Source: Parvibaculaceae bacterium PLY_AMNH_Bact1
GTDB taxonomy: Bacteria > Pseudomonadota > Alphaproteobacteria > Parvibaculales > Parvibaculaceae
Reading direction: 5' to 3'
NCBI GenBank assembly: GCA_032881465.1
Contig: CP126168.1
Location: 2,108,001 to 2,172,000 of the forward strand
DNA length: 64,000 nt
Under the pieces are notes generated by a model. The model was given only the letters and a program-made list of their open reading frames with translations, did not search any database and was not told the origin of the DNA. The translations under genes were made by a program, and so were the position numbers. Below, one piece after another: positions 1-64,000 of this stretch. The stretch's first letter is position 1. Every line of letters begins with the position of its first letter.

Positions 1-1
1 A

Positions 2-595
2 TGCAATGGATATCTCGGCGGTTTGGAGCGCAAGGTGAACGGCTACATTATGCCGATCAACAACTTCATCATCGCCACCGAACCCTTGGGCGACGATGGC
101 GCAAAGGCCCTTATTCGAGACAATGTCGCCATCGCAGACAGTAAATTCGTGATCGATTATTACCGGCTTTCAGCTGACGGTCGCCTGCTCTTTGGCGGTG
201 GTGAAAACTACTCAAGCACCTTCCCCAAAGACATTGCAGCTTTCGTGAGTAAGCCCATGCTACGGGTGTTCCCGCAACTCAAAGACAAACGCATTGACTA
301 TGCCTGGGGCGGAACCCTGGCAATCACGCTAAAGCGCATGCCGCAATTCGGCCGTGTCGGCCCCAATCGCTTCTTTGGTCATGGCTACTCAGGACAAGGA
401 ATCAATGTGGCAACCCTTGGGGGAAAACTTCTGGCTGAAGCCGTCGCTGCTGAGGCGGAAGGCAAAGGATCACCAGAACGGTTTGATTTGATGGCGAACA
501 TCAAGGCAACGAAATTCCCAGGCGGTACCCTGCTGCGATATCCGGGCCTGGTTGCAGGCATGTTGTTTTATGCCATGAAGGACCGACTGCCTTAG
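2..595 (+). CDS. FAD-dependent oxidoreductase, gamma-glutamylputrescine oxidase-like (3' part only)
   Basis: The reading frame is open through the left edge, so only the C-terminal ~197 residues are present. The C-terminal pattern (NRFFGHGYSGQG followed by GKLLAEA) is typical of DAO-family flavoproteins of the PuuB type, where it belongs to the FAD-binding region. Such enzymes oxidise gamma-glutamylputrescine or similar amines in polyamine breakdown. The N-terminal dinucleotide-binding motif lies outside the window, so the substrate cannot be assigned more closely. The family call is good; PuuB itself is a best guess. Confidence 0.8.
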   Translation, partial: CNGYLGGLERKVNGYIMPINNFIIATEPLGDDGAKALIRDNVAIADSKFVIDYYRLSADGRLLFGGGENYSSTFPKDIAAFVSKPMLRVFPQLKDKRIDYAWGGTLAITLKRMPQFGRVGPNRFFGHGYSGQGINVATLGGKLLAEAVAAEAEGKGSPERFDLMANIKATKFPGGTLLRYPGLVAGMLFYAMKDRLP

Positions 596-613
596 CCGTC
601 GGCTTTAACTCGA

Positions 614-1441
614 CTAGATGCCCTCGCCATCCTTACCGTCTTCTTCGATAATCTGGTTCATTGCCCGTGAAGGTTCATCGCAACCTGCGCACCCGACAAC
701 CTTCGCAGGCACACCAGCAACAGTGCAGTTCGCAGGTACATCAGCAAGAACAACACTTCCAGCACCAACCCGCGCGCAATCACCGATCGTCAGATTGCCT
801 AAGACTTTACAATCAGCGCCAAGAAGGACGCCGCGCCCGACTTTAGGATGACGATCGCCGGTCTCTTTGCCTGTACCACCAAGATTGACACCATGCAGCA
901 TGGAAACATCGTCACCCACAACCGCGGTCTCACCAATGACAACGCCGGTTGCATGGTCCATCATTATCGCCTTGCCGAACTTCGCGGCGGGATGAATATC
1001 AACAGCAAAGAGCTCTGACACACGGCTCTGAATGAAGAGCGCCATGGGCTTACGGCCCTGGGTCCATAGCCAATGTGCTATGCGATGGGCTTGAAGACTG
1101 TTAAAGCCTTTAAAGAAGAGGAGTGGCTGGAGATAGGCGTCACATGCCGGGTCACGGTCAAACACGGCCACCGTGTCCGCACGGAACGCCTCAATGATTG
1201 CCGGATCTGCCTCATAGGCATCTTCAAACACTTCGCGGAGCACCATCGCGCTCACTTCCGCATTGGCAAGTTTCCGCGCGAGATGGAAGCTCAGCACTTC
1301 TGGCAATGCATCGTGATTGAGAACCGTCGCAAAGATAAAACTTGCCAGTACCGGCTCAGCTGCCGCCATGTCTCGCGCTTCGTTGCGCATGCGATCCCAT
1401 ACGGGATCCACCAACTTTACGTTCTCGATGGGTTTGGACAT
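614..1441 (-). CDS. cysE: Serine O-acetyltransferase
   Basis: 275 residues, the usual length for CysE. The protein transfers acetyl from acetyl-CoA to serine, the first committed step of cysteine synthesis, in the cytoplasm. The N-terminal half is the helical SATase domain. The C-terminal half is a left-handed beta-helix of hexapeptide repeats with the catalytic-loop sequence MDHATGVVIGET and the later HGVNLGGTG. The ATG at 1441 is preceded by GGAGGAGGG at good spacing. It converges with the oxidoreductase gene to its left. The C-terminal tail is acidic (EEDGKDGEG). No cysteine synthase gene is adjacent. Confidence 0.95.
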   Translation of the reverse strand: MSKPIENVKLVDPVWDRMRNEARDMAAAEPVLASFIFATVLNHDALPEVLSFHLARKLANAEVSAMVLREVFEDAYEADPAIIEAFRADTVAVFDRDPACDAYLQPLLFFKGFNSLQAHRIAHWLWTQGRKPMALFIQSRVSELFAVDIHPAAKFGKAIMMDHATGVVIGETAVVGDDVSMLHGVNLGGTGKETGDRHPKVGRGVLLGADCKVLGNLTIGDCARVGAGSVVLADVPANCTVAGVPAKVVGCAGCDEPSRAMNQIIEEDGKDGEGI

Positions 1442-1635
1442 GTGCCCTCCTCCTCGGGTCTCAACCTACCCGGACAGCGTTTCCAGCAAGCCTAGCACAT
1501 AGGCGTGAGCGCCAGCGAGTTCAACTTGTTTTTCTTAAGCCTAAGCCATTATCCCGAGCGACGGGTGACGGACAGAGAACCAATTGCTAGGCTTGAAACA
1601 TTGCAATTCAGAACTGTTCAAATGTGAGTCGTGCG
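1442..1635. other. Intergenic region between divergent genes
   Basis: This stretch separates cysE (leftward) from the hydrolase-led operon (rightward) and must hold both promoters. I see no clear repeat or RNA motif in it. Confidence 0.5.
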
Positions 1636-2442
1636 ATGCCCCATCTTCAGACCGCGAGGTTGAAAATTTATTATGAAATCAAAGGATCGGGCGCCCCTCT
1701 CCTTTTCATAAGCGGCACCGGTTCAGATCTCAGAAACAAGCCCAATTTCCTGGATGGCCCCGCACCCTCGCAATTTGAAACACTTTCCTATGATCAACGC
1801 GGCCTTGGTCAAACCGAAAAGCCTGACCTGCCTTACACAATGGCAGATTATGCGGAAGATGCCGTCGCCCTCTTGGATGAGTTGGATTGGCAGCCGCCAG
1901 ATGTAATTGGGGTGTCCTTCGGGGGCATGGTGGCTCAGGAATTAGCGCTACGGCATCCAGACAGGGTTAACCGCCTGGTGCTCGCCTGCACATCCCCGGG
2001 CGGAGAAGGTGGCGCCTCCTACCCGCTCCACGAAGTCCAAGACATGGACCCTGTAGACCGGGCGAAATTCATGATCCCCATATCCGATACGCGCCGCGAT
2101 ACTGCTTGGGCTGCTTCAAACCCAAAAGAATATGAATTCTTTGTCGACTTTGCTTCAACCGATGCCTTTGCGGGCGAACCCGGTCGCGCCATGGGTGCTG
2201 CAAGGCAACTAGAAGCACGCAAACATCACGACACCTGGGATCGTTTGCCCAAAGCAATGCACCCCACGCTCATCTGCGGCGGTGTCTATGACGGTATCGC
2301 GCTCCCAGCGACACAAGAAAAGCTTGCCGCCCAAATCCCAAATGCGGAACTGGCCATGTTCGACGGCGGCCATCTCTTTATGATCCAGGACAAGACAGCT
2401 ATCCCCGCAATGCTGGACTTTCTGAACGCCGACAAGAGCTAG
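1636..2442 (+). CDS. Alpha/beta hydrolase
   Basis: 268 residues from the ATG at 1636. A GTG at 1624 would add four residues, but family members begin near MPHLQTARLKIYYEI. The nucleophile elbow is GVSFGGM and the catalytic His lies in DGGHLFMI near the C-terminus; an oxyanion-type HG is replaced by SGTGSD. Cytoplasmic; ester, lactone or C-C bond hydrolysis are all possible. It is first in a four-gene operon with a sulfatase, an enoyl-CoA hydratase and an SDR (gaps of 7-12 bp), which suggests one degradation pathway. No signal peptide. Confidence 0.85.
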   Translation: MPHLQTARLKIYYEIKGSGAPLLFISGTGSDLRNKPNFLDGPAPSQFETLSYDQRGLGQTEKPDLPYTMADYAEDAVALLDELDWQPPDVIGVSFGGMVAQELALRHPDRVNRLVLACTSPGGEGGASYPLHEVQDMDPVDRAKFMIPISDTRRDTAWAASNPKEYEFFVDFASTDAFAGEPGRAMGAARQLEARKHHDTWDRLPKAMHPTLICGGVYDGIALPATQEKLAAQIPNAELAMFDGGHLFMIQDKTAIPAMLDFLNADKS

Positions 2443-2449
2443 GAACACA

Positions 2450-3988
2450 ATGGGCCGGAAAATCCTTTTTATCACGACAGATCAAATGCGCTTTGATGCT
2501 CTGGGCTGCAATGGCGGCAAAGTCGCCCGCACACCAGCGATTGACGCGCTCGCCCGCGACGGCATCAACTACACACGCGCACATGCGCAAAGCGTTGTGT
2601 GCATGCCCGCACGCTCCACCATGCTGACCGGGCAGTATGTGAGCACCCATGGTGTCTGGATGAACGGGGTTCCACTGCCGGAAGATGCACCCAGCGTTGC
2701 GGCCTATTTGCAGGAAAAAGCAGGATACAAAACCGCCCTCATCGGCAAGGCGCACTTTGAACCTTTCCTCGATCCAGAGCTCAAATTCTATGAAAACCGC
2801 ATGGCGCGCATTAATGAAAACGGGCCCCATCGCGGTTTTGATCATATGGAGCTCTCAAGTCACACACCGCTCATCCTCCACTACAACAAATGGATGCGAG
2901 AGAATGCGAAGGAGGAAATCGGCGGCTTCTATCAAAACCTGACTGCTGACTTCGAAGTGAATGCCGCAGGCGGTGGAGACACTGGCGCCTGCCAGGTTCA
3001 CAAAAACCCAGTGGCGAAAGAGCACTACCACACAGACTGGGTCGCCGACCGCACGATCGCCTGGCTCGACAGCCTTGAAGAAGATGCAGATTGGTTTTGC
3101 TGGATGAGCTTTCCTGACCCGCACCACCCGTGGGATCCGCCTGAAAGCGAGACCCACCGTGTCAATTGGCGCGACATAGACCTGCCAGATGCCTATCCGG
3201 GTAGCCCGGACAAGATCCAAGACATCCTGGAAGGCAAGCCCAAACATTGGATGTGGTATTGGACCGGCGAGCGCACCATCAACATCGAAGCGCCACCCGC
3301 ATTCATCCCTAAAGACATGACGCCGGATCAAGTCCGCGAAGTAAACGCCATGACCCATGTCGAAAACGAACTGATAGATGAAGCCTGCGCCAAAGTGTTT
3401 CAGCGCATCAAAGACCTTGGCTGGGAAGACGACACAGACATCATCTTCACGACCGACCATGGTGAATTTCAGGGGGATTACGGCCTGCTCTTCAAAGGGC
3501 CCTACCATGTGGAAAGCCTTATGAAGCTCCCATTCATATGGAAACCCGCGCCAAACGCCAAGGCAACGCCTGGAACTGTCTCAGCACCAGTGGGTCAAGT
3601 GGACCTCGCGCCAACTTTCTGCGAAATCGCAGGCTTAGAGGTGCCGAACTGGATGCAAGGCACAATGCTTCCCAAAAACGACGCGGATGCGGCAAGCCAG
3701 AACAGGGAACAGGTCTTTACAGAATGGGACTCTGTCTACACCGACGGCACAGAAGTAAGTCTGCGTACTCTCTATAAAGGCGGCTACATCATCACCGCCT
3801 ACAATCCGTCGAACATTTATGACGGAACAGAAGGCGAGCTGTACAACTTGGAGAACGACCCTAACCAATGGGTCAATCTCTGGGATGACCCTAGCTACAC
3901 CGCCTTGAAAGAAGGCCTACTATCGGCCCTTGCCGACGCTCACCCCCCTGCCCGCGAGCCTAAGCTCGACTGGGTTGCTATCGTTTAA
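2450..3988 (+). CDS. Sulfatase (type I, cysteine-type)
   Basis: 512 residues. Type I sulfatases hydrolyse sulfate esters with a formylglycine made from Cys in C-x-P-x-R; here C51 starts CMPARS. Metal ligands are visible as TTDQMRFD near residue 9 and TDHGEFQGD near residue 343. There is no signal peptide, so it is probably cytoplasmic and acts on imported sulfate esters; the overall size resembles choline-sulfatase and alkyl- or aryl-sulfatase relatives. It starts 7 bp after the hydrolase stop. Conversion of C51 would need a formylglycine-generating or anSME enzyme, which is not in this window. Confidence 0.9.
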   Translation: MGRKILFITTDQMRFDALGCNGGKVARTPAIDALARDGINYTRAHAQSVVCMPARSTMLTGQYVSTHGVWMNGVPLPEDAPSVAAYLQEKAGYKTALIGKAHFEPFLDPELKFYENRMARINENGPHRGFDHMELSSHTPLILHYNKWMRENAKEEIGGFYQNLTADFEVNAAGGGDTGACQVHKNPVAKEHYHTDWVADRTIAWLDSLEEDADWFCWMSFPDPHHPWDPPESETHRVNWRDIDLPDAYPGSPDKIQDILEGKPKHWMWYWTGERTINIEAPPAFIPKDMTPDQVREVNAMTHVENELIDEACAKVFQRIKDLGWEDDTDIIFTTDHGEFQGDYGLLFKGPYHVESLMKLPFIWKPAPNAKATPGTVSAPVGQVDLAPTFCEIAGLEVPNWMQGTMLPKNDADAASQNREQVFTEWDSVYTDGTEVSLRTLYKGGYIITAYNPSNIYDGTEGELYNLENDPNQWVNLWDDPSYTALKEGLLSALADAHPPAREPKLDWVAIV

Positions 3989-4000
3989 GGACAAGACACA

Positions 4001-4795
4001 ATGCCATCACCAACAGAGAAGATGATCGCCCGCAAAGAAGGCGCTATTGGATGGATGATTTTCAACAATCCGGAGAAGCACAATTCCGTCAGCCTCGACA
4101 TGTGGCAGGCGGTCCCGAACATCCTGGATGAATTCGAAGCCGATCCGGAAATCCTCTCCATTGTGCTCACAGGCGCCGGAGAGAAAGCCTTTGTGGCGGG
4201 CGCAGATATCTCCCAGTTTGAGCAAGCACGCTCAAACCCCGAAAGCGTCCAGAACTATGAGGAAACGTCCACCATCGCGTTTGAGCGGATCGCCCGCTCT
4301 TCCAGGCCCACCATTGCCATGATTGATGGCTATTGCATTGGCGGCGGCTTAGGGATCGCCCTCGCCTGTGACCTGCGCTTTGCAGCAAAAGGCTCTACCT
4401 TTGGCATTCCTGCTGGCAAGCTTGGCCTCGCCTACCCTCTCGTCTCCACCAAGCGATTGGTAGATGTTGTCGGACCTTCATCAGCCAAAGAGATTTTCTT
4501 CACCGCCCGTCGCTTCAATCATGATGAAGCCCTGCAAATGGGCCTGATCAATCGGGTTCTCGACAAAGACGAACTGGAGACCTTCACACGGGCGACGTGT
4601 GAGCAGATCGATGACAATGCGCCGCTCACCGTTCGCAATGAAAAGAAGATCATTGATGAGCTCGTACGTGAAGCTGACAGCTTTGATGCCAAAGCCTGCC
4701 TTCGCCTGATCGCAGAGTGTTTCGGCAGTGACGACTATGCCGACGGCCGCGCCGCGTTCATGGAAAAAAGAAAACCCAACTTCAAAGGCAAATAA
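4001..4795 (+). CDS. Enoyl-CoA hydratase/isomerase family protein
   Basis: 264 residues, crotonase fold. The oxyanion-hole motifs AFVAGADISQF (about residue 64) and GYCIGGGLGIALACDLRFAA (about residue 107) are intact. Members hydrate or isomerise acyl-CoA esters in beta-oxidation-type routes. It lies 12 bp after the sulfatase and 12 bp before an SDR, so it is an operon member and probably acts on the carbon skeleton released by the sulfatase or hydrolase. The exact reaction within the crotonase superfamily cannot be read from sequence. Confidence 0.9.
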   Translation: MPSPTEKMIARKEGAIGWMIFNNPEKHNSVSLDMWQAVPNILDEFEADPEILSIVLTGAGEKAFVAGADISQFEQARSNPESVQNYEETSTIAFERIARSSRPTIAMIDGYCIGGGLGIALACDLRFAAKGSTFGIPAGKLGLAYPLVSTKRLVDVVGPSSAKEIFFTARRFNHDEALQMGLINRVLDKDELETFTRATCEQIDDNAPLTVRNEKKIIDELVREADSFDAKACLRLIAECFGSDDYADGRAAFMEKRKPNFKGK

Positions 4796-4807
4796 GAAAG
4801 AGAAATC

Positions 4808-5659
4808 ATGGGAGACCGTCTGAAAGACAAAGTTGTGATCATCACCGGTGGCACAAGCGGCATTGGCCGCGGCACCGTCGATCTGTTCCTGTCCGAAGGA
4901 GCAAAAATTGTTGTCGGCGATGTGCAGGAGCATCGCGGGGAAGAGATGACCCTCACCCTGGGAGACAATTTCTCCTACTGCCAGACTGATGTAGCGCAGG
5001 AGGCCGATGTCAAAAAACTCATAGACCACACGGTTGAAAAGTTTGGCCGTGTTGACTGCATCTTCAACAATGCGGGCTTTGGTGGTGTCGGCGGACAGCT
5101 CGACGAGATCGACATGGATGGGTTTGACACATCCGTCGGCGTCCTACTGAAAGGCGTGTTTCTCGGCTACAAATACGCCGTGCCTGTGATGAAAAAACAG
5201 GGCTCTGGATCTATCATCTCAACGGCAAGTGTCGCAGGACTTCAAGCGGGCTTTGGACCTCAGGTCTATTCCGCCTGCAAGGCCGCTGTCGCACACCTCG
5301 CAAAAACGGCAGCGCTGGAGCTCGGCGAGTTCAACATTCGCTCAAACGCCATCTGCCCTGGCGGGATCGCAACACCCATCTTTGCGAGCGCGTTGGAACT
5401 TGGCGCCAACGCAGCGGACGAATTTGCCGAATTTATGAAGCCACGCCTCGCAAAGCTTCAACCGGTCGCCCGCTCCGGTGTGCCCAATGACATTGCGGAG
5501 ATGGCCCTCTTCCTGGCGTCTGATGCATCCACCTTCGTAACCGGACAGATCATCGCTGTCGATGGTGGCCTCACCGCAGGGCGCATGCGCGGACTCTCAG
5601 ACGCGGTAAATTTCGAAGAAACCATCAATGAGTTTCTGTCGACCCACAAGGCGGACTAG
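4808..5659 (+). CDS. Short-chain dehydrogenase/reductase (SDR)
   Basis: 283 residues. Classical SDR: cofactor motif TGGTSGIGRG near residue 14, NNAG near residue 90, catalytic Ser in STASVAG and the YSACK catalytic pair near residue 157. Acidic VGDVQ after beta-2 suggests NAD(H) preference. It is the last gene of the hydrolase-sulfatase-hydratase operon and likely oxidises a hydroxy intermediate. The C-terminal ~20 residues extend beyond the usual SDR end. Confidence 0.9.
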   Translation: MGDRLKDKVVIITGGTSGIGRGTVDLFLSEGAKIVVGDVQEHRGEEMTLTLGDNFSYCQTDVAQEADVKKLIDHTVEKFGRVDCIFNNAGFGGVGGQLDEIDMDGFDTSVGVLLKGVFLGYKYAVPVMKKQGSGSIISTASVAGLQAGFGPQVYSACKAAVAHLAKTAALELGEFNIRSNAICPGGIATPIFASALELGANAADEFAEFMKPRLAKLQPVARSGVPNDIAEMALFLASDASTFVTGQIIAVDGGLTAGRMRGLSDAVNFEETINEFLSTHKAD

Positions 5660-5716
5660 AAACGTTTTCAATAAAAGGTGCAGACTTTTATGGTTCGAAA
5701 ACGTGACAAAAAAAGC

Positions 5717-5760
5717 CTAGAGCGTTTCTGCCAGTTCAGCTGAAATGAGAAACACTCTAG
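5717..5760. repeat. Palindromic REP-like element 1
   Basis: The arms CTAGAGCGTTTCT and AGAAACACTCTAG are inverted copies with one mismatch around an 18-base loop. It follows the SDR stop by 57 bp and touches the stop of the convergent gene at 5757. It could act as a transcription-ending or mRNA-stabilising hairpin. A longer palindrome with a similar end lies at 55031-55136. Confidence 0.6.
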
Positions 5761-6488
5761 AACCGGAACTCATCGCCGCCACGGCCGATCACAGGCACCG
5801 CGCCATCGGGGCAACTTCCCCCGGTGGCGTATTTGTCTGCAACCTCTCGCGCCATCTCATTGGCGTTAGCATTTGCCAGCGCATCGACATAGGCAACGTG
5901 ACAGCTGTCCCCGTTGCGGAACCGCGACACAACCAACACCTGCCCATTTGAATAAGACCCATCATCGGTCATCTGCTGATAAGTATAGCGGACAATCGTG
6001 GCAAAGGGCTCGGCGCCTGCTGTTGCTGAGGCCCGCCACTCAAGCTTGGGACCCAGATTGTTAAAAGGGGGAATGGTTTGCCCAATCGGGCGCACCCCAA
6101 CCGGCACAAAAACATCCACCGGCTCTTGGGGTTCAACTTCGACCAGATCAACTGCTTTCTCGGTGTCGTCCGAAACAGTCTCGAGTTCGCCTGACACTGG
6201 CACCGCAGTTTCTTCAACCTCTACAGACTCTTCCTCAATAATCAGAGGCTCGCCCGGTTTCCGATAGGCAAGATAGAGACGCAGATCCCCTTCAGTTGCA
6301 TAGACATCATAGTCATGCTGCCCGGAGCATTTAACCTGCACAAAACCAATTTCGGATTCTTCCTCAACAAGTGCGCACTTGCCCAGATCAAGATCAGAAT
6401 AGGAGCTAATGTAGGAAGCAGCATTTGCTACTGAGGCCCACAGAAGAGCACCGGTAATGCTTCCAATGCCGATGTATCGCGTCTTCAT
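5757..6488 (-). CDS. Exported hypothetical protein
   Basis: 243 residues from the ATG at 6488. A longer start would overlap the upstream gene. The N-terminus MKTRYIG, a hydrophobic core and AxA-like ANAA give a Sec signal peptide of ~22 residues, so the protein is periplasmic or secreted. The middle (about residues 85-130) is very rich in Glu and Val and looks disordered. The C-terminal part has two Cys (DSCHVAY, GGSCPDG) that could pair. No known domain recognised. It starts 1 bp after the GST-like gene stop and is probably co-transcribed with it. Confidence 0.65.
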   Translation of the reverse strand: MKTRYIGIGSITGALLWASVANAASYISSYSDLDLGKCALVEEESEIGFVQVKCSGQHDYDVYATEGDLRLYLAYRKPGEPLIIEEESVEVEETAVPVSGELETVSDDTEKAVDLVEVEPQEPVDVFVPVGVRPIGQTIPPFNNLGPKLEWRASATAGAEPFATIVRYTYQQMTDDGSYSNGQVLVVSRFRNGDSCHVAYVDALANANANEMAREVADKYATGGSCPDGAVPVIGRGGDEFRF

Positions 6489-6489
6489 T

Positions 6490-7596
6490 TCACCCCTCCA
6501 CAACCAACTGGTTTTTCACCCGTTCAACGCGGTGACGCAGATCGAACTGCATTGCGTGCCTGCCCCCAACCTCGTCAAGCAATGTGTCCACACTTTGGCG
6601 ATCATCACCCTGCAGAGGTTGGTAAAAATCAAGAACGCGCTGCAGCATCCATTGCTCAAAGGTAAACATGCCCCGCTCCCCTGTCACGGGGGTACCATCC
6701 GCTTCCTTCAACACAAAACTCTGCTTCCCAATGGCGCGAGGGATGTCCACGCCAGGATTCTCATCAATCCAATCCGCAAAAGAAGAGATCATGTGATGGA
6801 GGGGCGGAAACTGCTCTTCGAAGATACGACGCAACACCGGATAGAGAGTTTCCGGAACCTCGTCGTCCGGCAAGAAATCTCCTGCTTTGGGCACAGGGGC
6901 CATCATCCGTTCAACCCATTTCGCCACGTTGGGCGCGATCCGTTTCATAATTTCGCCGGACGCAGGGTCGCGATATTGGTGCGCGTAAAGCGGGCCAATC
7001 ATGCCAAAGTCGCCAATGCTCGGGTGAGATCCCAGGAGATAGGGATGAACAGAAAAATGCACGTCCAGATCCCGCAGCAATTGCTCGTAGGAGGCTTCCA
7101 CCGCTTTCTCAGTTGCTGGGGTTACACCCAATATCGGAAGCGAGCCCTCAAAAGGTTTGCAAGTTTGTTTGCCCACCTCAATCTGCTCCGCAGCGCTCAG
7201 GTCTGGCTGCGAAACTTTGCCAAATTCCAGATACATGGCTTCTGCATTGTGGTTCCAACGATAGTGCATGGCGGGAATTTTCATCCACTCATCCCCATAG
7301 AGCTCAAAAAGCCGCGCAACCGTTCCCTGTCTTGGCGTAGCTGGGAAGACGGACGGCTCTGGAAATCGATCTTCGAGAAAATCAATAATGTCGCTGGTAT
7401 CCTGAACAGCAATATCGTCTGGCGAGATCAGAACCGGCATCATGGCCACACCCGTCCGCGGTAGAATGACGTTCAGATATACATCGCGATCTGCGTTGAT
7501 CTCCTTATAGGGGATGTCCTTGTATCGCAGATAGGACCTCACCTTGCCTGTAAAATAGGAAATCTCTGCGCCCAGCAACTGATAACTATCTGTCAT
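6490..7596 (-). CDS. Glutathione S-transferase-like protein
   Basis: 368 residues from the ATG at 7596; 11 more residues are possible from an upstream start. The N-terminal thioredoxin-like GST fold is seen in the YFTGKVRSYLRYKDIPYKEI segment, with the cis-Pro context MMPVLISPD and IIDFLEDRFPEP. It has a GST C-terminal helical domain plus ~100 extra residues, so it is longer than ordinary GSTs (~210). Likely cytoplasmic. Substrate unknown; some long members act in detoxification or ether cleavage. Confidence 0.8.
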   Translation of the reverse strand: MTDSYQLLGAEISYFTGKVRSYLRYKDIPYKEINADRDVYLNVILPRTGVAMMPVLISPDDIAVQDTSDIIDFLEDRFPEPSVFPATPRQGTVARLFELYGDEWMKIPAMHYRWNHNAEAMYLEFGKVSQPDLSAAEQIEVGKQTCKPFEGSLPILGVTPATEKAVEASYEQLLRDLDVHFSVHPYLLGSHPSIGDFGMIGPLYAHQYRDPASGEIMKRIAPNVAKWVERMMAPVPKAGDFLPDDEVPETLYPVLRRIFEEQFPPLHHMISSFADWIDENPGVDIPRAIGKQSFVLKEADGTPVTGERGMFTFEQWMLQRVLDFYQPLQGDDRQSVDTLLDEVGGRHAMQFDLRHRVERVKNQLVVEG

Positions 7597-7745
7597 GCCC
7601 GCCCCGATGGTTTGATATGATAATGGCATGCATCATGCCGTTTTGTGGCAACTTAGCCTTTGTTTTCAATTCCGCCAAGCTGTTCAACTTATTGTCAATA
7701 CTGCTTGGACTAGCCTGCACGACCACGACAGAGACCAAATGAGAC

Positions 7746-8078
7746 GTGACGACAAAACTCAAAATTGAGCGTCGGCGGAGACCGCGCGTCGCCACAGCCA
7801 TCTCTGGGCGCATTGTGTATCCAGGCGTGGATGCCGAGTGCTGGATCAATCAGATGTCAGCGACCAGCGCACTGGTCGAAGTTGTTCCGCTCCCAGCCGT
7901 CAACACGCCCGTCGCCGTTGATGTACCTGGTATTGGTTTCTCCCGCGGTATCACAGCAAGGCATACAGGCCGATATGTCTGCATCCGCCTAGAGCCCTCG
8001 CTCCGCAAAGAACAGGCGATGGATGACAGACTAAGCGATCTCGTGAAGAGCGAAACGACGACGAACCAAGGCGACTGA
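7746..8078 (+). CDS. PilZ domain protein
   Basis: 110 residues from a GTG start; an ATG at 7740 is out of frame and stops quickly. The N-terminal RRRRPRVATAISG matches the RxxxR half of the PilZ cyclic-di-GMP site, and NQMSATSALV sits where D/NxSxxG is expected, with the Gly replaced by Ala. It is a single-domain protein and could tie cyclic-di-GMP to motility, surface polysaccharide or division. The altered second motif weakens the ligand-binding prediction. Confidence 0.65.
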   Translation: MTTKLKIERRRRPRVATAISGRIVYPGVDAECWINQMSATSALVEVVPLPAVNTPVAVDVPGIGFSRGITARHTGRYVCIRLEPSLRKEQAMDDRLSDLVKSETTTNQGD

Positions 8079-8144
8079 TTCCACCCGCGACACTGGATGG
8101 ACGTCCCGCTACACTCCCTGCAAAACACTATGAGGGAGAGACCT

Positions 8145-8933
8145 ATGAAACTTGACGGCGCAGTAGCCATTGTCACCGGATCCGCTGCAGGCCTTGGGGC
8201 CGCAACAGCCATCCGCCTTGCAAAATCTGGGTCAAAGGTCGCAATCAACTACACAAAATCAGAAGAAGAGGCGAAGGCAGTCGTTGCTGAGATTGAAGCA
8301 GCCGGTGGAGAAGCCATCCTCACTCAGGGCGATGTGTCCGACGACGCAGCTTGCAAAAAGATTGTCCAGACCACGATCGATAAATGGGGCCGTGTCGACA
8401 TTCTCGTCAATAATGCAGGCACCACCCAATTCGCCGACCATGATGATCTGGACGCCCTTCAGGCGGAGGACTTTCACCGCATCTATGGGGTGAACGTCAT
8501 CGGGGCCTATCAGATGATCCGCGCCTGCGAGCCCCACATGAAAAGGCAAGGCGAAGGCTCAGTCGTTAATGTGTCGTCTATCGCAGGTGTCACCGGCGTC
8601 GGCTCGTCCATTGCCTATGCCGCGTCCAAAGGCGCCATGAACACGATGACCTTGTCGCTCGCACGTTCGCTTGCACCAGAAATCCGGGTAAACGCGGTTT
8701 GTCCCGGCTTCATCGGCACCCGCTGGTTCCGCGACAAATTCGGCGAAGCAACATTTCAGAAGATTGTCGCCAATCAGGAAAACACAATGCCGCTCAAAAG
8801 GGCTGGGACGCCCGAAGATATTGCGGCAACCGTCTGCTTCTTCGCAGGAGAAGGGTCTGACCATATTACCGGCGAAACCCTCATCACCGATGCAGGCATG
8901 CACCTAAATTTTGCGCCTCTCTCGGCGCGCTAA
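8145..8933 (+). CDS. Short-chain dehydrogenase/reductase (SDR)
   Basis: 262 residues from the ATG at 8145, which has GGGAGAG upstream. Cofactor motif TGSAAGLGAA, NNAG near residue 85, catalytic Ser in NVSSIAG and YAASK near residue 155. FabG-like architecture ending in ITGETLITDAG, so it is likely a 3-oxoacyl or polyol dehydrogenase. It converges on the alpha/beta hydrolase at 8958. It is not closely paired with a pathway partner here. Confidence 0.88.
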   Translation: MKLDGAVAIVTGSAAGLGAATAIRLAKSGSKVAINYTKSEEEAKAVVAEIEAAGGEAILTQGDVSDDAACKKIVQTTIDKWGRVDILVNNAGTTQFADHDDLDALQAEDFHRIYGVNVIGAYQMIRACEPHMKRQGEGSVVNVSSIAGVTGVGSSIAYAASKGAMNTMTLSLARSLAPEIRVNAVCPGFIGTRWFRDKFGEATFQKIVANQENTMPLKRAGTPEDIAATVCFFAGEGSDHITGETLITDAGMHLNFAPLSAR

Positions 8934-8957
8934 CGCAATCTGGCAGAAGGCTTGATT

Positions 8958-9731
8958 TCAGGCCTTCTGCAAAAACGCGAGCACCGCTTTTTTGTATGTC
9001 GGATCGCCAACCGTGCGCATATGGTCGCGCCTAAGAATGGTCACAGCCTCTCCATTTGGAAAAGGTTGAGCGAGCCTTTCCGCAGACCCTGCAATCTCGT
9101 CCCGGTCTCCGGCAACGACGAGCACGGGGGTTTCCACCCGCGCGAGATCTGCATCTGTGAGTTTGTCGCGCGGCACCTGATAGCAGGCAGCGAGCGCTTC
9201 TCTGTCTTGCCCATTCTTGTCAGCAAAAGCTCGAAAGGCCCGGCCCACGGGGGTCTTAGCGTCATGCAGACTGTCTGCAAGGAGCGCCTCAACAACCGGT
9301 TCGATCTGACCTGAAGGAGCAAAGAGCCGGTCTCCAACGCCTGCCAAGATGATCGAACGACACCGACCCGGATAATCCATCGCAAAACGTAAGCTCAGCA
9401 TAGCGCCAAGCGAGTAGCCCATAATGTCTGCCTGAGTGATGCCCAAATGGTCCAATAGCGCCAGAATATCGGCAGCCATGAAACCCCGGTCATAGTCTAT
9501 GGGGTCGTACAGATCGTCGCTTTCCCCGTGACCCCTCAGGTCAAACATCACGACTTGTCGCCCCGCGCCCACCAGCGTGTCGACCCAGCCGGGCTCTATC
9601 CAGTTGACCGCATGGGTCGATGCAAAACCGTGTACGAGTACAATCGGGTCTCCCGTCCCTTCAACACGGTATGCCAACCGCACGTTGCCTGATTGAAAGT
9701 AATCCACAAACCTCTCCAAAACGCCCGGCAT
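8958..9731 (-). CDS. Alpha/beta hydrolase
   Basis: 257 residues. Oxyanion motif LVHGFAS near residue 32, nucleophile elbow GYSLGAM near residue 107, acid in VVAGDRDEIAG and catalytic His in RRDHMRTVGD. Similar in layout to 3-oxoadipate enol-lactonases and small esterases. It closely resembles the hydrolase at 12451-13203 (shared LVHGFAST/LLHGFAST, MxxRGHGES and AGxRDxxAG), so the two are likely paralogues. A hairpin (GCAGAAGGC with GCCTTCTGC, 8943-8970) overlaps its stop but lacks a U-run. Confidence 0.85.
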   Translation of the reverse strand: MPGVLERFVDYFQSGNVRLAYRVEGTGDPIVLVHGFASTHAVNWIEPGWVDTLVGAGRQVVMFDLRGHGESDDLYDPIDYDRGFMAADILALLDHLGITQADIMGYSLGAMLSLRFAMDYPGRCRSIILAGVGDRLFAPSGQIEPVVEALLADSLHDAKTPVGRAFRAFADKNGQDREALAACYQVPRDKLTDADLARVETPVLVVAGDRDEIAGSAERLAQPFPNGEAVTILRRDHMRTVGDPTYKKAVLAFLQKA

Positions 9732-9787
9732 CTAGAGCATGCCCGTGAACAGTGTATAGTATCGCGACCACTTGGACGGGGACAAAA

Positions 9788-11044
9788 ATGACTGACGCTG
9801 CCGCCTTAAAACGCCAAGCCTGTGACGCCATAGATGCCATGAGCGATGAACTCATTTCCATTTCTCATGAGATCCACGCCAACCCGGAACTGGCCTTTCA
9901 TGAACACAAAGCAGCGGCCCTTCTGTCCGACCGCGTGGAGAAGGAAGGCCTCGCCGTCACGCGAGCCGCATATGGCCTTGAAACAGCCTATGCCACTGAA
10001 TTCGGAGACAAAGGCCCCACCGTCGGCATTCTGTCGGAATATGATGCCCTACCCGGCATCGGGCATTCCTGCGGCCACAACATCATCGCTACGACAGGTC
10101 TGGGAGCAAGCCTTGCGCTGGCAAAACTCAATGGCGCCCTTCCCGGCCGCGTCCGTTATCTTGGCACCCCCGCAGAAGAGCAAGGAGGCGGTAAGGAACT
10201 GATGGCTCAGGAAGGCGCTTTCGACCGTCTTGACGCCGCCATGATGGTGCACCCTGCAGGAGTGAACCTCGCGACCATGCCCTGTATCTGCGTCTCTGAG
10301 GTTGAGGTGATCTACTCGGGAAAAAGCGCGCATGCGTCTGCTATGCCGCATGCCGGAGTGAACGCGCTTGATGCTCTCGTGACGGCCTATCAATCCATCG
10401 CTCAACTCAGACAACACATCAAACCGACAGAACGTATTCACGGTATCATCAATGATGGTGGCGTCGCTCCCAACATTGTGCCTGACCGCGCAAGCGGCAT
10501 CTTTTATGTCCGCGCTGCAGAGGCCATCTCCCTTGCGGCATTGAAGGCCCGCGTGCAGGCCTGCTTCGAAGCAGGTGCGCTGGCGACCGGCTGCGGCGCA
10601 GACATCCGCTGGGCAAAGGCCGACTATCTGGATATGAAAACAAGCTGGCCAATCGCAGCTGCGTATGAAGCAAATGCGCGATCCCTCGGACGCGACTTCT
10701 TCCCACTCGACAAAATGTCTTCAGGCTCAGCTGGCAGCACGGATATGGGGAACGTGAGCCACCGCGTACCTTCCATTCATCCCATGATTGCCTCGGCACC
10801 ACCAAGCGTTGTCATTCACAATCCTGAATTCGCCCGTTGGGCCGGTAGCGAGATGGGCGACAAAGCCTGCATCGACGGCGCTAAATCCCTGGCGATGACA
10901 GCAATTGATTTCATGACCGACCCAGCGCTGCAGGATGCAGCGAAAGCGGGCTTTGCGGAAACAGCCGAGAACTCCGCGCGCTCTGTGGGTGCTGCCTACA
11001 ATCCGGAAGGCTCCATCGCACTTGGTGGATGTGGCTGCTGCTAG
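9788..11044 (+). CDS. M20-family amidohydrolase (peptidase/aminoacyl hydrolase)
   Basis: 418 residues from the ATG at 9788. M20 metal-binding motifs are visible: GHSCGHN near residue 95, PAEEQGGGKE near residue 130, and a late His context. Family enzymes cleave N-acyl amino acids, aminobenzoyl-glutamate or similar amides with two metal ions. No signal peptide, so cytoplasmic. The C-terminus ends GGCGCC, an unusual Cys-rich tail. It overlaps the convergent MFS gene by 4 bp. Confidence 0.88.
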   Translation: MTDAAALKRQACDAIDAMSDELISISHEIHANPELAFHEHKAAALLSDRVEKEGLAVTRAAYGLETAYATEFGDKGPTVGILSEYDALPGIGHSCGHNIIATTGLGASLALAKLNGALPGRVRYLGTPAEEQGGGKELMAQEGAFDRLDAAMMVHPAGVNLATMPCICVSEVEVIYSGKSAHASAMPHAGVNALDALVTAYQSIAQLRQHIKPTERIHGIINDGGVAPNIVPDRASGIFYVRAAEAISLAALKARVQACFEAGALATGCGADIRWAKADYLDMKTSWPIAAAYEANARSLGRDFFPLDKMSSGSAGSTDMGNVSHRVPSIHPMIASAPPSVVIHNPEFARWAGSEMGDKACIDGAKSLAMTAIDFMTDPALQDAAKAGFAETAENSARSVGAAYNPEGSIALGGCGCC

Positions 11045-12393
11045 TCTGAAGCCGCAGCTTCTGCGGTCTTTGCCCGCTCTTCCAGCTGCCGCCGCACGTC
11101 TTCCTGCATATCCTTGTCGAGCGGGAAGCCCCACATGATCGCGGCAACCCCGAAGTTGCAAATCATCGGCGTCGCAACAAAGACAATCGACAGCCCCCGA
11201 ATGGCCGCTTCCGTGTTCTCTGCCCCCGGCACAAAACCAATAAGGCTCAGGGTCCAGAAGACAACACCAACAGCAATCGCCCCGCCCGTTTTAGAGGTCA
11301 GCGTCATCAGCGCGTAAAACAACCCCGTGCGTCGATGGCCAGTCTCCAACTCGTCTATATCCGCAACATCGGCCAAAATCGAGCGATAGAGGATCGTCAC
11401 GCTGCCAACATTCACGCCTAAGAACATAAAAATGAAAGCGGCGGCATAGAAATTCCCTGGCGGGATCAGAAAAAGCGTCGGTACCATAAGTGCATTGAAA
11501 AGCGCCGCCGCTATGAGCGCCTGATGCTTACCCAACCGATAGCTGAGTTTCACGACCACCGGAACAAATCCAAGTCCGGCGAAGAAATAGATCAGCAACA
11601 GGACACTAGGCACGCCGATCTGCAGCACATAAGTTGCCTGGAACAAAAACATGGATCCGAGCGCCGCACCTGAGAAACCGCTCAAGAAATCAGATGCAAT
11701 TACGCGTTGAAGCGGCCGGTTGTTGAGCAACGGACGCACCGCTTCACGCAAGGGAAGCTCTTGCTTCTGCGACAACTCACCAAATTCCGGAACTTTCCAG
11801 ACAGCCACAGCAACTGTGATGGGGAGGAGCACAATAATGAACCATCCCATGGCGGCCACGCGGTCCGCCTCCACATTGGCACCGCCAAGCTGCTCGATTG
11901 CAACAGGAATCAACAACACAACCGGCACACCGAGAATGACAAAGCCTTCCCGAAATCCCATGATTCGCGACCGCTGATCGTAGTCCTCGTGGAGCTCAGC
12001 ACCCCAGGCCATATGGTTGAGGCTGGCCATGGTAAATCCGATATAGAGGATAAACATCCATGCAAAGAGATAGAGACTGCTGGACGGTGCGCTCGGCATA
12101 AACAGCATCCATGCCGAGAGAAGAACAATCGGAACCGATCCGGCGATCCAGTGTCGTCTGCGCCCCCAACGAGATGGAAAGCGGTCGGAGATCACACCCA
12201 TCATAGGGTCTGTCACAACGTCCCATAGACGGGCAATCATGAATACAGTGCCAACGGCAGCAAGCCCCAAACCCATCTGCTCAGCGTAGAACTGAGGCAA
12301 GTAAACAGAGATAGGCAGACCCATGGCAGCCATGGGTACAGCGGGTCCGGCGAAGGCGGCAAGTTGCCACGTCGGTATCCTGTCTTGTGCCAT
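11041..12393 (-). CDS. MFS transporter, GPH (MelB-like) family
   Basis: 450 residues, about 12 predicted membrane segments. The GPH signature is visible near residues 45-65 (ARLWDVVTDPMMGVISDR followed by GRRRHWI), typical of sugar or glycoside:cation symporters. The ATG at 12393 has GGAGGA upstream. It pairs with the hydrolase at 12451, 57 bp upstream on the same strand, and resembles the transporter at 13213. Substrate may be a glycoside or an organic acid linked to the neighbouring hydrolases. Confidence 0.88.
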   Translation of the reverse strand: MAQDRIPTWQLAAFAGPAVPMAAMGLPISVYLPQFYAEQMGLGLAAVGTVFMIARLWDVVTDPMMGVISDRFPSRWGRRRHWIAGSVPIVLLSAWMLFMPSAPSSSLYLFAWMFILYIGFTMASLNHMAWGAELHEDYDQRSRIMGFREGFVILGVPVVLLIPVAIEQLGGANVEADRVAAMGWFIIVLLPITVAVAVWKVPEFGELSQKQELPLREAVRPLLNNRPLQRVIASDFLSGFSGAALGSMFLFQATYVLQIGVPSVLLLIYFFAGLGFVPVVVKLSYRLGKHQALIAAALFNALMVPTLFLIPPGNFYAAAFIFMFLGVNVGSVTILYRSILADVADIDELETGHRRTGLFYALMTLTSKTGGAIAVGVVFWTLSLIGFVPGAENTEAAIRGLSIVFVATPMICNFGVAAIMWGFPLDKDMQEDVRRQLEERAKTAEAAASD

Positions 12394-12450
12394 GTAAGAG
12401 CGTTCCTCCACAAAAATCTATAAGATAGATAGGGGTTTGTAGCCGAGTGA

Positions 12451-13203
12451 CTAGAGCCAACCAGTAAGAAAATCGATCACAGTGCCTTTGAATGCCCCAT
12501 TGGTCAGCAGGTACATATGGTCCGCCCCAGGAATGAGTTCGCCCTTGGCGCCAGGTATCGCCTCTGCCAAAACCACTGGGTCCCCTGCGAGATCGTCCCT
12601 CTGACCAGCAACAACCAACGTCTTAGCCCGCACCGCAAACAAATCGTCAGCCTCCGGTGACGTTCTGTTCGCCCCCGCACACGCAGCGAGCGCTTTCAGG
12701 TCCTGTCCCAGTTGGTCTGCATAAAGGCGAAAGCCTTTAGCCGTGGGATCAGAAATCTCGTCCGCGGACGCAGCGTCGAAGATATTTTCGGTAAAACGCG
12801 GCGTGCGATTTGGATCAAGCATATTGCCGCCAATTCCAGCGAGCACCAAATGGTCGACCCTCTTGCCTTCCTGAAGGGCAAGCTGGAGCGCCAGCCCTGC
12901 TCCCATCGAAAACCCAAACACATCAAGTTTGTCGATCCCCAGATGATCCAACAGCGCCCGGACGTCACCAACCAAAAGGTCAGTGGTGTAATCAGCAACA
13001 GAATAACTGGCTGTGCTCTCACCATGCCCGCGCCAATCCATAGCGATCACCCTGCGCCCCGTTTTTTCCAACGTTCCGTACCAACCCGTCCGTGACCAGT
13101 TGTCTGTCCGCGTTGAGGCGAACCCATGCAATAGCAATATAGGATCTCCGGACCCCACATCGTCATAGGCAATATCAATTCCGCTATTGGAGAAAACCGT
13201 CAT
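12451..13203 (-). CDS. Alpha/beta hydrolase
   Basis: 250 residues. LLHGFAST near residue 25, nucleophile elbow GFSMGAG, acid in VVAGQRDDLAG, catalytic His in PGADHMYLL. Cytoplasmic serine hydrolase. It is sandwiched between two GPH-type transporters on the same strand (gaps of 9 and 57 bp), suggesting that an imported compound is hydrolysed. Paralogue of 8958-9731. Confidence 0.86.
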   Translation of the reverse strand: MTVFSNSGIDIAYDDVGSGDPILLLHGFASTRTDNWSRTGWYGTLEKTGRRVIAMDWRGHGESTASYSVADYTTDLLVGDVRALLDHLGIDKLDVFGFSMGAGLALQLALQEGKRVDHLVLAGIGGNMLDPNRTPRFTENIFDAASADEISDPTAKGFRLYADQLGQDLKALAACAGANRTSPEADDLFAVRAKTLVVAGQRDDLAGDPVVLAEAIPGAKGELIPGADHMYLLTNGAFKGTVIDFLTGWL

Positions 13204-13212
13204 TCGTTACCC

Positions 13213-14652
13213 CTAGTTTCCACCAGCGCCAGAAGGTTGCGGACCGGAGGACTGAGCGTCTGACGGCTCGCCGGTCACATCAATAATCGCTGCAGCCGCA
13301 GCATCGATAGCTCGCTGCTCCAGAACCTTCCTGTTCGCCACTTGTGTTTTCTCATCCAATGGGAAACGCCATATGATGATGGCAACAGCGAAACTCACAA
13401 CTACAGCGGGCACAACATAGATGAAGCGAAGTTGGTCGAGAACTTCCTGGGAGTTCTCCCCTTTTGCCACAAAGCCTGCCTGATCAAGCAGAAAGAACCC
13501 GATAAAAATAGCAAACGCCGCACCAATCTTGTTGGTGCTGGTCAGGAGAGAGTAAAAAAGCCCCGTGCGCTGGAGGCCTGAATCAACGGAGTCATGATCT
13601 GCGACATCAGCCATAATTGACCGGTAAAGAAACGGGCCCGCCGCCATATTGAAACCGAAGACGACCCAACAAATGAGCGCTATCAGCGCATTGCCCTCTG
13701 GAATGAAGAAGATCAGCGGAACGGTGACGCCGCTAAAAATTGCTGAGTAAGCTGTCGCTTTGTGTTTGCCAACCCTCTCTGACAGCTTGATCCAAATTGG
13801 AATACAAAAAACGCCCGCGAGGAAATATGAAAGCAGCAAGATACCAGATAGAGCCGCGAGCTTTAGTGTGTCTTCGACGAGGAAGATGAAGAGGCTTGCG
13901 ACAAGACCGCCACCAATACCTCCCAGCAGATCGCATATCAGCACAATCCGCAAAGGACGATTGCGGCTCAACACCCGAATGGTTTCGGCAAAGGGCACAT
14001 GCTCTGGGCGTGGCGTCTCACGTTCTCCGACAAACTTCGTCGCAACAAACACCATGATGGGCAACAGAACGATCACAAACCATCCCATTGCGGCCACACG
14101 AGCATGATCAAGGTCTTCCGGCTGCATCTGCTCAATGACAATTGGCAGGCTGAGAACTGCTACCATGCCAAGAATGAGAGCAATCTCACGTGCGCCTTGC
14201 ACCCGCGAGCGCTCGTTGTAGGACGGGGTTAACTCTGCCCCCCAAGACATGTGCGAGATGGTGAGAAGCGTCCACCCTATGTAAAGCACAACCATCCAGC
14301 CAAGCAGATAGACGGCGCCAACAACTTCGAAGGGTGGAATGAAGATCATGTAGACTGACAGCATGACGATCGGAACAGACGCGACGATCCAATGTCGACG
14401 CCGTCCCCATTTGGTTTCAAAGCGGTCTGACAACACGCCCAGAACTGGATCAGTAAATACATCCCAGAAACGAATGAGCAAAAACAACACGCCAATAAAC
14501 GTCAGTTCAAGGCCTGTAATTTTCGCGTAGAACGGCGGAATATGCACAGCAAGCGGGAGTCCCAGCGCAGCGATCGGGGCTGCCGGTAGGGCAAACGCAA
14601 ACAAAGTTGACCTTTTGAGCGCATCATCGCGCTGGGTGGCCGCGTCTGCCAT
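13213..14652 (-). CDS. MFS transporter, GPH (MelB-like) family
   Basis: 479 residues, about 12 membrane segments. The RFWDVFTDPVLGVLSDR and GRRRHWIVA motifs match the GPH signature. GGGAGGAG lies just upstream of the ATG. Long C-terminal tail with a low-complexity Ala, Ser, Pro and Gly end. It is the first gene of a leftward unit with the hydrolase and a second paralogous transporter. Probably imports the substrate of the hydrolases. Confidence 0.88.
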   Translation of the reverse strand: MADAATQRDDALKRSTLFAFALPAAPIAALGLPLAVHIPPFYAKITGLELTFIGVLFLLIRFWDVFTDPVLGVLSDRFETKWGRRRHWIVASVPIVMLSVYMIFIPPFEVVGAVYLLGWMVVLYIGWTLLTISHMSWGAELTPSYNERSRVQGAREIALILGMVAVLSLPIVIEQMQPEDLDHARVAAMGWFVIVLLPIMVFVATKFVGERETPRPEHVPFAETIRVLSRNRPLRIVLICDLLGGIGGGLVASLFIFLVEDTLKLAALSGILLLSYFLAGVFCIPIWIKLSERVGKHKATAYSAIFSGVTVPLIFFIPEGNALIALICWVVFGFNMAAGPFLYRSIMADVADHDSVDSGLQRTGLFYSLLTSTNKIGAAFAIFIGFFLLDQAGFVAKGENSQEVLDQLRFIYVVPAVVVSFAVAIIIWRFPLDEKTQVANRKVLEQRAIDAAAAAIIDVTGEPSDAQSSGPQPSGAGGN

Positions 14653-14897
14653 CCAGTCTCCTCCCTGAATTTTTTGACCGGCTCTAGCGGCCGACTGAAT
14701 ATCTTTGGCTTAACTATATCCGCAACCGGCCATGTCACGCCAGCAAATGCGAACGCCGCTCATGAAGTTGATTGCCGGTGAGGCATTTCGCCGGCGCACA
14801 CAGCGCGCCAAAAGACTGGAATTCACCCCTTCCTGAGGCTAGGGTTACGGCAAATTTGACACCGGCGGAATCGCTCCGCCGAAACAGAGTGGATCTC
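14653..14897. other. Intergenic region
   Basis: Separates the leftward transporter unit from the rightward zinc-finger gene. No clear RNA or repeat seen; both promoters are expected here. Confidence 0.4.
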
Positions 14898-15143
14898 ATG
14901 GCGAGCGGCACAAATATCCCCAAATTTCGTAATGATACAGGCGTAGGCGAAATCCGCATTGGCGCCAAAGAATTCAAATGTGTGGGCGCCACACCTCCCA
15001 ATGATCATCCCCATGTCTTCCTCGACATGGGGGAAGAGTCAGAGATCATCTGCCCCTACTGCTCAACACTCTATAAGCACGATGCGTCACTAGCGGCTGA
15101 TGAGGCCTCACCAGCAGAAGCCGCCTGGCGGGAAGCATCCTAA
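14898..15143 (+). CDS. CHCC-type zinc-finger domain protein
   Basis: 81 residues from the ATG at 14898, matching the family length. The pattern C...H...CPYC (KEFKCVGATPPNDHPHVFLDMG then IICPYCS) is the CHCC zinc site of the NDUFS6-like family, common in alphaproteobacteria and related to an accessory subunit of respiratory complex I. The C-terminus is low-complexity Ala-rich. A role in complex I assembly is an inference from the family. Confidence 0.85.
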   Translation: MASGTNIPKFRNDTGVGEIRIGAKEFKCVGATPPNDHPHVFLDMGEESEIICPYCSTLYKHDASLAADEASPAEAAWREAS

Positions 15144-15457
15144 GGTGGCATCAGAACGATGACGAAACAGCGAACACCGCCTGCTTGGTGAGCAGCGGTG
15201 AGTAACGGCAAGGCTTTCGCAGTACTTTAGGCTGGGACCCGCTGTTCGTAATACGTCTAGATTATGTAGGCTTTTACTCCGCATTAACCACATACACCCC
15301 GCCTTCTAGGGTGAAACAACGGCGCATTAATCTTCCTCGCTTAGGATTGAGCCAACAGACCAGGTGCATACCCGCCTAGGTCTAAAGTTTGCGATTGGGG
15401 AATGGAAGAAAAGTCTATCAGCGACCCCGCTTGCAACATGGTGCATTCGAGGGCGAT
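15144..15457. other. Intergenic region without a recognised gene
   Basis: About 310 bp between the zinc-finger gene and the kinase gene. It holds no convincing reading frame; I looked for riboswitch-like or structured RNA motifs and recognised none. Confidence 0.4.
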
Positions 15458-17576
15458 ATGACGCGGGAAAGTTTCACCCCCAACTTATTGAGATACAAGC
15501 TACTCACCACAGCAGCCTTAATCGCAACTATGGTACTTGGCTCTTTCCTCGTTAGCCGACACGCTATCCAATCTCAGCATACCTTCGCCAACCATGCGTA
15601 CGCCATCAATTCGTTGCTTGAGTCGTTGCGTCACACTGAGCTTGATCTGCTTGCTGAAAATCTAGAGTTCGGCGCACGTCACGAGCACTCGCCAGAAACC
15701 AGCTTCCTGGAAAGTTTGAAAATCTACGCGGCAATTCGCTCTGTTGATCCCGATGGAGATGGAGATGAAGATGGAGACGATGACGAAGCATACGAAAACC
15801 CTGCAGACCATCTTCACCAAACGCTAAGGGTAACAGAAGCGGAAATTGGATTGGTCATAGAACAATACGCTCTGTCCGGCTCAATGCCGGACGCATTGAT
15901 TAAACTTTGGGAATCAGATGACGAGCCGCTTGCCAAGGTCGACATATCGCAAGACGCGGCCGAAGCAGACAACGAACACAACCACATTGCACACGACACC
16001 TCTCACGAACCGCTAGAAACGCTTATTGGGCGCGCAATAATGGTCGCAGCTCCAATCTTTTCAAAGACAATCTCCCTTGAAGAGCGGGCACAACGCATGA
16101 AGCAGTTCGAGACTCTCATGCGCAACTCCGTTGAACCAAAAACCGATGAAACAGTGACAAAGCTGCGTGCTCTCACACGAGAGAGCCAGGCGTGGTCCGA
16201 AGCCGTCCTCCTCACCGTCGCTTTTGTCGGTGTTGCAGTAGTGGGTTTGATTGTTTTTGGAATATTTCGGCCACTTGAAAAACAAGTGACGCTTGATCGG
16301 GAAAAATTCAAGCAGCGAGAAAAAGGCCGAAGCGGCCGATCACGCAAAGTCAGAGTTTCTGGCCAATATGAGCCACGAAATCCGCACACCGATGAACGGT
16401 GTCTTAGGTATGGCAGAGCTGCTGCTCATGACGGAAGTGAATGCAGTACAAAAAAACTACGCACAAACAATTTTGCAGTCCGGCAATGCCCTCCTAACCA
16501 TCATCAACGACATTCTCGACTTTTCCAAAATTAATGACGGTAAGCTCGAGCTTGAAAGCGCGCCATTCAATCTGAAAACATTGGTTGATGATGTAACGGC
16601 ATTAGTAAGACCAACTGCGGATGCAAAAGGCATAGAACTTACATCTCGCATCCACCCAAAATTGCCGGAGCTGTTTGTCGGCGACGCAGGGCGCTTGAGG
16701 CAGGTTCTTCTGAACTTCGTAGGCAATGCCGTAAAGTTCACAGATGAAGGTCATGTAACCGTTATTGTATCCGGGTTTACAGACAGCAATGTCTCTCGGA
16801 TCAAGGTAGAAGTTGAAGATACCGGCATCGGCATCCCCGAAGACCGCCTCAACGCTATTTTTGAAAAATTCAATCAGGTAGACAATACCGGCTCCCGAGA
16901 ATTCGAGGGAACCGGGCTGGGCCTTACAATCTGCAAAATGCTGATCGAAAAAACGGGCGGGTCAATTCAAGTCGAAAGCTCACTTGGCCACGGATCAAAT
17001 TTTTCGTTCAACATTGAGCTCCCCGTCCATACTCAAGTGACCAAAAACTCTACCTGCAACGCGACAACCTCCGAAGCTGATGCAAGAGCACCCGAAAACG
17101 TCATGGCGGCGAAGTCTGATGATGCGCTCAATGCGCCGCATACAAACACCAACCCGGAAAACAAGGATCGAGAATTCTGTGTCCTCGTAGTGGAGGACAA
17201 TGTCGTCAATCAGAAGGTGGTTGGGGCTTTCCTCGAAACCCTCAACATAGGCTTCATGATTGCTGAAGATGGCCGACAGGCACTGGATATGCTGGAAGAA
17301 CATCAGCCCAACCTCGTTCTCATGGACATGTCAATGCCAGTGCTGAATGGAATTGATACCACAATTGAAATACGCCGCCGCGAGGAGACATCTGGAGTGC
17401 ACACGATCATTGTTGGCCTGACCGCAAACGCCATCAAGGGCGATCGCGAACGGTGCCTCTCTGTCGGCATGGATGACTATCTCTCCAAACCAGTTGACCT
17501 GGAAAAACTAGAAGCCTGCTTACAGAACTGGTTGCAACCGCAAGAGATTGTGCTCAATGAAAAAGCAGCAGGTTGA
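15458..17576 (+). pseudogene. Hybrid histidine kinase/response regulator, broken by a one-base frameshift
   Basis: The gene starts at the ATG at 15458: N-terminal membrane segment, a ~210-residue extracytoplasmic domain, a second membrane segment near residue 255, then a coiled linker. The frame shifts at the A-run 16320-16324; removing one A gives [19 protein letters not shown], an ordinary linker into the H-box. After the shift all motifs are intact: H-box [11 protein letters not shown]-box [11 protein letters not shown]1 DTGIGIP, G2 GTGLGL, and a C-terminal receiver with VVEDN, phospho-Asp in [13 protein letters not shown] and Lys in LSKPVD. Restored length ~705 residues. The sensor domain has an Asp-rich stretch (DPDGDGDEDGDDDE) and a His-rich stretch (EHNHIAHDTSHE). 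It may be a true frameshift, a slippage site or a sequence error. Confidence 0.85.
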
Positions 17577-17596
17577 TTTAGAAGACATCTAAAGTT

Positions 17597-18418
17597 TCAC
17601 CCAGCCTCTAGCCCAAACACACGCCTGGCATTGCCGCTCAGAAAAAGCTCCCTGCCCTCGTCTGAAAGGTCGAGCGCGTCCAGATGTTTCAGACAGCGAC
17701 TTGGCGATAACATAGGCCAGTTCGTACCGAACATGACGCGTGACTGTCCGGGCCCCTTCATGAACTTCACAAAGTCTTCTGGTAGCCGGTGCACCGCGTA
17801 AGCTGACGTATCCACGTACAAGTTGGGATATTTGAGACTGAGAGAGACGAGCTCATCGATCCACGGAAAACCAACATGCCCACCAACGATTTTCAGGTCA
17901 GGAAAGTCCAGAAGCACGTCGTCCAAATATGGAATAAGACGACCTGGCTCCGAACGACAAAGTGGTCCGGTGTGCCCAATCTGCGTGCAAAAAGGCACGC
18001 CGGCTTCAACGCAAGCGACATAGATCGGATAATAACGCCGGTCATTGGGCGGTAGGTCCAACAACCATGGCACAAGCCGCACGCCGACAAAACGCTCTCC
18101 GTCGACCCACCGACGTATCTCACGGACAGCCTCGACAGGATTGTTGACATCAACGGTCGCCAATCCGCGAAACCGGCTTGGCGCCGTATCGATAGATGCC
18201 GCAACCTCTTCATTGCTGATCAAGGAACCTTCCGGCCCCTGCCAGGCGGACAGAAACATAATATCCACATCAGCCGCGTCCATCGCAGCAAGGGTGCCTG
18301 CCACATCTGGGATCGACCGATCACCCGGCCGCCCTGTCCAGCGCAGTAGCGTATCCATCCATGGCCGGTCCGCCATGCGCTGTGTCGTTATCTGAGCCCA
18401 AACATCAATCGCACCCAT
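17597..18418 (-). CDS. Amidohydrolase (amidohydro-rel 2 / decarboxylase-like)
   Basis: 273 residues from the ATG at 18418, which has GGAG at 7-base spacing; an ATG two codons earlier is too close to that site. TIM-barrel metal-dependent hydrolase of the ACMSD-like group: IGHTGP, VGGHVGFPW and FGTNWPM are the expected metal- and active-site-loop sequences; the N-terminal HxH is absent (IDVWAQI). It diverges from marR across a 16-bp palindrome. Substrate unknown; the marR/MFS neighbours suggest breakdown of an aromatic or similar compound. Confidence 0.82.
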   Translation of the reverse strand: MGAIDVWAQITTQRMADRPWMDTLLRWTGRPGDRSIPDVAGTLAAMDAADVDIMFLSAWQGPEGSLISNEEVAASIDTAPSRFRGLATVDVNNPVEAVREIRRWVDGERFVGVRLVPWLLDLPPNDRRYYPIYVACVEAGVPFCTQIGHTGPLCRSEPGRLIPYLDDVLLDFPDLKIVGGHVGFPWIDELVSLSLKYPNLYVDTSAYAVHRLPEDFVKFMKGPGQSRVMFGTNWPMLSPSRCLKHLDALDLSDEGRELFLSGNARRVFGLEAG

Positions 18419-18433
18419 CCGCATTCTCCATTT

Positions 18434-18449
18434 ACTTCACTAGTGAAGT
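18434..18449. promoter_or_regulatory. Palindromic operator between amidohydrolase and marR
   Basis: ACTTCACTAGTGAAGT is a perfect 16-bp palindrome midway between the divergent starts, followed by TTTATATAG. It is a likely site for the MarR protein encoded at 18498, which would then control both directions. Family role known; binding inferred. Confidence 0.7.
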
Positions 18450-18497
18450 TTATATAGAAGAGTTGGGTGATCCTGACAAGGCGTTTATGATGCCCAC

Positions 18498-18932
18498 ATG
18501 TCAGCACACAAAGAACGCCTCTATTTCCTGCTGCAGGTCGCAGCTCACCGCCTAAAAACTGAAGCAGACAATGTATTGATGGACGCAGCGGACCTCACCA
18601 CAGCGCAGGTTGCCGTCCTCAACCTCATCGCGTCGTCTAAGGAGATGAGACAAAGAGATCTCGCTCGGCGTTTAAAGCAAAACGAGTCCGCCATAACAGC
18701 AATGATAACCAGATTGATGAAAGCCGACCTTGTTGCGCGTCGTCGCAGCGATACGGACGGGCGCACCTGGTTGCTGGAACTCACAGAAAATGGGAAGAAA
18801 ACGCTAAAGCGTGCAGAGAGGCCGTTCGAAGAAATAAACGCCCGCCTTGACGCTACGTTAGGCAAGAAGAATGCTTCCGTGCTGGCAAACCAACTCGACG
18901 CGATCGCAGATGAGTTTTCAGACAGCGGCTGA
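18498..18932 (+). CDS. MarR-family transcriptional regulator
   Basis: 144 residues. Winged-helix core is clear: MRQRDLARRLKQNESAITAMITRLMKADLVARRRSDTDGRTW (recognition helix plus wing with DxRxW-like DGRTW). It probably represses the divergent amidohydrolase and its own operon with the MFS gene 41 bp downstream, through the 18434 palindrome, and is relieved by a small ligand, often an aromatic acid. Confidence 0.9.
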   Translation: MSAHKERLYFLLQVAAHRLKTEADNVLMDAADLTTAQVAVLNLIASSKEMRQRDLARRLKQNESAITAMITRLMKADLVARRRSDTDGRTWLLELTENGKKTLKRAERPFEEINARLDATLGKKNASVLANQLDAIADEFSDSG

Positions 18933-18973
18933 CACTAAGTCGCCGTTCCCCTTTCAAAAAAAATAGGTTGAGT

Positions 18974-20200
18974 ATGTCCACGGCTACCCCCGAGCCTCAA
19001 GAACGCGCTGAAGACAAAACCAAGCATCTAAGCAAAGCAAAACTCTACATGTTGGCGTTGGCAAGCGCGGTCGTGACAGCGAATGCCTATTACATTCATC
19101 CGATCATCGCTCGTGTTGCAGAAGACTTCAGCGTGAGCGCTGCAATGATTGGCGCCGTTCCTGCTCTCAACCAGATTGCCCTCGCACTCGGCATTCTGCT
19201 TCTGTTGCCGCTTGGCGATAGGGTGAGCAATAGGCGGCTCACATCAATCTTTGTCGCCGGACAGTTCTGCGGCATTCTCGCGATGGCTCTGGTTCAGGAC
19301 TTCAGGTTGTTCATCGCTGGCTCGACACTACTCGGGTTTTTCACCATCGCGCCCTACCTTCTACCAGCCTATGTGTCAAAACGCGTCAGCCCATCAGAGC
19401 TCGGCCATGCCACAGGCATTCTGACTGCAGGCATAATTGGAGGCATCCTGCTCGCGCGCGCAGGTGCTGGCTTCTTGGGAGAGAATTTTGGCTGGCGTAC
19501 CGTGTATTTTGTCGCCGCCACGTTGATGTTGATCGTGTCCATCGCCCTGCCTCTCATCATGGAAGAACGCGAACATCAAACACCCGCACGCCAATCCTAT
19601 AAGCAACTGATCTATTCGATCCTCCCGATCATTCAGACACACCCAGATATCATTCGTGCTGGCGCCATCCAAGCATTGAGCTTCGGCATCTTCCTCGCCG
19701 TCTGGCTGGGACTGGGTCTTCACCTGACAAGCCCCGAAATGGGGTACGGCGTCGATACTGTCGGATATCTTGCAGCTATCTCTGCACTTAATCTTGTGAC
19801 AACGCCGCGTATGGGAGCATGGGTCGACAAAACCGGTGCTTACAAAGCCCGCGTGATCCTGGCGACCATCCAGTTGCTTGGTGTCGGCTCGCTTTTCGTT
19901 TTTGGCAACAACCTGTGGCTTCTCATGATCCCCCTCATCACAATGAACCTGGTAGGCCCTGTTATCGACATTACCGGCCGGATGACCTTCCTCAACCAGG
20001 ATGCCACAGTCAGAACACGCCTCATGACCGTTTACATCTTCCTGATGTTCTTAGGCGGTGGCATGGCCAGCTGGGTGGGCACCGTCGCCTATGACCTGGC
20101 CGGGTGGACTGGCAATGTCACATTCGCATTTGTCATGTCCATCCTCGTCCTCACCCTGTCCGCCTGGAGCTACGCAAAGGCAGAGAGCCGCACCCAATAG
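18974..20200 (+). CDS. MFS transporter
   Basis: 408 residues from the ATG at 18974; a TTG two codons before is less likely. About 12 membrane segments; the LGDRVSNRR loop matches the MFS loop 2-3 motif. Cytoplasmic N-terminus is acidic and charged. Most like DHA1-type drug or metabolite exporters. It lies just after marR, a common arrangement for a regulated efflux or uptake pump. Confidence 0.87.
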   Translation: MSTATPEPQERAEDKTKHLSKAKLYMLALASAVVTANAYYIHPIIARVAEDFSVSAAMIGAVPALNQIALALGILLLLPLGDRVSNRRLTSIFVAGQFCGILAMALVQDFRLFIAGSTLLGFFTIAPYLLPAYVSKRVSPSELGHATGILTAGIIGGILLARAGAGFLGENFGWRTVYFVAATLMLIVSIALPLIMEEREHQTPARQSYKQLIYSILPIIQTHPDIIRAGAIQALSFGIFLAVWLGLGLHLTSPEMGYGVDTVGYLAAISALNLVTTPRMGAWVDKTGAYKARVILATIQLLGVGSLFVFGNNLWLLMIPLITMNLVGPVIDITGRMTFLNQDATVRTRLMTVYIFLMFLGGGMASWVGTVAYDLAGWTGNVTFAFVMSILVLTLSAWSYAKAESRTQ

Positions 20201-20225
20201 TGGCGCCGAGACGACGACCAGCACG

Positions 20226-22145
20226 CTACTGTTTGCCGACCCAGATGGGAGAAGACCACGCCATTTCCGTGCTTGTGCTTGGCAGATCCTCAGGCGGAGC
20301 TTCACCCAACCGCAACGCATCATAAGTGGACCACCTGCAGGTGGGGTTTTGTACGACGCGTGCGTAGTAAAACGCGCGCTGAGCAGCGTCATAGTTCGGA
20401 TCTTGCCAAACAGTTTGTAGAAGCTGCGCGCCCTTATCCGCGTCGAAGGCACAATTGGTAAGGTCGACGGAAGCCTGAGACGTGGAGCACCGTCGCGTAT
20501 CCGGGTCTGCTGTGCGTCCATCGCTGCACGCGACATCATACACCAGCTCTTTGACGTCCCCATCTTCTATCCAGCCTTTGATGATCTGCACGCGGTCCAA
20601 AGGCGCATTCAACGGATCCTGCAGCGCGTGCACAAAAAAGGACGGTGTCTCGCCCTCGCTTGGGCGAAGCATGCCACCCATCGGTACGCCCAGCTGGTAA
20701 GCAGTTTCAATTGGATTGTCTTCGGTCAGCAGACCGTCTTTATAAGAGGGCCCACCAAAGAAACGCAGACGAATACGTGTGCCGCTGGTCGCATAGACCT
20801 CCTTGCGCTCCATCGCATCAAACAAGGCATCACGCGTATTCGCAGGTGCCCAAACAACTGCAAGCCCTCCGGGGTTTTGGACGGTCGTCGCGCGCCCACC
20901 CCGCAAACCACGAAGACGCAGATTGGCGTTCCCTGTGAACAACGCAGCAGCACCCCGAAAATCATACTCTTCGGCGTTGCCTGGATTGGAGTTATGCGTA
21001 TCCGTACTACCAATCATGCCAAAATCGAGCGGATTGAAGCCCAGCTCTTCTTCAAGTTTCAACCCTAGCTTGAGGCCGTCTCTCGCCATGGAGGTCGGAT
21101 GAATGCACTGCGTCACCTGACCTTCCGCGCAGGGTGGCAAAAACTGTTCAAAGCCACATTCTTCATCTGTCGCACCAAACCCCAGGCTGCATTCAGAATT
21201 CCCCTTAATCTGAAAAATCTCAACCAGTGGTTCAACCGCGTCGCGCAATTTCCAATCTTCTTCTGTGTAAGCATCGCCATCAATAGTGTGGCTCGCAAAC
21301 GCCAAGCCCCAGGACTTGTTCGGGTTGTGGGGAATGGTGATGAAGTCACACGGCGCTTCACAATCCGCAAGGATCATGTTCCACAGATCAATCTCCGTCA
21401 GTGCATCAAATGCTGAGATCGCACGCGCCGGAACCTTATCGTTTCGAAAGATAACATTTCGATGGATCTTGCCCCTATCAGGCAGAGGAGGCGAATACTC
21501 ATAGGCCGCAAAGGTTGTAAAACGACCGGGTTCATTATGGCGCTCCGCAGCTGCCACGATTTGCGCCCATGTTGACCGCGCCTGCTCTCCCTCAATCGCA
21601 TCATCTGAACCACCAAGATTCTCCGGCGGTCGTTTTTCACCAGCTTCTCTCAAATCAAGAAAAAAGCTGGCGTTAGGTGTTTCAAAGCGTCGACACAGGT
21701 TCATGAAATCATCAGAAACATCCTCACCTGCACATGTTTCAAACAGACCAAACCCCTCTGCATGGTCAGTAACTGCCGCAAAATCGAGAGGCACGGAGAG
21801 TTGAATTCGCTCCCCAGAGGCAGTTTCAAACGCATTCCCTTTGGCGATCTGATAGGCCTCGTCGACAGAGAGTCGATTTCCAAAAATGTACGAGTCGAAG
21901 GACAAGGCGGAGTGGGAATGCAAATCCCCGAAATAGGCATTGTTCAAAGGATTGGAAGGAGGATATGTCGCTGGCTGCCGCGCCGGACGCGTAAACGCCT
22001 CTTCATTCTGGGCAGCCACCTCTGCCTCGATTTGTTGTTGCCTCTCTTCCGTAAAGATTGGTGCATTTAATTGATGCTGGACGTAAAAATAGGCAGAAAC
22101 CCCCGCCACAACCACCAACACTCCCACACCATAAATCCAGCGCAT
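20226..22145 (-). CDS. DUF3604 family protein, membrane-anchored
   Basis: 639 residues from the ATG at 22145, preceded by GAGGGGG. One N-terminal membrane segment (about residues 4-23) then a large outside domain. The PHP-like metal motif YFGDLHSHSALSFDSY near residue 62 and AAVTDHAEGFG near residue 125 mark DUF3604. A probable metal-dependent phosphoesterase- or hydrolase-like fold anchored in the periplasm, biochemical function not established. Cysteine-rich (for example ETCAGE, DCEAPCD, EECGFEQFLPPCAE), fitting disulfides outside the cytoplasm. Confidence 0.85.
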   Translation of the reverse strand: MRWIYGVGVLVVVAGVSAYFYVQHQLNAPIFTEERQQQIEAEVAAQNEEAFTRPARQPATYPPSNPLNNAYFGDLHSHSALSFDSYIFGNRLSVDEAYQIAKGNAFETASGERIQLSVPLDFAAVTDHAEGFGLFETCAGEDVSDDFMNLCRRFETPNASFFLDLREAGEKRPPENLGGSDDAIEGEQARSTWAQIVAAAERHNEPGRFTTFAAYEYSPPLPDRGKIHRNVIFRNDKVPARAISAFDALTEIDLWNMILADCEAPCDFITIPHNPNKSWGLAFASHTIDGDAYTEEDWKLRDAVEPLVEIFQIKGNSECSLGFGATDEECGFEQFLPPCAEGQVTQCIHPTSMARDGLKLGLKLEEELGFNPLDFGMIGSTDTHNSNPGNAEEYDFRGAAALFTGNANLRLRGLRGGRATTVQNPGGLAVVWAPANTRDALFDAMERKEVYATSGTRIRLRFFGGPSYKDGLLTEDNPIETAYQLGVPMGGMLRPSEGETPSFFVHALQDPLNAPLDRVQIIKGWIEDGDVKELVYDVACSDGRTADPDTRRCSTSQASVDLTNCAFDADKGAQLLQTVWQDPNYDAAQRAFYYARVVQNPTCRWSTYDALRLGEAPPEDLPSTSTEMAWSSPIWVGKQ

Positions 22146-22257
22146 CACGTCCCCCTCGCGTTCCTTAGCTTTAGGACCCATCATACACCAAACTGGCTTA
22201 GGGTCTGCATCTGGACACTTTTTGTCGAAAGACTGCCGAACCGGCCTGTTCAGCAGA

Positions 22258-22890
22258 CTACATGCTGGAAACTTCGCGCGCTTGGTCCTCTAATTCAGAA
22301 GAAGACGGAGTGCCCTCCTGCCAGAAGTCGAACCCGGTCACCTGAGTGACGTCCTCCAGCAACAACTTAAGGTCTACGGGCTTGGACACATATCCATTCA
22401 TACCAGCTTCAATATATGTTTCCCGATCACCTTCCATCGCATTTGCGGTGAGTGCAATCACTGGCACATCTGCCCAGGATTCTGCCGAAGTTCGAATTTT
22501 TCTGGTTGCTTGAACACCATCAAGAACGGGCATTTGAATATCCATTAAGACAATGTCACAGCGTTCCTCGCTGAGCATCTCAACAGCTTGTTCACCGTTC
22601 TCCACACAAATCAGGTCAACCTCAAACGGCAAAAAACATGCCCGAATAACCTGCTGGTTCACATGACTGTCCTCGGCCAGGAGAATAGATAGGCGTCTCT
22701 TTGGAGGAGTAGCGCCATCGATCTATGGAACCCCCACCGCCCCGGCAAGCATTATGCCGTCAGCTTCAAAACCCTTCTGGGCAATCTTTCTTTGCAAGGG
22801 AATTTCAAACCAAAAGAGACTACCTGAAACCCCGTCACTTAAAACTCCGATGCGCCCTGCCATCAGCTCAGTCAGCAAAAGAAAGAACAG
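22258..22890 (-). pseudogene. Remnant of a hybrid histidine kinase (end of ATPase domain plus receiver)
   Basis: In one frame, reading left from 22890: a kinase G2-end sequence (ELMAGRIGV then GSLFWFEIPL), a linker, an in-frame TAG at 22725-22723, then a full receiver domain with LLAEDSHVN, phospho-Asp in IVLMDIQMPVLDG, Thr in ALTAN and Lys in VSKPVD. No start codon ATG lies between the TAG and LLAED; a GTG at 22662 would cut off the first acidic residues. The dimerisation and most of the ATPase domain are lost. It abuts the dioxygenase remnant at 22893, so a deletion probably joined two genes here. Confidence 0.8.
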
Positions 22891-22892
22891 CC

Positions 22893-23440
22893 ATGGAATT
22901 CATGATGGTCAACGCGTCTCACTCACCGATCTTGGACTTCCCAGCTCGAGAAAGCGAAGCAGTGGTTGCCGTCCTCGCGGCATTGGCGGAGACCCGTGAT
23001 CGCATTGCAGCCTTTGGCCCTGACCTGGTGGTTCTGTTCGGCAATGATCACTATGGCGGCCAGCAAATGTCGTGCATGCCCTCTTTTTGCATCGGCGTAG
23101 AAGCAACAGCTCTAGCAGATGTCGGCGGCACACCCGGCCCCCTCAATGTCCCGCGGGACCTGGCCATTGAAGCCGTAAGCGACCTTCGCGACCAAGGGAT
23201 TGATGTCGCCGTTTCCTACGACATGAAAGTCGACCACGGGTTTTCCCAAGCACTCACCAGGCTCACTGGGGGGCTCAAAACCTATCCCGTTCTTCCCATC
23301 TTTATGTGCTGCATTCAGCCCCCTTTGTCCCATTCAAACGGGTACGTGCTCTGGGTAACGCCGTTGGGCAGTTTATTCAGCGCGTCGCACGGGAAATCGG
23401 GATCGGCTTCGGAATCACCGTAGCCACGTCCGAGAGGTAA
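22893..23440 (+). pseudogene. Truncated, frameshifted class III extradiol dioxygenase (MhpB-like)
   Basis: Matches the first ~180 residues of 3-carboxyethylcatechol 2,3-dioxygenase-like proteins: NASHSPILDF, RIAAFGPDLVVLFGNDHYGG, FCIGVEATA, SYDMKVDHGFSQAL, VLPIF. A one-base deletion in the C-run 23319-23323 shifts the frame; the lost frame continues FVPFKRVRALGNAVGQFIQR and stops at 23440. Family length is ~310 residues, so the C-terminal third is missing too. The enzyme opens the catechol ring of phenylpropionate-type compounds; this copy cannot be active. It ends 56 bp before the tRNA-Leu fragment that marks the mobile element. Confidence 0.82.
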
Positions 23441-23496
23441 TCTGTTGCAGCGACCATGTTACCAGATCTGCCACACTTGAAGTGTTTTGCTAAAAG

Positions 23497-23552
23497 TGGT
23501 GGCCCCACCCGGACTTGAACCGGGAAGCCCTTACGGGCGACAGATTTTAAGT
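23497..23552 (-). tRNA. tRNA-Leu(UAA) 3' half, left end (attL) of the mobile element
   Basis: Reading leftward: anticodon loop and 3' stem (ACTTAAAATCTGT), long variable arm with stem GCCC/GGGC, T-arm CCCGG-TTCAAGT-CCGGG, acceptor strand TGGGGCC, A, and encoded CCA. The 5' half is missing here; the bases beyond 23552 do not form one. The matching 5' half (acceptor GGCCCCA) is at 51126-51086. The core GATTTTAAGT (23543-23552) is repeated at 51086-51095. Confidence 0.9.
23543..23552. repeat. Integration core, left copy
   Basis: GATTTTAAGT, identical to 51086-51095. In the tRNA it is the anticodon loop with its flanks (ACTTAAAATC). Crossover most likely took place inside it. Confidence 0.8.
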
Positions 23553-24047
23553 ATTATCCGCCCAACGGTAAGTTGTTGATATTTATAGGATTTTTTCAGT
23601 ATCGCCGTGAAAATGTGTAAGCGATTGTGGAAAAATCCGCACTCTTTTTGTTCAAAAAAAGTAAAACAATTTTATCAACTCGTCAAAGAATTTCAGGACC
23701 CATTGGACTGAATATCCAATACCCCCGCTCCTATCCTATTGTTTTAAAAGAGAAATATGGGAGAGAAAATCGCCGTGTGGAACACATGTGTACTTATCTG
23801 ATCGATCCTGGATTTGCCACAACCCTTTGTGATAACGCACGCCTCAGCACAACTCTTACACAAAGTTACACACTTTGATTTGCTTCCCCTGCGGACATTG
23901 TGGGGACTTTCCCCGCATAGTTTTTCGAAAAGGGAAAGGCGTCCGTGCCTAAAAGTTATTCCGCATGCAGCTTATGATTGACAGACTGAGACCAGACACT
24001 GTGGATCGGACGCGTTACCCGTCAATACACAAAATCAAAGGGGCCAC
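23553..24047. other. Left end of the mobile element, non-coding
   Basis: About 495 bp without a convincing gene. It holds TGTGTAAG at 23614-23621 and its 10-base inverse form CTCTTACACA at 23853-23862, followed by GTTACACA at 23865-23872. The same word occurs twice beside the integrase gene (50969-50987), so these are probable arm-type sites for the integrase or an excision factor. A GTG or TTG reading frame at 23627-23878 has no family features. Confidence 0.55.
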
Positions 24048-25166
24048 ATGGGAAAGGTCGTAAAGAACGATAACCGAATGGGCTGGGTTAGGAACCTTGA
24101 GGCGGTTGATTTGTCCAAGCCCTGTAGTACGCAGGAATATGAGTTCGAAAGCGAATCTCGTATCGGTGGGGTACTGAACTACGATGATGGGAAGGTGCAG
24201 GCTGGGCCTCTAAGCTTTCCATCGAAGCCAACCGAACTTCATCGCTATCTCCTAAAAATCACATATCCCGACGGATTAACTACTCACAATGCAAACGCGA
24301 ACAAAAAAGGTTACGCGTTCAAAGAAGGTACTGCAGGCGAGCTACTGTCGCTTTTATCCCTGCATTTCCAGAGTAGGTTCTATCTCCGCGCCTCATATTA
24401 CGGCGAGCTTACCAAAAAGAGTATGAAGCTAAGAACCGCCTACCCTTTCCGTCATCAAGTCACACCAGTGGCTCACAATCCAAAAATCCTTAAAGGCGGA
24501 GGCTCAAGAAATTTCGCTGTGGGACTGACGGAATTTCTAGACAGCGTGCAGAAGCTTGACGAAAAGAAACACGAGAGATTTATAATAGCTTGCTGGCACT
24601 ACGCCCGAGCACTTCGGGATATTGGTATAGATTCCGAGATGGTTTTCATCCGACTAGTTTCAGCCATTGAAGTACTGTCTGAAAGCTTTGACTTGCCCAC
24701 GAAAGACAACCCGTTAGAGGGGTGTGATTTCACTTCTATTGTGAGAGAGGAGAATCTTTCAAAACAACAACTGAAGCAGCTTAGAGACACGCTAGGAGTT
24801 GGAAAGGATGGGAAAGTCCATATCAGCAAAACAAAAGCCAGATTCATTGGCTTCACAAACGAATATTCATCGGGTTGCTTGCGAGGCGGAAACTGGAAAG
24901 CACATCAATTGAAGATCAAAAGAAAAGATGTTCCTAGCATTGTCGGCAAAATCTATGACGCACGATCTGCATATCTACACGCAGGTGAACCAATGTATCT
25001 AAGCCACTTTTTTCTAGGGTCTGATACATGGGATATGGATCCCAGCCTCGGCATGGCAATCGACAATAAGAAGATCTCAGGCAAAAAGAAGCTGCCTTAT
25101 GCTCACTGGTTTGAAAACCTTGTTAGATGCTGCCTCCTCAACTACCTGGCAGAAAATTCCAGCTAG
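24048..25166 (+). CDS. HEPN-domain protein (Apea-like), probable ribonuclease
   Basis: 372 residues. The C-terminal half contains HYARALRDIGIDSEMVFIRLVSAIEVLS and later ARSAYLHAGEP. R306 and H311 form the R-x4-H motif of HEPN ribonucleases. Apea-type HEPN proteins are found in defence and stress systems. The N-terminal ~150 residues have no recognised fold. The gene stands alone at the left edge of the element beside hipBA; GGGG precedes the ATG. Activity as an RNase is inferred from the motif. Confidence 0.65.
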   Translation: MGKVVKNDNRMGWVRNLEAVDLSKPCSTQEYEFESESRIGGVLNYDDGKVQAGPLSFPSKPTELHRYLLKITYPDGLTTHNANANKKGYAFKEGTAGELLSLLSLHFQSRFYLRASYYGELTKKSMKLRTAYPFRHQVTPVAHNPKILKGGGSRNFAVGLTEFLDSVQKLDEKKHERFIIACWHYARALRDIGIDSEMVFIRLVSAIEVLSESFDLPTKDNPLEGCDFTSIVREENLSKQQLKQLRDTLGVGKDGKVHISKTKARFIGFTNEYSSGCLRGGNWKAHQLKIKRKDVPSIVGKIYDARSAYLHAGEPMYLSHFFLGSDTWDMDPSLGMAIDNKKISGKKKLPYAHWFENLVRCCLLNYLAENSS

Positions 25167-25287
25167 AGAGCAAGACGCTCATGCATGTATCACTGCGATA
25201 CCGCGCCCAGACGAGAAAGCCCGCCACACAACAACGACAAAATGGATATTTATGGATAAGCTTTTGGATACTAGGGCGCTCTTTAGC

Positions 25288-26598
25288 TCAGGCTGTCTGC
25301 CCCGCCAGACGGTTTCGCATGCCGTCTGCAATGCCATGAGCCATTTCCATCGGAAAGTCCTCAGGCATCGAAGCGATCGTTCTTTCAAGAGCATCATCTA
25401 AGCCAAGCTTTATTTCTTCTATCACCTCATCAACCATCTGAGACGACAAAGCCGCTGCCTTGGCGGACTGCGCGAAGTGTCGTGGGGTAATCTCATAGAT
25501 TGGGTAGTGCCGGTTGCTTCCAACAGCCATCGCGAGTTTCAGCTGACGGCGGCGCAATTCACCAGCATCAAAATTTGGCTGCGCAGAGAGAACATCATAG
25601 AGCGGTGTCATCGTAAAACGACCTCCAGGCTGCAAGAAGATGCTGAAGTTCTTTGCATGCCCATCGGTCGCCGCCATCGCCCAGAAGACAATCTGCGCTT
25701 TGATAAACAGACGTTGATCTGAGGCGGGGTCATCACTTGTTTGCAGAAGCCTCAAACACTCAACAAACCCCGGACCACCTTGCGAGTTGTATTTAAGGCT
25801 AGGCGGTACTGAGAGCGCTTGACAAAAGTCTTCTTGGGGAAGGCGTAACAATCGACCATCTTTGGTCCAAACACGATCAAACCTGCGCACACTCAACACA
25901 CGCATATCTTCAAAGTCGAGAATTTCGGTGTCCGCAGTTTCTAGGCCAAGTGCTTCACACAAACGCATGCAGAAGTGCTCGTTCTCAACACTTCTGGACA
26001 TGTCCAGACCATTTGGCAACAGCCCTATCTGGGGCTTCAGAATATGCGTTGTCGGTGTTGCGCCGACAGGCTCATGCCAACTCCCGTCTATTTGTAGCAA
26101 CGCTGTTTTTTCCTGAGCACCAGCAATCGATATCCGAAAGTCTCTGTCATCTTCTGTGCTGACACCGAGCGGGTTCATGCGCAAATCTCGCAGTATTTGC
26201 GCAATCCCACTCTCTGAGATTTCCTCCCTATCTACGCTACCTACAGACGGAATGGGTTCATCGCCTGGAAGAAATTGAAGTGCGCCGACGCAATCCCGTC
26301 CAATCTTAGCGAGCAAGCTGAAAGCGTCTGAGCCACCCGCTCCGACCCTTTCGGCAAGCCGCCTGCGCACGATATCTTCATCCGGCAGAAGGTTCTCAAA
26401 CACAGCAACAACTGGAGCGCCGATAAACTTCTTCGTTTGTAAGGGCAAAGAAAGAGAGATGGGGAATGCGCTATCCCAGCTCAGCCAGTCTGATGCATAC
26501 GAGAAGGATGTCGCACCGCTACTTGCACGCCCCAGCATACCGACACAACGCCCATTAAGGGCAACTTTCATCTTTCCACTGAATTTCTTGCGTGCCAC
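25288..26598 (-). CDS. hipA: HipA-family toxin kinase
   Basis: 436 residues, the HipA length. HipA kinases phosphorylate targets such as glutamyl-tRNA synthetase and arrest growth. N-terminal subdomain with LPLQTK-like and FENLLPDEDIVRRRL, then the ATP loop SIAGAQEKTALL, catalytic ATDGHAKNFSIF and metal-binding PLYDVLS. The GTG start shares one base with the hipB stop, so translation is coupled. The toxin lies downstream of its antitoxin, the normal order. Confidence 0.92.
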   Translation of the reverse strand: MARKKFSGKMKVALNGRCVGMLGRASSGATSFSYASDWLSWDSAFPISLSLPLQTKKFIGAPVVAVFENLLPDEDIVRRRLAERVGAGGSDAFSLLAKIGRDCVGALQFLPGDEPIPSVGSVDREEISESGIAQILRDLRMNPLGVSTEDDRDFRISIAGAQEKTALLQIDGSWHEPVGATPTTHILKPQIGLLPNGLDMSRSVENEHFCMRLCEALGLETADTEILDFEDMRVLSVRRFDRVWTKDGRLLRLPQEDFCQALSVPPSLKYNSQGGPGFVECLRLLQTSDDPASDQRLFIKAQIVFWAMAATDGHAKNFSIFLQPGGRFTMTPLYDVLSAQPNFDAGELRRRQLKLAMAVGSNRHYPIYEITPRHFAQSAKAAALSSQMVDEVIEEIKLGLDDALERTIASMPEDFPMEMAHGIADGMRNRLAGQTA

Positions 26599-26867
26599 TA
26601 GAACAAGTCCTCAATTCGCGACTTGCTTTTGCTTCGTGACTGGATTGTGAACTCAAGGTCGAGCGCCGTGATAACATCAAACATCGTTTGAGTTTTGATG
26701 CCTGGTTCACCAGCCTCTAGACGTGAAATTGTCTTTTGGTATGAGCCAATTTTCTGCGCCAGCTCAATCTGTGTGAGCTTCAATTCAAGACGACGATTCC
26801 GAACCGCCTGGCCAAGCTGTTTCGGGCTGCGGACAACATCTCTAGCAATGGTCTTTTTTGAAGACAT
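26598..26867 (-). CDS. hipB: HipB-like antitoxin, HTH repressor
   Basis: 89 residues. HTH-XRE domain: LGQAVRNRRLELKLTQIELAQKIGSYQKTISRLEAGEPGIKTQTMFDVITAL, then a basic tail. HipB neutralises HipA and represses the pair. Three matching operators lie directly upstream (26875-26947). Confidence 0.92.
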   Translation of the reverse strand: MSSKKTIARDVVRSPKQLGQAVRNRRLELKLTQIELAQKIGSYQKTISRLEAGEPGIKTQTMFDVITALDLEFTIQSRSKSKSRIEDLF

Positions 26868-26874
26868 ATCTAGA

Positions 26875-26947
26875 ATATACCCTATATGACATAATTATTC
26901 AATATACCCCAAATGGGATAAAAGAAAAATATACCTCATAGGATATA
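26875..26947 (-). promoter_or_regulatory. Three HipB-type operators at 27-bp spacing
   Basis: Copies begin at 26875, 26902 and 26929, exactly 27 bp apart, each starting ATATACC and ending in or near GGATA: ATATACCCTATATGACATA, ATATACCCCAAATGGGATA, ATATACCTCATAGGATATA. The second and third are clear inverted repeats, the first is weaker. The array covers the hipB promoter region. The 27-bp phasing would put HipB dimers on related faces of the helix. Confidence 0.8.
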
Positions 26948-27011
26948 TTTTCCATCCCTACAAATCATATTTTCGTATTAGTTATAGGATTTTTTGCTAT
27001 CAATTAACACT

Positions 27012-27320
27012 ATGACATCACTTATGAACATCACCAAAGCGCAGAGGAAACTTACGGAGCATCTGCGTATTCAGCGACTGAGCATAGGCCTCACACAGGA
27101 AGGGTTATCAAAACGCTCGGGCGTTCCCCTACCGACACTACGCAAATTTGAGCAACAAGGGCTGATTTCGCTAGAAGCACTTCTCAAACTAGCAATGGCG
27201 CTTGGGTGCCTAGAGAAACTTGTGAACTCTGTCGAGCCAACCACCTCGGAGTTCGCCACCATCGATGATGTGCTAGCTGCAAAGAAACCCAAACCGAAAA
27301 AAAGGGGCTGGCGGAAATGA
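27012..27320 (+). CDS. HTH (XRE) regulator, orphan antitoxin-like
   Basis: 102 residues from the ATG at 27012 (another ATG at 27024). The HTH runs LTEHLRIQRLSIGLTQEGLSKRSGVPLPTLRKFEQQGLISLEALLKLAMALG, and the basic tail ends KPKPKKRGWRK. Such proteins usually precede a hipA-like toxin gene, but nothing like a toxin follows; the next 140 bp on this strand show no family features. It diverges from hipB. It may be an orphan antitoxin or a second regulator of hipBA. Confidence 0.72.
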   Translation: MTSLMNITKAQRKLTEHLRIQRLSIGLTQEGLSKRSGVPLPTLRKFEQQGLISLEALLKLAMALGCLEKLVNSVEPTTSEFATIDDVLAAKKPKPKKRGWRK

Positions 27321-27461
27321 ATGGACTTTACATTCGTGCCTCTTCCCACCGAGCCAAAAGCTCCGAAAGACCATCAATCGAATAATCCAATTTTTCGCTC
27401 TGAAGCAGCCAGGTCCTCAGGATGCCACAATGAAACAGCCTGCATTGACCCCACTCAATTC

Positions 27462-29249
27462 CTAAAAAGTCCGCCAGGGCACCTTTGCATTCACCACTTT
27501 ATCAGGCCCCAAAATTTGAGGGACCTGATCATATTGCAGCTCTCCAAGTTGACGTCTTGTTGAATCCACGAGCTGCTTGAATGAGATTGGATTCTGCCCT
27601 GCACTACGACGCAGAATAGAAGCGAGTGAATATGTGAAAGCGCCGTAGCTCGTCACACCATGCTGATATTCGTATGCAAGCTGACTTTCGCCGCAAGCTT
27701 CCATAATAAGTGGAAGATAGGGACCAACGGGCTCATCTGTGGTCTTCTTCAATCGGTCGTATTGTGCACTCGTCATGCCGTGATATGGGACAGCACGTCC
27801 TAGGCGAAAGGTCGCGCCGTTCGAACCAAAGAAATCTTCCTTATATTCTTTGCTTCTTGAGAAACCTCGATCAAGGCGCGCAAAATCACGCGCGACCCAC
27901 ATTTGTGTTTCCACATCCCATTTCATCTCGCGATGGCGGATATCGTCCGGCGGCGTCAACCCTCTACTTTTTGCTCCACCATCGCGATGGATACCGCCAG
28001 AATGACAACAATCAAAAATCATCGCAATTCGGGAATCGTATGGAAGCTGCGTATAAAGTGATGCGATGTGATTGTCTGTAATTGCCGTCTGAGGTGACCA
28101 ATCAAAGTCCCATGGGACAAGACATTCTAAATGGTGGTCCGGCTCCCTGTCTTCACCATACTCTGGGATCCGTGCGCCATGGCCACTGAAATAAAACACC
28201 CGTTCGTCGTTGGGCTGTGGATCATCCAACAACCATTCTAGCCGCTCCAATATTCCCGACGCAGTCGCTCTATCATCCAAGCATGTCCGGATCTCATCTG
28301 GTGCAAACCCACATTCTTGCAAGACCGAACTCATTAGAAAGACGTCATTGACGCACCCATAAAGCCTATCTTGTTCCTGCGGATAGTCATTAATCCCCAC
28401 CAACAATGCACGCCGAGGTTTCCGGCGAGCAGATCGGGCAAGAGTTTTTGACCTTTTGGTTTTGTGAGCAGACGGAGAAAAACTCCGCCCATCTATCGCA
28501 TTTTCAACAATCGGCCGCCACACACCCTCAATCGTATTTTTATGTGCGAGGTATTGCTCAGCCCTATGATCAGCAAACCCAGGAAGATCAAACGGTGTTT
28601 CTATTTGCCGAAAGTTGGGGTATCTCGGCAAGCTAAGCGGTTCAGTAAAAACATCATCATGCTTATTGTACAGGTGATACCATGCCTTGGTGGGCAAAGC
28701 CCCGACACTTCCAGGCGTTAGGTTTCGGACAACAAACGGATTACCGATTTGGGACCCCAGCGACACAAAATTCATTTTGCGCAAAATAGGCGCAATATCG
28801 CCCCCGCCAGCATCGCCGTGGGTAAGAGCATTGTACGTGATAAGCGAGCCCAAGCTGTGACCGAGAACTATGTCCGGCTTATGTTTTTTGATCGCATCAA
28901 GAACGAGTTTTCTCGTTTTCCTCTGGAACCCATCATCTTCAACCCAGGCCACGACATAACCTGCTGTCCAGCGAATTCTTTCAGCTACGCTGTCTAGCCA
29001 TCCCCTCTCACGACCAACAGATAAAGTTCCACTTTTAGCAAGTTTCCAAAGCGCACCAGTGGCCTCCCAAATCGAAATATCGGTGTCTTCAAAAATGTCA
29101 TCGTAGGTGATGAAGATGGGTTCGATGGAAACCTTATTCTGGCTAGGAAAAGCTTCATCAAGTGCCTGAGACCATGTTTCTTCCCAAGTCGAATTTCGAT
29201 GATCCCCAAGTCCGTGAACGCACAATATTTTCAAATTTCTGGCTGGCAT
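27462..29249 (-). CDS. Alpha/beta-hydrolase-like and caspase (peptidase C14) fusion protein
   Basis: 595 residues from the ATG at 29249 (GGAGGAG, good spacing). Residues 6-250 look like a lipase/serine hydrolase: VHGLGD near residue 11 and nucleophile elbow GHSLGS near 130-135. Residues 278-595 are a caspase-like domain: RALLVGINDYP, catalytic His in YFSGHGA (H357) and catalytic Cys in FDCCHSGG (C415). A basic linker (KTKRSK...RRKPRR) joins them. No signal peptide. Bacterial caspase-like proteases act in abortive defence, so a sensor or effector pairing is plausible. No partner gene is next to it. Confidence 0.8.
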   Translation of the reverse strand: MPARNLKILCVHGLGDHRNSTWEETWSQALDEAFPSQNKVSIEPIFITYDDIFEDTDISIWEATGALWKLAKSGTLSVGRERGWLDSVAERIRWTAGYVVAWVEDDGFQRKTRKLVLDAIKKHKPDIVLGHSLGSLITYNALTHGDAGGGDIAPILRKMNFVSLGSQIGNPFVVRNLTPGSVGALPTKAWYHLYNKHDDVFTEPLSLPRYPNFRQIETPFDLPGFADHRAEQYLAHKNTIEGVWRPIVENAIDGRSFSPSAHKTKRSKTLARSARRKPRRALLVGINDYPQEQDRLYGCVNDVFLMSSVLQECGFAPDEIRTCLDDRATASGILERLEWLLDDPQPNDERVFYFSGHGARIPEYGEDREPDHHLECLVPWDFDWSPQTAITDNHIASLYTQLPYDSRIAMIFDCCHSGGIHRDGGAKSRGLTPPDDIRHREMKWDVETQMWVARDFARLDRGFSRSKEYKEDFFGSNGATFRLGRAVPYHGMTSAQYDRLKKTTDEPVGPYLPLIMEACGESQLAYEYQHGVTSYGAFTYSLASILRRSAGQNPISFKQLVDSTRRQLGELQYDQVPQILGPDKVVNAKVPWRTF

Positions 29250-29626
29250 CTGGTTCTCCTCCCACATGAAGCAGCGCTATTCGCGAAGTTCCATTCGGCG
29301 TTGCAGAACTACTCTTCGCCTGGACTGCTCATCAAGTTCAGAAGACACACCATTGAGGACAATATTCATCCGCCACCTGATCAGTATGAACTTCCGTTTC
29401 ATCTCCGCAGCTTTGAACACACACCAATCAAAACCGAATGCAGAAGCCTAACTGATTGACTTTATAATAAACAAGTCGTTTTATAAAGGCGGCGCAACCT
29501 TCTCTATGGCCCGAAGCAAGGTGCGGTGCCCCATCACTTAGTCAGTTCAGTAGTTGTCATATGAAAATCGGACAAACGATGAAGACTCGAAAATTCTAAG
29601 GAATAAATGCAACCAGGAGCCCCTCC
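29250..29626. other. Intergenic region between divergent genes
   Basis: About 375 bp between the caspase fusion and a small membrane protein gene. It must hold both promoters; no gene, RNA or strong repeat recognised. Confidence 0.4.
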
Positions 29627-29980
29627 TTGATCACACTAGGCTTTTTCTCTCTAGGAATATTCATAGGTGCGGTTTGCGCCTACTCAATTATTAAAGCAGC
29701 CGATTGGAGCAATCCTATTTCTGTGGCGTCTGGATTCATTTCGCTCGCTATCTCCGGAGGCTTATACACCTTTATTGAAGGCCTACCCCCGGAATCTCTC
29801 AATATCGGAAATGAGATATACGGTTACCCAATCGGATTGGCTATCGCCCTCATCTGGGTATTCGTTCACTTCTCAGGTGAGGGTCGTCAGCGTACCCTAT
29901 ACACAGCTTGTACCATTGGTTTGACCCTGATAGTCGCAATGGTTCTTTTTGTTCCTTGCATACGCACACTTCTTCCGTAG
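29627..29980 (+). CDS. Small membrane protein, unknown
   Basis: 117 residues from a TTG start with AGGAG 8 bases upstream; an ATG at 29607 is out of frame. Three to four hydrophobic segments (about residues 3-22, 33-50, 68-82, 92-112). No family recognised. Located between two conflict modules; it may be an accessory membrane part of one, but nothing shows this. Confidence 0.5.
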   Translation: MITLGFFSLGIFIGAVCAYSIIKAADWSNPISVASGFISLAISGGLYTFIEGLPPESLNIGNEIYGYPIGLAIALIWVFVHFSGEGRQRTLYTACTIGLTLIVAMVLFVPCIRTLLP

Positions 29981-30101
29981 AAGCACGTTCACTGGCACCA
30001 GTGTAACCCTCTACTTGAGCGGACACAGGCCCAAGTTTTTTTGAGCAGCGTGCAAGGACATTCAGTCTGAAAATTCCGAAGCCACAAAGCCATTCTCCAT
30101 C

Positions 30102-31592
30102 TCAAACATAAAACCGGTAAGAGGAATTAGGCGTATCATCTTGATCAAATTCAGTCATCAACTCACCAACCCGCCGCGCAAATAAGAGAGTAATTGGAAG
30201 GCTCCCAATCCCGTCACTCGAATTCCAATTCATCTTGGTAAGCGCCAAAATCTCTCTTGCTCGCTCCTCCATGTCAGTAGGTATAGCACTGCCCATCTCA
30301 ATTGGAGCAGGGATATGTGCCCCTGGGTATTCCTGCCACCATGGAACATAGCCGCTGGTAAACAGATAGTACTTGTCGTCAAAAGTACAAAACGTTCCAC
30401 GCCATGGCTCCTCCTTACCTTTTCGCACAATACGAAAAGGAGTTGAGCGCAGCCAAATCATATCAAGCCTTGGAACGCACTCCCTTGCCGCCTCTCCAAA
30501 GCCGGACATTTCCTCTTCTTGAAACACCGTAGTTTTATGAACTACCACCCTATCGGGCATGACTCCCGCTCGATTCTCATATTCACTCAGCACTTGATCT
30601 AGGAGCGTTCTTGATTGGTCCTCATTCAGATATGGCTGTCGGTCGCGCCTTTGCTCATGATTGATATTCTCACCTTTGAGAGAAAAAGGCTCAACCTCAG
30701 TTGAAAAAGCCTGTGCAACACTGGCATAGACGAGATGCCCGCCTCGCTTCTTCATATGATGAAAAGTGATCCCCACAAAACACACGTTCGACGGCAGATC
30801 ATGTGGGCGCCAAGGTATCCCTTTGGCTTTGTAATAAATTGATGTCGCAATATTCCAGATTCTTGTTGCATGACTTTGCCCCTGATCATCCCCTCTCTCT
30901 ATTGTATTTCGACGCAATACTTGTATGGGAACCGCGTTATCAAGCATCATAACCTTAGCTTTAAGGGCTCTATAAAATGTCCGAAATAGAAGATCATCGG
31001 CCATGGTGTATAGAGCCTCTGCTTCCTTCAGTTCCTCCGGCGTTGGTTGGAATAGAGCAAGCTGATCAGACTCTTCTTCTTGCCTCAAAACCTCAAGAGC
31101 GCGCTTTTCTTCAGGAGTTAGAGCCGGGTTCGCCGCCCTAAGGTCACCCAGCTCCGCTGGAATACAGACCACGACACAATCAGGTCCCTCATCGCCAAAC
31201 AAGCCACCGATCTTTTCACTAAACAGATCAACCAACCTCTGAAAACCATCTCCACTGCGGGTAGTCGCCCAGAACTTCCCATACAGACTTTTATCAATTT
31301 TTCGAATATGCCGTTGGTCAATACTGAAGTTAGCTCCAAGAGCATTGCTAAGCCCCGGCCATCGCCGATATCTACTAGAATTTTTTTCATGTGCGGGGCG
31401 AAAGGCGGAGAATCCTTCGATCCACATTCTCGCTGCCTCAACTTCGTCTGGCAAACCAACAATCCCCAGTTTGACGGTCCGTTCGCCACAAAAATCAGCT
31501 GGCTTATAATTCACCAGCCCTCTTCGAGGGTCTATGTCAGTGGATAGATCGCCAAAGCTGATCTCAGGTTCACGCAGAATACTTATTCTCAT
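30102..31592 (-). CDS. Short prokaryotic Argonaute (MID-PIWI)
   Basis: About 496 residues; the ATG at 31592 overlaps the upstream gene by 23 bp, and ATGs at 31604 or 31634 are alternatives. Typical short pAgo: no N or PAZ domain. The MID region has PIQVLRRNTIERG then Q..ATRIWNIATSIYYKAKGIPWR, the PIWI part GITFHHMKKRGGHLVYASVAQAF, DQSRTLLDQVLSEYENR and MPDRVVVHKTTVF. Short pAgos are catalytically dead guides that sense invader nucleic acid and activate a partner. The partner here is the SIR2-AlbA-APAZ protein encoded immediately upstream. Confidence 0.88.
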   Translation of the reverse strand: MRISILREPEISFGDLSTDIDPRRGLVNYKPADFCGERTVKLGIVGLPDEVEAARMWIEGFSAFRPAHEKNSSRYRRWPGLSNALGANFSIDQRHIRKIDKSLYGKFWATTRSGDGFQRLVDLFSEKIGGLFGDEGPDCVVVCIPAELGDLRAANPALTPEEKRALEVLRQEEESDQLALFQPTPEELKEAEALYTMADDLLFRTFYRALKAKVMMLDNAVPIQVLRRNTIERGDDQGQSHATRIWNIATSIYYKAKGIPWRPHDLPSNVCFVGITFHHMKKRGGHLVYASVAQAFSTEVEPFSLKGENINHEQRRDRQPYLNEDQSRTLLDQVLSEYENRAGVMPDRVVVHKTTVFQEEEMSGFGEAARECVPRLDMIWLRSTPFRIVRKGKEEPWRGTFCTFDDKYYLFTSGYVPWWQEYPGAHIPAPIEMGSAIPTDMEERAREILALTKMNWNSSDGIGSLPITLLFARRVGELMTEFDQDDTPNSSYRFYV

Positions 31593-34131
31593 CGGAAGGG
31601 TCATCAGGGACCAAACCTTTCTCTTCAACATCAACAGTGAAGAACGATCCGTCTAACAATAAATCATCGGCATGTGCGCCACCGATATTTATAATTTGTT
31701 CACCGCGCGAGAGAAAACGCTCCCAAAACACAAGGTCGCTATCAACATTCGCATTGCGGTCAAACTTGAACCGTGACGTCGATTTCTTAGACCGCAGGTA
31801 GCCAGGAAGAGCAGTCTTCCCGTCGGGCTTGGTAAACATATAAAATGGCTTAATCCGCACCCCCCATAAACTGGATGTGGAAACGACCTCATACCCAATC
31901 CCCTCGCATTCGAACCAGGTATTGCGACCTACCTCACGCTTTTTTGCAACACCACGTGAGATACCAGTCCGCCTAGGCGTATCATATACAATCATCCGAT
32001 TTGCGCCATTTACTCCGGTAAAAAATGCCCTCTTAGTTGGTCTCCCGCGCTTGTCCTTCTCAAGTGTCAGCCCATCATTAGAAAATGATGCGAGGTGCCC
32101 TTCAAAATGCTTGCGCATAAGCCACGACATATAGCGCTGGGTTACTTTGTCTTGAAAAGTACTATCGGTGGGCAGCTCATCAATATCACCTTCAAGTGCG
32201 TCCCCGAGAAGCAGCGAAAGAACAGCCGCGGGTGCAAAGCTCAAAAAAGTATCGCTTCGCTTCTCAAGAATAAATGTTCCAAGCTCATCTACCTGCGCAT
32301 ACCTTTTCAGCGCATTCCATCCTCCAGGAACATAAGCCCGCTGCATAGATTCGGGCACAGCAGTAAACGGCAGCATATTGACAACATAGGTCCCCACGGG
32401 GATGGTCGCTCGGGCAACTCCAGTTGAGCCCGCGGATGCCTCTGGTTGATACAATGTCGCCATGAAATGATCCCGCCCCGGCGGAAACGTAAAAGACGCA
32501 CCCCCGCCGTTACTTTGCGAGAGCTCCACCGTATCAGCGAGCCCGGTACCTGCTCTTTCCATCGCACTCAGCCCGAAGAACACATCACATAGGGACCGGT
32601 TTCTCAGTTCACTAAACTGCGGTATGGGCTCAAACTTACCTTCAGCGTCACAATTCAAGCGATCCGCTGTCTCAACTGAAATCCCGCCTGGATTCTCAAA
32701 GTCAATGCCGACACTCGTAGTAACATTGATTGTCGCCAACTCCTCGATTGCATAGTCCCGGTGAACCAGCAAATTCATAAGAACTTCCGACAAGGCTCGT
32801 TCGTTATAGGCAGATTGATCCTTGTGAACCCTCTTACCTTTCAATTTCAATGGAGGATTAACATCGCCCCCCTCCAACCACTCATGAAGTTCCCTGTGTT
32901 GCTCAATCAAGTTCCCTGAGAAAACTCGGCGACGCTTATGATCAACAGTTGCGGAAACAACGGCGTGAGGGAAAAACCGTTGTGGTTCACGACCAAACAA
33001 CAAGACAGCACCGCTTGAGGGCCTCTCACCGTTGTCGGTTGCTACAAGTAAACCTAGGTCTCGCATAAAGGGTTTGAGCTGATCCGATTGAAGGGCACCC
33101 ATGCCAACCTTCGAGCTATATTGGCGCAGAACGCTCAAAGCCAAATCAGAATTTATATCCCCCCATCCCGCTTTACTGGAGGGCAAATCATCAAAGCCTG
33201 GCACCTCCAAAACTGAGGAAACATCGAAGTATCGCTTTACATCCACCAACTCCCGATTTAGGCCATCGAATAGTTGGTCAAACCCCTTCACCTCAAGGTG
33301 ATGGAAGTTAGGACCCAAACGCTCCTTAAAGCGCACAACGTTTTCGTGCAACCCTTCTCCTTCAAGAGTGCACCAAAAAACACCCTGTCGAAACAACCGC
33401 CCGCTTCGCTCGCCAAGCAAAGAGTCCATAACCGACTTCTCTGCACCTCGATATCCCGCTACGATGAGAGGCGTATTGTCCAGTAGCGGGCCCAAGTGCT
33501 CGGTCAGTTTATCAGACAGAGAGTCTGTCTCATTGACTAAGTTACGATCAGTATACTGTTCAGTTTTACCGTGAAGCCAAACGATCTGGGCCCTTGCATA
33601 CAAATCAAACTCATTGAAGTCGTCTGGTCCTCGGTTAACCTCCGCAACATATCTAATGTGCGGATGCCTTTCCCTAAGCGCTTGAGGTAGACATATGTCG
33701 AAGTTCGTAGTGAGTATGGTTCCAGCGAGACCGCGCAATACCAGTTCAGAAAGACTGTGATAACCGCTTCCAATATCACCATCCAAGTGAACTAAATCCA
33801 TAAGCACTTTGCGACGGTACGCCTCGGGTCTCAAAAGGTGCTCAACTACTAGGGGAAAATTCTCAGCAAGCTTGTCTTCACCCGCAAGGAACCAATCATG
33901 CCTCTGAAGCCACGCTTGCCATTCAGATGGTTTAATGCGCTCCGGTAAGACCCTACCACCAAGCTCCCGCTCAGCATAAACACGCCTAGCTATGCGCTTC
34001 ACGCATTGCGAAGCAAGCGGAATACCAGACGAAAAAGAAGCACCAGCCCCCAACAAAACCGTTGGACGCGCATCATTTTGGCCAGGGCGGAATAGAGAGG
34101 CCAACAACCGAATTGGATTTGACTCTGTCAT
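31570..34131 (-). CDS. SIR2-AlbA-APAZ effector partner of short Argonaute
   Basis: 853 residues. Residues ~20-290: SIR2 NADase-like domain with VLLGAGASFSSG (about 26-36), TNFD (about 142) and WLHGKTE (His ~187). Residues ~340-560: Schlafen/AlbA-RecG-like module with GAVLLFGREPQRFFPHA, LMNLLVHRDY and RNRSLCDVFFGLSAMERAGTG. Residues ~600-853: likely APAZ, the Argonaute-binding domain. SIR2-APAZ systems deplete NAD when the Argonaute finds a target and so stop phage or plasmid spread. The added AlbA module is a rarer layout. First gene of a two-gene operon. Confidence 0.85.
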   Translation of the reverse strand: MTESNPIRLLASLFRPGQNDARPTVLLGAGASFSSGIPLASQCVKRIARRVYAERELGGRVLPERIKPSEWQAWLQRHDWFLAGEDKLAENFPLVVEHLLRPEAYRRKVLMDLVHLDGDIGSGYHSLSELVLRGLAGTILTTNFDICLPQALRERHPHIRYVAEVNRGPDDFNEFDLYARAQIVWLHGKTEQYTDRNLVNETDSLSDKLTEHLGPLLDNTPLIVAGYRGAEKSVMDSLLGERSGRLFRQGVFWCTLEGEGLHENVVRFKERLGPNFHHLEVKGFDQLFDGLNRELVDVKRYFDVSSVLEVPGFDDLPSSKAGWGDINSDLALSVLRQYSSKVGMGALQSDQLKPFMRDLGLLVATDNGERPSSGAVLLFGREPQRFFPHAVVSATVDHKRRRVFSGNLIEQHRELHEWLEGGDVNPPLKLKGKRVHKDQSAYNERALSEVLMNLLVHRDYAIEELATINVTTSVGIDFENPGGISVETADRLNCDAEGKFEPIPQFSELRNRSLCDVFFGLSAMERAGTGLADTVELSQSNGGGASFTFPPGRDHFMATLYQPEASAGSTGVARATIPVGTYVVNMLPFTAVPESMQRAYVPGGWNALKRYAQVDELGTFILEKRSDTFLSFAPAAVLSLLLGDALEGDIDELPTDSTFQDKVTQRYMSWLMRKHFEGHLASFSNDGLTLEKDKRGRPTKRAFFTGVNGANRMIVYDTPRRTGISRGVAKKREVGRNTWFECEGIGYEVVSTSSLWGVRIKPFYMFTKPDGKTALPGYLRSKKSTSRFKFDRNANVDSDLVFWERFLSRGEQIINIGGAHADDLLLDGSFFTVDVEEKGLVPDDPSDENKYSA

Positions 34132-34215
34132 ATCGCGACAATGCTACATCAGAAAGAACAAAACAAGTACAAAAACAAGTGTTTAGGCAAATCCCTTAAT
34201 CGGCAAAGCCATCAC

Positions 34216-34791
34216 CTACCCAGCAACATCGCGTTGGGTGAGGAGAATCGCAGCACCGGTTAAGACTGCGTTCAACGGAGCGACTGCCAAAACATAGAAG
34301 ACGATGAGGATCACATCATTGAGCAAGTATCGTACTGCGTTTTCGCCACGGTACTTTTCAATATCTGGCTCTATAAAGCCATCCGATATCAAATTGTATC
34401 TTCCTATCTGTTCAACGAGAACAGCTAGCTCTCCTGTCGGAAAGATAGGAAGATACAGCTCTATGTCATGACGCACTTGATCTCTGTACAGACTATCTGT
34501 GATCAAAACGTGGTCGAGAAGACTAAGATACACCAGTAACGCGATACCGGATACCGCAAGGCAAATTGAGGCCCAAGCAACCTTTTTTTGAGTAGTGAGT
34601 GAAAAAATCTCTCGTTTAAGACTCAGCACAAGAATAGTGACTACAAAAAGAAGTGCACTTATGAAAGCTCCAAAGAGGAGCTCGCGCTCGGGTGGAACGC
34701 CAGCTCCATAGAGAATGGCTGCAAGCCCTGGAAGAATACCAATGAACCCCTGAACAGCAGAAACACGTTTTGTTACATCAGAGAAGTTCAT
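34216..34791 (-). CDS. Four-segment membrane protein, unknown
   Basis: 191 residues from the ATG at 34791, which overlaps the previous stop as ATGA. Hydrophobic segments near residues 18-33, 40-58, 72-92 and 155-185; the long loop between the third and fourth is probably outside. No family recognised. Last gene of a coupled trio with two lipoproteins; an immunity or anchoring role for the peptidase is conceivable but unproven. Confidence 0.62.
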   Translation of the reverse strand: MNFSDVTKRVSAVQGFIGILPGLAAILYGAGVPPERELLFGAFISALLFVVTILVLSLKREIFSLTTQKKVAWASICLAVSGIALLVYLSLLDHVLITDSLYRDQVRHDIELYLPIFPTGELAVLVEQIGRYNLISDGFIEPDIEKYRGENAVRYLLNDVILIVFYVLAVAPLNAVLTGAAILLTQRDVAG

Positions 34792-35156
34792 ACAGCGCAA
34801 TCCGGTGTCAGCTCTGGCGGGGAAAACCTAGAAGAGTCAATATAGATCTCATCTGCTATCCAACGACCTCTACACCTCCAAACAAGAACCTTGGAGCCAG
34901 CTTCCTCATAAATGGCGCGACCATCAAAATGAATTAGTCGCCCGCTCGAAGGCTCATCAAGATTACGACGCATAAGCTCATCCTCAACTCGGAGAACCCA
35001 ATCGCTCCGGTCTATCAAGTACCCCGTTCTCGGTGCAGTGACGTCTGGATCCACTCTCGAAATTAACACTTCTTCTCTAGCGCCATATCGGGCACACGCC
35101 GCTAATATTGCGAAGACACACACAATCAGCAGAGGTTTGAACAAACCTCTAACCAT
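34788..35156 (-). CDS. Small lipoprotein, unknown
   Basis: 122 residues from the ATG at 35156, inside an 8-bp overlap with the peptidase gene. The signal peptide ends in lipobox AILAAC. Mature part ~95 residues with Cys in VWRCRGRW and the final DCAV. No family recognised. Middle gene of the coupled trio. Confidence 0.65.
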   Translation of the reverse strand: MVRGLFKPLLIVCVFAILAACARYGAREEVLISRVDPDVTAPRTGYLIDRSDWVLRVEDELMRRNLDEPSSGRLIHFDGRAIYEEAGSKVLVWRCRGRWIADEIYIDSSRFSPPELTPDCAV

Positions 35157-35883
35157 GCTGCACACGTACCCTAACGGCAAAATCGAAAAGGTCATCGAAC
35201 TCGCTCCCGCTCATTGAAACATAACGGCCATCCCATGGGTCGTACAGACGAACACGCCAAATGACCGGCACGTTCCAAGCACCCGGCATCCACGAGTATT
35301 CAACACGTGTGAGGACATATACATGCCCGGCTTGGTCTCCGCGCGCGCCCAAACCAACAATGGGTGGCCAGTTAGTTGCTACATCTTCGACAAGGGGCGT
35401 TCCATTGCCTGTCGCTAAAGATGTTGCATGCACAAACGCCGGTCTTCTGGCACGGTTAACTTGAATGCCGCGCAAAGAGGTGATTATTGAATTCACAGAC
35501 CCAAATTGCAGTTCCTCAGAGTTGCAGTCTTCACCTAGCGACTGGAGGACCTTGCACTGGCTGAACGGAATCCCTTGATAGTTCAGAACCATTGAAACAG
35601 CTGCTGCCCAGCACCACTCCGGCTTACGCTGCAAAGCCTCAAAACCGTCGAAACCCAGAGCTTCCACTTCAAAGTGATTAAAGTCTATTTGATCATGGTT
35701 TGGTGTTCTGGCGAATTGATCAATCATTCCCGATTGGTATCGCACCTCTCGCGACACTCGTTCTTCTGTCAAGAACTGCCCACCGAAGGTAAATGGCACC
35801 TCGAAATAGCAGTTGCCGTCTCTACAAGAACCGCAGGAAAAAAGAAACAACGGTGCAATCAAGACAAAGAAAAATCGTTTCAT
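35149..35883 (-). CDS. Papain-like cysteine peptidase lipoprotein
   Basis: 244 residues from the ATG at 35883. N-terminal lipobox LFSC (Cys17). The catalytic motif KPEWCWAAAVSMVLNYQGI (Cys91), with H187 in AGHVYVLTRVE and Asp in YDPWDG, matches the C39/C70-like papain fold seen in secreted effectors and bacteriocin processing. Gly-rich regions around it fit a secreted protease. It overlaps the next gene by 8 bp (ATGGTTAG). Probably anchored to the outer or inner membrane; it could be a contact or surface toxin, or a processing enzyme. Confidence 0.72.
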   Translation of the reverse strand: MKRFFFVLIAPLFLFSCGSCRDGNCYFEVPFTFGGQFLTEERVSREVRYQSGMIDQFARTPNHDQIDFNHFEVEALGFDGFEALQRKPEWCWAAAVSMVLNYQGIPFSQCKVLQSLGEDCNSEELQFGSVNSIITSLRGIQVNRARRPAFVHATSLATGNGTPLVEDVATNWPPIVGLGARGDQAGHVYVLTRVEYSWMPGAWNVPVIWRVRLYDPWDGRYVSMSGSEFDDLFDFAVRVRVQHG

Positions 35884-36067
35884 GTCCGCCCCCACACTGA
35901 TATTTCAATTCTACACAAAAATAGAAAGTTCGCAATAAACGCACTTCAAATGAGCAGATTTTCAAAGTTGGTAGAGGAGGCATGAACAAAACGCTTCCAT
36001 AAAAGTGCTTCCGCAGCTTTGTTCTTCTGGGTGCACTCATGACAGCCCAAAGCCTTAAGGACACACC

Positions 36068-36571
36068 CTAGCTGGATTGCACAATGTACGCGGTATCATT
36101 GATTTCCAGCTCGGCGATATCTCCACCAAGGAGAAGATCACGAGCGAAACTTTCCGTGTCAAAATAGAAGCGCAGGTTTTCAGGGATTTGTTCTAGAAGA
36201 CCAGTATCTTCGAGATAGTTCTCTGTGTACTCAAGTGCTGTACCCTCAAACAGATAGACATCATCCAGGCGATCCAGAATATCGCTCATGAGACAGCATT
36301 GCTCTTCGGCCAGATAGATGGCTTTGATGGTGTCTTCACCCTCAAGAGCTTCAAAGTGCTCAAACCAGTCTTTCAAACTGGCTTGGCAAACACTCAAGGC
36401 TGAGAACAAACGGCTGTTCTCGCCATCGATGAATTGAATTTCATATTCTTCGACCAGTGCACCATGCTCATTGCGATGAGTGGCGGACTTGATCTGATAC
36501 TCTTCATAAGTGTTGAAATAGAAACCAGTCGCAGAAATATCGTAAGGGGTTGCATGATAGATACTTGTCAT
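36068..36571 (-). CDS. ardA: ArdA-like antirestriction protein
   Basis: 167 residues, the usual ArdA length. N-terminal YHATPYDISATGFYFNTYEEYQ and VEEYEIQFIDGE match the family; the protein is strongly acidic (C-terminal IPENLRFYFD, ARDLL, DIAELEINDTAYIV). ArdA mimics DNA and blocks type I restriction enzymes, protecting incoming conjugative DNA. GGAGATGACC precedes the ATG. It is on the same strand as the recombinase gene upstream. Well placed on a mobilizable element. Confidence 0.88.
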   Translation of the reverse strand: MTSIYHATPYDISATGFYFNTYEEYQIKSATHRNEHGALVEEYEIQFIDGENSRLFSALSVCQASLKDWFEHFEALEGEDTIKAIYLAEEQCCLMSDILDRLDDVYLFEGTALEYTENYLEDTGLLEQIPENLRFYFDTESFARDLLLGGDIAELEINDTAYIVQSS

Positions 36572-36723
36572 TGGTCATCTCCTTGTTTTGATGGCAAGGA
36601 GAGACGTGGTTGCTAAGAACTAGGCACAATTGCCTTCACGGATTCTGGCGCGGAAGGTCGGTTGGGGAAAGGTCTGCAACCATTAAACGGTGAACTGTCA
36701 AAGCAAGAGAGCGAATGACTCTC

Positions 36724-37335
36724 TCACAACACCAACGAATACAACTCCTGGATCTCTTCAGCCTGAATGCCCAGATAATCCAAGGTCTGCTTCTGGGTGC
36801 TATGCCCAAATGCTTCCATAAGGAGCGGAACGGCAGCCTTGTTATGAATGCGCTGGTGATAGCCCCACGTCTTACGCAGTGAGTGCGAACCATAGTTACC
36901 CTTAAGACCAGCTTCAGCACACCAGCGTTTGACCATATGATTGACGGCACTCACGCCAAGTGCCGCTCGCGTCTTCTGTGACCAGAACAACGGAGATTCA
37001 GACACCGGGTTTGGATGAACTGCCAACCATACGTCTATGGATTTGACGACCGCTTCATTGAGCGTAATGGCTCGGTACTTTTTGGTTTTCTTCTGCCAGA
37101 GCTCAAACCGTTCACCGGCCTGCAAGTCGCTCACGTCGCCTACCTTTATGGATAGAAGCTCGTTTGCCCGGTAGGCCGTGTTGATGCCGAATGTGAACAG
37201 GCACATGTCACGCGGATTGTTTTCCCGTAGCTTCTTGATGCGCCGAATGCCTTTAAGGCTTCGGATTGGCTCAACCTTGATCGATGAACCTTTGGCCGGA
37301 TGATTGTGGTTTCTTGCTTTGTTTTTGGTCGGCAT
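36724..37335 (-). CDS. Short tyrosine recombinase, FimB-sized
   Basis: 203 residues, lacking the N-terminal arm/core-binding domain of full integrases, as in FimB/FimE. Catalytic set: Arg in NTAYRANELLSIK, Lys-rich KKTKKYRAI, HSLRKTWGYH (HxxR), GHSTQKQTLDYLG (His and Tyr nucleophile). It stands 143 bp from a pair of 19-bp inverted repeats (37479-37615) and could flip that segment. An alternative role is resolution or excision of the element; the true integrase is at the other end. Confidence 0.85.
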   Translation of the reverse strand: MPTKNKARNHNHPAKGSSIKVEPIRSLKGIRRIKKLRENNPRDMCLFTFGINTAYRANELLSIKVGDVSDLQAGERFELWQKKTKKYRAITLNEAVVKSIDVWLAVHPNPVSESPLFWSQKTRAALGVSAVNHMVKRWCAEAGLKGNYGSHSLRKTWGYHQRIHNKAAVPLLMEAFGHSTQKQTLDYLGIQAEEIQELYSLVL

Positions 37336-37478
37336 TTTTTGGATTCCTTTTTCTCAACGTCACATCACTTAAGACAGCTAGTTGAGTTATCGTTTTGATG
37401 AACTCTCCTTTCCAAGCATCAAAATCGGTCCGAAACCCTTTATCTATATGGCCTATGTGCCGGTTCCAGTAATATCAA

Positions 37479-37615
37479 CTTTTACCTAGAAGTTGATATC
37501 ATCATACAGTCCTGAGTGAATCTGACAACCCCCGCTTTCTATCTATGTGCCTGCCCTCCTCTGAAGAATGTCTCTGACAACGCTTTCGTGAAAAAAATCA
37601 ACTTCTAGGTAAAAG
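37479..37615. repeat. 137-bp segment bounded by perfect 19-bp inverted repeats (possible invertible switch)
   Basis: Left repeat CTTTTACCTAGAAGTTGAT (37479-37497), right repeat ATCAACTTCTAGGTAAAAG (37597-37615): exact reverse complements around 99 bp. The left copy extends to a palindrome, ATCAACTT to AAGTTGAT (37474-37497). An outward promoter lies inside, next to the left repeat. The arrangement beside a FimB-sized recombinase resembles phase-variable invertible promoters. The inversion itself is inferred. Confidence 0.6.
37501..37528 (-). promoter_or_regulatory. Sigma70-like promoter inside the inverted-repeat segment
   Basis: On the minus strand: -35 TTGTCA (37528-37523), 16-bp spacer, -10 TATGAT (37506-37501). 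Each box matches 5 of 6 consensus bases. It now points at the recombinase and ardA. If the segment flips, it would point at the 37640 operon. Confidence 0.55.
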
Positions 37616-37639
37616 ATCACATTCAATCAGGAAAATGGC

Positions 37640-38017
37640 ATGGCTATCTCAAAGAGCGTCATCCTATTCACCGCTACGCTCTTCGTGGGCGGTGGCGGGT
37701 ACTACTACGTCAACAATCCAGAGAGTGCAGACAGCTTGTTGAATGCAGTCGCTCCAGCAAGCGCAGAGCAAAGACGGTTTGTTTCAGCTTGTGAGTCTCG
37801 TGGAAATACAGGAAACGAATGCGCGTGTGCGTGGCCGCTTGTCGAGACGCACATGAGCAACGCCACCCACCTAGAAACTTTCACGGCAAGCCTCGGCGGC
37901 GATACCGCCCGCGTAAGGCAGCTGATGGGCAATGGCTTGGTCAGCAGTTTTCAATACGGCATGGAAGCAGGACAAGCAGGCAATGCCATTCAGACAAAGT
38001 GCAACGTAGTTTTCTAG
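37640..38017 (+). CDS. Small exported or membrane-anchored protein, unknown
   Basis: 125 residues. Hydrophobic N-terminus (about residues 6-22, SVILFTATLFVGGGGYYYVN) as signal or anchor. Four Cys in the mature part (FVSACESRG, NECACAWPLVE, QTKCNVVF). No family recognised; the conserved-looking CxCxWP core could hold a disulfide. First gene of a rightward unit that may be under the switch. AGGAAA lies upstream. Confidence 0.6.
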   Translation: MAISKSVILFTATLFVGGGGYYYVNNPESADSLLNAVAPASAEQRRFVSACESRGNTGNECACAWPLVETHMSNATHLETFTASLGGDTARVRQLMGNGLVSSFQYGMEAGQAGNAIQTKCNVVF

Positions 38018-38050
38018 TAATCACAAACTTTACAAAGCGGATTGAACAGC

Positions 38051-38617
38051 ATGTCCACGCTTCGAATTCCTTCAGTATTTTTTGCAGCCCTTTGTTTCAC
38101 GGCCAGCATCACACCCGCTTCAGCGAACACCACTCTTGAGAGTTTCGCCGGACGCTGGGTCAACACCACAAATGCATATGAAACAGGAAGAGACTGTGGA
38201 ATCGGTACGCCTGTAGAAGGGTTAGAGCTCGAAATAACAATAGGTGATAACCCTGAGGTAAAGATCGTTCAGATCGCGAATGGTCAGACAATGGAATTCA
38301 AAATTCCAATCTCGGAAACTTTCAACACAGAAGTTGAAACAGACCGTTTCCCAAACTATCCACATGCCATATCCGTGCAGGCAGCAGGCGCGCCAACAGT
38401 TTTGGTCGATGGCACGGTCATGCCCAATGACGGGGAAGACTTGACGAGTCTAGTTCTTCACCAGAGAGACCTTCGCAGTGAATATGCATTTCCGGCACTT
38501 GGCATCAATAGAGGCATGCAAACGCAAATTGTTAGAATTGAGGGTTATCATCAAAGCGGGCGCACGGCATTCTATTTCAAGAACCTTATGCGTTGTGAGT
38601 TGATCGACCTGAGATGA
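38051..38617 (+). CDS. Exported protein, unknown
   Basis: 188 residues from the ATG at 38051; a TTG at 38042 is less likely. Signal peptide with ASITPASANTT cleavage area. Mature protein is beta-rich with two Cys (GRDCGIG, MRCELIDLR). No family recognised. Ends with a 4-bp ATGA overlap to the next gene, so the pair is coupled. Confidence 0.62.
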   Translation: MSTLRIPSVFFAALCFTASITPASANTTLESFAGRWVNTTNAYETGRDCGIGTPVEGLELEITIGDNPEVKIVQIANGQTMEFKIPISETFNTEVETDRFPNYPHAISVQAAGAPTVLVDGTVMPNDGEDLTSLVLHQRDLRSEYAFPALGINRGMQTQIVRIEGYHQSGRTAFYFKNLMRCELIDLR

Positions 38618-39060
38618 CGCCCTTTTCAAAACGCGCGCCCGTTCTGCTGCTCGTACTGATGGCGGCAGTCACGTCAGCGGGTACCGCTCCCGCTGATACG
38701 CCACTCGGCGGATACGTTGACGCCATGGATGAAGATTGTGAGCTCTCTATGAAGCCGATGAATGAGCTTTCCTCTTTTGAGCACAGTAACGCGGGACGCT
38801 GTATCGGGTATTTGTCCGCTGTAGTGGACATGCTTCAGCACAATTGCACCTTGAGCAAATCTCCATCTCTCCCACTGGAAACACGCAGGGTACTAGCCTC
38901 GCACGGTATCAGCTCAACTAACCTAACCATCGACACGCTTGCCTTCCACTTCCGGTTGGACGTTGTTCGCATTGGTAAAGTCGGCATGACCGCAATTGAG
39001 GTTGCCAGACAGATGGCATTGGAAAGCGGTGAACCATGCCCAGAACCAATGCTTGAGTAG
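38614..39060 (+). CDS. Exported Rap1a/Tai-like immunity-type protein
   Basis: 148 residues. Signal peptide ending near TSAGTAPA, then DEDCELSM, GRCIGYLSAVVDMLQHNC and GEPCPEPM: the four-Cys spacing and the GxCxGYxxxVVD core resemble the Rap1a/Tai family of periplasmic immunity proteins that block peptidoglycan amidase effectors. The match is by eye and partial. Translationally coupled to 38051-38617, which could be its partner. Confidence 0.5.
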   Translation: MTPFSKRAPVLLLVLMAAVTSAGTAPADTPLGGYVDAMDEDCELSMKPMNELSSFEHSNAGRCIGYLSAVVDMLQHNCTLSKSPSLPLETRRVLASHGISSTNLTIDTLAFHFRLDVVRIGKVGMTAIEVARQMALESGEPCPEPMLE

Positions 39061-39133
39061 GCGACGAACTCAGCCCACTTGAAATTCGAAGCATCCATCC
39101 CAACAATATTTCTGCACGCTAATTACAGAAGAG

Positions 39134-39475
39134 GTGGCATTGGGATTCAACAGAGAAAAGAAAACAGGTGGTCATACCGCCGAAGACAGGGCGCGGTGGC
39201 GCGAAGCAACCAAGCCAGATGACCGCAGCACATATCCAATAGTGCAGCAAATCAAAGTCGATGCCTTTCAGGGTGCCTCGCAGGCATTCACTCGGCGCTT
39301 TGAAGAGCACCAAGACCTCATTGACGACGGTCGCGCCAATCGCGCGCAGGAAGCAGCAGAAAAAGCTGCCAATGGGCAGGGATTACTGCGTATTCCAAAA
39401 GGCTGGCCTTCACTGATGGAATGGACAAAGGGCGCGCCGCTCCCACCAGATGACGGCAAAGATCTGGAATACTAA
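39134..39475 (+). CDS. Small hydrophilic protein, unknown
   Basis: 113 residues from a GTG with AGAAGAG upstream. Charged and soluble, with no signal peptide. C-terminal LRIPKGWPSLMEWTKGAPLPPDDGKD. It converges with the relaxase gene and overlaps it by 4 bp. No family recognised; it may be a mobilization accessory by position. Confidence 0.55.
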   Translation: MALGFNREKKTGGHTAEDRARWREATKPDDRSTYPIVQQIKVDAFQGASQAFTRRFEEHQDLIDDGRANRAQEAAEKAANGQGLLRIPKGWPSLMEWTKGAPLPPDDGKDLEY

Positions 39476-40476
39476 AGCTCATATTCGTCGAGTTCGTCGC
39501 GGTCGATACGCCGCGGCTTACCTTTCCTGGGGCGCTTTAGGCGCTCCATCAAGCTGAGCTGGCGTCCAAACACCCAATCTCGAATGGATTGCCCTGCACG
39601 CACCACGCGATCTTTGAGGCCTCGGGCCATATCCCAGTAATCTGTTGGCTGCTGACGCTCAGCCTGGCGTTCTTCGGCGTAGTCCTTGAACGATTTCCCA
39701 AAGCGGTCTTCTAACTCAGTTTTCCGCACTTTTTTACCCATCTCGGAGAGCTTGGCGTATTTCTCACCATTGGTGAGGATCAGCCCCGGTCCTTTCGCAT
39801 AGAGGGTCACCCCATCCTCCTGAAGCTTCTGCTCCAATGCTTCCCAGCTATCAGCTGCTTCGAAGGAAGGTGCGAGCTTATCCTTCAAGTCCGTCACATC
39901 TTCTTTGCTCCAATGGTCGAGGGTTGCTACATCCAATCGCTCGGCCATGCGCTGTTCACCCTTCTGAGGGCGCCTGCGTGCCTTCTCAGATGCTTTCCCA
40001 TTGCCTAGCCGCCCTGGAACCTCTGTGAGGCCGAGCTCCTTCTCCTGTGCTTTAAGCGATTGCTCCAATCGCGTCTTGTACTTCCACTTTTCCCAGGCAA
40101 CGCCTGTCTCCGGATGCACCCGGTTGACCATCACATGGACATGAGGGTGATCCGTATCGTTGTGGGCAACGATAATGGCCTGATGCTCTTCCAGGTCGAG
40201 GTCAGAAAGGGTTCTGTCAGCGATCTTGAGCATATCTTCCTGGGGAAGCTGCTCATGCTCAGGCCAACTAATCGAATAATGAAAAACGGGGTCTTGCACC
40301 CGTTTCGACAGTGCCGCAGTCGCCCGCATCATGGCGGGCACCAACTGCGGATCATCTGTCGGCAAATTGCGGGCTGCAGTCCATTCCACCCTTTCAGGGC
40401 TATCTCCCTTTCGACCGAAATGGAGATATTTGGCCAGCCCGCTAAAGCCGGATCCCGTACGGGCGTCTCCAATCAT
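39472..40476 (-). CDS. Relaxase/mobilization nuclease (MOBP-like)
   Basis: 334 residues. Motif III HNDTDHPHVHVMVNRVHP near residues 105-122 gives the His triad; N-terminal GSGFSGLAKYLHFG. It nicks the transfer origin and leads the strand to the recipient. The C-terminal half is charged and coiled (AERQAERQQ). Starts 14 bp after mobC with GGGAGG. A VirD4-like gene lies on the other side of the presumed oriT region. An unusually short relaxase, possibly trimmed at the C-terminus. Catalytic Tyr not located. Confidence 0.85.
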   Translation of the reverse strand: MIGDARTGSGFSGLAKYLHFGRKGDSPERVEWTAARNLPTDDPQLVPAMMRATAALSKRVQDPVFHYSISWPEHEQLPQEDMLKIADRTLSDLDLEEHQAIIVAHNDTDHPHVHVMVNRVHPETGVAWEKWKYKTRLEQSLKAQEKELGLTEVPGRLGNGKASEKARRRPQKGEQRMAERLDVATLDHWSKEDVTDLKDKLAPSFEAADSWEALEQKLQEDGVTLYAKGPGLILTNGEKYAKLSEMGKKVRKTELEDRFGKSFKDYAEERQAERQQPTDYWDMARGLKDRVVRAGQSIRDWVFGRQLSLMERLKRPRKGKPRRIDRDELDEYEL

Positions 40477-40490
40477 ATTTGGAAGCCTCC

Positions 40491-40820
40491 CTAGCCGATC
40501 CGGCGCACAGCCGAAAGAACCTCCCCCAAGGCTGTTTCCAGGACTTGAGCCACTGGAAACTTGCCTGCATGGGCGATCTTCGTCAGTTGGTTGAGGTTGT
40601 TACCGAGAGCCGTTAACTGACGGATCGTTTCGGCTGCCACGCGTGTCGGTTTTGCCTGGGGCTTGTTTCCCAGGGCAGACGCGCGCACAAATGCTGCATG
40701 GGTTAACCCGCTAGCCTCAGCTGCCTCCTGCAGCTGCGCGAACTCTCCCGCTGTGAAGTAGGTTTTCACACAGCGGGTTCGTCGTTCGCTCTCTGGCTTG
40801 CGGTAATCCCTAGTCGGCAT
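40491..40820 (-). CDS. MobC-like mobilization accessory protein
   Basis: 109 residues. Basic N-terminus with an RHH-like start (RTRCVKTYFTAGEFAQLQEAAEASG) and the MobC hallmark LTALGNNLNQLTKIAHAG. Such proteins bind oriT and help the relaxase open the strand. Upstream of the relaxase in one operon. Confidence 0.85.
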   Translation of the reverse strand: MPTRDYRKPESERRTRCVKTYFTAGEFAQLQEAAEASGLTHAAFVRASALGNKPQAKPTRVAAETIRQLTALGNNLNQLTKIAHAGKFPVAQVLETALGEVLSAVRRIG

Positions 40821-41120
40821 TTGTCCTAAGCTCCCGGCGCTGAGGGCAAGCAGTGCATCGAGACAACACCTTCAGGTGGCGGTGAGACTGCTCAGGTTTG
40901 AAGGCCATTTTTGGGCCCAAACCTCCTGCTTGCTCCTACAAAATTCCAACTTCACTCCACAGTCTGAACCTGAACTGCCGCCGATGACGACACGCACTCA
41001 ATCACCGCACGGCCAGGCATAAACATCACAGTTTGACTTATCCCCGTTGCCTCTAAATCACGGCTGTCTAATAGTAAAATACTGAGTATATTTTACATAG
41101 AAAAATCACTGGGGAGAGGG
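40821..41120. promoter_or_regulatory. Divergent mob/virD4 intergenic region, likely oriT and promoters
   Basis: 300 bp between mobC (left) and the coupling-protein gene (right). It carries an inverted repeat TAAAATA-CTGAGTA-TATTTTA at 41075-41095, just before the right-hand gene, a good operator candidate. In MOBP elements oriT usually lies beside mobC, so this is the best place for it, but I cannot name the nick site. Confidence 0.5.
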
Positions 41121-43424
41121 ATGAAGAGAATGCCGGACAGCAACAACAAGACCGGAACTGCCAAAATCCTCGCACCGCTGGAAATGCTCGGTGCTGGCAT
41201 TGTCAGAGCATGGGAACTGAGCCGCCAATACCTCGAAGACCAGCAGCTGCAGAAATGCCAAGCCCACATAAAAGCGTGCATTACTAGAGCAGAGCCCCAC
41301 CAGGATGAGCCGGAAATCGCGGATATACTGGTCTCCATCCCGGACACCTGGGAAGAAATGGCCCTGCCGGAAACCAAAGCCCTGGAGCGCCGTGTTTGTG
41401 TGAAACTGGATGCACTATCGGAACAGGCAGCACAAGCCATAGCTTCAGCAGAGAAGGAAGCAGAAGCCCAGGCCGTTCGCACAAAACGCTGCGCCGAAAT
41501 CCTATCTCTGATGAATGATGAATCCTCAGTCGCAGAGTTCAACGCAGGTGAGGTTCTGAAGAAAGAGCACCTTGAAAACTTCAGGAGAGTGCTCAAAAGC
41601 AGTGGCCCGCGTGGCAAGGGTGTTGTCGATCAAATTGATGATGCGGAACTTCAAGCGACGGCAGCCAACAACTACCCAAAGAACATTTCCTTTAGTTGTG
41701 CAGTTGGCCAAATCCCTGAAACACAGAGGCAGCTTCTGCGGATAGGTGCGGTTCTCCTAAAACATGACATCATCGACCCTGAATGGATTGAGCTTGCCTT
41801 AGCAGGAGCAATATTTGAGTTCGGAAAGGCGCGCGTTTCCCAGCGCCCCGATAGCACAAGCCGCGCTCAAAAAATCGCCCTTAACACGCTGATAGAATCC
41901 TTGCCTGTCTACCTGGTTGATTCCGGCCAATTGCAGGAAGACATTGCTCATCTTTCCAATCAGCTTCAGACCAAGCACCCCAACACGCCAGCAGCACAGG
42001 AACTCGCCAACCTGGCAGGCGGCGGTGCAGCCTGGCTAACCGGGGCAGATATTCCAAAGAGCATCTACAATCCAGCTATGGGCGACGGATTGTTCTTAGG
42101 TGCATTGGAAGATGGCACCTTTCTGAACTATGACGGTGAGGGGTCACTCTTCACCATCGCCCCTCCCGGCGCAGGCAAAAGCCGCTGCCAGGTGATCCCG
42201 AACCTGCTGACCTATAGCGGCCCAGCAATCGTCCTCGACATCAAGGGTGAGTGTTATAGCGACACCGCCGGGTTCCGTTCCCAGCGCTATGGCAAAGTCA
42301 TTCGCTTCGCACCTCACGATAAAGAAAACTCTGCTCGCTATAACCCGCTCGACTTTGTGAGAAACGATCCAGAGCATCTTGCATCTGATGCCCGCAAGAT
42401 GGCGGACATGCTGATCGTTTCCAACAATGCAAAAGACCCGTATTGGGACAACAAGGGTCGAGACTTCCTTACTGCCTACATCGCCTTTATCGCCCTCCTC
42501 TCAGAGGGGGACAAAGAGCGCAACATGGCGTCGGTCATGGACATGATGTCGCCAACCGCTGACATGCTTGAAAACGCAATAGAGGCACTCAGAGATACTG
42601 GCATTAAGTTTCTGGAGCGGATGGCAAATCAAATGGAGACCATCCCCCAGAAACAGCGAGAGTCCGCAATGGACGTTGCTCGTACCCATCTCAGCGCATG
42701 GGACTTGGGCGACCTGGACGCTCTGACGACCCATTGCGACTGGAAGCCCGAAGAGTTCAGAAACCAGGACAACCCACCAACCCTTTACCTCTGCATACAG
42801 CCGGAAGACATAGGCAGGTTTGCGTCAGTGATCCGTGTCATCATCGGCCAACATCTGGAACATTTCCTGAAAGAGCTTCCGGAGGACGTTGAGAAACCTA
42901 TCGTCTTCTTCCTCGACGAAGCACCACAGCTTGGAAATTTCGAACCTCTTCCCAAAGCCGCATCACTTGGGCGGCAATATGGCTTGCAACTCTGGTTGTT
43001 TGCACAAAACCGAGACCAGATTGAAAAGGCTTATCAGAATGCTGAGACCATCCTCGGCAACGCCGTTGTTCAGTGTTGGATGAATTGCGACGAAGATGCA
43101 GCAGCCAATCTGGAAAGAAACCTCGGCAGATCAAGAGGCCTGCTTGATGGCATGGAGAAGCCGCTCGTACAGTCACACGAAATACGCGGACCCGAGTACA
43201 ACGACAAAATCATCCTTGTTGGCAGAGGGCAAAAGCCCGCAAGACTTCAAAAACACATGGTGTTCAATGACGAAACCCTGAGCCCACTTCTTGGGCTAGA
43301 TGTTCTTGCTACCGAGGATATCGTTCATGTGGAGGAGAGCTCTTATTCTGCCGACGAACATAAGCCGGTTGACGCTGGCGACGTGAGCAGTCCCGAGCAA
43401 GCCGACACCAGTCAGCCCAACTGA
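41121..43424 (+). CDS. VirD4/TraG-type coupling protein
   Basis: 767 residues. Walker A in FTIAPPGAGKSRCQ (about residue 347), Walker B in PIVFFLDEAPQLGNF (about residue 593). The N-terminal ~290 residues have no clear paired membrane helices, unlike classical VirD4. It delivers the relaxase-DNA complex to a type IV channel. GGGGAGAGGG precedes the ATG. No channel genes are in this element, so transfer must use a helper. Confidence 0.88.
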   Translation: MKRMPDSNNKTGTAKILAPLEMLGAGIVRAWELSRQYLEDQQLQKCQAHIKACITRAEPHQDEPEIADILVSIPDTWEEMALPETKALERRVCVKLDALSEQAAQAIASAEKEAEAQAVRTKRCAEILSLMNDESSVAEFNAGEVLKKEHLENFRRVLKSSGPRGKGVVDQIDDAELQATAANNYPKNISFSCAVGQIPETQRQLLRIGAVLLKHDIIDPEWIELALAGAIFEFGKARVSQRPDSTSRAQKIALNTLIESLPVYLVDSGQLQEDIAHLSNQLQTKHPNTPAAQELANLAGGGAAWLTGADIPKSIYNPAMGDGLFLGALEDGTFLNYDGEGSLFTIAPPGAGKSRCQVIPNLLTYSGPAIVLDIKGECYSDTAGFRSQRYGKVIRFAPHDKENSARYNPLDFVRNDPEHLASDARKMADMLIVSNNAKDPYWDNKGRDFLTAYIAFIALLSEGDKERNMASVMDMMSPTADMLENAIEALRDTGIKFLERMANQMETIPQKQRESAMDVARTHLSAWDLGDLDALTTHCDWKPEEFRNQDNPPTLYLCIQPEDIGRFASVIRVIIGQHLEHFLKELPEDVEKPIVFFLDEAPQLGNFEPLPKAASLGRQYGLQLWLFAQNRDQIEKAYQNAETILGNAVVQCWMNCDEDAAANLERNLGRSRGLLDGMEKPLVQSHEIRGPEYNDKIILVGRGQKPARLQKHMVFNDETLSPLLGLDVLATEDIVHVEESSYSADEHKPVDAGDVSSPEQADTSQPN

Positions 43425-43707
43425 TTGTTGAGAAGGCCAGGAACTTGTTTTTCTGAGCAACAAAGGCCGGAAGCTCTGTTTGCAGAAAGTGCCACGCTTC
43501 CGTGGCTATCTCGGCAGCCCGTCTCGGGCTTTCTGCATCGCGCAACTCCCAAGTGAAGCGCCAGTCACGACCATTGTCATCCGGCTCTGCTTGTTCAATC
43601 CAGTAGTGAACACTCAATCGACGACTGGAATGCCCCATACGGTTGACATAGACCCTCTTCACTTCATCAAGTGAACGTGTCTTCGGCCAGGCGCTTAAGG
43701 TGATCAT
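43309..43707 (-). CDS. Hypothetical protein, antisense to the end of the coupling-protein gene
   Basis: 132 residues. The N-terminal ~95 residues look like real protein (VNRMGHSSRRLSVHYWIEQAEPDDNGRDW is part of it), while the last ~38 are antisense to the coupling-protein gene and are basic, so the frame may have lost its natural stop. No family recognised. Could be a shortened gene. Confidence 0.35.
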   Translation of the reverse strand: MITLSAWPKTRSLDEVKRVYVNRMGHSSRRLSVHYWIEQAEPDDNGRDWRFTWELRDAESPRRAAEIATEAWHFLQTELPAFVAQKNKFLAFSTISWADWCRLARDCSRRQRQPAYVRRQNKSSPPHERYPR

Positions 43708-44041
43708 TCTTCAAGTCATGACATCAGCGCATGGAATGAACAAGAGCTTGAGCGTAAGTTTCACGAACTCCCAGAGGTTGGCTTCAATTCGGAATATGAA
43801 AGACGAAATACGTAGTACATCGACTTTGCCCACCAGCAAACACGTTGAGCACGACGCCCTGCACCACCTGACTTAAGCTTCAGGCTGTCTTCGCAAGAAA
43901 AGTACTCGCTAGTGGACAGCAGATTCCAAAACCTGTTGTCATAGTCTCAAACGAGGTAAAGCGATAAAACGGCGTAGCGGTAAACCAAACAGCACAGATA
44001 AGCAAAAGGCGCAGAGCGCGTTCGAACGCAGTCGTCAGACG
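43708..44041. other. Intergenic region
   Basis: The frame of the next gene stays open back to 43913 (RSGKPNSTDKQKAQSAFERSRQ precedes the ATG) without any start codon. That open stretch reads like protein, so the next gene may have lost its start or be fused upstream. Confidence 0.4.
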
Positions 44042-44494
44042 ATGAACGATGCCTATGCTGATCTAAAAAAACTCCGTCATGTGCGCGTCGATGGCAACGC
44101 TGCTCTTGAATATCTCGCAGAGCATGTCGATGCGTTGGTCTATGAACTGCAACTTAAGAAGCAGAAACTAGAGCACCTGCAAGCCTCATACACCGCTTTG
44201 AATCAGGTACGGCTGTATTTCCAGAATGACTACAGAGATGTGGAACTAGATCGCTTTAGAAGAAGCTTAAACGAAACGATCTCGGAAGCTTCCACCCACG
44301 CAGATAGGGCCACTGCCGCCACAGTGAGGGAGCTCTTCGACAATGCCGTCAGCCACTGTATCGAGTCAGGTCACCTATATGAAACCAGTCGTAAAGATGC
44401 AACTCAATGGCTTGAACTCGCAGCAACAGCCAGAGTTTCAGCCAAGCACTACTACTGTACTTTGAATGGCGCCCACCACAATCCACATCAGTGA
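44042..44494 (+). CDS. Hypothetical helical protein
   Basis: 150 residues from the first ATG. Largely alpha-helical, with a coiled-coil-like stretch (ELQLKKQKLEHLQASYTALNQ). No family recognised. The in-frame stretch before the ATG looks coding, so the 5' end may be truncated. Confidence 0.5.
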   Translation: MNDAYADLKKLRHVRVDGNAALEYLAEHVDALVYELQLKKQKLEHLQASYTALNQVRLYFQNDYRDVELDRFRRSLNETISEASTHADRATAATVRELFDNAVSHCIESGHLYETSRKDATQWLELAATARVSAKHYYCTLNGAHHNPHQ

Positions 44495-44611
44495 AAATCG
44501 TGACTCGCGAGGTTAGCGCGTACCACAAATACTGATTGTCTCCAGCCCTATTCGACGCCGAATGAGTCAGAGATCAAAGGGAGTTTCTGCTTCATGACCA
44601 GCAAACAAGCA

Positions 44612-46798
44612 TCAAGCGGTACAGGCGGCTATCAGCTCATTGTGAAGCTGCGCCAAATGCTCCGCGGACATGTCGAGTATAGGTTCATACATGAACGAAT
44701 TCAGGTGAATGTTTTCGGGTGTCATCAAGTTCACGCGATCCATAAGCACGATCAGTGATGCATGCACATCATCTTCGCCAACAACCTCTTTCAGCTTACG
44801 AAGAAGCTTCGCTGTCTGGTTTTTGGTAATGCCATTTACGAACGCCTCATCATTGATGACCTTAATCATCTTTGTTTCGGCGGAAAGGCGGATTGCTATC
44901 GATAGAACGACTTTCTTCTCGAGATCGAGTGCAATTTCACCAGTCTCGGCAATAGTCTTTGCGGTGTCGAGAAGAAGCGGTATCACGGCTGTATCTAATG
45001 CTAATTCCGTTTCAAATTCCTGCCCATTTAGGACCTTCTTATAGATGGCAAAAAGATCAGAAAGCGTTATCGCATTGCTATCCGCTTTCTGATGCAGGAG
45101 GCTCGTAAGCCTGCCTGACTCTTCCTTAAAACCACAATAGTCCGCCAAGTTCCTCACGAATGGGATCATGGCCAACAGGGCATCAGTTTTATCTTCTGTA
45201 TTGGCGATTGCTTTCCATTTTTCAAAAGGATCGCGATACATTTTCTCGTTAGACAGCTCAACTTTTTCAGATGTCTTAGAGACGTGAAAATTGGCGCCGC
45301 CTAGATCTAAGCGCTTCCAAACAGTCCTATAAAAGTCGTAGTTGTGCGTCAGTATGATTTGCCGAAAATTCGGTTCAACTAGTATGTCGCTTAGGTATTC
45401 AACAATGGCGTATTTGTTCTTGTAGTCGAACGAGTCGGCGATATCATCAATGATGAACAGCGTAGGCACCCCTTCGCTCTTACGCGCCTCCACCTCAAAA
45501 ATGATGTTGAGAATATATAGCGCCCGCCGCTCACCATTGCTCAACACGTCAACAAGCTGATCGCGGCTTACTGATATCGGTTGCGCTGAATCGTCCTCAA
45601 ATGTGAAGCCAATATTCGGCGTCGACCGCTTCAGAATAACGTCTTGCTTGTTTTCAATGCTCACTTTGAAGGGGACTGAAAAGCGACGGTTGAAGATATT
45701 GATCACCTCCTGCCATTTTGTCGCTTGACCTGATGCTTCTTGAGCGATCTCGTCCAGCCGTTTTTTGCCTCCCGAAAACTCATCCATGAGCTCTTCAAAG
45801 TCTTCCTTGTGGATCATCAGGTAGGACTTCAACAAATCCTCTTTGAACACGTCGGGCTTCTGTAAGCGCGGTATCAGTGTTTGGTTCGAAAGGAGAAATT
45901 CCCGAAAGTCTCTAAGTTCCTTATTGGTGAGCTTTTTGTCGATTTTTTCAAATTTCCCCTTCAGTGTGTCATCCGAAAGGATAGCCCCCAATTCTTCTGA
46001 AATTAGCTTCTCTAATTCTTTCTCCGTTTCGACCTTCGTATCTTCGGTTTCAGAGTGTAGGTACACCTTGTGCTCAGCTTGGAAGAACCCATGATTCTTT
46101 AGCTGCTTTGCAATTTCTCCAGCCTGATAGTGGTTGAAAACACCTTTCCTGAAGAAGCGCGACTTTTCCAAAAGAGTGTCATAGGTGGCAGTATAATCCT
46201 CCAATGCAGCTTTCAGGTCTGGGTCAGCTAAAAAGGCTTCAACCTTGCCGTTGAAAAGAGAGCCATATTTGATTCCCTCAAGCGACTTATCAAATGGATC
46301 ATCCTTAACCTCGGAACGAACGCGGTCGAGCGCGCGAAGCAAATTGCCTTCCTTTTTCGAAATGACTATCGAAAGAATTTCTTCAAGACCCGCACGTACA
46401 CCCGATGTCTTTTTTAGTTTTGTAATCAGGGCGTCTTGTTTTTCCTGAATCGACTTCAAGATGGAGTCGTACTCTGCCTTTAGGTCCTTGTTCACGAGAA
46501 GCGTCGATACACGTCCGGACTGATATCCAGCATCGTAGGGCTCTATGACAAATACAGCCTCGGCAGCAAGCTCGTTGTCTTCATGATCCAAAATAGATCG
46601 CTTGGTCTCTCGGTCGATGTAAATCCGGTCGCGCGATGGTGTCGTCGTTCCGTGGTCTTTGAACGTCATCGCGAATGATGATTTCATTGCGCCGTTTGGC
46701 GCGTAGATAAGTTGCGCAAGCTTCTTTGTAAAATCGAACTCGGCATCCATCTTTCGAATGCCATAGCAGTGCTCAAAAGAGATCTTGATTTTTTCCAC
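44612..46798 (-). CDS. AAA_13-type ABC ATPase (PrrC/RloC-like)
   Basis: 728 residues from a GTG with GGAGG upstream. Walker A YAPNGAMKSS (residues 32-41), long coiled-coil middle (about 120-390), signature LSNGERRALYIL, Walker B LFIIDDIADSFD (about 450), H-loop LTHNYDFY (about 480). The layout matches ATPases of the PrrC/RloC and other AAA_13 groups, several of which carry anticodon nuclease or nuclease domains. I see no Zn hook and cannot place a nuclease site in the ~220-residue C-terminus. Likely a defence ATPase. Confidence 0.72.
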   Translation of the reverse strand: MEKIKISFEHCYGIRKMDAEFDFTKKLAQLIYAPNGAMKSSFAMTFKDHGTTTPSRDRIYIDRETKRSILDHEDNELAAEAVFVIEPYDAGYQSGRVSTLLVNKDLKAEYDSILKSIQEKQDALITKLKKTSGVRAGLEEILSIVISKKEGNLLRALDRVRSEVKDDPFDKSLEGIKYGSLFNGKVEAFLADPDLKAALEDYTATYDTLLEKSRFFRKGVFNHYQAGEIAKQLKNHGFFQAEHKVYLHSETEDTKVETEKELEKLISEELGAILSDDTLKGKFEKIDKKLTNKELRDFREFLLSNQTLIPRLQKPDVFKEDLLKSYLMIHKEDFEELMDEFSGGKKRLDEIAQEASGQATKWQEVINIFNRRFSVPFKVSIENKQDVILKRSTPNIGFTFEDDSAQPISVSRDQLVDVLSNGERRALYILNIIFEVEARKSEGVPTLFIIDDIADSFDYKNKYAIVEYLSDILVEPNFRQIILTHNYDFYRTVWKRLDLGGANFHVSKTSEKVELSNEKMYRDPFEKWKAIANTEDKTDALLAMIPFVRNLADYCGFKEESGRLTSLLHQKADSNAITLSDLFAIYKKVLNGQEFETELALDTAVIPLLLDTAKTIAETGEIALDLEKKVVLSIAIRLSAETKMIKVINDEAFVNGITKNQTAKLLRKLKEVVGEDDVHASLIVLMDRVNLMTPENIHLNSFMYEPILDMSAEHLAQLHNELIAACTA

Positions 46799-47450
46799 GA
46801 CATTGCCTCCTTCGCACTACAAATCAGTCCAACATAACACACTTGGAGTCAGAGCAGATCAAACTGTAGCTGTATCTAAACTTGTACCCCTTTGCACACC
46901 TGCACACACCAGAGGCTTCAACCGGTTGGGGCCGCCAGAACAACCGCTTACCAACACCATCAGCACCTCAGGTCAAGCGCGTCGATTGCTTCCTCCTCAA
47001 CGCTCATGTTCCGAGACTTTGTTCCCCACCCTGATTCAAGCACGCCATCACATCAATGAATGGAAGCGGACACAACCAAACCGGACACATTCATCACCGG
47101 GAAACCTCACGCTCGCAAAATGGCCATGAAAATAGGTTTGCAAAAACAGACCGCATCAGGCCAAAATCAAACTCACGGATTTCCTATAGAACCGGGCGGA
47201 GGTTGGGTCTTAGGGCAAGGCAATCGCTCCCGCATTTATTGAGGAATATAAATTGGAGGATTCCACCCATTTTCTGGCCGCTGGACACTTATGCTCAAAA
47301 ACGTCGAGAATAGTGAAATAGCACTTCGTTCGGCTAGATATCTGAGAGCGACCAATGTGCCAATCTGAAAAGTCAATAAATCGCTAGGTGCTCCATCAAG
47401 ACAACACTACCGCAGGCAAGAAACTACTCTTACAACAAGGAGGAATAGAA
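46799..47450. other. Non-coding stretch
   Basis: About 650 bp with only weak frames that look unlike protein. No tRNA, terminator or repeat array recognised. AAGGAGGAAT at its end serves the next gene. Confidence 0.45.
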
Positions 47451-47984
47451 ATGGCAGTGCACACGAATTTGGTACCTGACCATCTAGACTTTAGTGCATA
47501 CATCGGGCGACTTATGGAGCTCAAAAGAGACGCAGACAGAAACAAAATCGCGCCGAATTGGATCAAAGTTTACCAAGAACTACCTGCTGAAATAGAAGTG
47601 CCCAGTGAGTTCATAGAAAACGCAGCGGAACGTATTCACGTAACCATTGATGAGTCGCTTGCGAATATCCTTAGGACAAGCGGTGTCTATTTATCTGACA
47701 TCGAGTTTGTTGTTGAGATTGCAAATAATGTAGAAATTCGATCATCAGCGATTGCAGATCGTGTCATCAAGGGGAGCCGCTTGAAACGCTTCGAAAAAAC
47801 TATCAGCGGTGCGATCCGTCCTGCTTTAGAGGCCGTTTTTCGAGAAATGGGAATATCCTCGGAGAGCGGGCTTAGATCCGCCATAATTCGAAAAACATCA
47901 CGGGAATGGGCCAGGATACTCGTGAACAAGAACGTCATGCTCCAAGAAATTGTCAACGTTCGTTGCGAAATAATCCGAAAGTAA
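47451..47984 (+). CDS. Hypothetical soluble protein
   Basis: 177 residues from the ATG at 47451 with AAGGAGGAAT just before. Helical, no signal peptide. No family recognised. 15 bp before a membrane protein gene, so the two form a unit of unknown role. Confidence 0.55.
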   Translation: MAVHTNLVPDHLDFSAYIGRLMELKRDADRNKIAPNWIKVYQELPAEIEVPSEFIENAAERIHVTIDESLANILRTSGVYLSDIEFVVEIANNVEIRSSAIADRVIKGSRLKRFEKTISGAIRPALEAVFREMGISSESGLRSAIIRKTSREWARILVNKNVMLQEIVNVRCEIIRK

Positions 47985-47999
47985 TTCGGGGCCATATGG

Positions 48000-48653
48000 A
48001 TGCTGAAGTGGAGCGAAATTCAAGTCCTGGTGCGAGTGCTAGGAGAGAAAACGGCCTTCTTGTATCTCTGGGCCGGCCACGCAATTTACATTGCGATAGC
48101 TCTACTCAGTTCCTTCCATTGGACTTTCACCAATGGAATTACAGAGTTCCTTGTTAATCAGGTTGAACTTCCTCTATTTTTCATACTTGGTTTCATCCAT
48201 GCGCTATCCTATTTCATAGGAAGACACCTGTATTTCTCCGGCGCACCCGAGTGTATTGCGAAAGAACGCCCAAACGGCGACATAAACAGAGAAATGGAGA
48301 AGAATCGGGAAGCACTTTGGGAGGAACTCCAACACAGCGTTGAGATTCTAACGAAAAGTGGAAAACTCCAAACAGAGCGGGTCCTAGGGATTCAAGAAGA
48401 AGATGTTCCTGATGGAAAATACGACTCTGTACTAGATACGATAGCAGAAGAAGTGTTGAACGCTCCCGAAAGAGCACGCCTCTATGACAATTTCAGAAAC
48501 CAACTGCAAGTTAGCAACATTGCAGGCTTAGATGTTTCACGCCCATGGGTGCGTGGGCTTTGTATGGGCTTTCTTAGCCTGTCCCTCTTCGCCTGGGCCG
48601 CTCATGTATTAAAGCTCCTGCTTTGGAGCATCTCTTCTATAGACCTTAAATAG
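48000..48653 (+). CDS. Hypothetical membrane protein
   Basis: 217 residues. Hydrophobic segments near residues 15-36, 55-75 and 185-210, with a long polar central part (about residues 85-180). No family recognised. Co-transcribed with 47451-47984. Soluble plus membrane pairs on such elements are often toxin or defence pairs; this is only a possibility. Confidence 0.55.
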   Translation: MLKWSEIQVLVRVLGEKTAFLYLWAGHAIYIAIALLSSFHWTFTNGITEFLVNQVELPLFFILGFIHALSYFIGRHLYFSGAPECIAKERPNGDINREMEKNREALWEELQHSVEILTKSGKLQTERVLGIQEEDVPDGKYDSVLDTIAEEVLNAPERARLYDNFRNQLQVSNIAGLDVSRPWVRGLCMGFLSLSLFAWAAHVLKLLLWSISSIDLK

Positions 48654-48824
48654 GGAGCCTTGGTCTAATCCAAGAGATTTTTCCGAGTCAGCTATGAATG
48701 AGGCAACCACTTCGGCAGCGACATCTTGATCCATTGGTTCTTCGGTCGGGTGTGGGCCCGTCAAGCGCTGAATTAGCAGCTCTTTCAGTTCGTGGTTGTT
48801 CTCGATGTCCTTTCTTCTCTTCAT
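48609..48824 (-). CDS. Small protein, unknown, downstream of an RHH regulator
   Basis: 71 residues from the ATG at 48824 with GGAG upstream. Charged, helical, with Asp/Glu-rich EEPMDQDVAAEV. Overlaps the membrane gene end by 45 bp on the other strand. It follows an RHH protein by 22 bp, so may be its partner. Confidence 0.5.
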   Translation of the reverse strand: MKRRKDIENNHELKELLIQRLTGPHPTEEPMDQDVAAEVVASFIADSEKSLGLDQGSLFKVYRRDAPKQEL

Positions 48825-48846
48825 GTTATATCGCTCCAATTTGCAT

Positions 48847-49029
48847 CTATTTATGAGGTGGAAGCCGTAGGGACAAAGCCAGCTGGATGCCGGTTTCTTC
48901 AGAAAGAAATCTCTGAATTGCCAGCCGAGCCAACCATGAAAAGCTAACGTTGTAGTGCTTTGCCAATCGTTTCATCTCTTCGATTTCCCCATGAGATAGG
49001 CTGACTGATTTTTGGATAGTTTCGGGCAT
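48847..49029 (-). CDS. Ribbon-helix-helix (CopG-like) protein
   Basis: 60 residues. QKSVSLSHGEIEEMKRLAKHYNVSFSWLARLAIQRFLSE is a beta strand followed by two helices, as in CopG/Arc. A small DNA-binding regulator, antitoxin-like. Confidence 0.65.
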   Translation of the reverse strand: MPETIQKSVSLSHGEIEEMKRLAKHYNVSFSWLARLAIQRFLSEETGIQLALSLRLPPHK

Positions 49030-49378
49030 CCATATATACTTCTCTCATGTAGAAAACACGAAACTACTGTACACTAATGTAATCTACCCCTCAACTAAAA
49101 CCGATTTTCTTTCGGCTTCGCAACATTGCTACGCAGAATCACGTAAGAATTCCCATCAAAATCAATTGGAATGATCTCAGATGAGACAACATGATTGATC
49201 GCAGAACACCGCCATTCCCATTTATTAGATTGAAAACTTGCTCGTTCTAGCTAGCTCGACGGATGTCGACTACGGGAGATTGACAACACATTGTGACCTC
49301 GGTTTTACACTCTCAACGACGCACCAAGATCTATGACGTGCCAACTGATATCTGCGTATATGTATTCAAGGGAGAAGA
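49030..49378. other. Intergenic region
   Basis: About 350 bp between the RHH gene and the tRNA-Leu 3' end. No gene or clear structure recognised. Confidence 0.4.
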
Positions 49379-49694
49379 TGGTGCGGACGGCGGGACTCGA
49401 ACCCGCACGGGCATACGCCCAACAGATTTTCTTACCAACCACGGCTTTCACCGCCACCCTGCTCGGGCGTTTGTGGTCTGGACTATCCCTTCACCATAGT
49501 CAGCAAGCTGACGTTAGGTGCTGCCCGTCTAGTCTCTACACCTTCCTCTAAACTTTCATTCAAAGGCTTGGCTCGGGATTGCCAACAGCACACCTGTAAG
49601 GTTTCCCCGAATTTGAGCAGTTCTACTCCAAGCGTTTCCACAAGGGCACTCAATAACTTAAGTCTGTAGTGTCTACCGATTCCACCACGTCCGC
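49379..49694 (-). tRNA. tRNA-Leu(UAA), intron-containing
   Basis: 5' exon 49694-49660 (35 nt), intron 49659-49431 (229 nt), 3' exon 49430-49379 (52 nt); spliced 87 nt. Spliced cloverleaf: acceptor GCGGACG/CGTCCGC perfect, D-stem GTG/CAC, anticodon stem ACAGA/TCTGT with loop CTTAAAA (anticodon UAA), long variable arm GGGC-GTAT-GCCC, T-arm GCGGG-TTCGAGT-CCCGC, discriminator A, CCA encoded. It decodes UUA and UUG. It lies 56 bp after the integrase stop on the same strand and differs in sequence from the split host tRNA-Leu(UAA). Confidence 0.95.
49431..49659 (-). ncRNA. Group I intron in tRNA-Leu(UAA)
   Basis: Inserted between U34 and A35, the position used by tRNA-Leu(UAA) introns of cyanobacteria and plastids. 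Core elements read on the minus strand: P AATTCGGGGAAACC (about 49613-49600), Q AATCCCGAGCCAAGCC, R GAGACTAGACGG (49536-49525), S AAGGGATAGTCC (49491-49480), with P7 pairing ACTA/TAGT. The 5' exon end ACTT pairs with GAGT in the intron, giving a U-G wobble at the splice site, and the intron ends in G. No endonuclease gene inside. Looks like the small IC3-type tRNA introns. Confidence 0.93.
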
Positions 49695-49750
49695 AGCGAT
49701 CGCCCTTAATCCCAAAATTTGCAACCTTGAGCAAGGGAAAACCACCTCTG

Positions 49751-50932
49751 TCAGGGATCAAGATGGTCTTCCACCTCAACCTCGTTGACAGCTCGCTTTC
49801 GAGGGCGACGAACATTGATCGCCGCAGCGTTCAACGATGTTTTGATGTGCGCCGCATAGTACTTCTCAATCATCTCCACACTCGTCCGGCAGTTCTTTGC
49901 AATCTGGTAGATATCCGCCCCCTCCATGAGCCTTAGGCAGATGTAGGTATGCCGAAGGCTATAAGCGGTGCGCCTATTGCCTTGGCGATCAAATTTAAGG
50001 TCTTCCTCCGCAAGCACATTGTTGAGTTGGGTGGTATGCCTCACGCTGAAAAGAAGGTCTGTCGGCTGGGGACTGTTCCTTTCAACCAACCGTTGAAAGG
50101 GCCGAACAGCCCCAACCGTGCTCTTGCAATATCCCACGCCACGCTTCCCGCGCACTTCAATTTCAAGGATAGTTTCATCGGTGTCCTCGTCATGGACGAC
50201 GGACACATCTCTATATTGGATGTGTCTGACTTCGTCTGGGCGCAACCCTGTGTTGGCCATAAACAGGACGAAGTCATGAAGTTGCGCGCAATTCCAGGCA
50301 TTTCGCGTACCCTTCGCAGCTCTCGCCCGACGGCGCGTGGCCTCGTATAGCTGCTTGTATTCGTCCGGTGAAAACCAAGCCCTATGGGAGATTTTCCCAG
50401 CCGTCTTGTAAGGCATGGAAAGGTCAGGCAGATGTTGAAGCCAACCGTGGCGGATGGCTGTTTTCAACACCTGCCGCAGTGCAACAATTTCCTGATGCAT
50501 AGTACTACGTGCCGGAGGCTTTCCATCAGGCGCATGCTCCATGCGATGGATGCGATACTCCTGAACCTTGCCGGATGTCACTTCTGAAAGACCAAGGTCT
50601 CCAAAAAAGGGCAGCAGGTATTTCTTCAGCCGTCGCTTGTTGCCTTTGACATAGATCGGACTTCGATTGCCATCGGTGATGATCTCGTATTCCCGCTCAT
50701 ACTGCTGAGCGGCGAAGGCAAATGTCTTCTCATCCTTGATCTCCCCGCGACGGCTTTTGCCTCGGAGCTCTAAATACCAATCCTCAGCAAAGTCCTTCGC
50801 ACGGGAGAGGCTCTCCTCTTTGGTCGTCGTCCGTCGGTTCTTCCCGTCTAGATAAGTTGAACATTGCCAGCTGCTACTCCCGTCCCGTTTATAAACGTGG
50901 ACTTTCCCTCCCATGATCACGTGTTTCGCCAT
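49751..50932 (-). CDS. Tyrosine recombinase (element integrase)
   Basis: 393 residues from the ATG at 50932 with GAGGAG at good spacing. N-terminal arm-binding part (GGKVHVYKRDGSSSWQC), SAM-like core-binding domain (residues ~85-185), catalytic domain with Arg in NTGLRPDEV, AYSLRHTY (the usual first His is Tyr) and Tyr in MIEKYYAAH. It lies 117 bp from the right core at 51086-51095, as expected for integrases at an element end. Likely catalyses insertion into the tRNA-Leu anticodon loop. Confidence 0.92.
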   Translation of the reverse strand: MAKHVIMGGKVHVYKRDGSSSWQCSTYLDGKNRRTTTKEESLSRAKDFAEDWYLELRGKSRRGEIKDEKTFAFAAQQYEREYEIITDGNRSPIYVKGNKRRLKKYLLPFFGDLGLSEVTSGKVQEYRIHRMEHAPDGKPPARSTMHQEIVALRQVLKTAIRHGWLQHLPDLSMPYKTAGKISHRAWFSPDEYKQLYEATRRRARAAKGTRNAWNCAQLHDFVLFMANTGLRPDEVRHIQYRDVSVVHDEDTDETILEIEVRGKRGVGYCKSTVGAVRPFQRLVERNSPQPTDLLFSVRHTTQLNNVLAEEDLKFDRQGNRRTAYSLRHTYICLRLMEGADIYQIAKNCRTSVEMIEKYYAAHIKTSLNAAAINVRRPRKRAVNEVEVEDHLDP

Positions 50933-50968
50933 ATGTCTCACTCCTCATTGCGCCTCACACGGCATTTT

Positions 50969-50987
50969 TGTGTAAGGCATGTGTAAG
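50969..50987 (+). promoter_or_regulatory. Tandem TGTGTAAG sites, probable integrase arm sites, right end
   Basis: TGTGTAAG at 50969-50976 and 50980-50987, 11 bp apart; the second extends to TGTGTAAGAG, whose exact inverse is at 23853-23862. They lie between the integrase start and attR. Confidence 0.6.
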
Positions 50988-51049
50988 AGTTTCACATCAA
51001 CAAATTTGTGGGAAGAAAATACTTATCTCTTTGTAATACAAAGGATATT

Positions 51050-51126
51050 TGGTGCCCATGGTCAGACTCGAACTGACACTGTAAGGATTTTAAGTCTGCT
51101 GCGTATACCAATTTCGCCATGGGGCC
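51050..51126 (-). tRNA. Chimeric tRNA-Leu at the right end (attR): host 5' half plus element 3' half
   Basis: 77 nt. The 5' half (51126-51086: GGCCCCA acceptor strand, D-arm GCG/CGC, GCAGA stem, CTTAAAA loop) matches the host fragment at 23497-23552. After the core the element supplies CTTACAGT, a T-arm GTCAG-TTCGAGT-CTGAC, CATGGGC, A, CCA. The anticodon stem has mismatches, the long variable arm is missing, and the acceptor pairs badly (GGCCCCA with CATGGGC). So it is unlikely to be a working tRNA-Leu. Confidence 0.85.
51086..51095. repeat. Integration core, right copy
   Basis: GATTTTAAGT, direct repeat of 23543-23552. Flanking bases differ, so identity is limited to 10 bp. Confidence 0.8.
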
Positions 51127-51254
51127 CCATGGAGACATCTGTGCCGAAGCACAAGGCGACTCAACAGTCGCATAGGCGGCGCCACCATAATGCCGCTGCC
51201 CCCCTTTTGGAAACCTCTTGCGTGTGATCGCTGGAAGGTACAGCACAAAAGAAA

Positions 51255-51277
51255 ACGGCGGCCCAAAGGACCGCCGT
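51255..51277 (-). terminator. Intrinsic terminator of the small secreted protein gene
   Basis: Read leftward: ACGGCGG, 9-base loop, CCGCCGT, then TTTTCTTTT. It ends the gene at 51301-51549. Confidence 0.8.
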
Positions 51278-51300
51278 CTCAAAACTCAATGTCAGCAGGC

Positions 51301-51549
51301 TTAGTTGACCATGCCCTGCCAGACAGGCCAGCAAGTGTTGCCGGCTGATGCTGCGATTTTGGACTGTGCGTCCTTCGCATCAGAACCATCAGCAGCTTCG
51401 ACATAGTCGTCTTTACCAGTGCACCAAACATAGAATTGGTGCTTGCCAGCTTTAGACATGCTGTCGAAGTTTGAATCCAGCGCCATCGCACCAGTGCTCA
51501 TCATCGACATGCCTGCAGCGATCCCCACAATGGCAGCAAACTTCTTCAT
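51301..51549 (-). CDS. Small secreted protein, unknown
   Basis: 82 residues. Signal peptide MKKFAAIVGIAAGMSMMSTG, cleavage near AMA; mature ~58 residues with two Cys (FYVWCTG, GNTCWPVW) that likely pair. No family recognised. A clean terminator follows. First host gene to the right of the element. Confidence 0.7.
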   Translation of the reverse strand: MKKFAAIVGIAAGMSMMSTGAMALDSNFDSMSKAGKHQFYVWCTGKDDYVEAADGSDAKDAQSKIAASAGNTCWPVWQGMVN

Positions 51550-51901
51550 TTCGCGTTCTCCCTCAGGGTTTTAGTACCCACAATTAGTTCGTCTTCGTTG
51601 CCCGAGCCTTCAGTCTACTCGAGAGCCCCTCCACTGGAACCCTTTTGTACGAAGCAGGATCAAAGAGATCCCCCTCCATGGCACCCGATGAAACATACCG
51701 CGTGCCAGCTTCGTTCAAATGAACCTCCACTTACGAGCATTTCAGTGAGGCACAGTAACGAGTTATGCCAAAGAGTGTACCGAAAATAGCCCCGCGTACA
51801 GCTGAAAACTTCGTAATGTTGAGGTTAATGTTGCAAAAAAACGACGTCCAATGACCGGACTCCCGCTCTTTGTCTGGGATTCAAGGTTAAGAAGCGCGAG
51901 A
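51550..51901. other. Intergenic region
   Basis: About 350 bp between the secreted protein and the cinA-like gene stop. No gene or structured motif recognised. Confidence 0.4.
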
Positions 51902-52672
51902 TCAACTCCCCCGCTCGACCGGCTTTCCCCCAACACTTGTCGCAAGGTCAAACGTCGCTTTTAGTGCTTCTTCAAGCTGATCCGATTCGACGGACCGCAA
52001 AACCAGCGAGGTCCCATACTGCTTATCGCGGAAAAACGGGTAGCTCCCAATGCCAACGGTCGGATACCTCTCCTGGATCGCCCCCAACTCATCTGCAACA
52101 GCGCTTTCCCCCACAAAACAGTCGATGGTCTTGCTGATCATGCGAGCACCACCTTCAAGACGGTCTGCCAGTGCATCCATCATCACCTGGACGATGATGG
52201 GAATACCAGCCATGACAAAGACGTTCTCCAATTGAAAGCCGGGTGCTTTGCTCACTGAATTGGGAATCAATGTCGCCCCATCGGGAATGCGGGCCATGCG
52301 CTGGCGCGCTTCGGTAAATTCTCCACCCGTCTCTTCATAGTGGCGGGTCAGAATGTCCATCGCTTCGGGATGTTTGTCGATTGAAACCCCAAAAGCATGA
52401 GCCACTGAGTCCGCCGTAATGTCATCATGAGTGGGCCCGATACCGCCGGTTGTGAAGACATAATCGTAAGCATTACGGAGCGCGTTCACAGCCTCTGCGA
52501 TCTTGTCCTGGTCATCGATCACAACCCGGGCTTCACGCACCTGAATGCCAATATCCCCAAGGTAGGTTGCGATAAAGTTCAGGTTAGCATCCTTCGTCCG
52601 ACCGCTCAGGATTTCGTCTCCGATAAGCAGTACGGCGGCAGTCACAAGGCGGGCTGAGCCGGTTTCAGACAT
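51902..52672 (-). CDS. CinA-like molybdopterin-binding domain protein
   Basis: 256 residues from the ATG at 52672; the MSETGSARLVTAAVLLIGDEILSG start fits the family better than upstream ATGs. MoCF domain: TGGIGPTHDDIT near residue 70 and VFVMAGIP. CinA N-terminal-type proteins can act as ADP-ribose/NMN pyrophosphatases, but the C-terminal amidase domain is absent, so it is the short form. Divergent from sfsA. Confidence 0.88.
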   Translation of the reverse strand: MSETGSARLVTAAVLLIGDEILSGRTKDANLNFIATYLGDIGIQVREARVVIDDQDKIAEAVNALRNAYDYVFTTGGIGPTHDDITADSVAHAFGVSIDKHPEAMDILTRHYEETGGEFTEARQRMARIPDGATLIPNSVSKAPGFQLENVFVMAGIPIIVQVMMDALADRLEGGARMISKTIDCFVGESAVADELGAIQERYPTVGIGSYPFFRDKQYGTSLVLRSVESDQLEEALKATFDLATSVGGKPVERGS

Positions 52673-52761
52673 GAGCAACTCCAGACAAATGGACAACGCC
52701 CCAGCATATAGCGCCGACGCCACTGGGACCAAGAGCTTGTCGGACCACCCCCGCAAACCTT

Positions 52762-53475
52762 ATGGTGCGCGCCATGAAATTTGACCCTCCCCTCATCTCC
52801 GCCACGCTCCTTAAGAGATACAAGCGGTTCCTTGCCGATGTGCGATTTGACGACGGCACACAGGCAACGGCTCACTGCGCCAATCCCGGCTCAATGATGG
52901 GTCTAGCAGAACCTGGCTCAACGGTCTGGCTCTCAAAAAGCGACAACCCAAAGCGGAAACTGGCCTGGTCTTTAGAGCTTGTGGATGATGAAAGGTCTTT
53001 GGTGGGAGTTCACACGGGAAAAGCCAATGCTCTGGTGGAGGCCGCGGTCACCAATGGCGATATCCAGGAACTTAGCGGGTACGAAACTCTAAGGCGTGAA
53101 GTCAAATATGGCGAAAACAGCCGCATTGACCTTTTATTGGAAGATCCCGCGCGACCAACGACCTATGTAGAGGTGAAAAGCGTTACGCTCTCACGGACAA
53201 AGGGCCTGGCCGAATTCCCAGACTCTAAGACCACACGAGGCGCAAAACACATGGCCGAACTCGCCGAAATGGCGAAGCAAGGCCACCGAGCCGTCGTTTT
53301 TTTCCTGGTCCAACGGTCAGATTGCAGCCGAATGCAACCTGCCGCAGATATTGACCCAAAATACGCAGAAAGCCTCAATGCAGCCCTTGCCGCAGGCGTT
53401 GAGGTCCTCTGTTATTCCTGTAGACTCACGCCGGCCGAGATCACGCTTGATCGACGCCTGAAAGTTGCTATCTAA
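52762..53475 (+). CDS. sfsA: Sugar fermentation stimulation protein SfsA-like
   Basis: 237 residues; an ATG at 52774 (MKFDPPLISATLLKRYKRF) is an equal start candidate and fits E. coli SfsA better. Family features: LKRYKRFLADV, AHCANPGSMMG, VEVKSVTL and DSKTTRGAKHM. Suggested nuclease or DNA-binding role; exact role unsettled. 38 bp before map. Confidence 0.9.
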   Translation: MVRAMKFDPPLISATLLKRYKRFLADVRFDDGTQATAHCANPGSMMGLAEPGSTVWLSKSDNPKRKLAWSLELVDDERSLVGVHTGKANALVEAAVTNGDIQELSGYETLRREVKYGENSRIDLLLEDPARPTTYVEVKSVTLSRTKGLAEFPDSKTTRGAKHMAELAEMAKQGHRAVVFFLVQRSDCSRMQPAADIDPKYAESLNAALAAGVEVLCYSCRLTPAEITLDRRLKVAI

Positions 53476-53512
53476 ATACCAAAACCGATATTCCAAGAAA
53501 GACCAACCGGCC

Positions 53513-54331
53513 ATGATGACCGACCTCGCCGACCATGACATCCAAGAGATGGGCCAGCTAAAAATCCATGGAGCCGACGCATTTGAAAAAATGCGCATTG
53601 TCGGCAAGCTGGCAGCGGGCGCTCTCGACATGCTGGCGACCCGAATTGTTCCAGGCATAACCACTGACCAGATTGATCAATGGGCCTTCGAATATGCGAT
53701 GGATCACGAATGCATCCCCGCCCCGCTACACTATCGCGGCTTTCGGAAATCCTGCTGCACGTCCGTCAATCACGTCGTTTGTCATGGCATTCCCGGAGAC
53801 CGGGTCTTGCGTGACGGCGACGCAGTGAATGTCGACGTCACACTCATTAAGGACGGTTGGCATGGTGATACCAACCGCATGTATTACGTTGGCAAGGTCA
53901 ATCGCAAAGTCGAACGGCTCTGCGACATAACTTACGAAGCCATGATGCGCGGCATCGCCGCGGCGAAACCTGGCGCGACACTCGGAGACATTGGCGCAGC
54001 GATCCAAACCTATGCTGAGGGTGAACGTTGCTCTGTTGTGCGTGAGTTTTGCGGCCATGGTATTGGCAGGGTCTTTCACGATATTCCAAACGTACTGCAC
54101 TATGGTCGCCCAGGCGAAGGCATGGCGCTTCATGAAGGCATGTTCTTCACCGTCGAGCCCATGATCAATTCCGGCAAAGCCGCAGTCAAAATGCTGAACG
54201 ATGGGTGGACCGCGGTGACCCGCGATAGATCTCTCTCAGCACAGTTTGAACACACGATCGGCATTACCGCCGACGGCGCGGAGATTTTCACCTCATCGCC
54301 CACCGGGCTCGATCATCCGCCCTATGGCTGA
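53513..54331 (+). CDS. map: Type I methionine aminopeptidase
   Basis: 272 residues. Removes the initiator Met from new proteins. Metal ligands: Asp in [14 protein letters not shown], His in [10 protein letters not shown], Glu in FTVEPMI and the late Glu in [23 protein letters not shown] is the substrate-site region. Ends in an 8-bp overlap with radC (ATGGCTGA). Confidence 0.95.
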
Positions 54332-55034
54332 TTTGCCGGATCGCGATACCAAGCAAGAACCGAAGCCGCATTATGCTGGCCATCGGCAACGGCTACGAGA
54401 GCGTTTCGCTAAAGCAGGCGCCGACGGCATCGCAGACTATGAACTGCTTGAACTTATTCTCTTTCGCGCCATCCCCCGCCGCGATGTTAAGCCACTCGCA
54501 AAATCCCTCATTGATCAATTTGGGAGTTTTGGCGCGGCCATCGCCGCCGATCCCGCCCGCTTAGCAGAAATTGAGGGCATCAGCGAAAACGTCATCAGCG
54601 AGTTTAAGATTGTGCAATCGGCAGCACTCAAACTCTCACAGGCGAAAATCATGGACCGCCCTGCGCTGTCTTCCTGGGCTGCCCTCATCGACTATTGCAA
54701 TGCGTCCATGGCGTACAATGATACGGAGCAATTCCGTATCCTGTTCCTGGACCGTAAAAACGTTCTGATTGCAGATGAGATCCAGCAAAAAGGAACCATT
54801 GACCACACACCCGTCTATCCCCGTGAAGTGGTGAAACGGGCACTGGAGCTGAGCGCCTCCTCCTTTATCCTGGTACACAACCACCCGTCAGGTGACCCGA
54901 CGCCCAGTCAGGCTGACATCGACATGACCCGCCAAATTGTCGACAGTGCCAAGCCACTGGGCATTTCAGTGCATGATCACCTGGTGATTGGGAAAGGCGC
55001 TCACGTCAGCTTCAAATCGCTTGGCCTCATCTAG
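54324..55034 (+). CDS. radC: DNA repair protein RadC-like (JAB domain)
   Basis: 236 residues from the ATG at 54324, overlapping the map stop by 8 bp, so translation is coupled. N-terminal helix-hairpin-helix ([16 protein letters not shown]) and the C-terminal JAB metal motif [14 protein letters not shown]. Role in repair is debated; the domain is a Zn protease-like fold. Confidence 0.93.
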
Positions 55035-55136
55035 GGCATGTTGCGTTTCATCGGATTCATAATGGAACAGAAAACACGTTAGACCTTAGGGAGAGACAGC
55101 GTTTTTCTGTTTCTGATTAGGCGCAACGTGCTCTAA
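55031..55136. repeat. Palindromic REP/MITE-like element 2
   Basis: The ends CTAGGGCATGTTGCG and CGCAACGTGCTCTAA are inverse copies with three mismatches around ~76 bp; inner parts also pair in places (GAACAGAAAACACG with CGTTTTTCTGTTTC). It starts inside the radC stop region. Its ends share CTAG-type termini with the 44-bp repeat at 5717. No transposase. Confidence 0.6.
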
Positions 55137-55335
55137 CAGCCACCTTGACGCCTCGTTCCAGTAGCACTATCTCTGACATCAGCAATGGAGATTTGATGCT
55201 AATTGTGAGTGCCCTTCGGTAGCCCAGGAACATCTTTGACGATCCTGAGAGGTTACCCCGAGTTCCCCGTGCCGCTGATCGCTGCGCGGGCGTGTTGCTT
55301 TGCGCAACAGCTAGATACTCCAAGGCACAATTCCA
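55137..55335. other. Intergenic region
   Basis: Upstream region of the YjhX-like gene; no other feature recognised. Confidence 0.4.
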
Positions 55336-55593
55336 GTGGATATTTCAAGACCGGAGCAGAAGGTGCTCCATGTGATGGCTCAAGGGGGCCGGATAGTCCT
55401 CGAGCGCGATGATCAGGGCAAGGTAGTCGAAGCCATCTGCGTAACCCGCGACGGCTGGTATCTCACCGGCTTCACACTTGAGCTTTTCAAGAAACTCAAA
55501 CGGCGACGCTACATCGCGTCACGCAAATCTGGGCCTTACCGCATAACCGAACGCGGCATCAAATCCGTGCGTGGTCAGGCAGACAACCGATAG
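55336..55593 (+). CDS. YjhX-like (UPF0386) protein
   Basis: 85 residues from a GTG, the size of E. coli YjhX. RPEQKVLHVMAQGGRI, LFKKLKRRRYI, PYRITERG and the end VRGQADNR match. YjhX is described as a toxin paired with YjhQ (an acetyltransferase-like antitoxin); no yjhQ is next to it, so the role here is open. Confidence 0.85.
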   Translation: MDISRPEQKVLHVMAQGGRIVLERDDQGKVVEAICVTRDGWYLTGFTLELFKKLKRRRYIASRKSGPYRITERGIKSVRGQADNR

Positions 55594-55632
55594 GTGAAGG
55601 TGGGGCAATCGAATGAAGGCCCCACCTCACTC

Positions 55633-57147
55633 TCAAAGATTCACGGCGGACGTAGGCGCCCAGCGACCAGCCCATGGCAGTGCGGCTTCAAGCTCATAAG
55701 CAAGCTCTAGGAGAGTGTGTTCCCCGCCCCGCTTAGTCGCAAACTGACTGCCGATCGGCAGCCCTTCAGCGCTGGTGAAGAGCGGAAGGGAGATGGCTGG
55801 CGTGCCCGCTACATTGTGCTGCGGCGTGTAGGAAACATAGTCGAGTGTGCGTTCAAACAATTGTTCAAAGGGAAGATCGGGTGCCTGTTCACCCAAAAGG
55901 ACGGGCGGTGTCCGCAACACTGGGGTCAACTCAACATCCAGTGTCTCGAAATAGGCATCATACTCCTGAACCACTTGGGCGAAATAAGCGAGCGACCTTT
56001 CGATGACACCGGGATTGGCCGCTTCTTTCTTCTCAAACCACTCCGCCAATCCGCGTGTCCACGGCTCAAGCCCCTCCTCCGCACTGGTCCACCGGAACTG
56101 GGTGAGACCTATCAACCAGGCATTGTCGACAAGAAAGGCAGGCGAAGACGCCCAGATCCCCATAAAGTTTTCCAGAAACTCATCGGCGTTTAGGAAGGGT
56201 TTTGTTTCAACAATTTCATGACCGAGATCCGCACACAGCTTCGCGGTGGCATCAATAGCTGCTTTGACATCCGGCGACGCGTCGTTGCCCGCATAGTTGA
56301 GCGTGCTATAGCCGATCTTCAAACGCTTTGTACCAGGTCCGGCAACAAACCCCGTCGGTTCATAGACCGCATCAGAACCATTCCGCTCACTGACATTAAG
56401 TATCTGCGCTGTATCGCGTACCGACCGGCTAACCGCCAAACGGACACCGATATCCCCGGGCATCGCATCATCACCTTCCGTGAACATGCGTGAACGGCTG
56501 GGCTTCAACCCAACCAGCCCGCATACCGACGCGGGAATACGGATCGACCCGCCGCCATCGCTGGCGTGGGCAAAGGGCACCATGCCCGAGGCGACCGCTG
56601 CTGCTGCGCCGCCGCTTGACCCCCCTGTATGATAGTCAAGGTTCCAAGGGTTATGGGCGGCGCCCAGCAATTCGGACTCCGTCGTTCCCAGCAGACCAAA
56701 CTCAGGTGTATTTGTTTTGCCTAGAATGATCAGACCCGCTTCCTTTGCGCGAGCGACCCCACCATTGTCCCGATCAGCAATATTCCCGGCGAACAGCTTC
56801 GAGCCAAATGTTTGCGGCTCTCCTTCAAGTTCTGAAAGATCCTTGATCAGATAAGGCACACCTTTGAACGGGCCGTCTGGAATACTATCGGAAGCAGCGA
56901 GTTCCCTTGCCTTGTCAAACCGCGTACTTACAACAGCGTTGATTTTGGGGTTGAGCTTCTCAATCCGCGAAATCGCCGCATCCACCAGTTCCAAGGAGGA
57001 AACCTCCCCTCGCCGCACAAGGTCGGCCTGAGCCATACCGTCCAATCGTACAAACGGGTCGCTGTCCGCCCAGGCAACGGTTGGTTTTACAACTGTGGCA
57101 AGGGCCCCAACAGCGGCTGAGCCGCGCAAAAAGTTCCGACGATCCAT
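55633..57147 (-). CDS. Tat-exported amidase
   Basis: 504 residues from the ATG at 57147. Tat signal DRRNFLRGSA, then AS-family features: catalytic Lys in YLIKDLS, HTGGSSGGAAAAVASG and SDGGGSIRIPASVCGLVG (Ser-cisSer-Lys triad). Hydrolyses amides in the periplasm after folding in the cytoplasm. Divergent from a LysR gene that is likely its regulator. Confidence 0.9.
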   Translation of the reverse strand: MDRRNFLRGSAAVGALATVVKPTVAWADSDPFVRLDGMAQADLVRRGEVSSLELVDAAISRIEKLNPKINAVVSTRFDKARELAASDSIPDGPFKGVPYLIKDLSELEGEPQTFGSKLFAGNIADRDNGGVARAKEAGLIILGKTNTPEFGLLGTTESELLGAAHNPWNLDYHTGGSSGGAAAAVASGMVPFAHASDGGGSIRIPASVCGLVGLKPSRSRMFTEGDDAMPGDIGVRLAVSRSVRDTAQILNVSERNGSDAVYEPTGFVAGPGTKRLKIGYSTLNYAGNDASPDVKAAIDATAKLCADLGHEIVETKPFLNADEFLENFMGIWASSPAFLVDNAWLIGLTQFRWTSAEEGLEPWTRGLAEWFEKKEAANPGVIERSLAYFAQVVQEYDAYFETLDVELTPVLRTPPVLLGEQAPDLPFEQLFERTLDYVSYTPQHNVAGTPAISLPLFTSAEGLPIGSQFATKRGGEHTLLELAYELEAALPWAGRWAPTSAVNL

Positions 57148-57264
57148 GACTTTCTCCCAGTTTCGGGCTCGGGCCACCTCCCGAGCCAGTGCAATTTGAC
57201 CCATTCAAACATCAAATAAAATCGGATATATTCCAATATCAATATCAATTATTTTGGACATTTT

Positions 57265-58191
57265 ATGCACCCCAACCTTCTCGATCAGCTTACGGTTTTT
57301 GAAACCATTGCAGATGTCGGCACTTTTTCAGCCGCCGCAAAGCTGCTCAACCGAACGGTCTCAGCCGTCGGTTACACGATCGGACAACTCGAAGAGCATC
57401 TGGGGCTCACTCTCTTTGATCGTTCCGGCTACCGTCCCCAGTTAACGGAGGAAGGAAAATCGATCCTGAGAGACGCCAACATGATTGCTCGCCGGATCGA
57501 ACGGCTATCTGCCCGCGCTGATGCGCTCAAGAAAAACACTGTGGTCAATGCCACCATTCTAATCGATTCAGTATTTCCCCGTGAACCGTTGGCTGAGGCG
57601 CTCGCACTATTCTCGCGCAAGCACCCTGAAATTCAGCTGACCATCCATGAAACACAAGTCGACAAAATCGCCGAACGTCTGGAGATTGGAGAAGCCAATA
57701 TCGGGCTACTGGCTTTAAACGACACGTTGCCAATGCGCCACTTTGATGGGCGCCAAATTGCCCTCCGGGGAGCCTTCGCCGTCGTTGCACCAGACCATCC
57801 GCTGGCTCGTATCAAAGCCCCCTTTTCCCTGTCGGAATTCGACAATCACCGACAGATTATCCTGTCATCAGAGGCCGTGGATGAGGGGCGCTACAATTAC
57901 CACGTGCATGTCACGGACTTGTGGGCCGTCAACACAGCCTCCCTCGCGCTGGATCTGGTACGCCAAGGTGTTGGCTGGTGCTTTATGACCCGGGACTCTG
58001 TAGCAGAAGATCTCGCCACCGGCCGCCTTGTTGCACTCGAGTGCGCCGACATTCATGATTGGGCGGCGATGCGTTTCACCGCTTTCTGGAAAACAAACCA
58101 GCCACCGGACGCCCCCCTCACCTATCTCATTGATATGATTGAGAAAGCTTGCGAGGAAAGCCCGGGTGCGACACGTCTCGTCGTGGGCTGA
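57265..58191 (+). CDS. LysR-family transcriptional regulator
   Basis: 308 residues. HTH LLDQLTVFETIADVGTFSAAAKLLNRTVSAVGYTIGQLEEHLGLTLFDRSGYRPQLTEEG is canonical. Divergent from the amidase; the AT-rich gap between them (AATATCAATATCAATTA) is the likely control site. Ligand unknown. Confidence 0.9.
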   Translation: MHPNLLDQLTVFETIADVGTFSAAAKLLNRTVSAVGYTIGQLEEHLGLTLFDRSGYRPQLTEEGKSILRDANMIARRIERLSARADALKKNTVVNATILIDSVFPREPLAEALALFSRKHPEIQLTIHETQVDKIAERLEIGEANIGLLALNDTLPMRHFDGRQIALRGAFAVVAPDHPLARIKAPFSLSEFDNHRQIILSSEAVDEGRYNYHVHVTDLWAVNTASLALDLVRQGVGWCFMTRDSVAEDLATGRLVALECADIHDWAAMRFTAFWKTNQPPDAPLTYLIDMIEKACEESPGATRLVVG

Positions 58192-58261
58192 CACCCAGTT
58201 GAGGCCGGGGCCCTGATCTGCTACATCCTGCGCTCTTCTTACATCTAAGACTGAGAGCAAC

Positions 58262-59590
58262 ATGATCCCGCGCTACTCCCGGCAGGAAATGGCCGACATT
58301 TGGTCCCCTGAAACCAAGTTCCGTATCTGGTTCGAAATTGAGGCCCACGCCTGTACTGCGCTTGCCGAACTCGGTGTCATCCCGAAGGAAGCTGCTGAAA
58401 CAATCTGGGAACGCGGCGGAAAAGCCGAGTTTGATGTTGCCCGGATCGACGAAATCGAGCGTGAAGTAAAGCACGACGTCATCGCCTTCTTGACCCACCT
58501 GGGCGAGTTCATTGGTGAAGACAGCCGCTTCATCCATCAGGGAATGACCTCTTCTGACGTCCTCGACACCTGTCTCAATGTGCAGCTTGTTCGGGCAGCC
58601 GATCTTCTGCTCGAAGACATGGACAAACTTCTGGCAGCTCTTAAGCGCCGCGCCTTTGAACATAAAGACACGATTACCATCGGTCGCTCCCACGGCATCC
58701 ATGCCGAGCCCACAACCTTCGGTGTGAAGCTCGCTCAGGCCTATGTCGAATTCGAACGCTGTCGCGAACGCCTCGTCCTTGCACGTAAAGAAGTGGCGAC
58801 TTGTGCGATTTCTGGCGCGGTCGGCACCTTCGCCAACATTGACCCTCATGTTGAAGAGCATGTTGCCAAATCTCTGGGTCTCGTGCCGGAACCCGTCTCA
58901 ACCCAGGTTATCCCGCGCGACCGTCACGCCATGTTCTTTGCGGTCCTCGGCGTCGTCGCCAGCTCCATTGAACGCCTTGCAACTGAGATCCGTCATCTGC
59001 AGCGCACAGAAGTTCTGGAAGCCGAAGAGTTCTTCTCGAAAGGCCAAAAAGGCTCCTCTGCAATGCCGCATAAGCGGAACCCGATCCTGACGGAAAACCT
59101 GACCGGCCTCGCACGCATCGTACGTATGGCCGTGAACCCGGCTATGGAAAATGTGGCCCTATGGCACGAGCGGGACATCTCCCACTCATCTGTTGAGCGG
59201 ATGATCGGCCCAGACGCTACTGTCACGCTCGACTTTGCTCTGGCGCGCCTAACCAATGTTGTCGACAATCTGCTGGTCTATCCGGAGCGGATGATGGGCA
59301 ATATGGATCGTCTCGGCGGTCTGGTGCACTCCCAGCGCATTCTGCTTGCGCTTACCCAGGCAGGCAGCTCTCGCGAAGACGCCTACCGTCTCGTTCAGCG
59401 CAACGCCATGAAGGTCTGGGATAGCTACCAGGTTGCAGGCAGCGCAACGGTCGACTTCCTGGAAGAGCTTTTGGGCGATGCCGACGTTCGCAAGTTTCTC
59501 TCAGAAGAAGAAATCCGCGAACGCTTCGATCTCGGGTATCACACCAAGCACGCAGACACGATCTTCAAACGTGTTTTTGGCGAAAGCTAA
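58262..59590 (+). CDS. purB: Adenylosuccinate lyase
   Basis: 442 residues. Cleaves SAICAR to AICAR and adenylosuccinate to AMP in purine synthesis. Fumarase-superfamily signature SSAMPHKRNP near residue 267, GRSHGIHAEPTTFG near residue 142, QGMTSSDVLDT. Followed by a strong terminator. purC begins 4.3 kb downstream. Confidence 0.97.
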   Translation: MIPRYSRQEMADIWSPETKFRIWFEIEAHACTALAELGVIPKEAAETIWERGGKAEFDVARIDEIEREVKHDVIAFLTHLGEFIGEDSRFIHQGMTSSDVLDTCLNVQLVRAADLLLEDMDKLLAALKRRAFEHKDTITIGRSHGIHAEPTTFGVKLAQAYVEFERCRERLVLARKEVATCAISGAVGTFANIDPHVEEHVAKSLGLVPEPVSTQVIPRDRHAMFFAVLGVVASSIERLATEIRHLQRTEVLEAEEFFSKGQKGSSAMPHKRNPILTENLTGLARIVRMAVNPAMENVALWHERDISHSSVERMIGPDATVTLDFALARLTNVVDNLLVYPERMMGNMDRLGGLVHSQRILLALTQAGSSREDAYRLVQRNAMKVWDSYQVAGSATVDFLEELLGDADVRKFLSEEEIRERFDLGYHTKHADTIFKRVFGES

Positions 59591-59624
59591 ACGCGCGTCA
59601 CACAAAAGAGAAACAAATGCCTAT

Positions 59625-59656
59625 ACTCCCGGGATCACCATTCCGGGAGTTTTTTT
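59625..59656 (+). terminator. Intrinsic terminator after purB
   Basis: ACTCCCGG, 10-base loop, CCGGGAGT, then seven T. The next gene's ATG begins at 59657, directly at the end of the U-run. Confidence 0.9.
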
Positions 59657-60388
59657 ATGCGCCAAGCTTTTGATGGCTCACACCGCCGCCGTATCCACTT
59701 GTTCCGACATGGGGACGTCTCCTATGTAGATGATGAAGGCAATCGCGTCGCTGACAGTCGCGCTGTCCCTTTGACCGATTGGGGACGCGAACAGACAGCT
59801 GGAATGCGGGCATTCATGGACGGAGTGGAAATTGACCGCATCATCTGTTCCGGCCTGCCGCGCACGCTGGAGACTGCCAACGGCATATTCGGTGATCGCA
59901 ATATTGAAGTCGAAGTCGATTCAGACTTTGAGGAAATCCGGTCTGACCAGAACCGGTACCAAACCCTGACCGACCTGAACGATGTGGCCTACGCTTTTTC
60001 GAAGGCACATGAGCCTGGCGCCTCATATGGCGGCGGGGAAGTCTTTGCGGAAGTTGAAGGACGCATCGTCAGTGCAATCAACAGAGTGATCGCCGATCCG
60101 AATTGGAAGTCTCTTGCCCTCGTAGCTCACGGCGGCGTCAACCGCGCACTGCTCGGCTGGGCCACTGGCGCCGGTCTCAAAGGCTTCTCTACATTCGAGC
60201 AAAACACCTGTTGCGTGAACATCATCGATGTCGACACACAGCCAGAGTCAGGTGACCACCACCGTACCCTCATCCGCGGTGTAAACATCACCGCTTATGA
60301 CCCCGCCAAGCGGGATGTCCATCTAACGGCACTCGAAACCATCGCCGATCGCATGTCCAAGAAAGAAGGCACAAAGCCCCACCTGTAA
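59657..60388 (+). CDS. Histidine phosphatase family protein
   Basis: 243 residues. RHG motif in HLFRHGDVSY near residue 16, SGLPRTLETA and LVAHGGVNRALLG give the phosphohistidine-acid core of phosphoglycerate mutase-like enzymes. The ATG sits at the 3' end of the purB terminator, so the gene either is made from read-through or starts from a leaderless or very short transcript. No other in-frame start upstream. Confidence 0.86.
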   Translation: MRQAFDGSHRRRIHLFRHGDVSYVDDEGNRVADSRAVPLTDWGREQTAGMRAFMDGVEIDRIICSGLPRTLETANGIFGDRNIEVEVDSDFEEIRSDQNRYQTLTDLNDVAYAFSKAHEPGASYGGGEVFAEVEGRIVSAINRVIADPNWKSLALVAHGGVNRALLGWATGAGLKGFSTFEQNTCCVNIIDVDTQPESGDHHRTLIRGVNITAYDPAKRDVHLTALETIADRMSKKEGTKPHL

Positions 60389-60390
60389 GA

Positions 60391-62316
60391 TCACTCAGGC
60401 AACGCGAACGCGACAACCTCGTCGCCCAGTGTCGTCGTCGATGTAGAGTGCCCACCAGCTGCGATCACCACATATTGTCGGCCCTCCCACTCGTACGTCA
60501 TGGGCGTCGCCTGCCCGCCCGCGGGCAAACGTCCGGACCAGAGTTCCTCGCCTGTCTCTGCGTTGAACGCCCGCAAATAGTCGTCCATCGCGGCACCGAT
60601 AAAGACGAGACCGCCATCAGTGACCAAAGGTCCACCGAAATTAGGTGTGCCCAACTTCCAGGGAATGGGCACCGGCGCGATATCACGCACAGTGCCGAGC
60701 GTACTCTCCCATTTGATGGTGCCGTCTGACAGGTCGACCGCATGCAGCATCCCAAATGGTGGAGGATTGCAAGGCAGCCCAAGGGGGGACAGCAACAATT
60801 CTCGCTTCATCGCCCACCTTGTTCCCGCCTGAGGTGAAATCTCCTTGTTGGGTTCTGCCGCTTCGGCAGCCGCAAAATCTTCCGCCGGAATCAGCGTGAC
60901 CACATGCAATGCCCGACTCGTGTTCACATACATAGTCTGAGTATCGGGATTAAACGCCATGCCGCCCCAGTTGGCTCCACCACCTGTGAAGGGATACATC
61001 AGCGTTCCCTCTGAGCTAGGGGGCGTAAACAGACTATCATTTCGCAAGTCAGCGATTGCCTCACGACAAACGCCGCGATCCCAAGGTGTGAGCCCCCACG
61101 CGTCTTCGGGCTTGATTGACTGGGGCACCAGCGCTGGAGGCGCAACGGGGTATGGCTGTGTTGGCGATAGCCATTCACCTGCAGGGCCATCCTGCGGTAC
61201 AGGCCTTTCTTCTACACCGAAAATCGGTTCGCCTGTTTCGCGGTTCAACACAAAGACAAAACCCGTCTTCGCAACCTGAACGACTGCATCGACCGGTCCT
61301 TCAGGCCGTCGCAGCGTCACGAGGCTCGGTTGCGCCGGAAGGTCATAATCCCACACATCGTGATGCACTGTCTGAAAATGCCACTCTACCTGACCCGTCG
61401 CACCATTGAGCGCAACAACAGAGTTTGCATAGCGATTATCACCGGGACGTTCACCGCCAAAAAAATCTGGGCTCGGCGAGGATGTTGGCAGAAACACAAG
61501 GCCACGCTCTTCATCGACGGACATGGGTGCCCAGACATTCGCATGTCCTGTTCTCGCTGCATCCCCCTCGCCCCAGCTACCGGGCTGTTCAACAGCACCC
61601 CGAGCGACTGGATCAAAGTTCCATTTGGCGGCACCGGTGCGAACATCAAAAGCACGTACGGTCCCTTTCGGCGCATCGGCCCGCTGATTGTCACCGAGCG
61701 CGGAGCCAACAATGAGAGTGTTTCCAACGATCACCGGGGGAGACGTGATCTGAAATTCGCCGGGCCATAAAAGTTGCATGCCGGGGTCGATCTGAACCTG
61801 CCCGGCTTCGCCAAACCCCTCACACCGGGCACCAGTCAACGCATCGACGGCAATCAGACGACCATCGACCGTTCCCATATAGATCCGCTCGGAACAGTGT
61901 GCCCCCTCCTGTGCCTCGGCATCTTTCCAGTACGCCACACCACGACAAACAAACTGATTGGCCGGGCGATACCCCACTGCGACTTTGGGGTCATAGCGCC
62001 ACATCTGCGTACCAGAGCCCGGATCAAGAGCAATAATCTCATTAAACGGCGTGCAGAAAATGAGCGACCCGGCCACAAGGATAGGCGTGCCCTCAAAAGC
62101 ACTGACCTTGATGTCATCGGGCCGCTTGATGAGGTCGCCCGTGCTGAAGCTCCAGGCTCGTTCGAGCCCGTGCACGTTTTCCGGCGTGATCTGCGTGAGC
62201 GTCGAATGGCGGCTGCCACCTGCGTCCCCGCCATAGTGAGCCCACTCGCTTGCGACCGCGGTCCATGAAAAGCCCAAAAATCCGACTAGGAAAATCAAAA
62301 ACTGCTGGAATTTCAT
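60391..62316 (-). CDS. PQQ-dependent dehydrogenase
   Basis: 641 residues from the ATG at 62316. Signal peptide (MKFQQFLIFLVGFLGFSWTAVAS) then an eight-blade propeller: WAHYGGDAGGSRHSTLTQITPENV, ALDPGSGTQMWRYDP, VAVDALTG, VVALNGATGQVEWHFQ, HDVWDYDLPAQPSL, AFNAETGEELWSGRLPAGGQATP. Resembles the periplasmic part of membrane glucose dehydrogenase. Oxidises an alcohol or sugar in the periplasm. Divergent from a TetR gene with a shared operator. Confidence 0.9.
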   Translation of the reverse strand: MKFQQFLIFLVGFLGFSWTAVASEWAHYGGDAGGSRHSTLTQITPENVHGLERAWSFSTGDLIKRPDDIKVSAFEGTPILVAGSLIFCTPFNEIIALDPGSGTQMWRYDPKVAVGYRPANQFVCRGVAYWKDAEAQEGAHCSERIYMGTVDGRLIAVDALTGARCEGFGEAGQVQIDPGMQLLWPGEFQITSPPVIVGNTLIVGSALGDNQRADAPKGTVRAFDVRTGAAKWNFDPVARGAVEQPGSWGEGDAARTGHANVWAPMSVDEERGLVFLPTSSPSPDFFGGERPGDNRYANSVVALNGATGQVEWHFQTVHHDVWDYDLPAQPSLVTLRRPEGPVDAVVQVAKTGFVFVLNRETGEPIFGVEERPVPQDGPAGEWLSPTQPYPVAPPALVPQSIKPEDAWGLTPWDRGVCREAIADLRNDSLFTPPSSEGTLMYPFTGGGANWGGMAFNPDTQTMYVNTSRALHVVTLIPAEDFAAAEAAEPNKEISPQAGTRWAMKRELLLSPLGLPCNPPPFGMLHAVDLSDGTIKWESTLGTVRDIAPVPIPWKLGTPNFGGPLVTDGGLVFIGAAMDDYLRAFNAETGEELWSGRLPAGGQATPMTYEWEGRQYVVIAAGGHSTSTTTLGDEVVAFALPE

Positions 62317-62337
62317 GCAACACTCCATCTATAATAA

Positions 62338-62354
62338 ATGAATGGTTCATTCAT
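62338..62354. promoter_or_regulatory. TetR-type operator
   Basis: ATGAATGGTTCATTCAT: perfect 7-bp arms ATGAATG/CATTCAT around 3 bases. It is 21 bp from the dehydrogenase start and 68 bp before the TetR start, in a good place to control both. Confidence 0.75.
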
Positions 62355-62421
62355 ATATGAACTCAAGCTCAGATTTCAAGATGCCTATTCTCTGATTATA
62401 AGCAGGAAGATCAGGAGCCCT

Positions 62422-63117
62422 ATGGCGCGCAAACAAGCGACAAATCTTTCCGAGATCGCGGAAGCAGCGCTCGACCACATCTCCCGGCACGGGTTCAAAC
62501 AGACACAAATGTCTGACATTGCCAAAGCCATCGGAACATCTGCCGGCACGCTCTATCTCTATGTGGAAAACAAGGAAGCCCTGCTCGCGTTGGCCGGCAC
62601 GTTTTTGTTGAACCCAGCTGAGCTGGAGACATCCCCCCTTCCCTTTAAGGCTGTGCTGCGCAAAAACCTGGCAAAACTCTTTACAGAAACGGCGCAGAGA
62701 CTGGCGACCTGGCCAATACTCCAGCAAGCGATCAAAGACAAGACCAGCGCCCCTGAGCGCTTCAAGGCCGTTGGATATGAAATGTTTGACCTATTGTCCG
62801 CAAACCGCCGGGCGATCTGGTTCTTAGATCGATTGGCCTTCGAACTCCCGGAGTTCGCACCGGTTCAGCTCACCTCAGTGCGCGGCCGCACGTTGGGCCT
62901 CCTCACAGATCTCCTTGATTCAACAGGGAAATCCTCAATTCCACCTCACGGTCTGGCAGTTATCGCCAGGGCTGCTATTGAAACCCTTGCCTGGTCGGCC
63001 ATGCACCGGCACCGCGAGGGTCTCGATGCACAGCCAATGGACAAATTGTCGGAGGAGTTCATCCGAGATCTGGCCGCGCAGGCCTTTTCCGGAACCCTGC
63101 AAGCAGCCCTCAGATAA
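62422..63117 (+). CDS. TetR-family transcriptional regulator
   Basis: 231 residues from the ATG at 62422 (AGGAGCCCT upstream). HTH LSEIAEAALDHISRHGFKQTQMSDIAKAIGTSAGTLYLYVENKEALLALA. Probably represses the divergent PQQ dehydrogenase through the 62338 palindrome. Confidence 0.9.
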   Translation: MARKQATNLSEIAEAALDHISRHGFKQTQMSDIAKAIGTSAGTLYLYVENKEALLALAGTFLLNPAELETSPLPFKAVLRKNLAKLFTETAQRLATWPILQQAIKDKTSAPERFKAVGYEMFDLLSANRRAIWFLDRLAFELPEFAPVQLTSVRGRTLGLLTDLLDSTGKSSIPPHGLAVIARAAIETLAWSAMHRHREGLDAQPMDKLSEEFIRDLAAQAFSGTLQAALR

Positions 63118-63119
63118 AA

Positions 63120-63149
63120 AAGCCCGCCATCTTCGCAGACAGCGGGCTT
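63120..63149 (-). terminator. Intrinsic terminator after the zeta-subunit gene
   Basis: AAGCCCGC and GCGGGCTT with a 14-base loop; on the minus strand a U-run follows. It ends the leftward gene at 63172 and also covers the tetR end. Confidence 0.8.
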
Positions 63150-63171
63150 CAGATTTCTGTGAGGAAAAAGC

Positions 63172-63495
63172 TCAGCCTTTGGTCTGAATTTCCTCAACCG
63201 CTTTGGCGAGCATTTCATCCATGGTGCGGCGAATCTGATGATCTGATTGCTCAATGCCTTTGGCATCAAAGTCTGCCCGGATTTTGCGGAAGACGTCATC
63301 ATCGCCCGCTTCCTTCAGGTCTTCCTTGACCAGGTCCTTGCCGTAGGCTTCTGCCTCATCTCCAGACAGGCCCATCAGCTCAGCGGCCCAGGCGCCGACC
63401 AGCTTATTCCGACGTGCCTCGGCCTTAAACCGAAGGTCCGCATCATGGGCAAATTTGCTTTCAAAACCTTCTTCACGCTTGTCGAAACCGGACAT
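63172..63495 (-). CDS. ATP synthase inhibitor zeta subunit (DUF1476)
   Basis: 107 residues, the family length. FDKREEGFESKFAHDADLRFKAEARRNKLVGAWAAELMGLSG is the conserved start. In Paracoccus the zeta subunit blocks reverse rotation of F1Fo ATPase. An alphaproteobacterial marker. Confidence 0.93.
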   Translation of the reverse strand: MSGFDKREEGFESKFAHDADLRFKAEARRNKLVGAWAAELMGLSGDEAEAYGKDLVKEDLKEAGDDDVFRKIRADFDAKGIEQSDHQIRRTMDEMLAKAVEEIQTKG

Positions 63496-63847
63496 CGAGA
63501 ACCGCTCCTAAATAACTGTGGCAGGCGCCAGAAGGCGCCCCAATAATGAGTTGCTTGCGCTAGGCATAGCGGGCTCATTTTGCGAAATCAACATACACGT
63601 GGTCGCATCGGAGCCGAATGCTCTCTTTTTGCACAGATAGGCCACTTTTTCCAGCATTTCTGCGGGATTTCACCCGCGTGAATCTGCGTGTCGCTGGATT
63701 GTATCTACCCCCGCCATAGGCTAGGTTCCGACCGAAAGTTAAGGGCGAATCCAACGCTCAAATACGCCGCTGCGAACCAATGCCATCCGAGGGGTCACCC
63801 ACTGGCAAAAGAACCCAAAGCGGCCCAACCGATTGGACATAACCGAA
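63496..63847. other. Intergenic region between zeta and purC
   Basis: About 350 bp between divergent genes, expected to hold both promoters. No repeat or RNA motif recognised. Confidence 0.4.
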
Positions 63848-64000
63848 ATGAGCCGCCGCAGACGGGTTTACGAAGGCAAAGCCAAAGTCCTCTATGAAGG
63901 CCCGGAGCCAGGAACGCTGATTCAGCATTTCAAAGACGATGCCACAGCCTTTGACGGCACCAAACATGAGTTGATTGACGGCAAGGGTGTCCTGAACAAT
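63848..64000 (+). CDS. purC: SAICAR synthase (5' part only)
   Basis: 51 residues before the window edge, from the ATG at 63848. [20 protein letters not shown], then [14 protein letters not shown], match PurC, which makes SAICAR, the substrate of PurB. Same strand as purB upstream. Confidence 0.95.

Follow-up and report, generated by a model that had tools for sequence, protein, structure and literature searches.

Group I introns in tRNA genes are usually seen as neutral parasites or relics, and those of cyanobacterial and plastid tRNA-Leu(UAA), which are of the IC3 type, reside in a chromosomal or plastid gene and have an ancient vertical and some horizontal history. In this work we analysed a stretch of 64,000 nucleotides from Parvibaculaceae bacterium PLY_AMNH_Bact1, called here the window, in which such an intron interrupts a tRNA-Leu(UAA) gene located on an integrative element. 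Why should an element carry this gene, and is the intron of any use to it? We propose that the element inserted into the tRNA-Leu(UAA) gene of its host and replaced it, and that the intron of the replacement is spliced from the RNA and masks the gene, as DNA, from the element's own integrase; taken as a whole, this account seems to us on balance probable.

The intron-bearing tRNA-Leu(UAA) gene

The gene occupies positions 49379–49694 of the window on the minus strand and is interrupted after U34 by a group I intron of 229 nt. The preliminary description, made from the letters of the sequence, had claimed a perfect spliced tRNA-Leu(UAA) of 87 nt, a 229-nt insert with P, Q, R and S elements, a U-G wobble at the 5' splice site with a terminal G, and a site between U34 and A35, and had proposed an Infernal search for a group I core; on all of these points our results agree with it. 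The 5' exon (49660–49694, minus strand) stops at U34 and ends in ACAGACUU, the intron (49431–49659, minus strand) opens with AAGUUAUUGAGUG, and the 3' exon (49379–49430, minus strand), in which CCA is encoded, opens with AAAAUCUGU; both direct reading and ARAGORN place the insert between U34 and A35. ARAGORN does not see the gene without its intron option, but with it reports a tRNA-Leu(taa) with an intron start position of 36 and a length of 229, and folds the spliced 87-mer as a perfect tRNA-Leu(UAA) with its CCA. Read directly, the exon ACUU pairs with the intron GAGU, which leaves a U.G wobble at the 5' splice site, and the final intron base is a G. A cmscan search of Rfam matched RF00028 (group I intron) at 49669–49462 on the minus strand with 56.0 bits (gathering score 50) and E 1.6e-11, and the P, Q, R and S core elements as well as the P7 pairing are present in the covariance-model alignment. 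In an RNAalifold analysis of 29 homologous introns (that of the window and 28 others), 21 of the 50 consensus pairs showed compensatory double changes. Intron size, tRNA position and sequence agree with subgroup IC3, to which we presume that the intron belongs. We predict that it is very likely self-splicing, and we infer that the gene is expressed in vivo and that, as is highly probable, the intron is removed by splicing; promoter prediction gave nothing just upstream of the gene. The intron shares with its cyanobacterial and plastid counterparts the tRNA, the U34/A35 position, the group I core, the U.G pair and the terminal G, but unlike them such introns are found here on integrative elements of Proteobacteria, Acidobacteriota and Binatota.

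Insertion site of the element

The native tRNA-Leu(UAA) gene of this genome is in two pieces located at opposite ends of a 27.5-kb element (23543–51095). Nucleotides 1–41 form attL (51086–51126, minus strand) and nucleotides 32–87 form attR (23497–23552, minus strand), and both pieces are 100% identical to the native gene of congeners, which is intronless and begins with GGCCCCATGGCGAAATTGGTATACGCAGCAGACTTAAAATCTGTCGCCCG. The two halves overlap by the 10-bp core ACTTAAAATC, which lies in the anticodon loop and the first part of the 3' stem and is present in two copies at the bounds of the element. Joining the flanks in silico restores exactly the intact native gene of the sister species, and the DNA around the reconstructed site, which adjoins MoCF_biosynth and SfsA genes, is 88–89% identical to congeners over 1.6 kb; the 27.5-kb element was therefore inserted in the anticodon loop. 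The intron-bearing gene is absent from all six congeners examined. That an insertion into the native tRNA-Leu(UAA) gene was coupled with replacement of the lost gene is, on the strength of these comparisons, almost certain.

At attL the host 5' half is joined to a tRNA-like 3' half derived from the element (51050–51085, minus strand), and neither the anticodon stem nor the acceptor stem is rebuilt. The chimera scores 36 bits with the Rfam tRNA model (51053–51124) and is not called by ARAGORN. The same segment, 51053–51124, was considered as a working second tRNA-Leu gene and rejected, as it consists of the host 5' half and element sequence. A hidden intact tRNA in attP was likewise rejected, since ARAGORN finds none, and so was the 3' end of the intron-bearing tRNA as an attachment repeat, since it is present in a single copy. 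Direct repeats of at least 25 bp were not found around the element, because the core is only 10 bp long, and the motif CYTTACACA, used for arm-type sites, showed no excess over chance in the window.

Gene content of the element

Between attL and the replacement tRNA lies a gene for a tyrosine recombinase of 396 amino acids (49751–50941, minus strand); its Pfam match is weak, in spite of which its 382 relatives define a strong family. The element also encodes a MobA/VirD2-type relaxase (39472–40476, minus strand; PF03432, E 4.7e-31) and a VirD4/TraG-type coupling protein (41121–43424, plus strand; PF02534, E 1.2e-56). A type IV secretion system of its own is absent from the Pfam hits of the main ORFs, virion proteins are absent from the Pfam and PADLOC hits of the main element proteins, and the integrase was found in none of the INPHARED phages. 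An integrase, a relaxase and a coupling protein, with no secretion system among the Pfam hits, fit an integrative mobilisable element rather than a phage.

The cargo includes an ArdA antirestriction protein (36068–36571, minus strand; PF07275) and, as a putative defence system, a short prokaryotic Argonaute with a SIR2-APAZ-type partner (30102–34131, minus strand), detected by PADLOC with E 1.4e-135 for pAgo_I and 1.1e-128 for the SIR2 partner. This pair is SPARSA-like and lies near a HipA/HTH pair and a caspase-domain protein (25288–29267, minus strand; Pfam). A candidate defence ATPase of 728 amino acids (44612–46798, minus strand) matches PDC-S46 from end to end (PADLOC, E 1.8e-255) and bears a weak likeness to the anticodon nuclease PrrC. 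A second, short protein with a Phage_integrase domain (203 amino acids, 36724–37335) is encoded in the middle of the element.

Loss and replacement of the tRNA

In the 3.74-Mb single-contig genome ARAGORN finds tRNA-Leu genes with the anticodons TAG, CAA, CAG and GAG elsewhere, and no tRNA-Leu(UAA) besides the intron-bearing gene. The host's own gene being split, the intron-bearing gene is therefore now the sole tRNA-Leu(UAA) found in the genome. The preliminary description had placed the gene on an integrative element as opposed to a stable tRNA set: the first half of this statement holds, and the element is now mapped to the base, but the opposition fails, as no other tRNA-Leu(UAA) is found for a stable set to contain. 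Among 6586 codons sampled from host genes 12 are UUA (1.8 per 1000), so that, given standard decoding, the intron-bearing gene must supply the essential tRNA. It follows from the lack of another tRNA-Leu(UAA) that an essential tRNA gene is lost to the insertion and that the element makes up for it with a replacement, which would then, as far as gene content and codon usage tell, be essential for the host after integration.

In the mechanism that we propose, the tyrosine integrase would recombine at the anticodon-loop core ACTTAAAATC of the single tRNA-Leu(UAA) gene of the host. Integration would destroy this essential gene because attP does not rebuild the tRNA, and the element would survive because it carries, directly downstream of int, a complete tRNA-Leu(UAA) that replaces the lost one. 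These are the features of tRNA-dependent integration: a short core lies in a host tRNA gene, the tRNA is rebuilt at neither junction, and a tRNA of the same isotype is present on the element with no other host copy found. In tRNA-dependent lysogeny, described for the mycobacteriophages Fionnbharth and Gaia, the core is about 10 bp long, the tRNA is not rebuilt and the phage carries a tRNA of the same isotype (PMC10865867). The window element resembles these phages in its 10-bp core, in the tRNA that is not rebuilt and in the same-isotype tRNA that it carries. However, that system belongs to actinobacterial phages and no intron was described in the phage tRNA, whereas the window element encodes a relaxase and a coupling protein, and a group I intron interrupts the att core of its replacement tRNA. 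In the open-access literature, which leaves out most subscription papers, we found no report that combines tRNA-dependent integration with an intron-bearing replacement. Our observations would extend tRNA-dependent integration from actinobacterial phages to widespread integrative elements of Proteobacteria and Acidobacteriota. They would also mean that a tRNA gene gained by horizontal transfer can take the place of an essential one of the chromosome, and would thereby account for the scattered distribution of the intron.

Related integrase loci

A scan of GTDB contigs yielded 382 relatives of the integrase, 80 of which were kept as loci; with the further genomes that were added, 95 integrase entries were compared. 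About 36 of the 95 have an intron-bearing tRNA-Leu(UAA) downstream of int on the same strand, usually at a distance of 55–180 bp, a few of the genes being cut by contig ends. These cassettes occur in Alphaproteobacteria, Acidobacteriota and Binatota, and the 5' half of a host tRNA-Leu is located about 130 to 220 bp upstream of int and ends at the same core. The intron-bearing gene lies one gene further from int at locus L221, and elsewhere on the locus at L114 and L131. In another genus of the same family (genome G014), the native tRNA-Leu(UAA) is also split, with its halves 27.7 kb apart, and a tRNA-Leu(UAA) with a 212-nt intron is found just downstream of an integrase 62% identical to that of the window. 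The preliminary description suggested that such introns can travel with mobile tRNA genes and called for a search for related elements. The suggestion is borne out by the absence of the gene from the six congeners, by the rebuilt empty site and by the roughly 36 related integrase loci in several phyla that the search returned.

The replacement tRNA is intronless in 13 of the 95 entries, in which it is mostly a tRNA-Leu(CAA). In a third group of relatives the target (fMet, Phe, Arg, Lys or Thr) is rebuilt, mostly without a cargo tRNA. Ten acidobacterial loci (L140, L145, L149, L150, L156, L160, L162, L163, L165 and L166) have a tRNA-Leu split at attL and no replacement tRNA-Leu in the flanks examined. 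A pattern search of named genomes, among them Edaphobacter and Nitrobacter, gave no usable match to attR. Of 385 genomes sampled from the class, 12 contain a member of the integrase family.

Several other loci have features of their own. The genome of the window encodes a second integrase, 67% identical to the first, between two tRNA-fMet genes (C1:2942900–2945600; L030 801–1620, L023); one of these is a rebuilt attL and the other apparently a copy carried as cargo, and about 300 bp further downstream lies a decayed intron-bearing tRNA-Leu(UAA) that lacks its 5' exon and looks like the fossil of an older cassette. Genome G014 contains a further tRNA-Leu(UAA) 3' half, 87% identical to the native gene (C17:109734–109788), perhaps the scar of another element. 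In genome G020 the native-type tRNA-Leu(UAA) of the genus was not found, and the sole tRNA-Leu(UAA) detected (C4:280025–280111, L089) resembles the element-borne copies and adjoins a MoCF_biosynth gene. In genome G022, a prophage of about 40 kb with a T7-like RNA polymerase and an unrelated tyrosine integrase (C10:112130–152401; L090, L093) splits a tRNA-Leu(UAA) gene and carries an intronless replacement tRNA-Leu(UAA) with the altered core end AAAATT; this, to judge from the sequence, is tRNA-dependent integration outside Actinobacteria.

The intron and the attachment core

The intron splits the att core of the replacement gene (GACTT|AAAATC). Once spliced, the core is the wild-type GACTTAAAATC in 28 of the 28 intron-bearing replacements that could be read completely, so that a cargo gene without the intron would have an intact attachment core. 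Of 11 lineages of intronless replacements, 7 have a core that departs from the att core, examples being CACTCAAAATG, GTCTCAAAAAC and GGCTCAAAATC; the only intronless UAA replacement of the integrase family (L122) has CACTTAAAATG, compared with GACTTAAAATC in attP. The 5' halves of native tRNA-Leu(UAA/CAA) genes keep GA(C/T)T(C/T)AAAA in 114 of 116 cases from 96 genomes, and the difference between 7 of 11 and 2 of 116 mutated cores gives a Fisher p of 1e-7, or about 1e-5 with a stricter count of independent origins (5 of 9 mutated). A phylogenetically corrected test cannot reach significance because it has only two supported independent pairs. On the integrase tree, replacements with and without intron are interleaved, with nine switches that track the identity of the target tRNA.

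The wild-type spliced cores, the mutated intronless cores and this interleaving lead us to propose that the element's own integrase must be unable to use a replacement tRNA as attB, and that this would be achieved by mutation of the core or, for UAA genes, by the intron. Lying between U34 and A35 of the replacement, the intron would sit in the middle of the sequence recognised by the integrase; at the DNA level the gene would thus lack an intact attB, and splicing of the RNA would restore a normal tRNA. Masking would avoid self-integration, or recombination of attL or attR with the cargo gene. It is not strictly required, as the intronless replacements of L117/118, L124 and L173 keep the core. 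We give an even chance to masking of the replacement from the element's own integrase as the reason why the intron has been kept, and slightly less than that to the intron being a functional part of the element that conceals the att core in DNA and is removed from the RNA. If true, masking would be the first selectable role of a tRNA group I intron, and it offers these introns a concrete adaptive role. It would also be a bacterial example of an intron that shields a tRNA gene from an integrase, and it makes testable a long-standing view of tRNA introns as guards against integrating elements. As reported in PMC4390854 and PMC4033280, Randau and Soll (2008) viewed split and intron-containing archaeal tRNAs as a protection against integration. 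Their hypothesis shares with ours an interrupted tRNA gene protected from site-specific integration, but it concerns a defence of the host in Archaea, whereas here, in Bacteria, the protected gene would be the replacement tRNA of the element itself, with an intron predicted to be self-splicing.

Stable intron-bearing genes and alternative explanations

Because the gathering score of RF00028 misses four of five test introns of this group, we built a model, R1, for an intron census. R1 finds introns of this kind in 48 of 385 genomes of the class. Among the 30 R1 loci that were read, some are tRNA-Leu(UAA) genes beside housekeeping genes (L222, L223, L224, L226), and others are tRNA-Arg(CCU) genes or tRNAs with Lys- and Gly-like sequence. 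The preliminary description was right to place the window gene on a mobile element, but intron-bearing tRNA-Leu(UAA) genes also stand beside housekeeping genes in Alphaproteobacteria, without a related integrase. Group I introns are known in tRNA-Arg(CCU) of Agrobacterium and tRNA-Ile(CAU) of Azoarcus. Like that of the window they are small, lack an ORF and lie in proteobacterial tRNA genes, and tRNA-Arg(CCU) introns also score with R1, but their tRNA and position are different and they showed no integrase link in the loci read here.

Stable genes of this kind elsewhere in the class are what would lend credit to regarding the window gene as an ordinary chromosomal intron-bearing tRNA-Leu(UAA) that by chance stands beside an island; to this we attach next to no probability, as the gene is situated within the element at 1.4 kb from attL, the host's native gene is in two halves, and in congeners the empty site contains the native gene without an intron; the reconstruction of that site rules this reading out. 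Stable genes also favour hitch-hiking, which is the main rival of masking because similar introns also occur in stable chromosomal tRNA-Leu genes. The tRNA-Leu(UAA) captured by the element would already have had its ancient intron, which would be neutral baggage, and its position at the att core would be a coincidence, since group I introns and integrases both favour anticodon loops. Consistent with this, alphaproteobacterial intron-bearing tRNA-Leu(UAA) genes are found without a related integrase, for example beside MoCF_biosynth and SfsA (L224) or a histidine kinase gene (L222), the introns of stable and mobile tRNA-Leu genes are intermingled on the intron tree, which is poorly resolved, and the intron is tied to tRNA identity, being present in UAA copies and never in CAA or UAG copies. 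However, 36 UAA replacements of the integrase family have the intron and a single one (L122) is intronless, although chromosomal donors of an intronless tRNA-Leu(UAA) are far more frequent, and intronless replacements tend to have core mutations instead. The stable intron-bearing copies may equally be former cargo retained after loss of the element. We consider hitch-hiking a real possibility, of somewhat less than even probability.

The core mutations on which the masking proposal draws could also have another cause: the altered anticodon stems of intronless replacements might evade anticodon nucleases and not the integrase, in which case they would be uninformative on the intron. The element carries a PrrC-like candidate ATPase, and van den Berg et al. 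in 2023 reportedly proposed that phage tRNAs mutated in the anticodon loop escape host nucleases. Here, however, the changes mostly affect the stem pairs 30–40 and 31–39 and spare the loop sequence around the anticodon, which makes nuclease evasion unlikely.

The RF00028 gathering score and ARAGORN used without its intron option both miss these genes, for which reason this essential tRNA is probably missing from the annotation of many genomes. Among the intron-bearing tRNA-Leu(UAA) genes in a housekeeping context (L222–L226), that of L224 is located at the MoCF/SfsA site, which is the target of the window element. R1-type introns are also found in Lys(UUU)- and Gly-like alphaproteobacterial tRNA genes (L209, L213, L217, L218 and L219), with no related integrase nearby.
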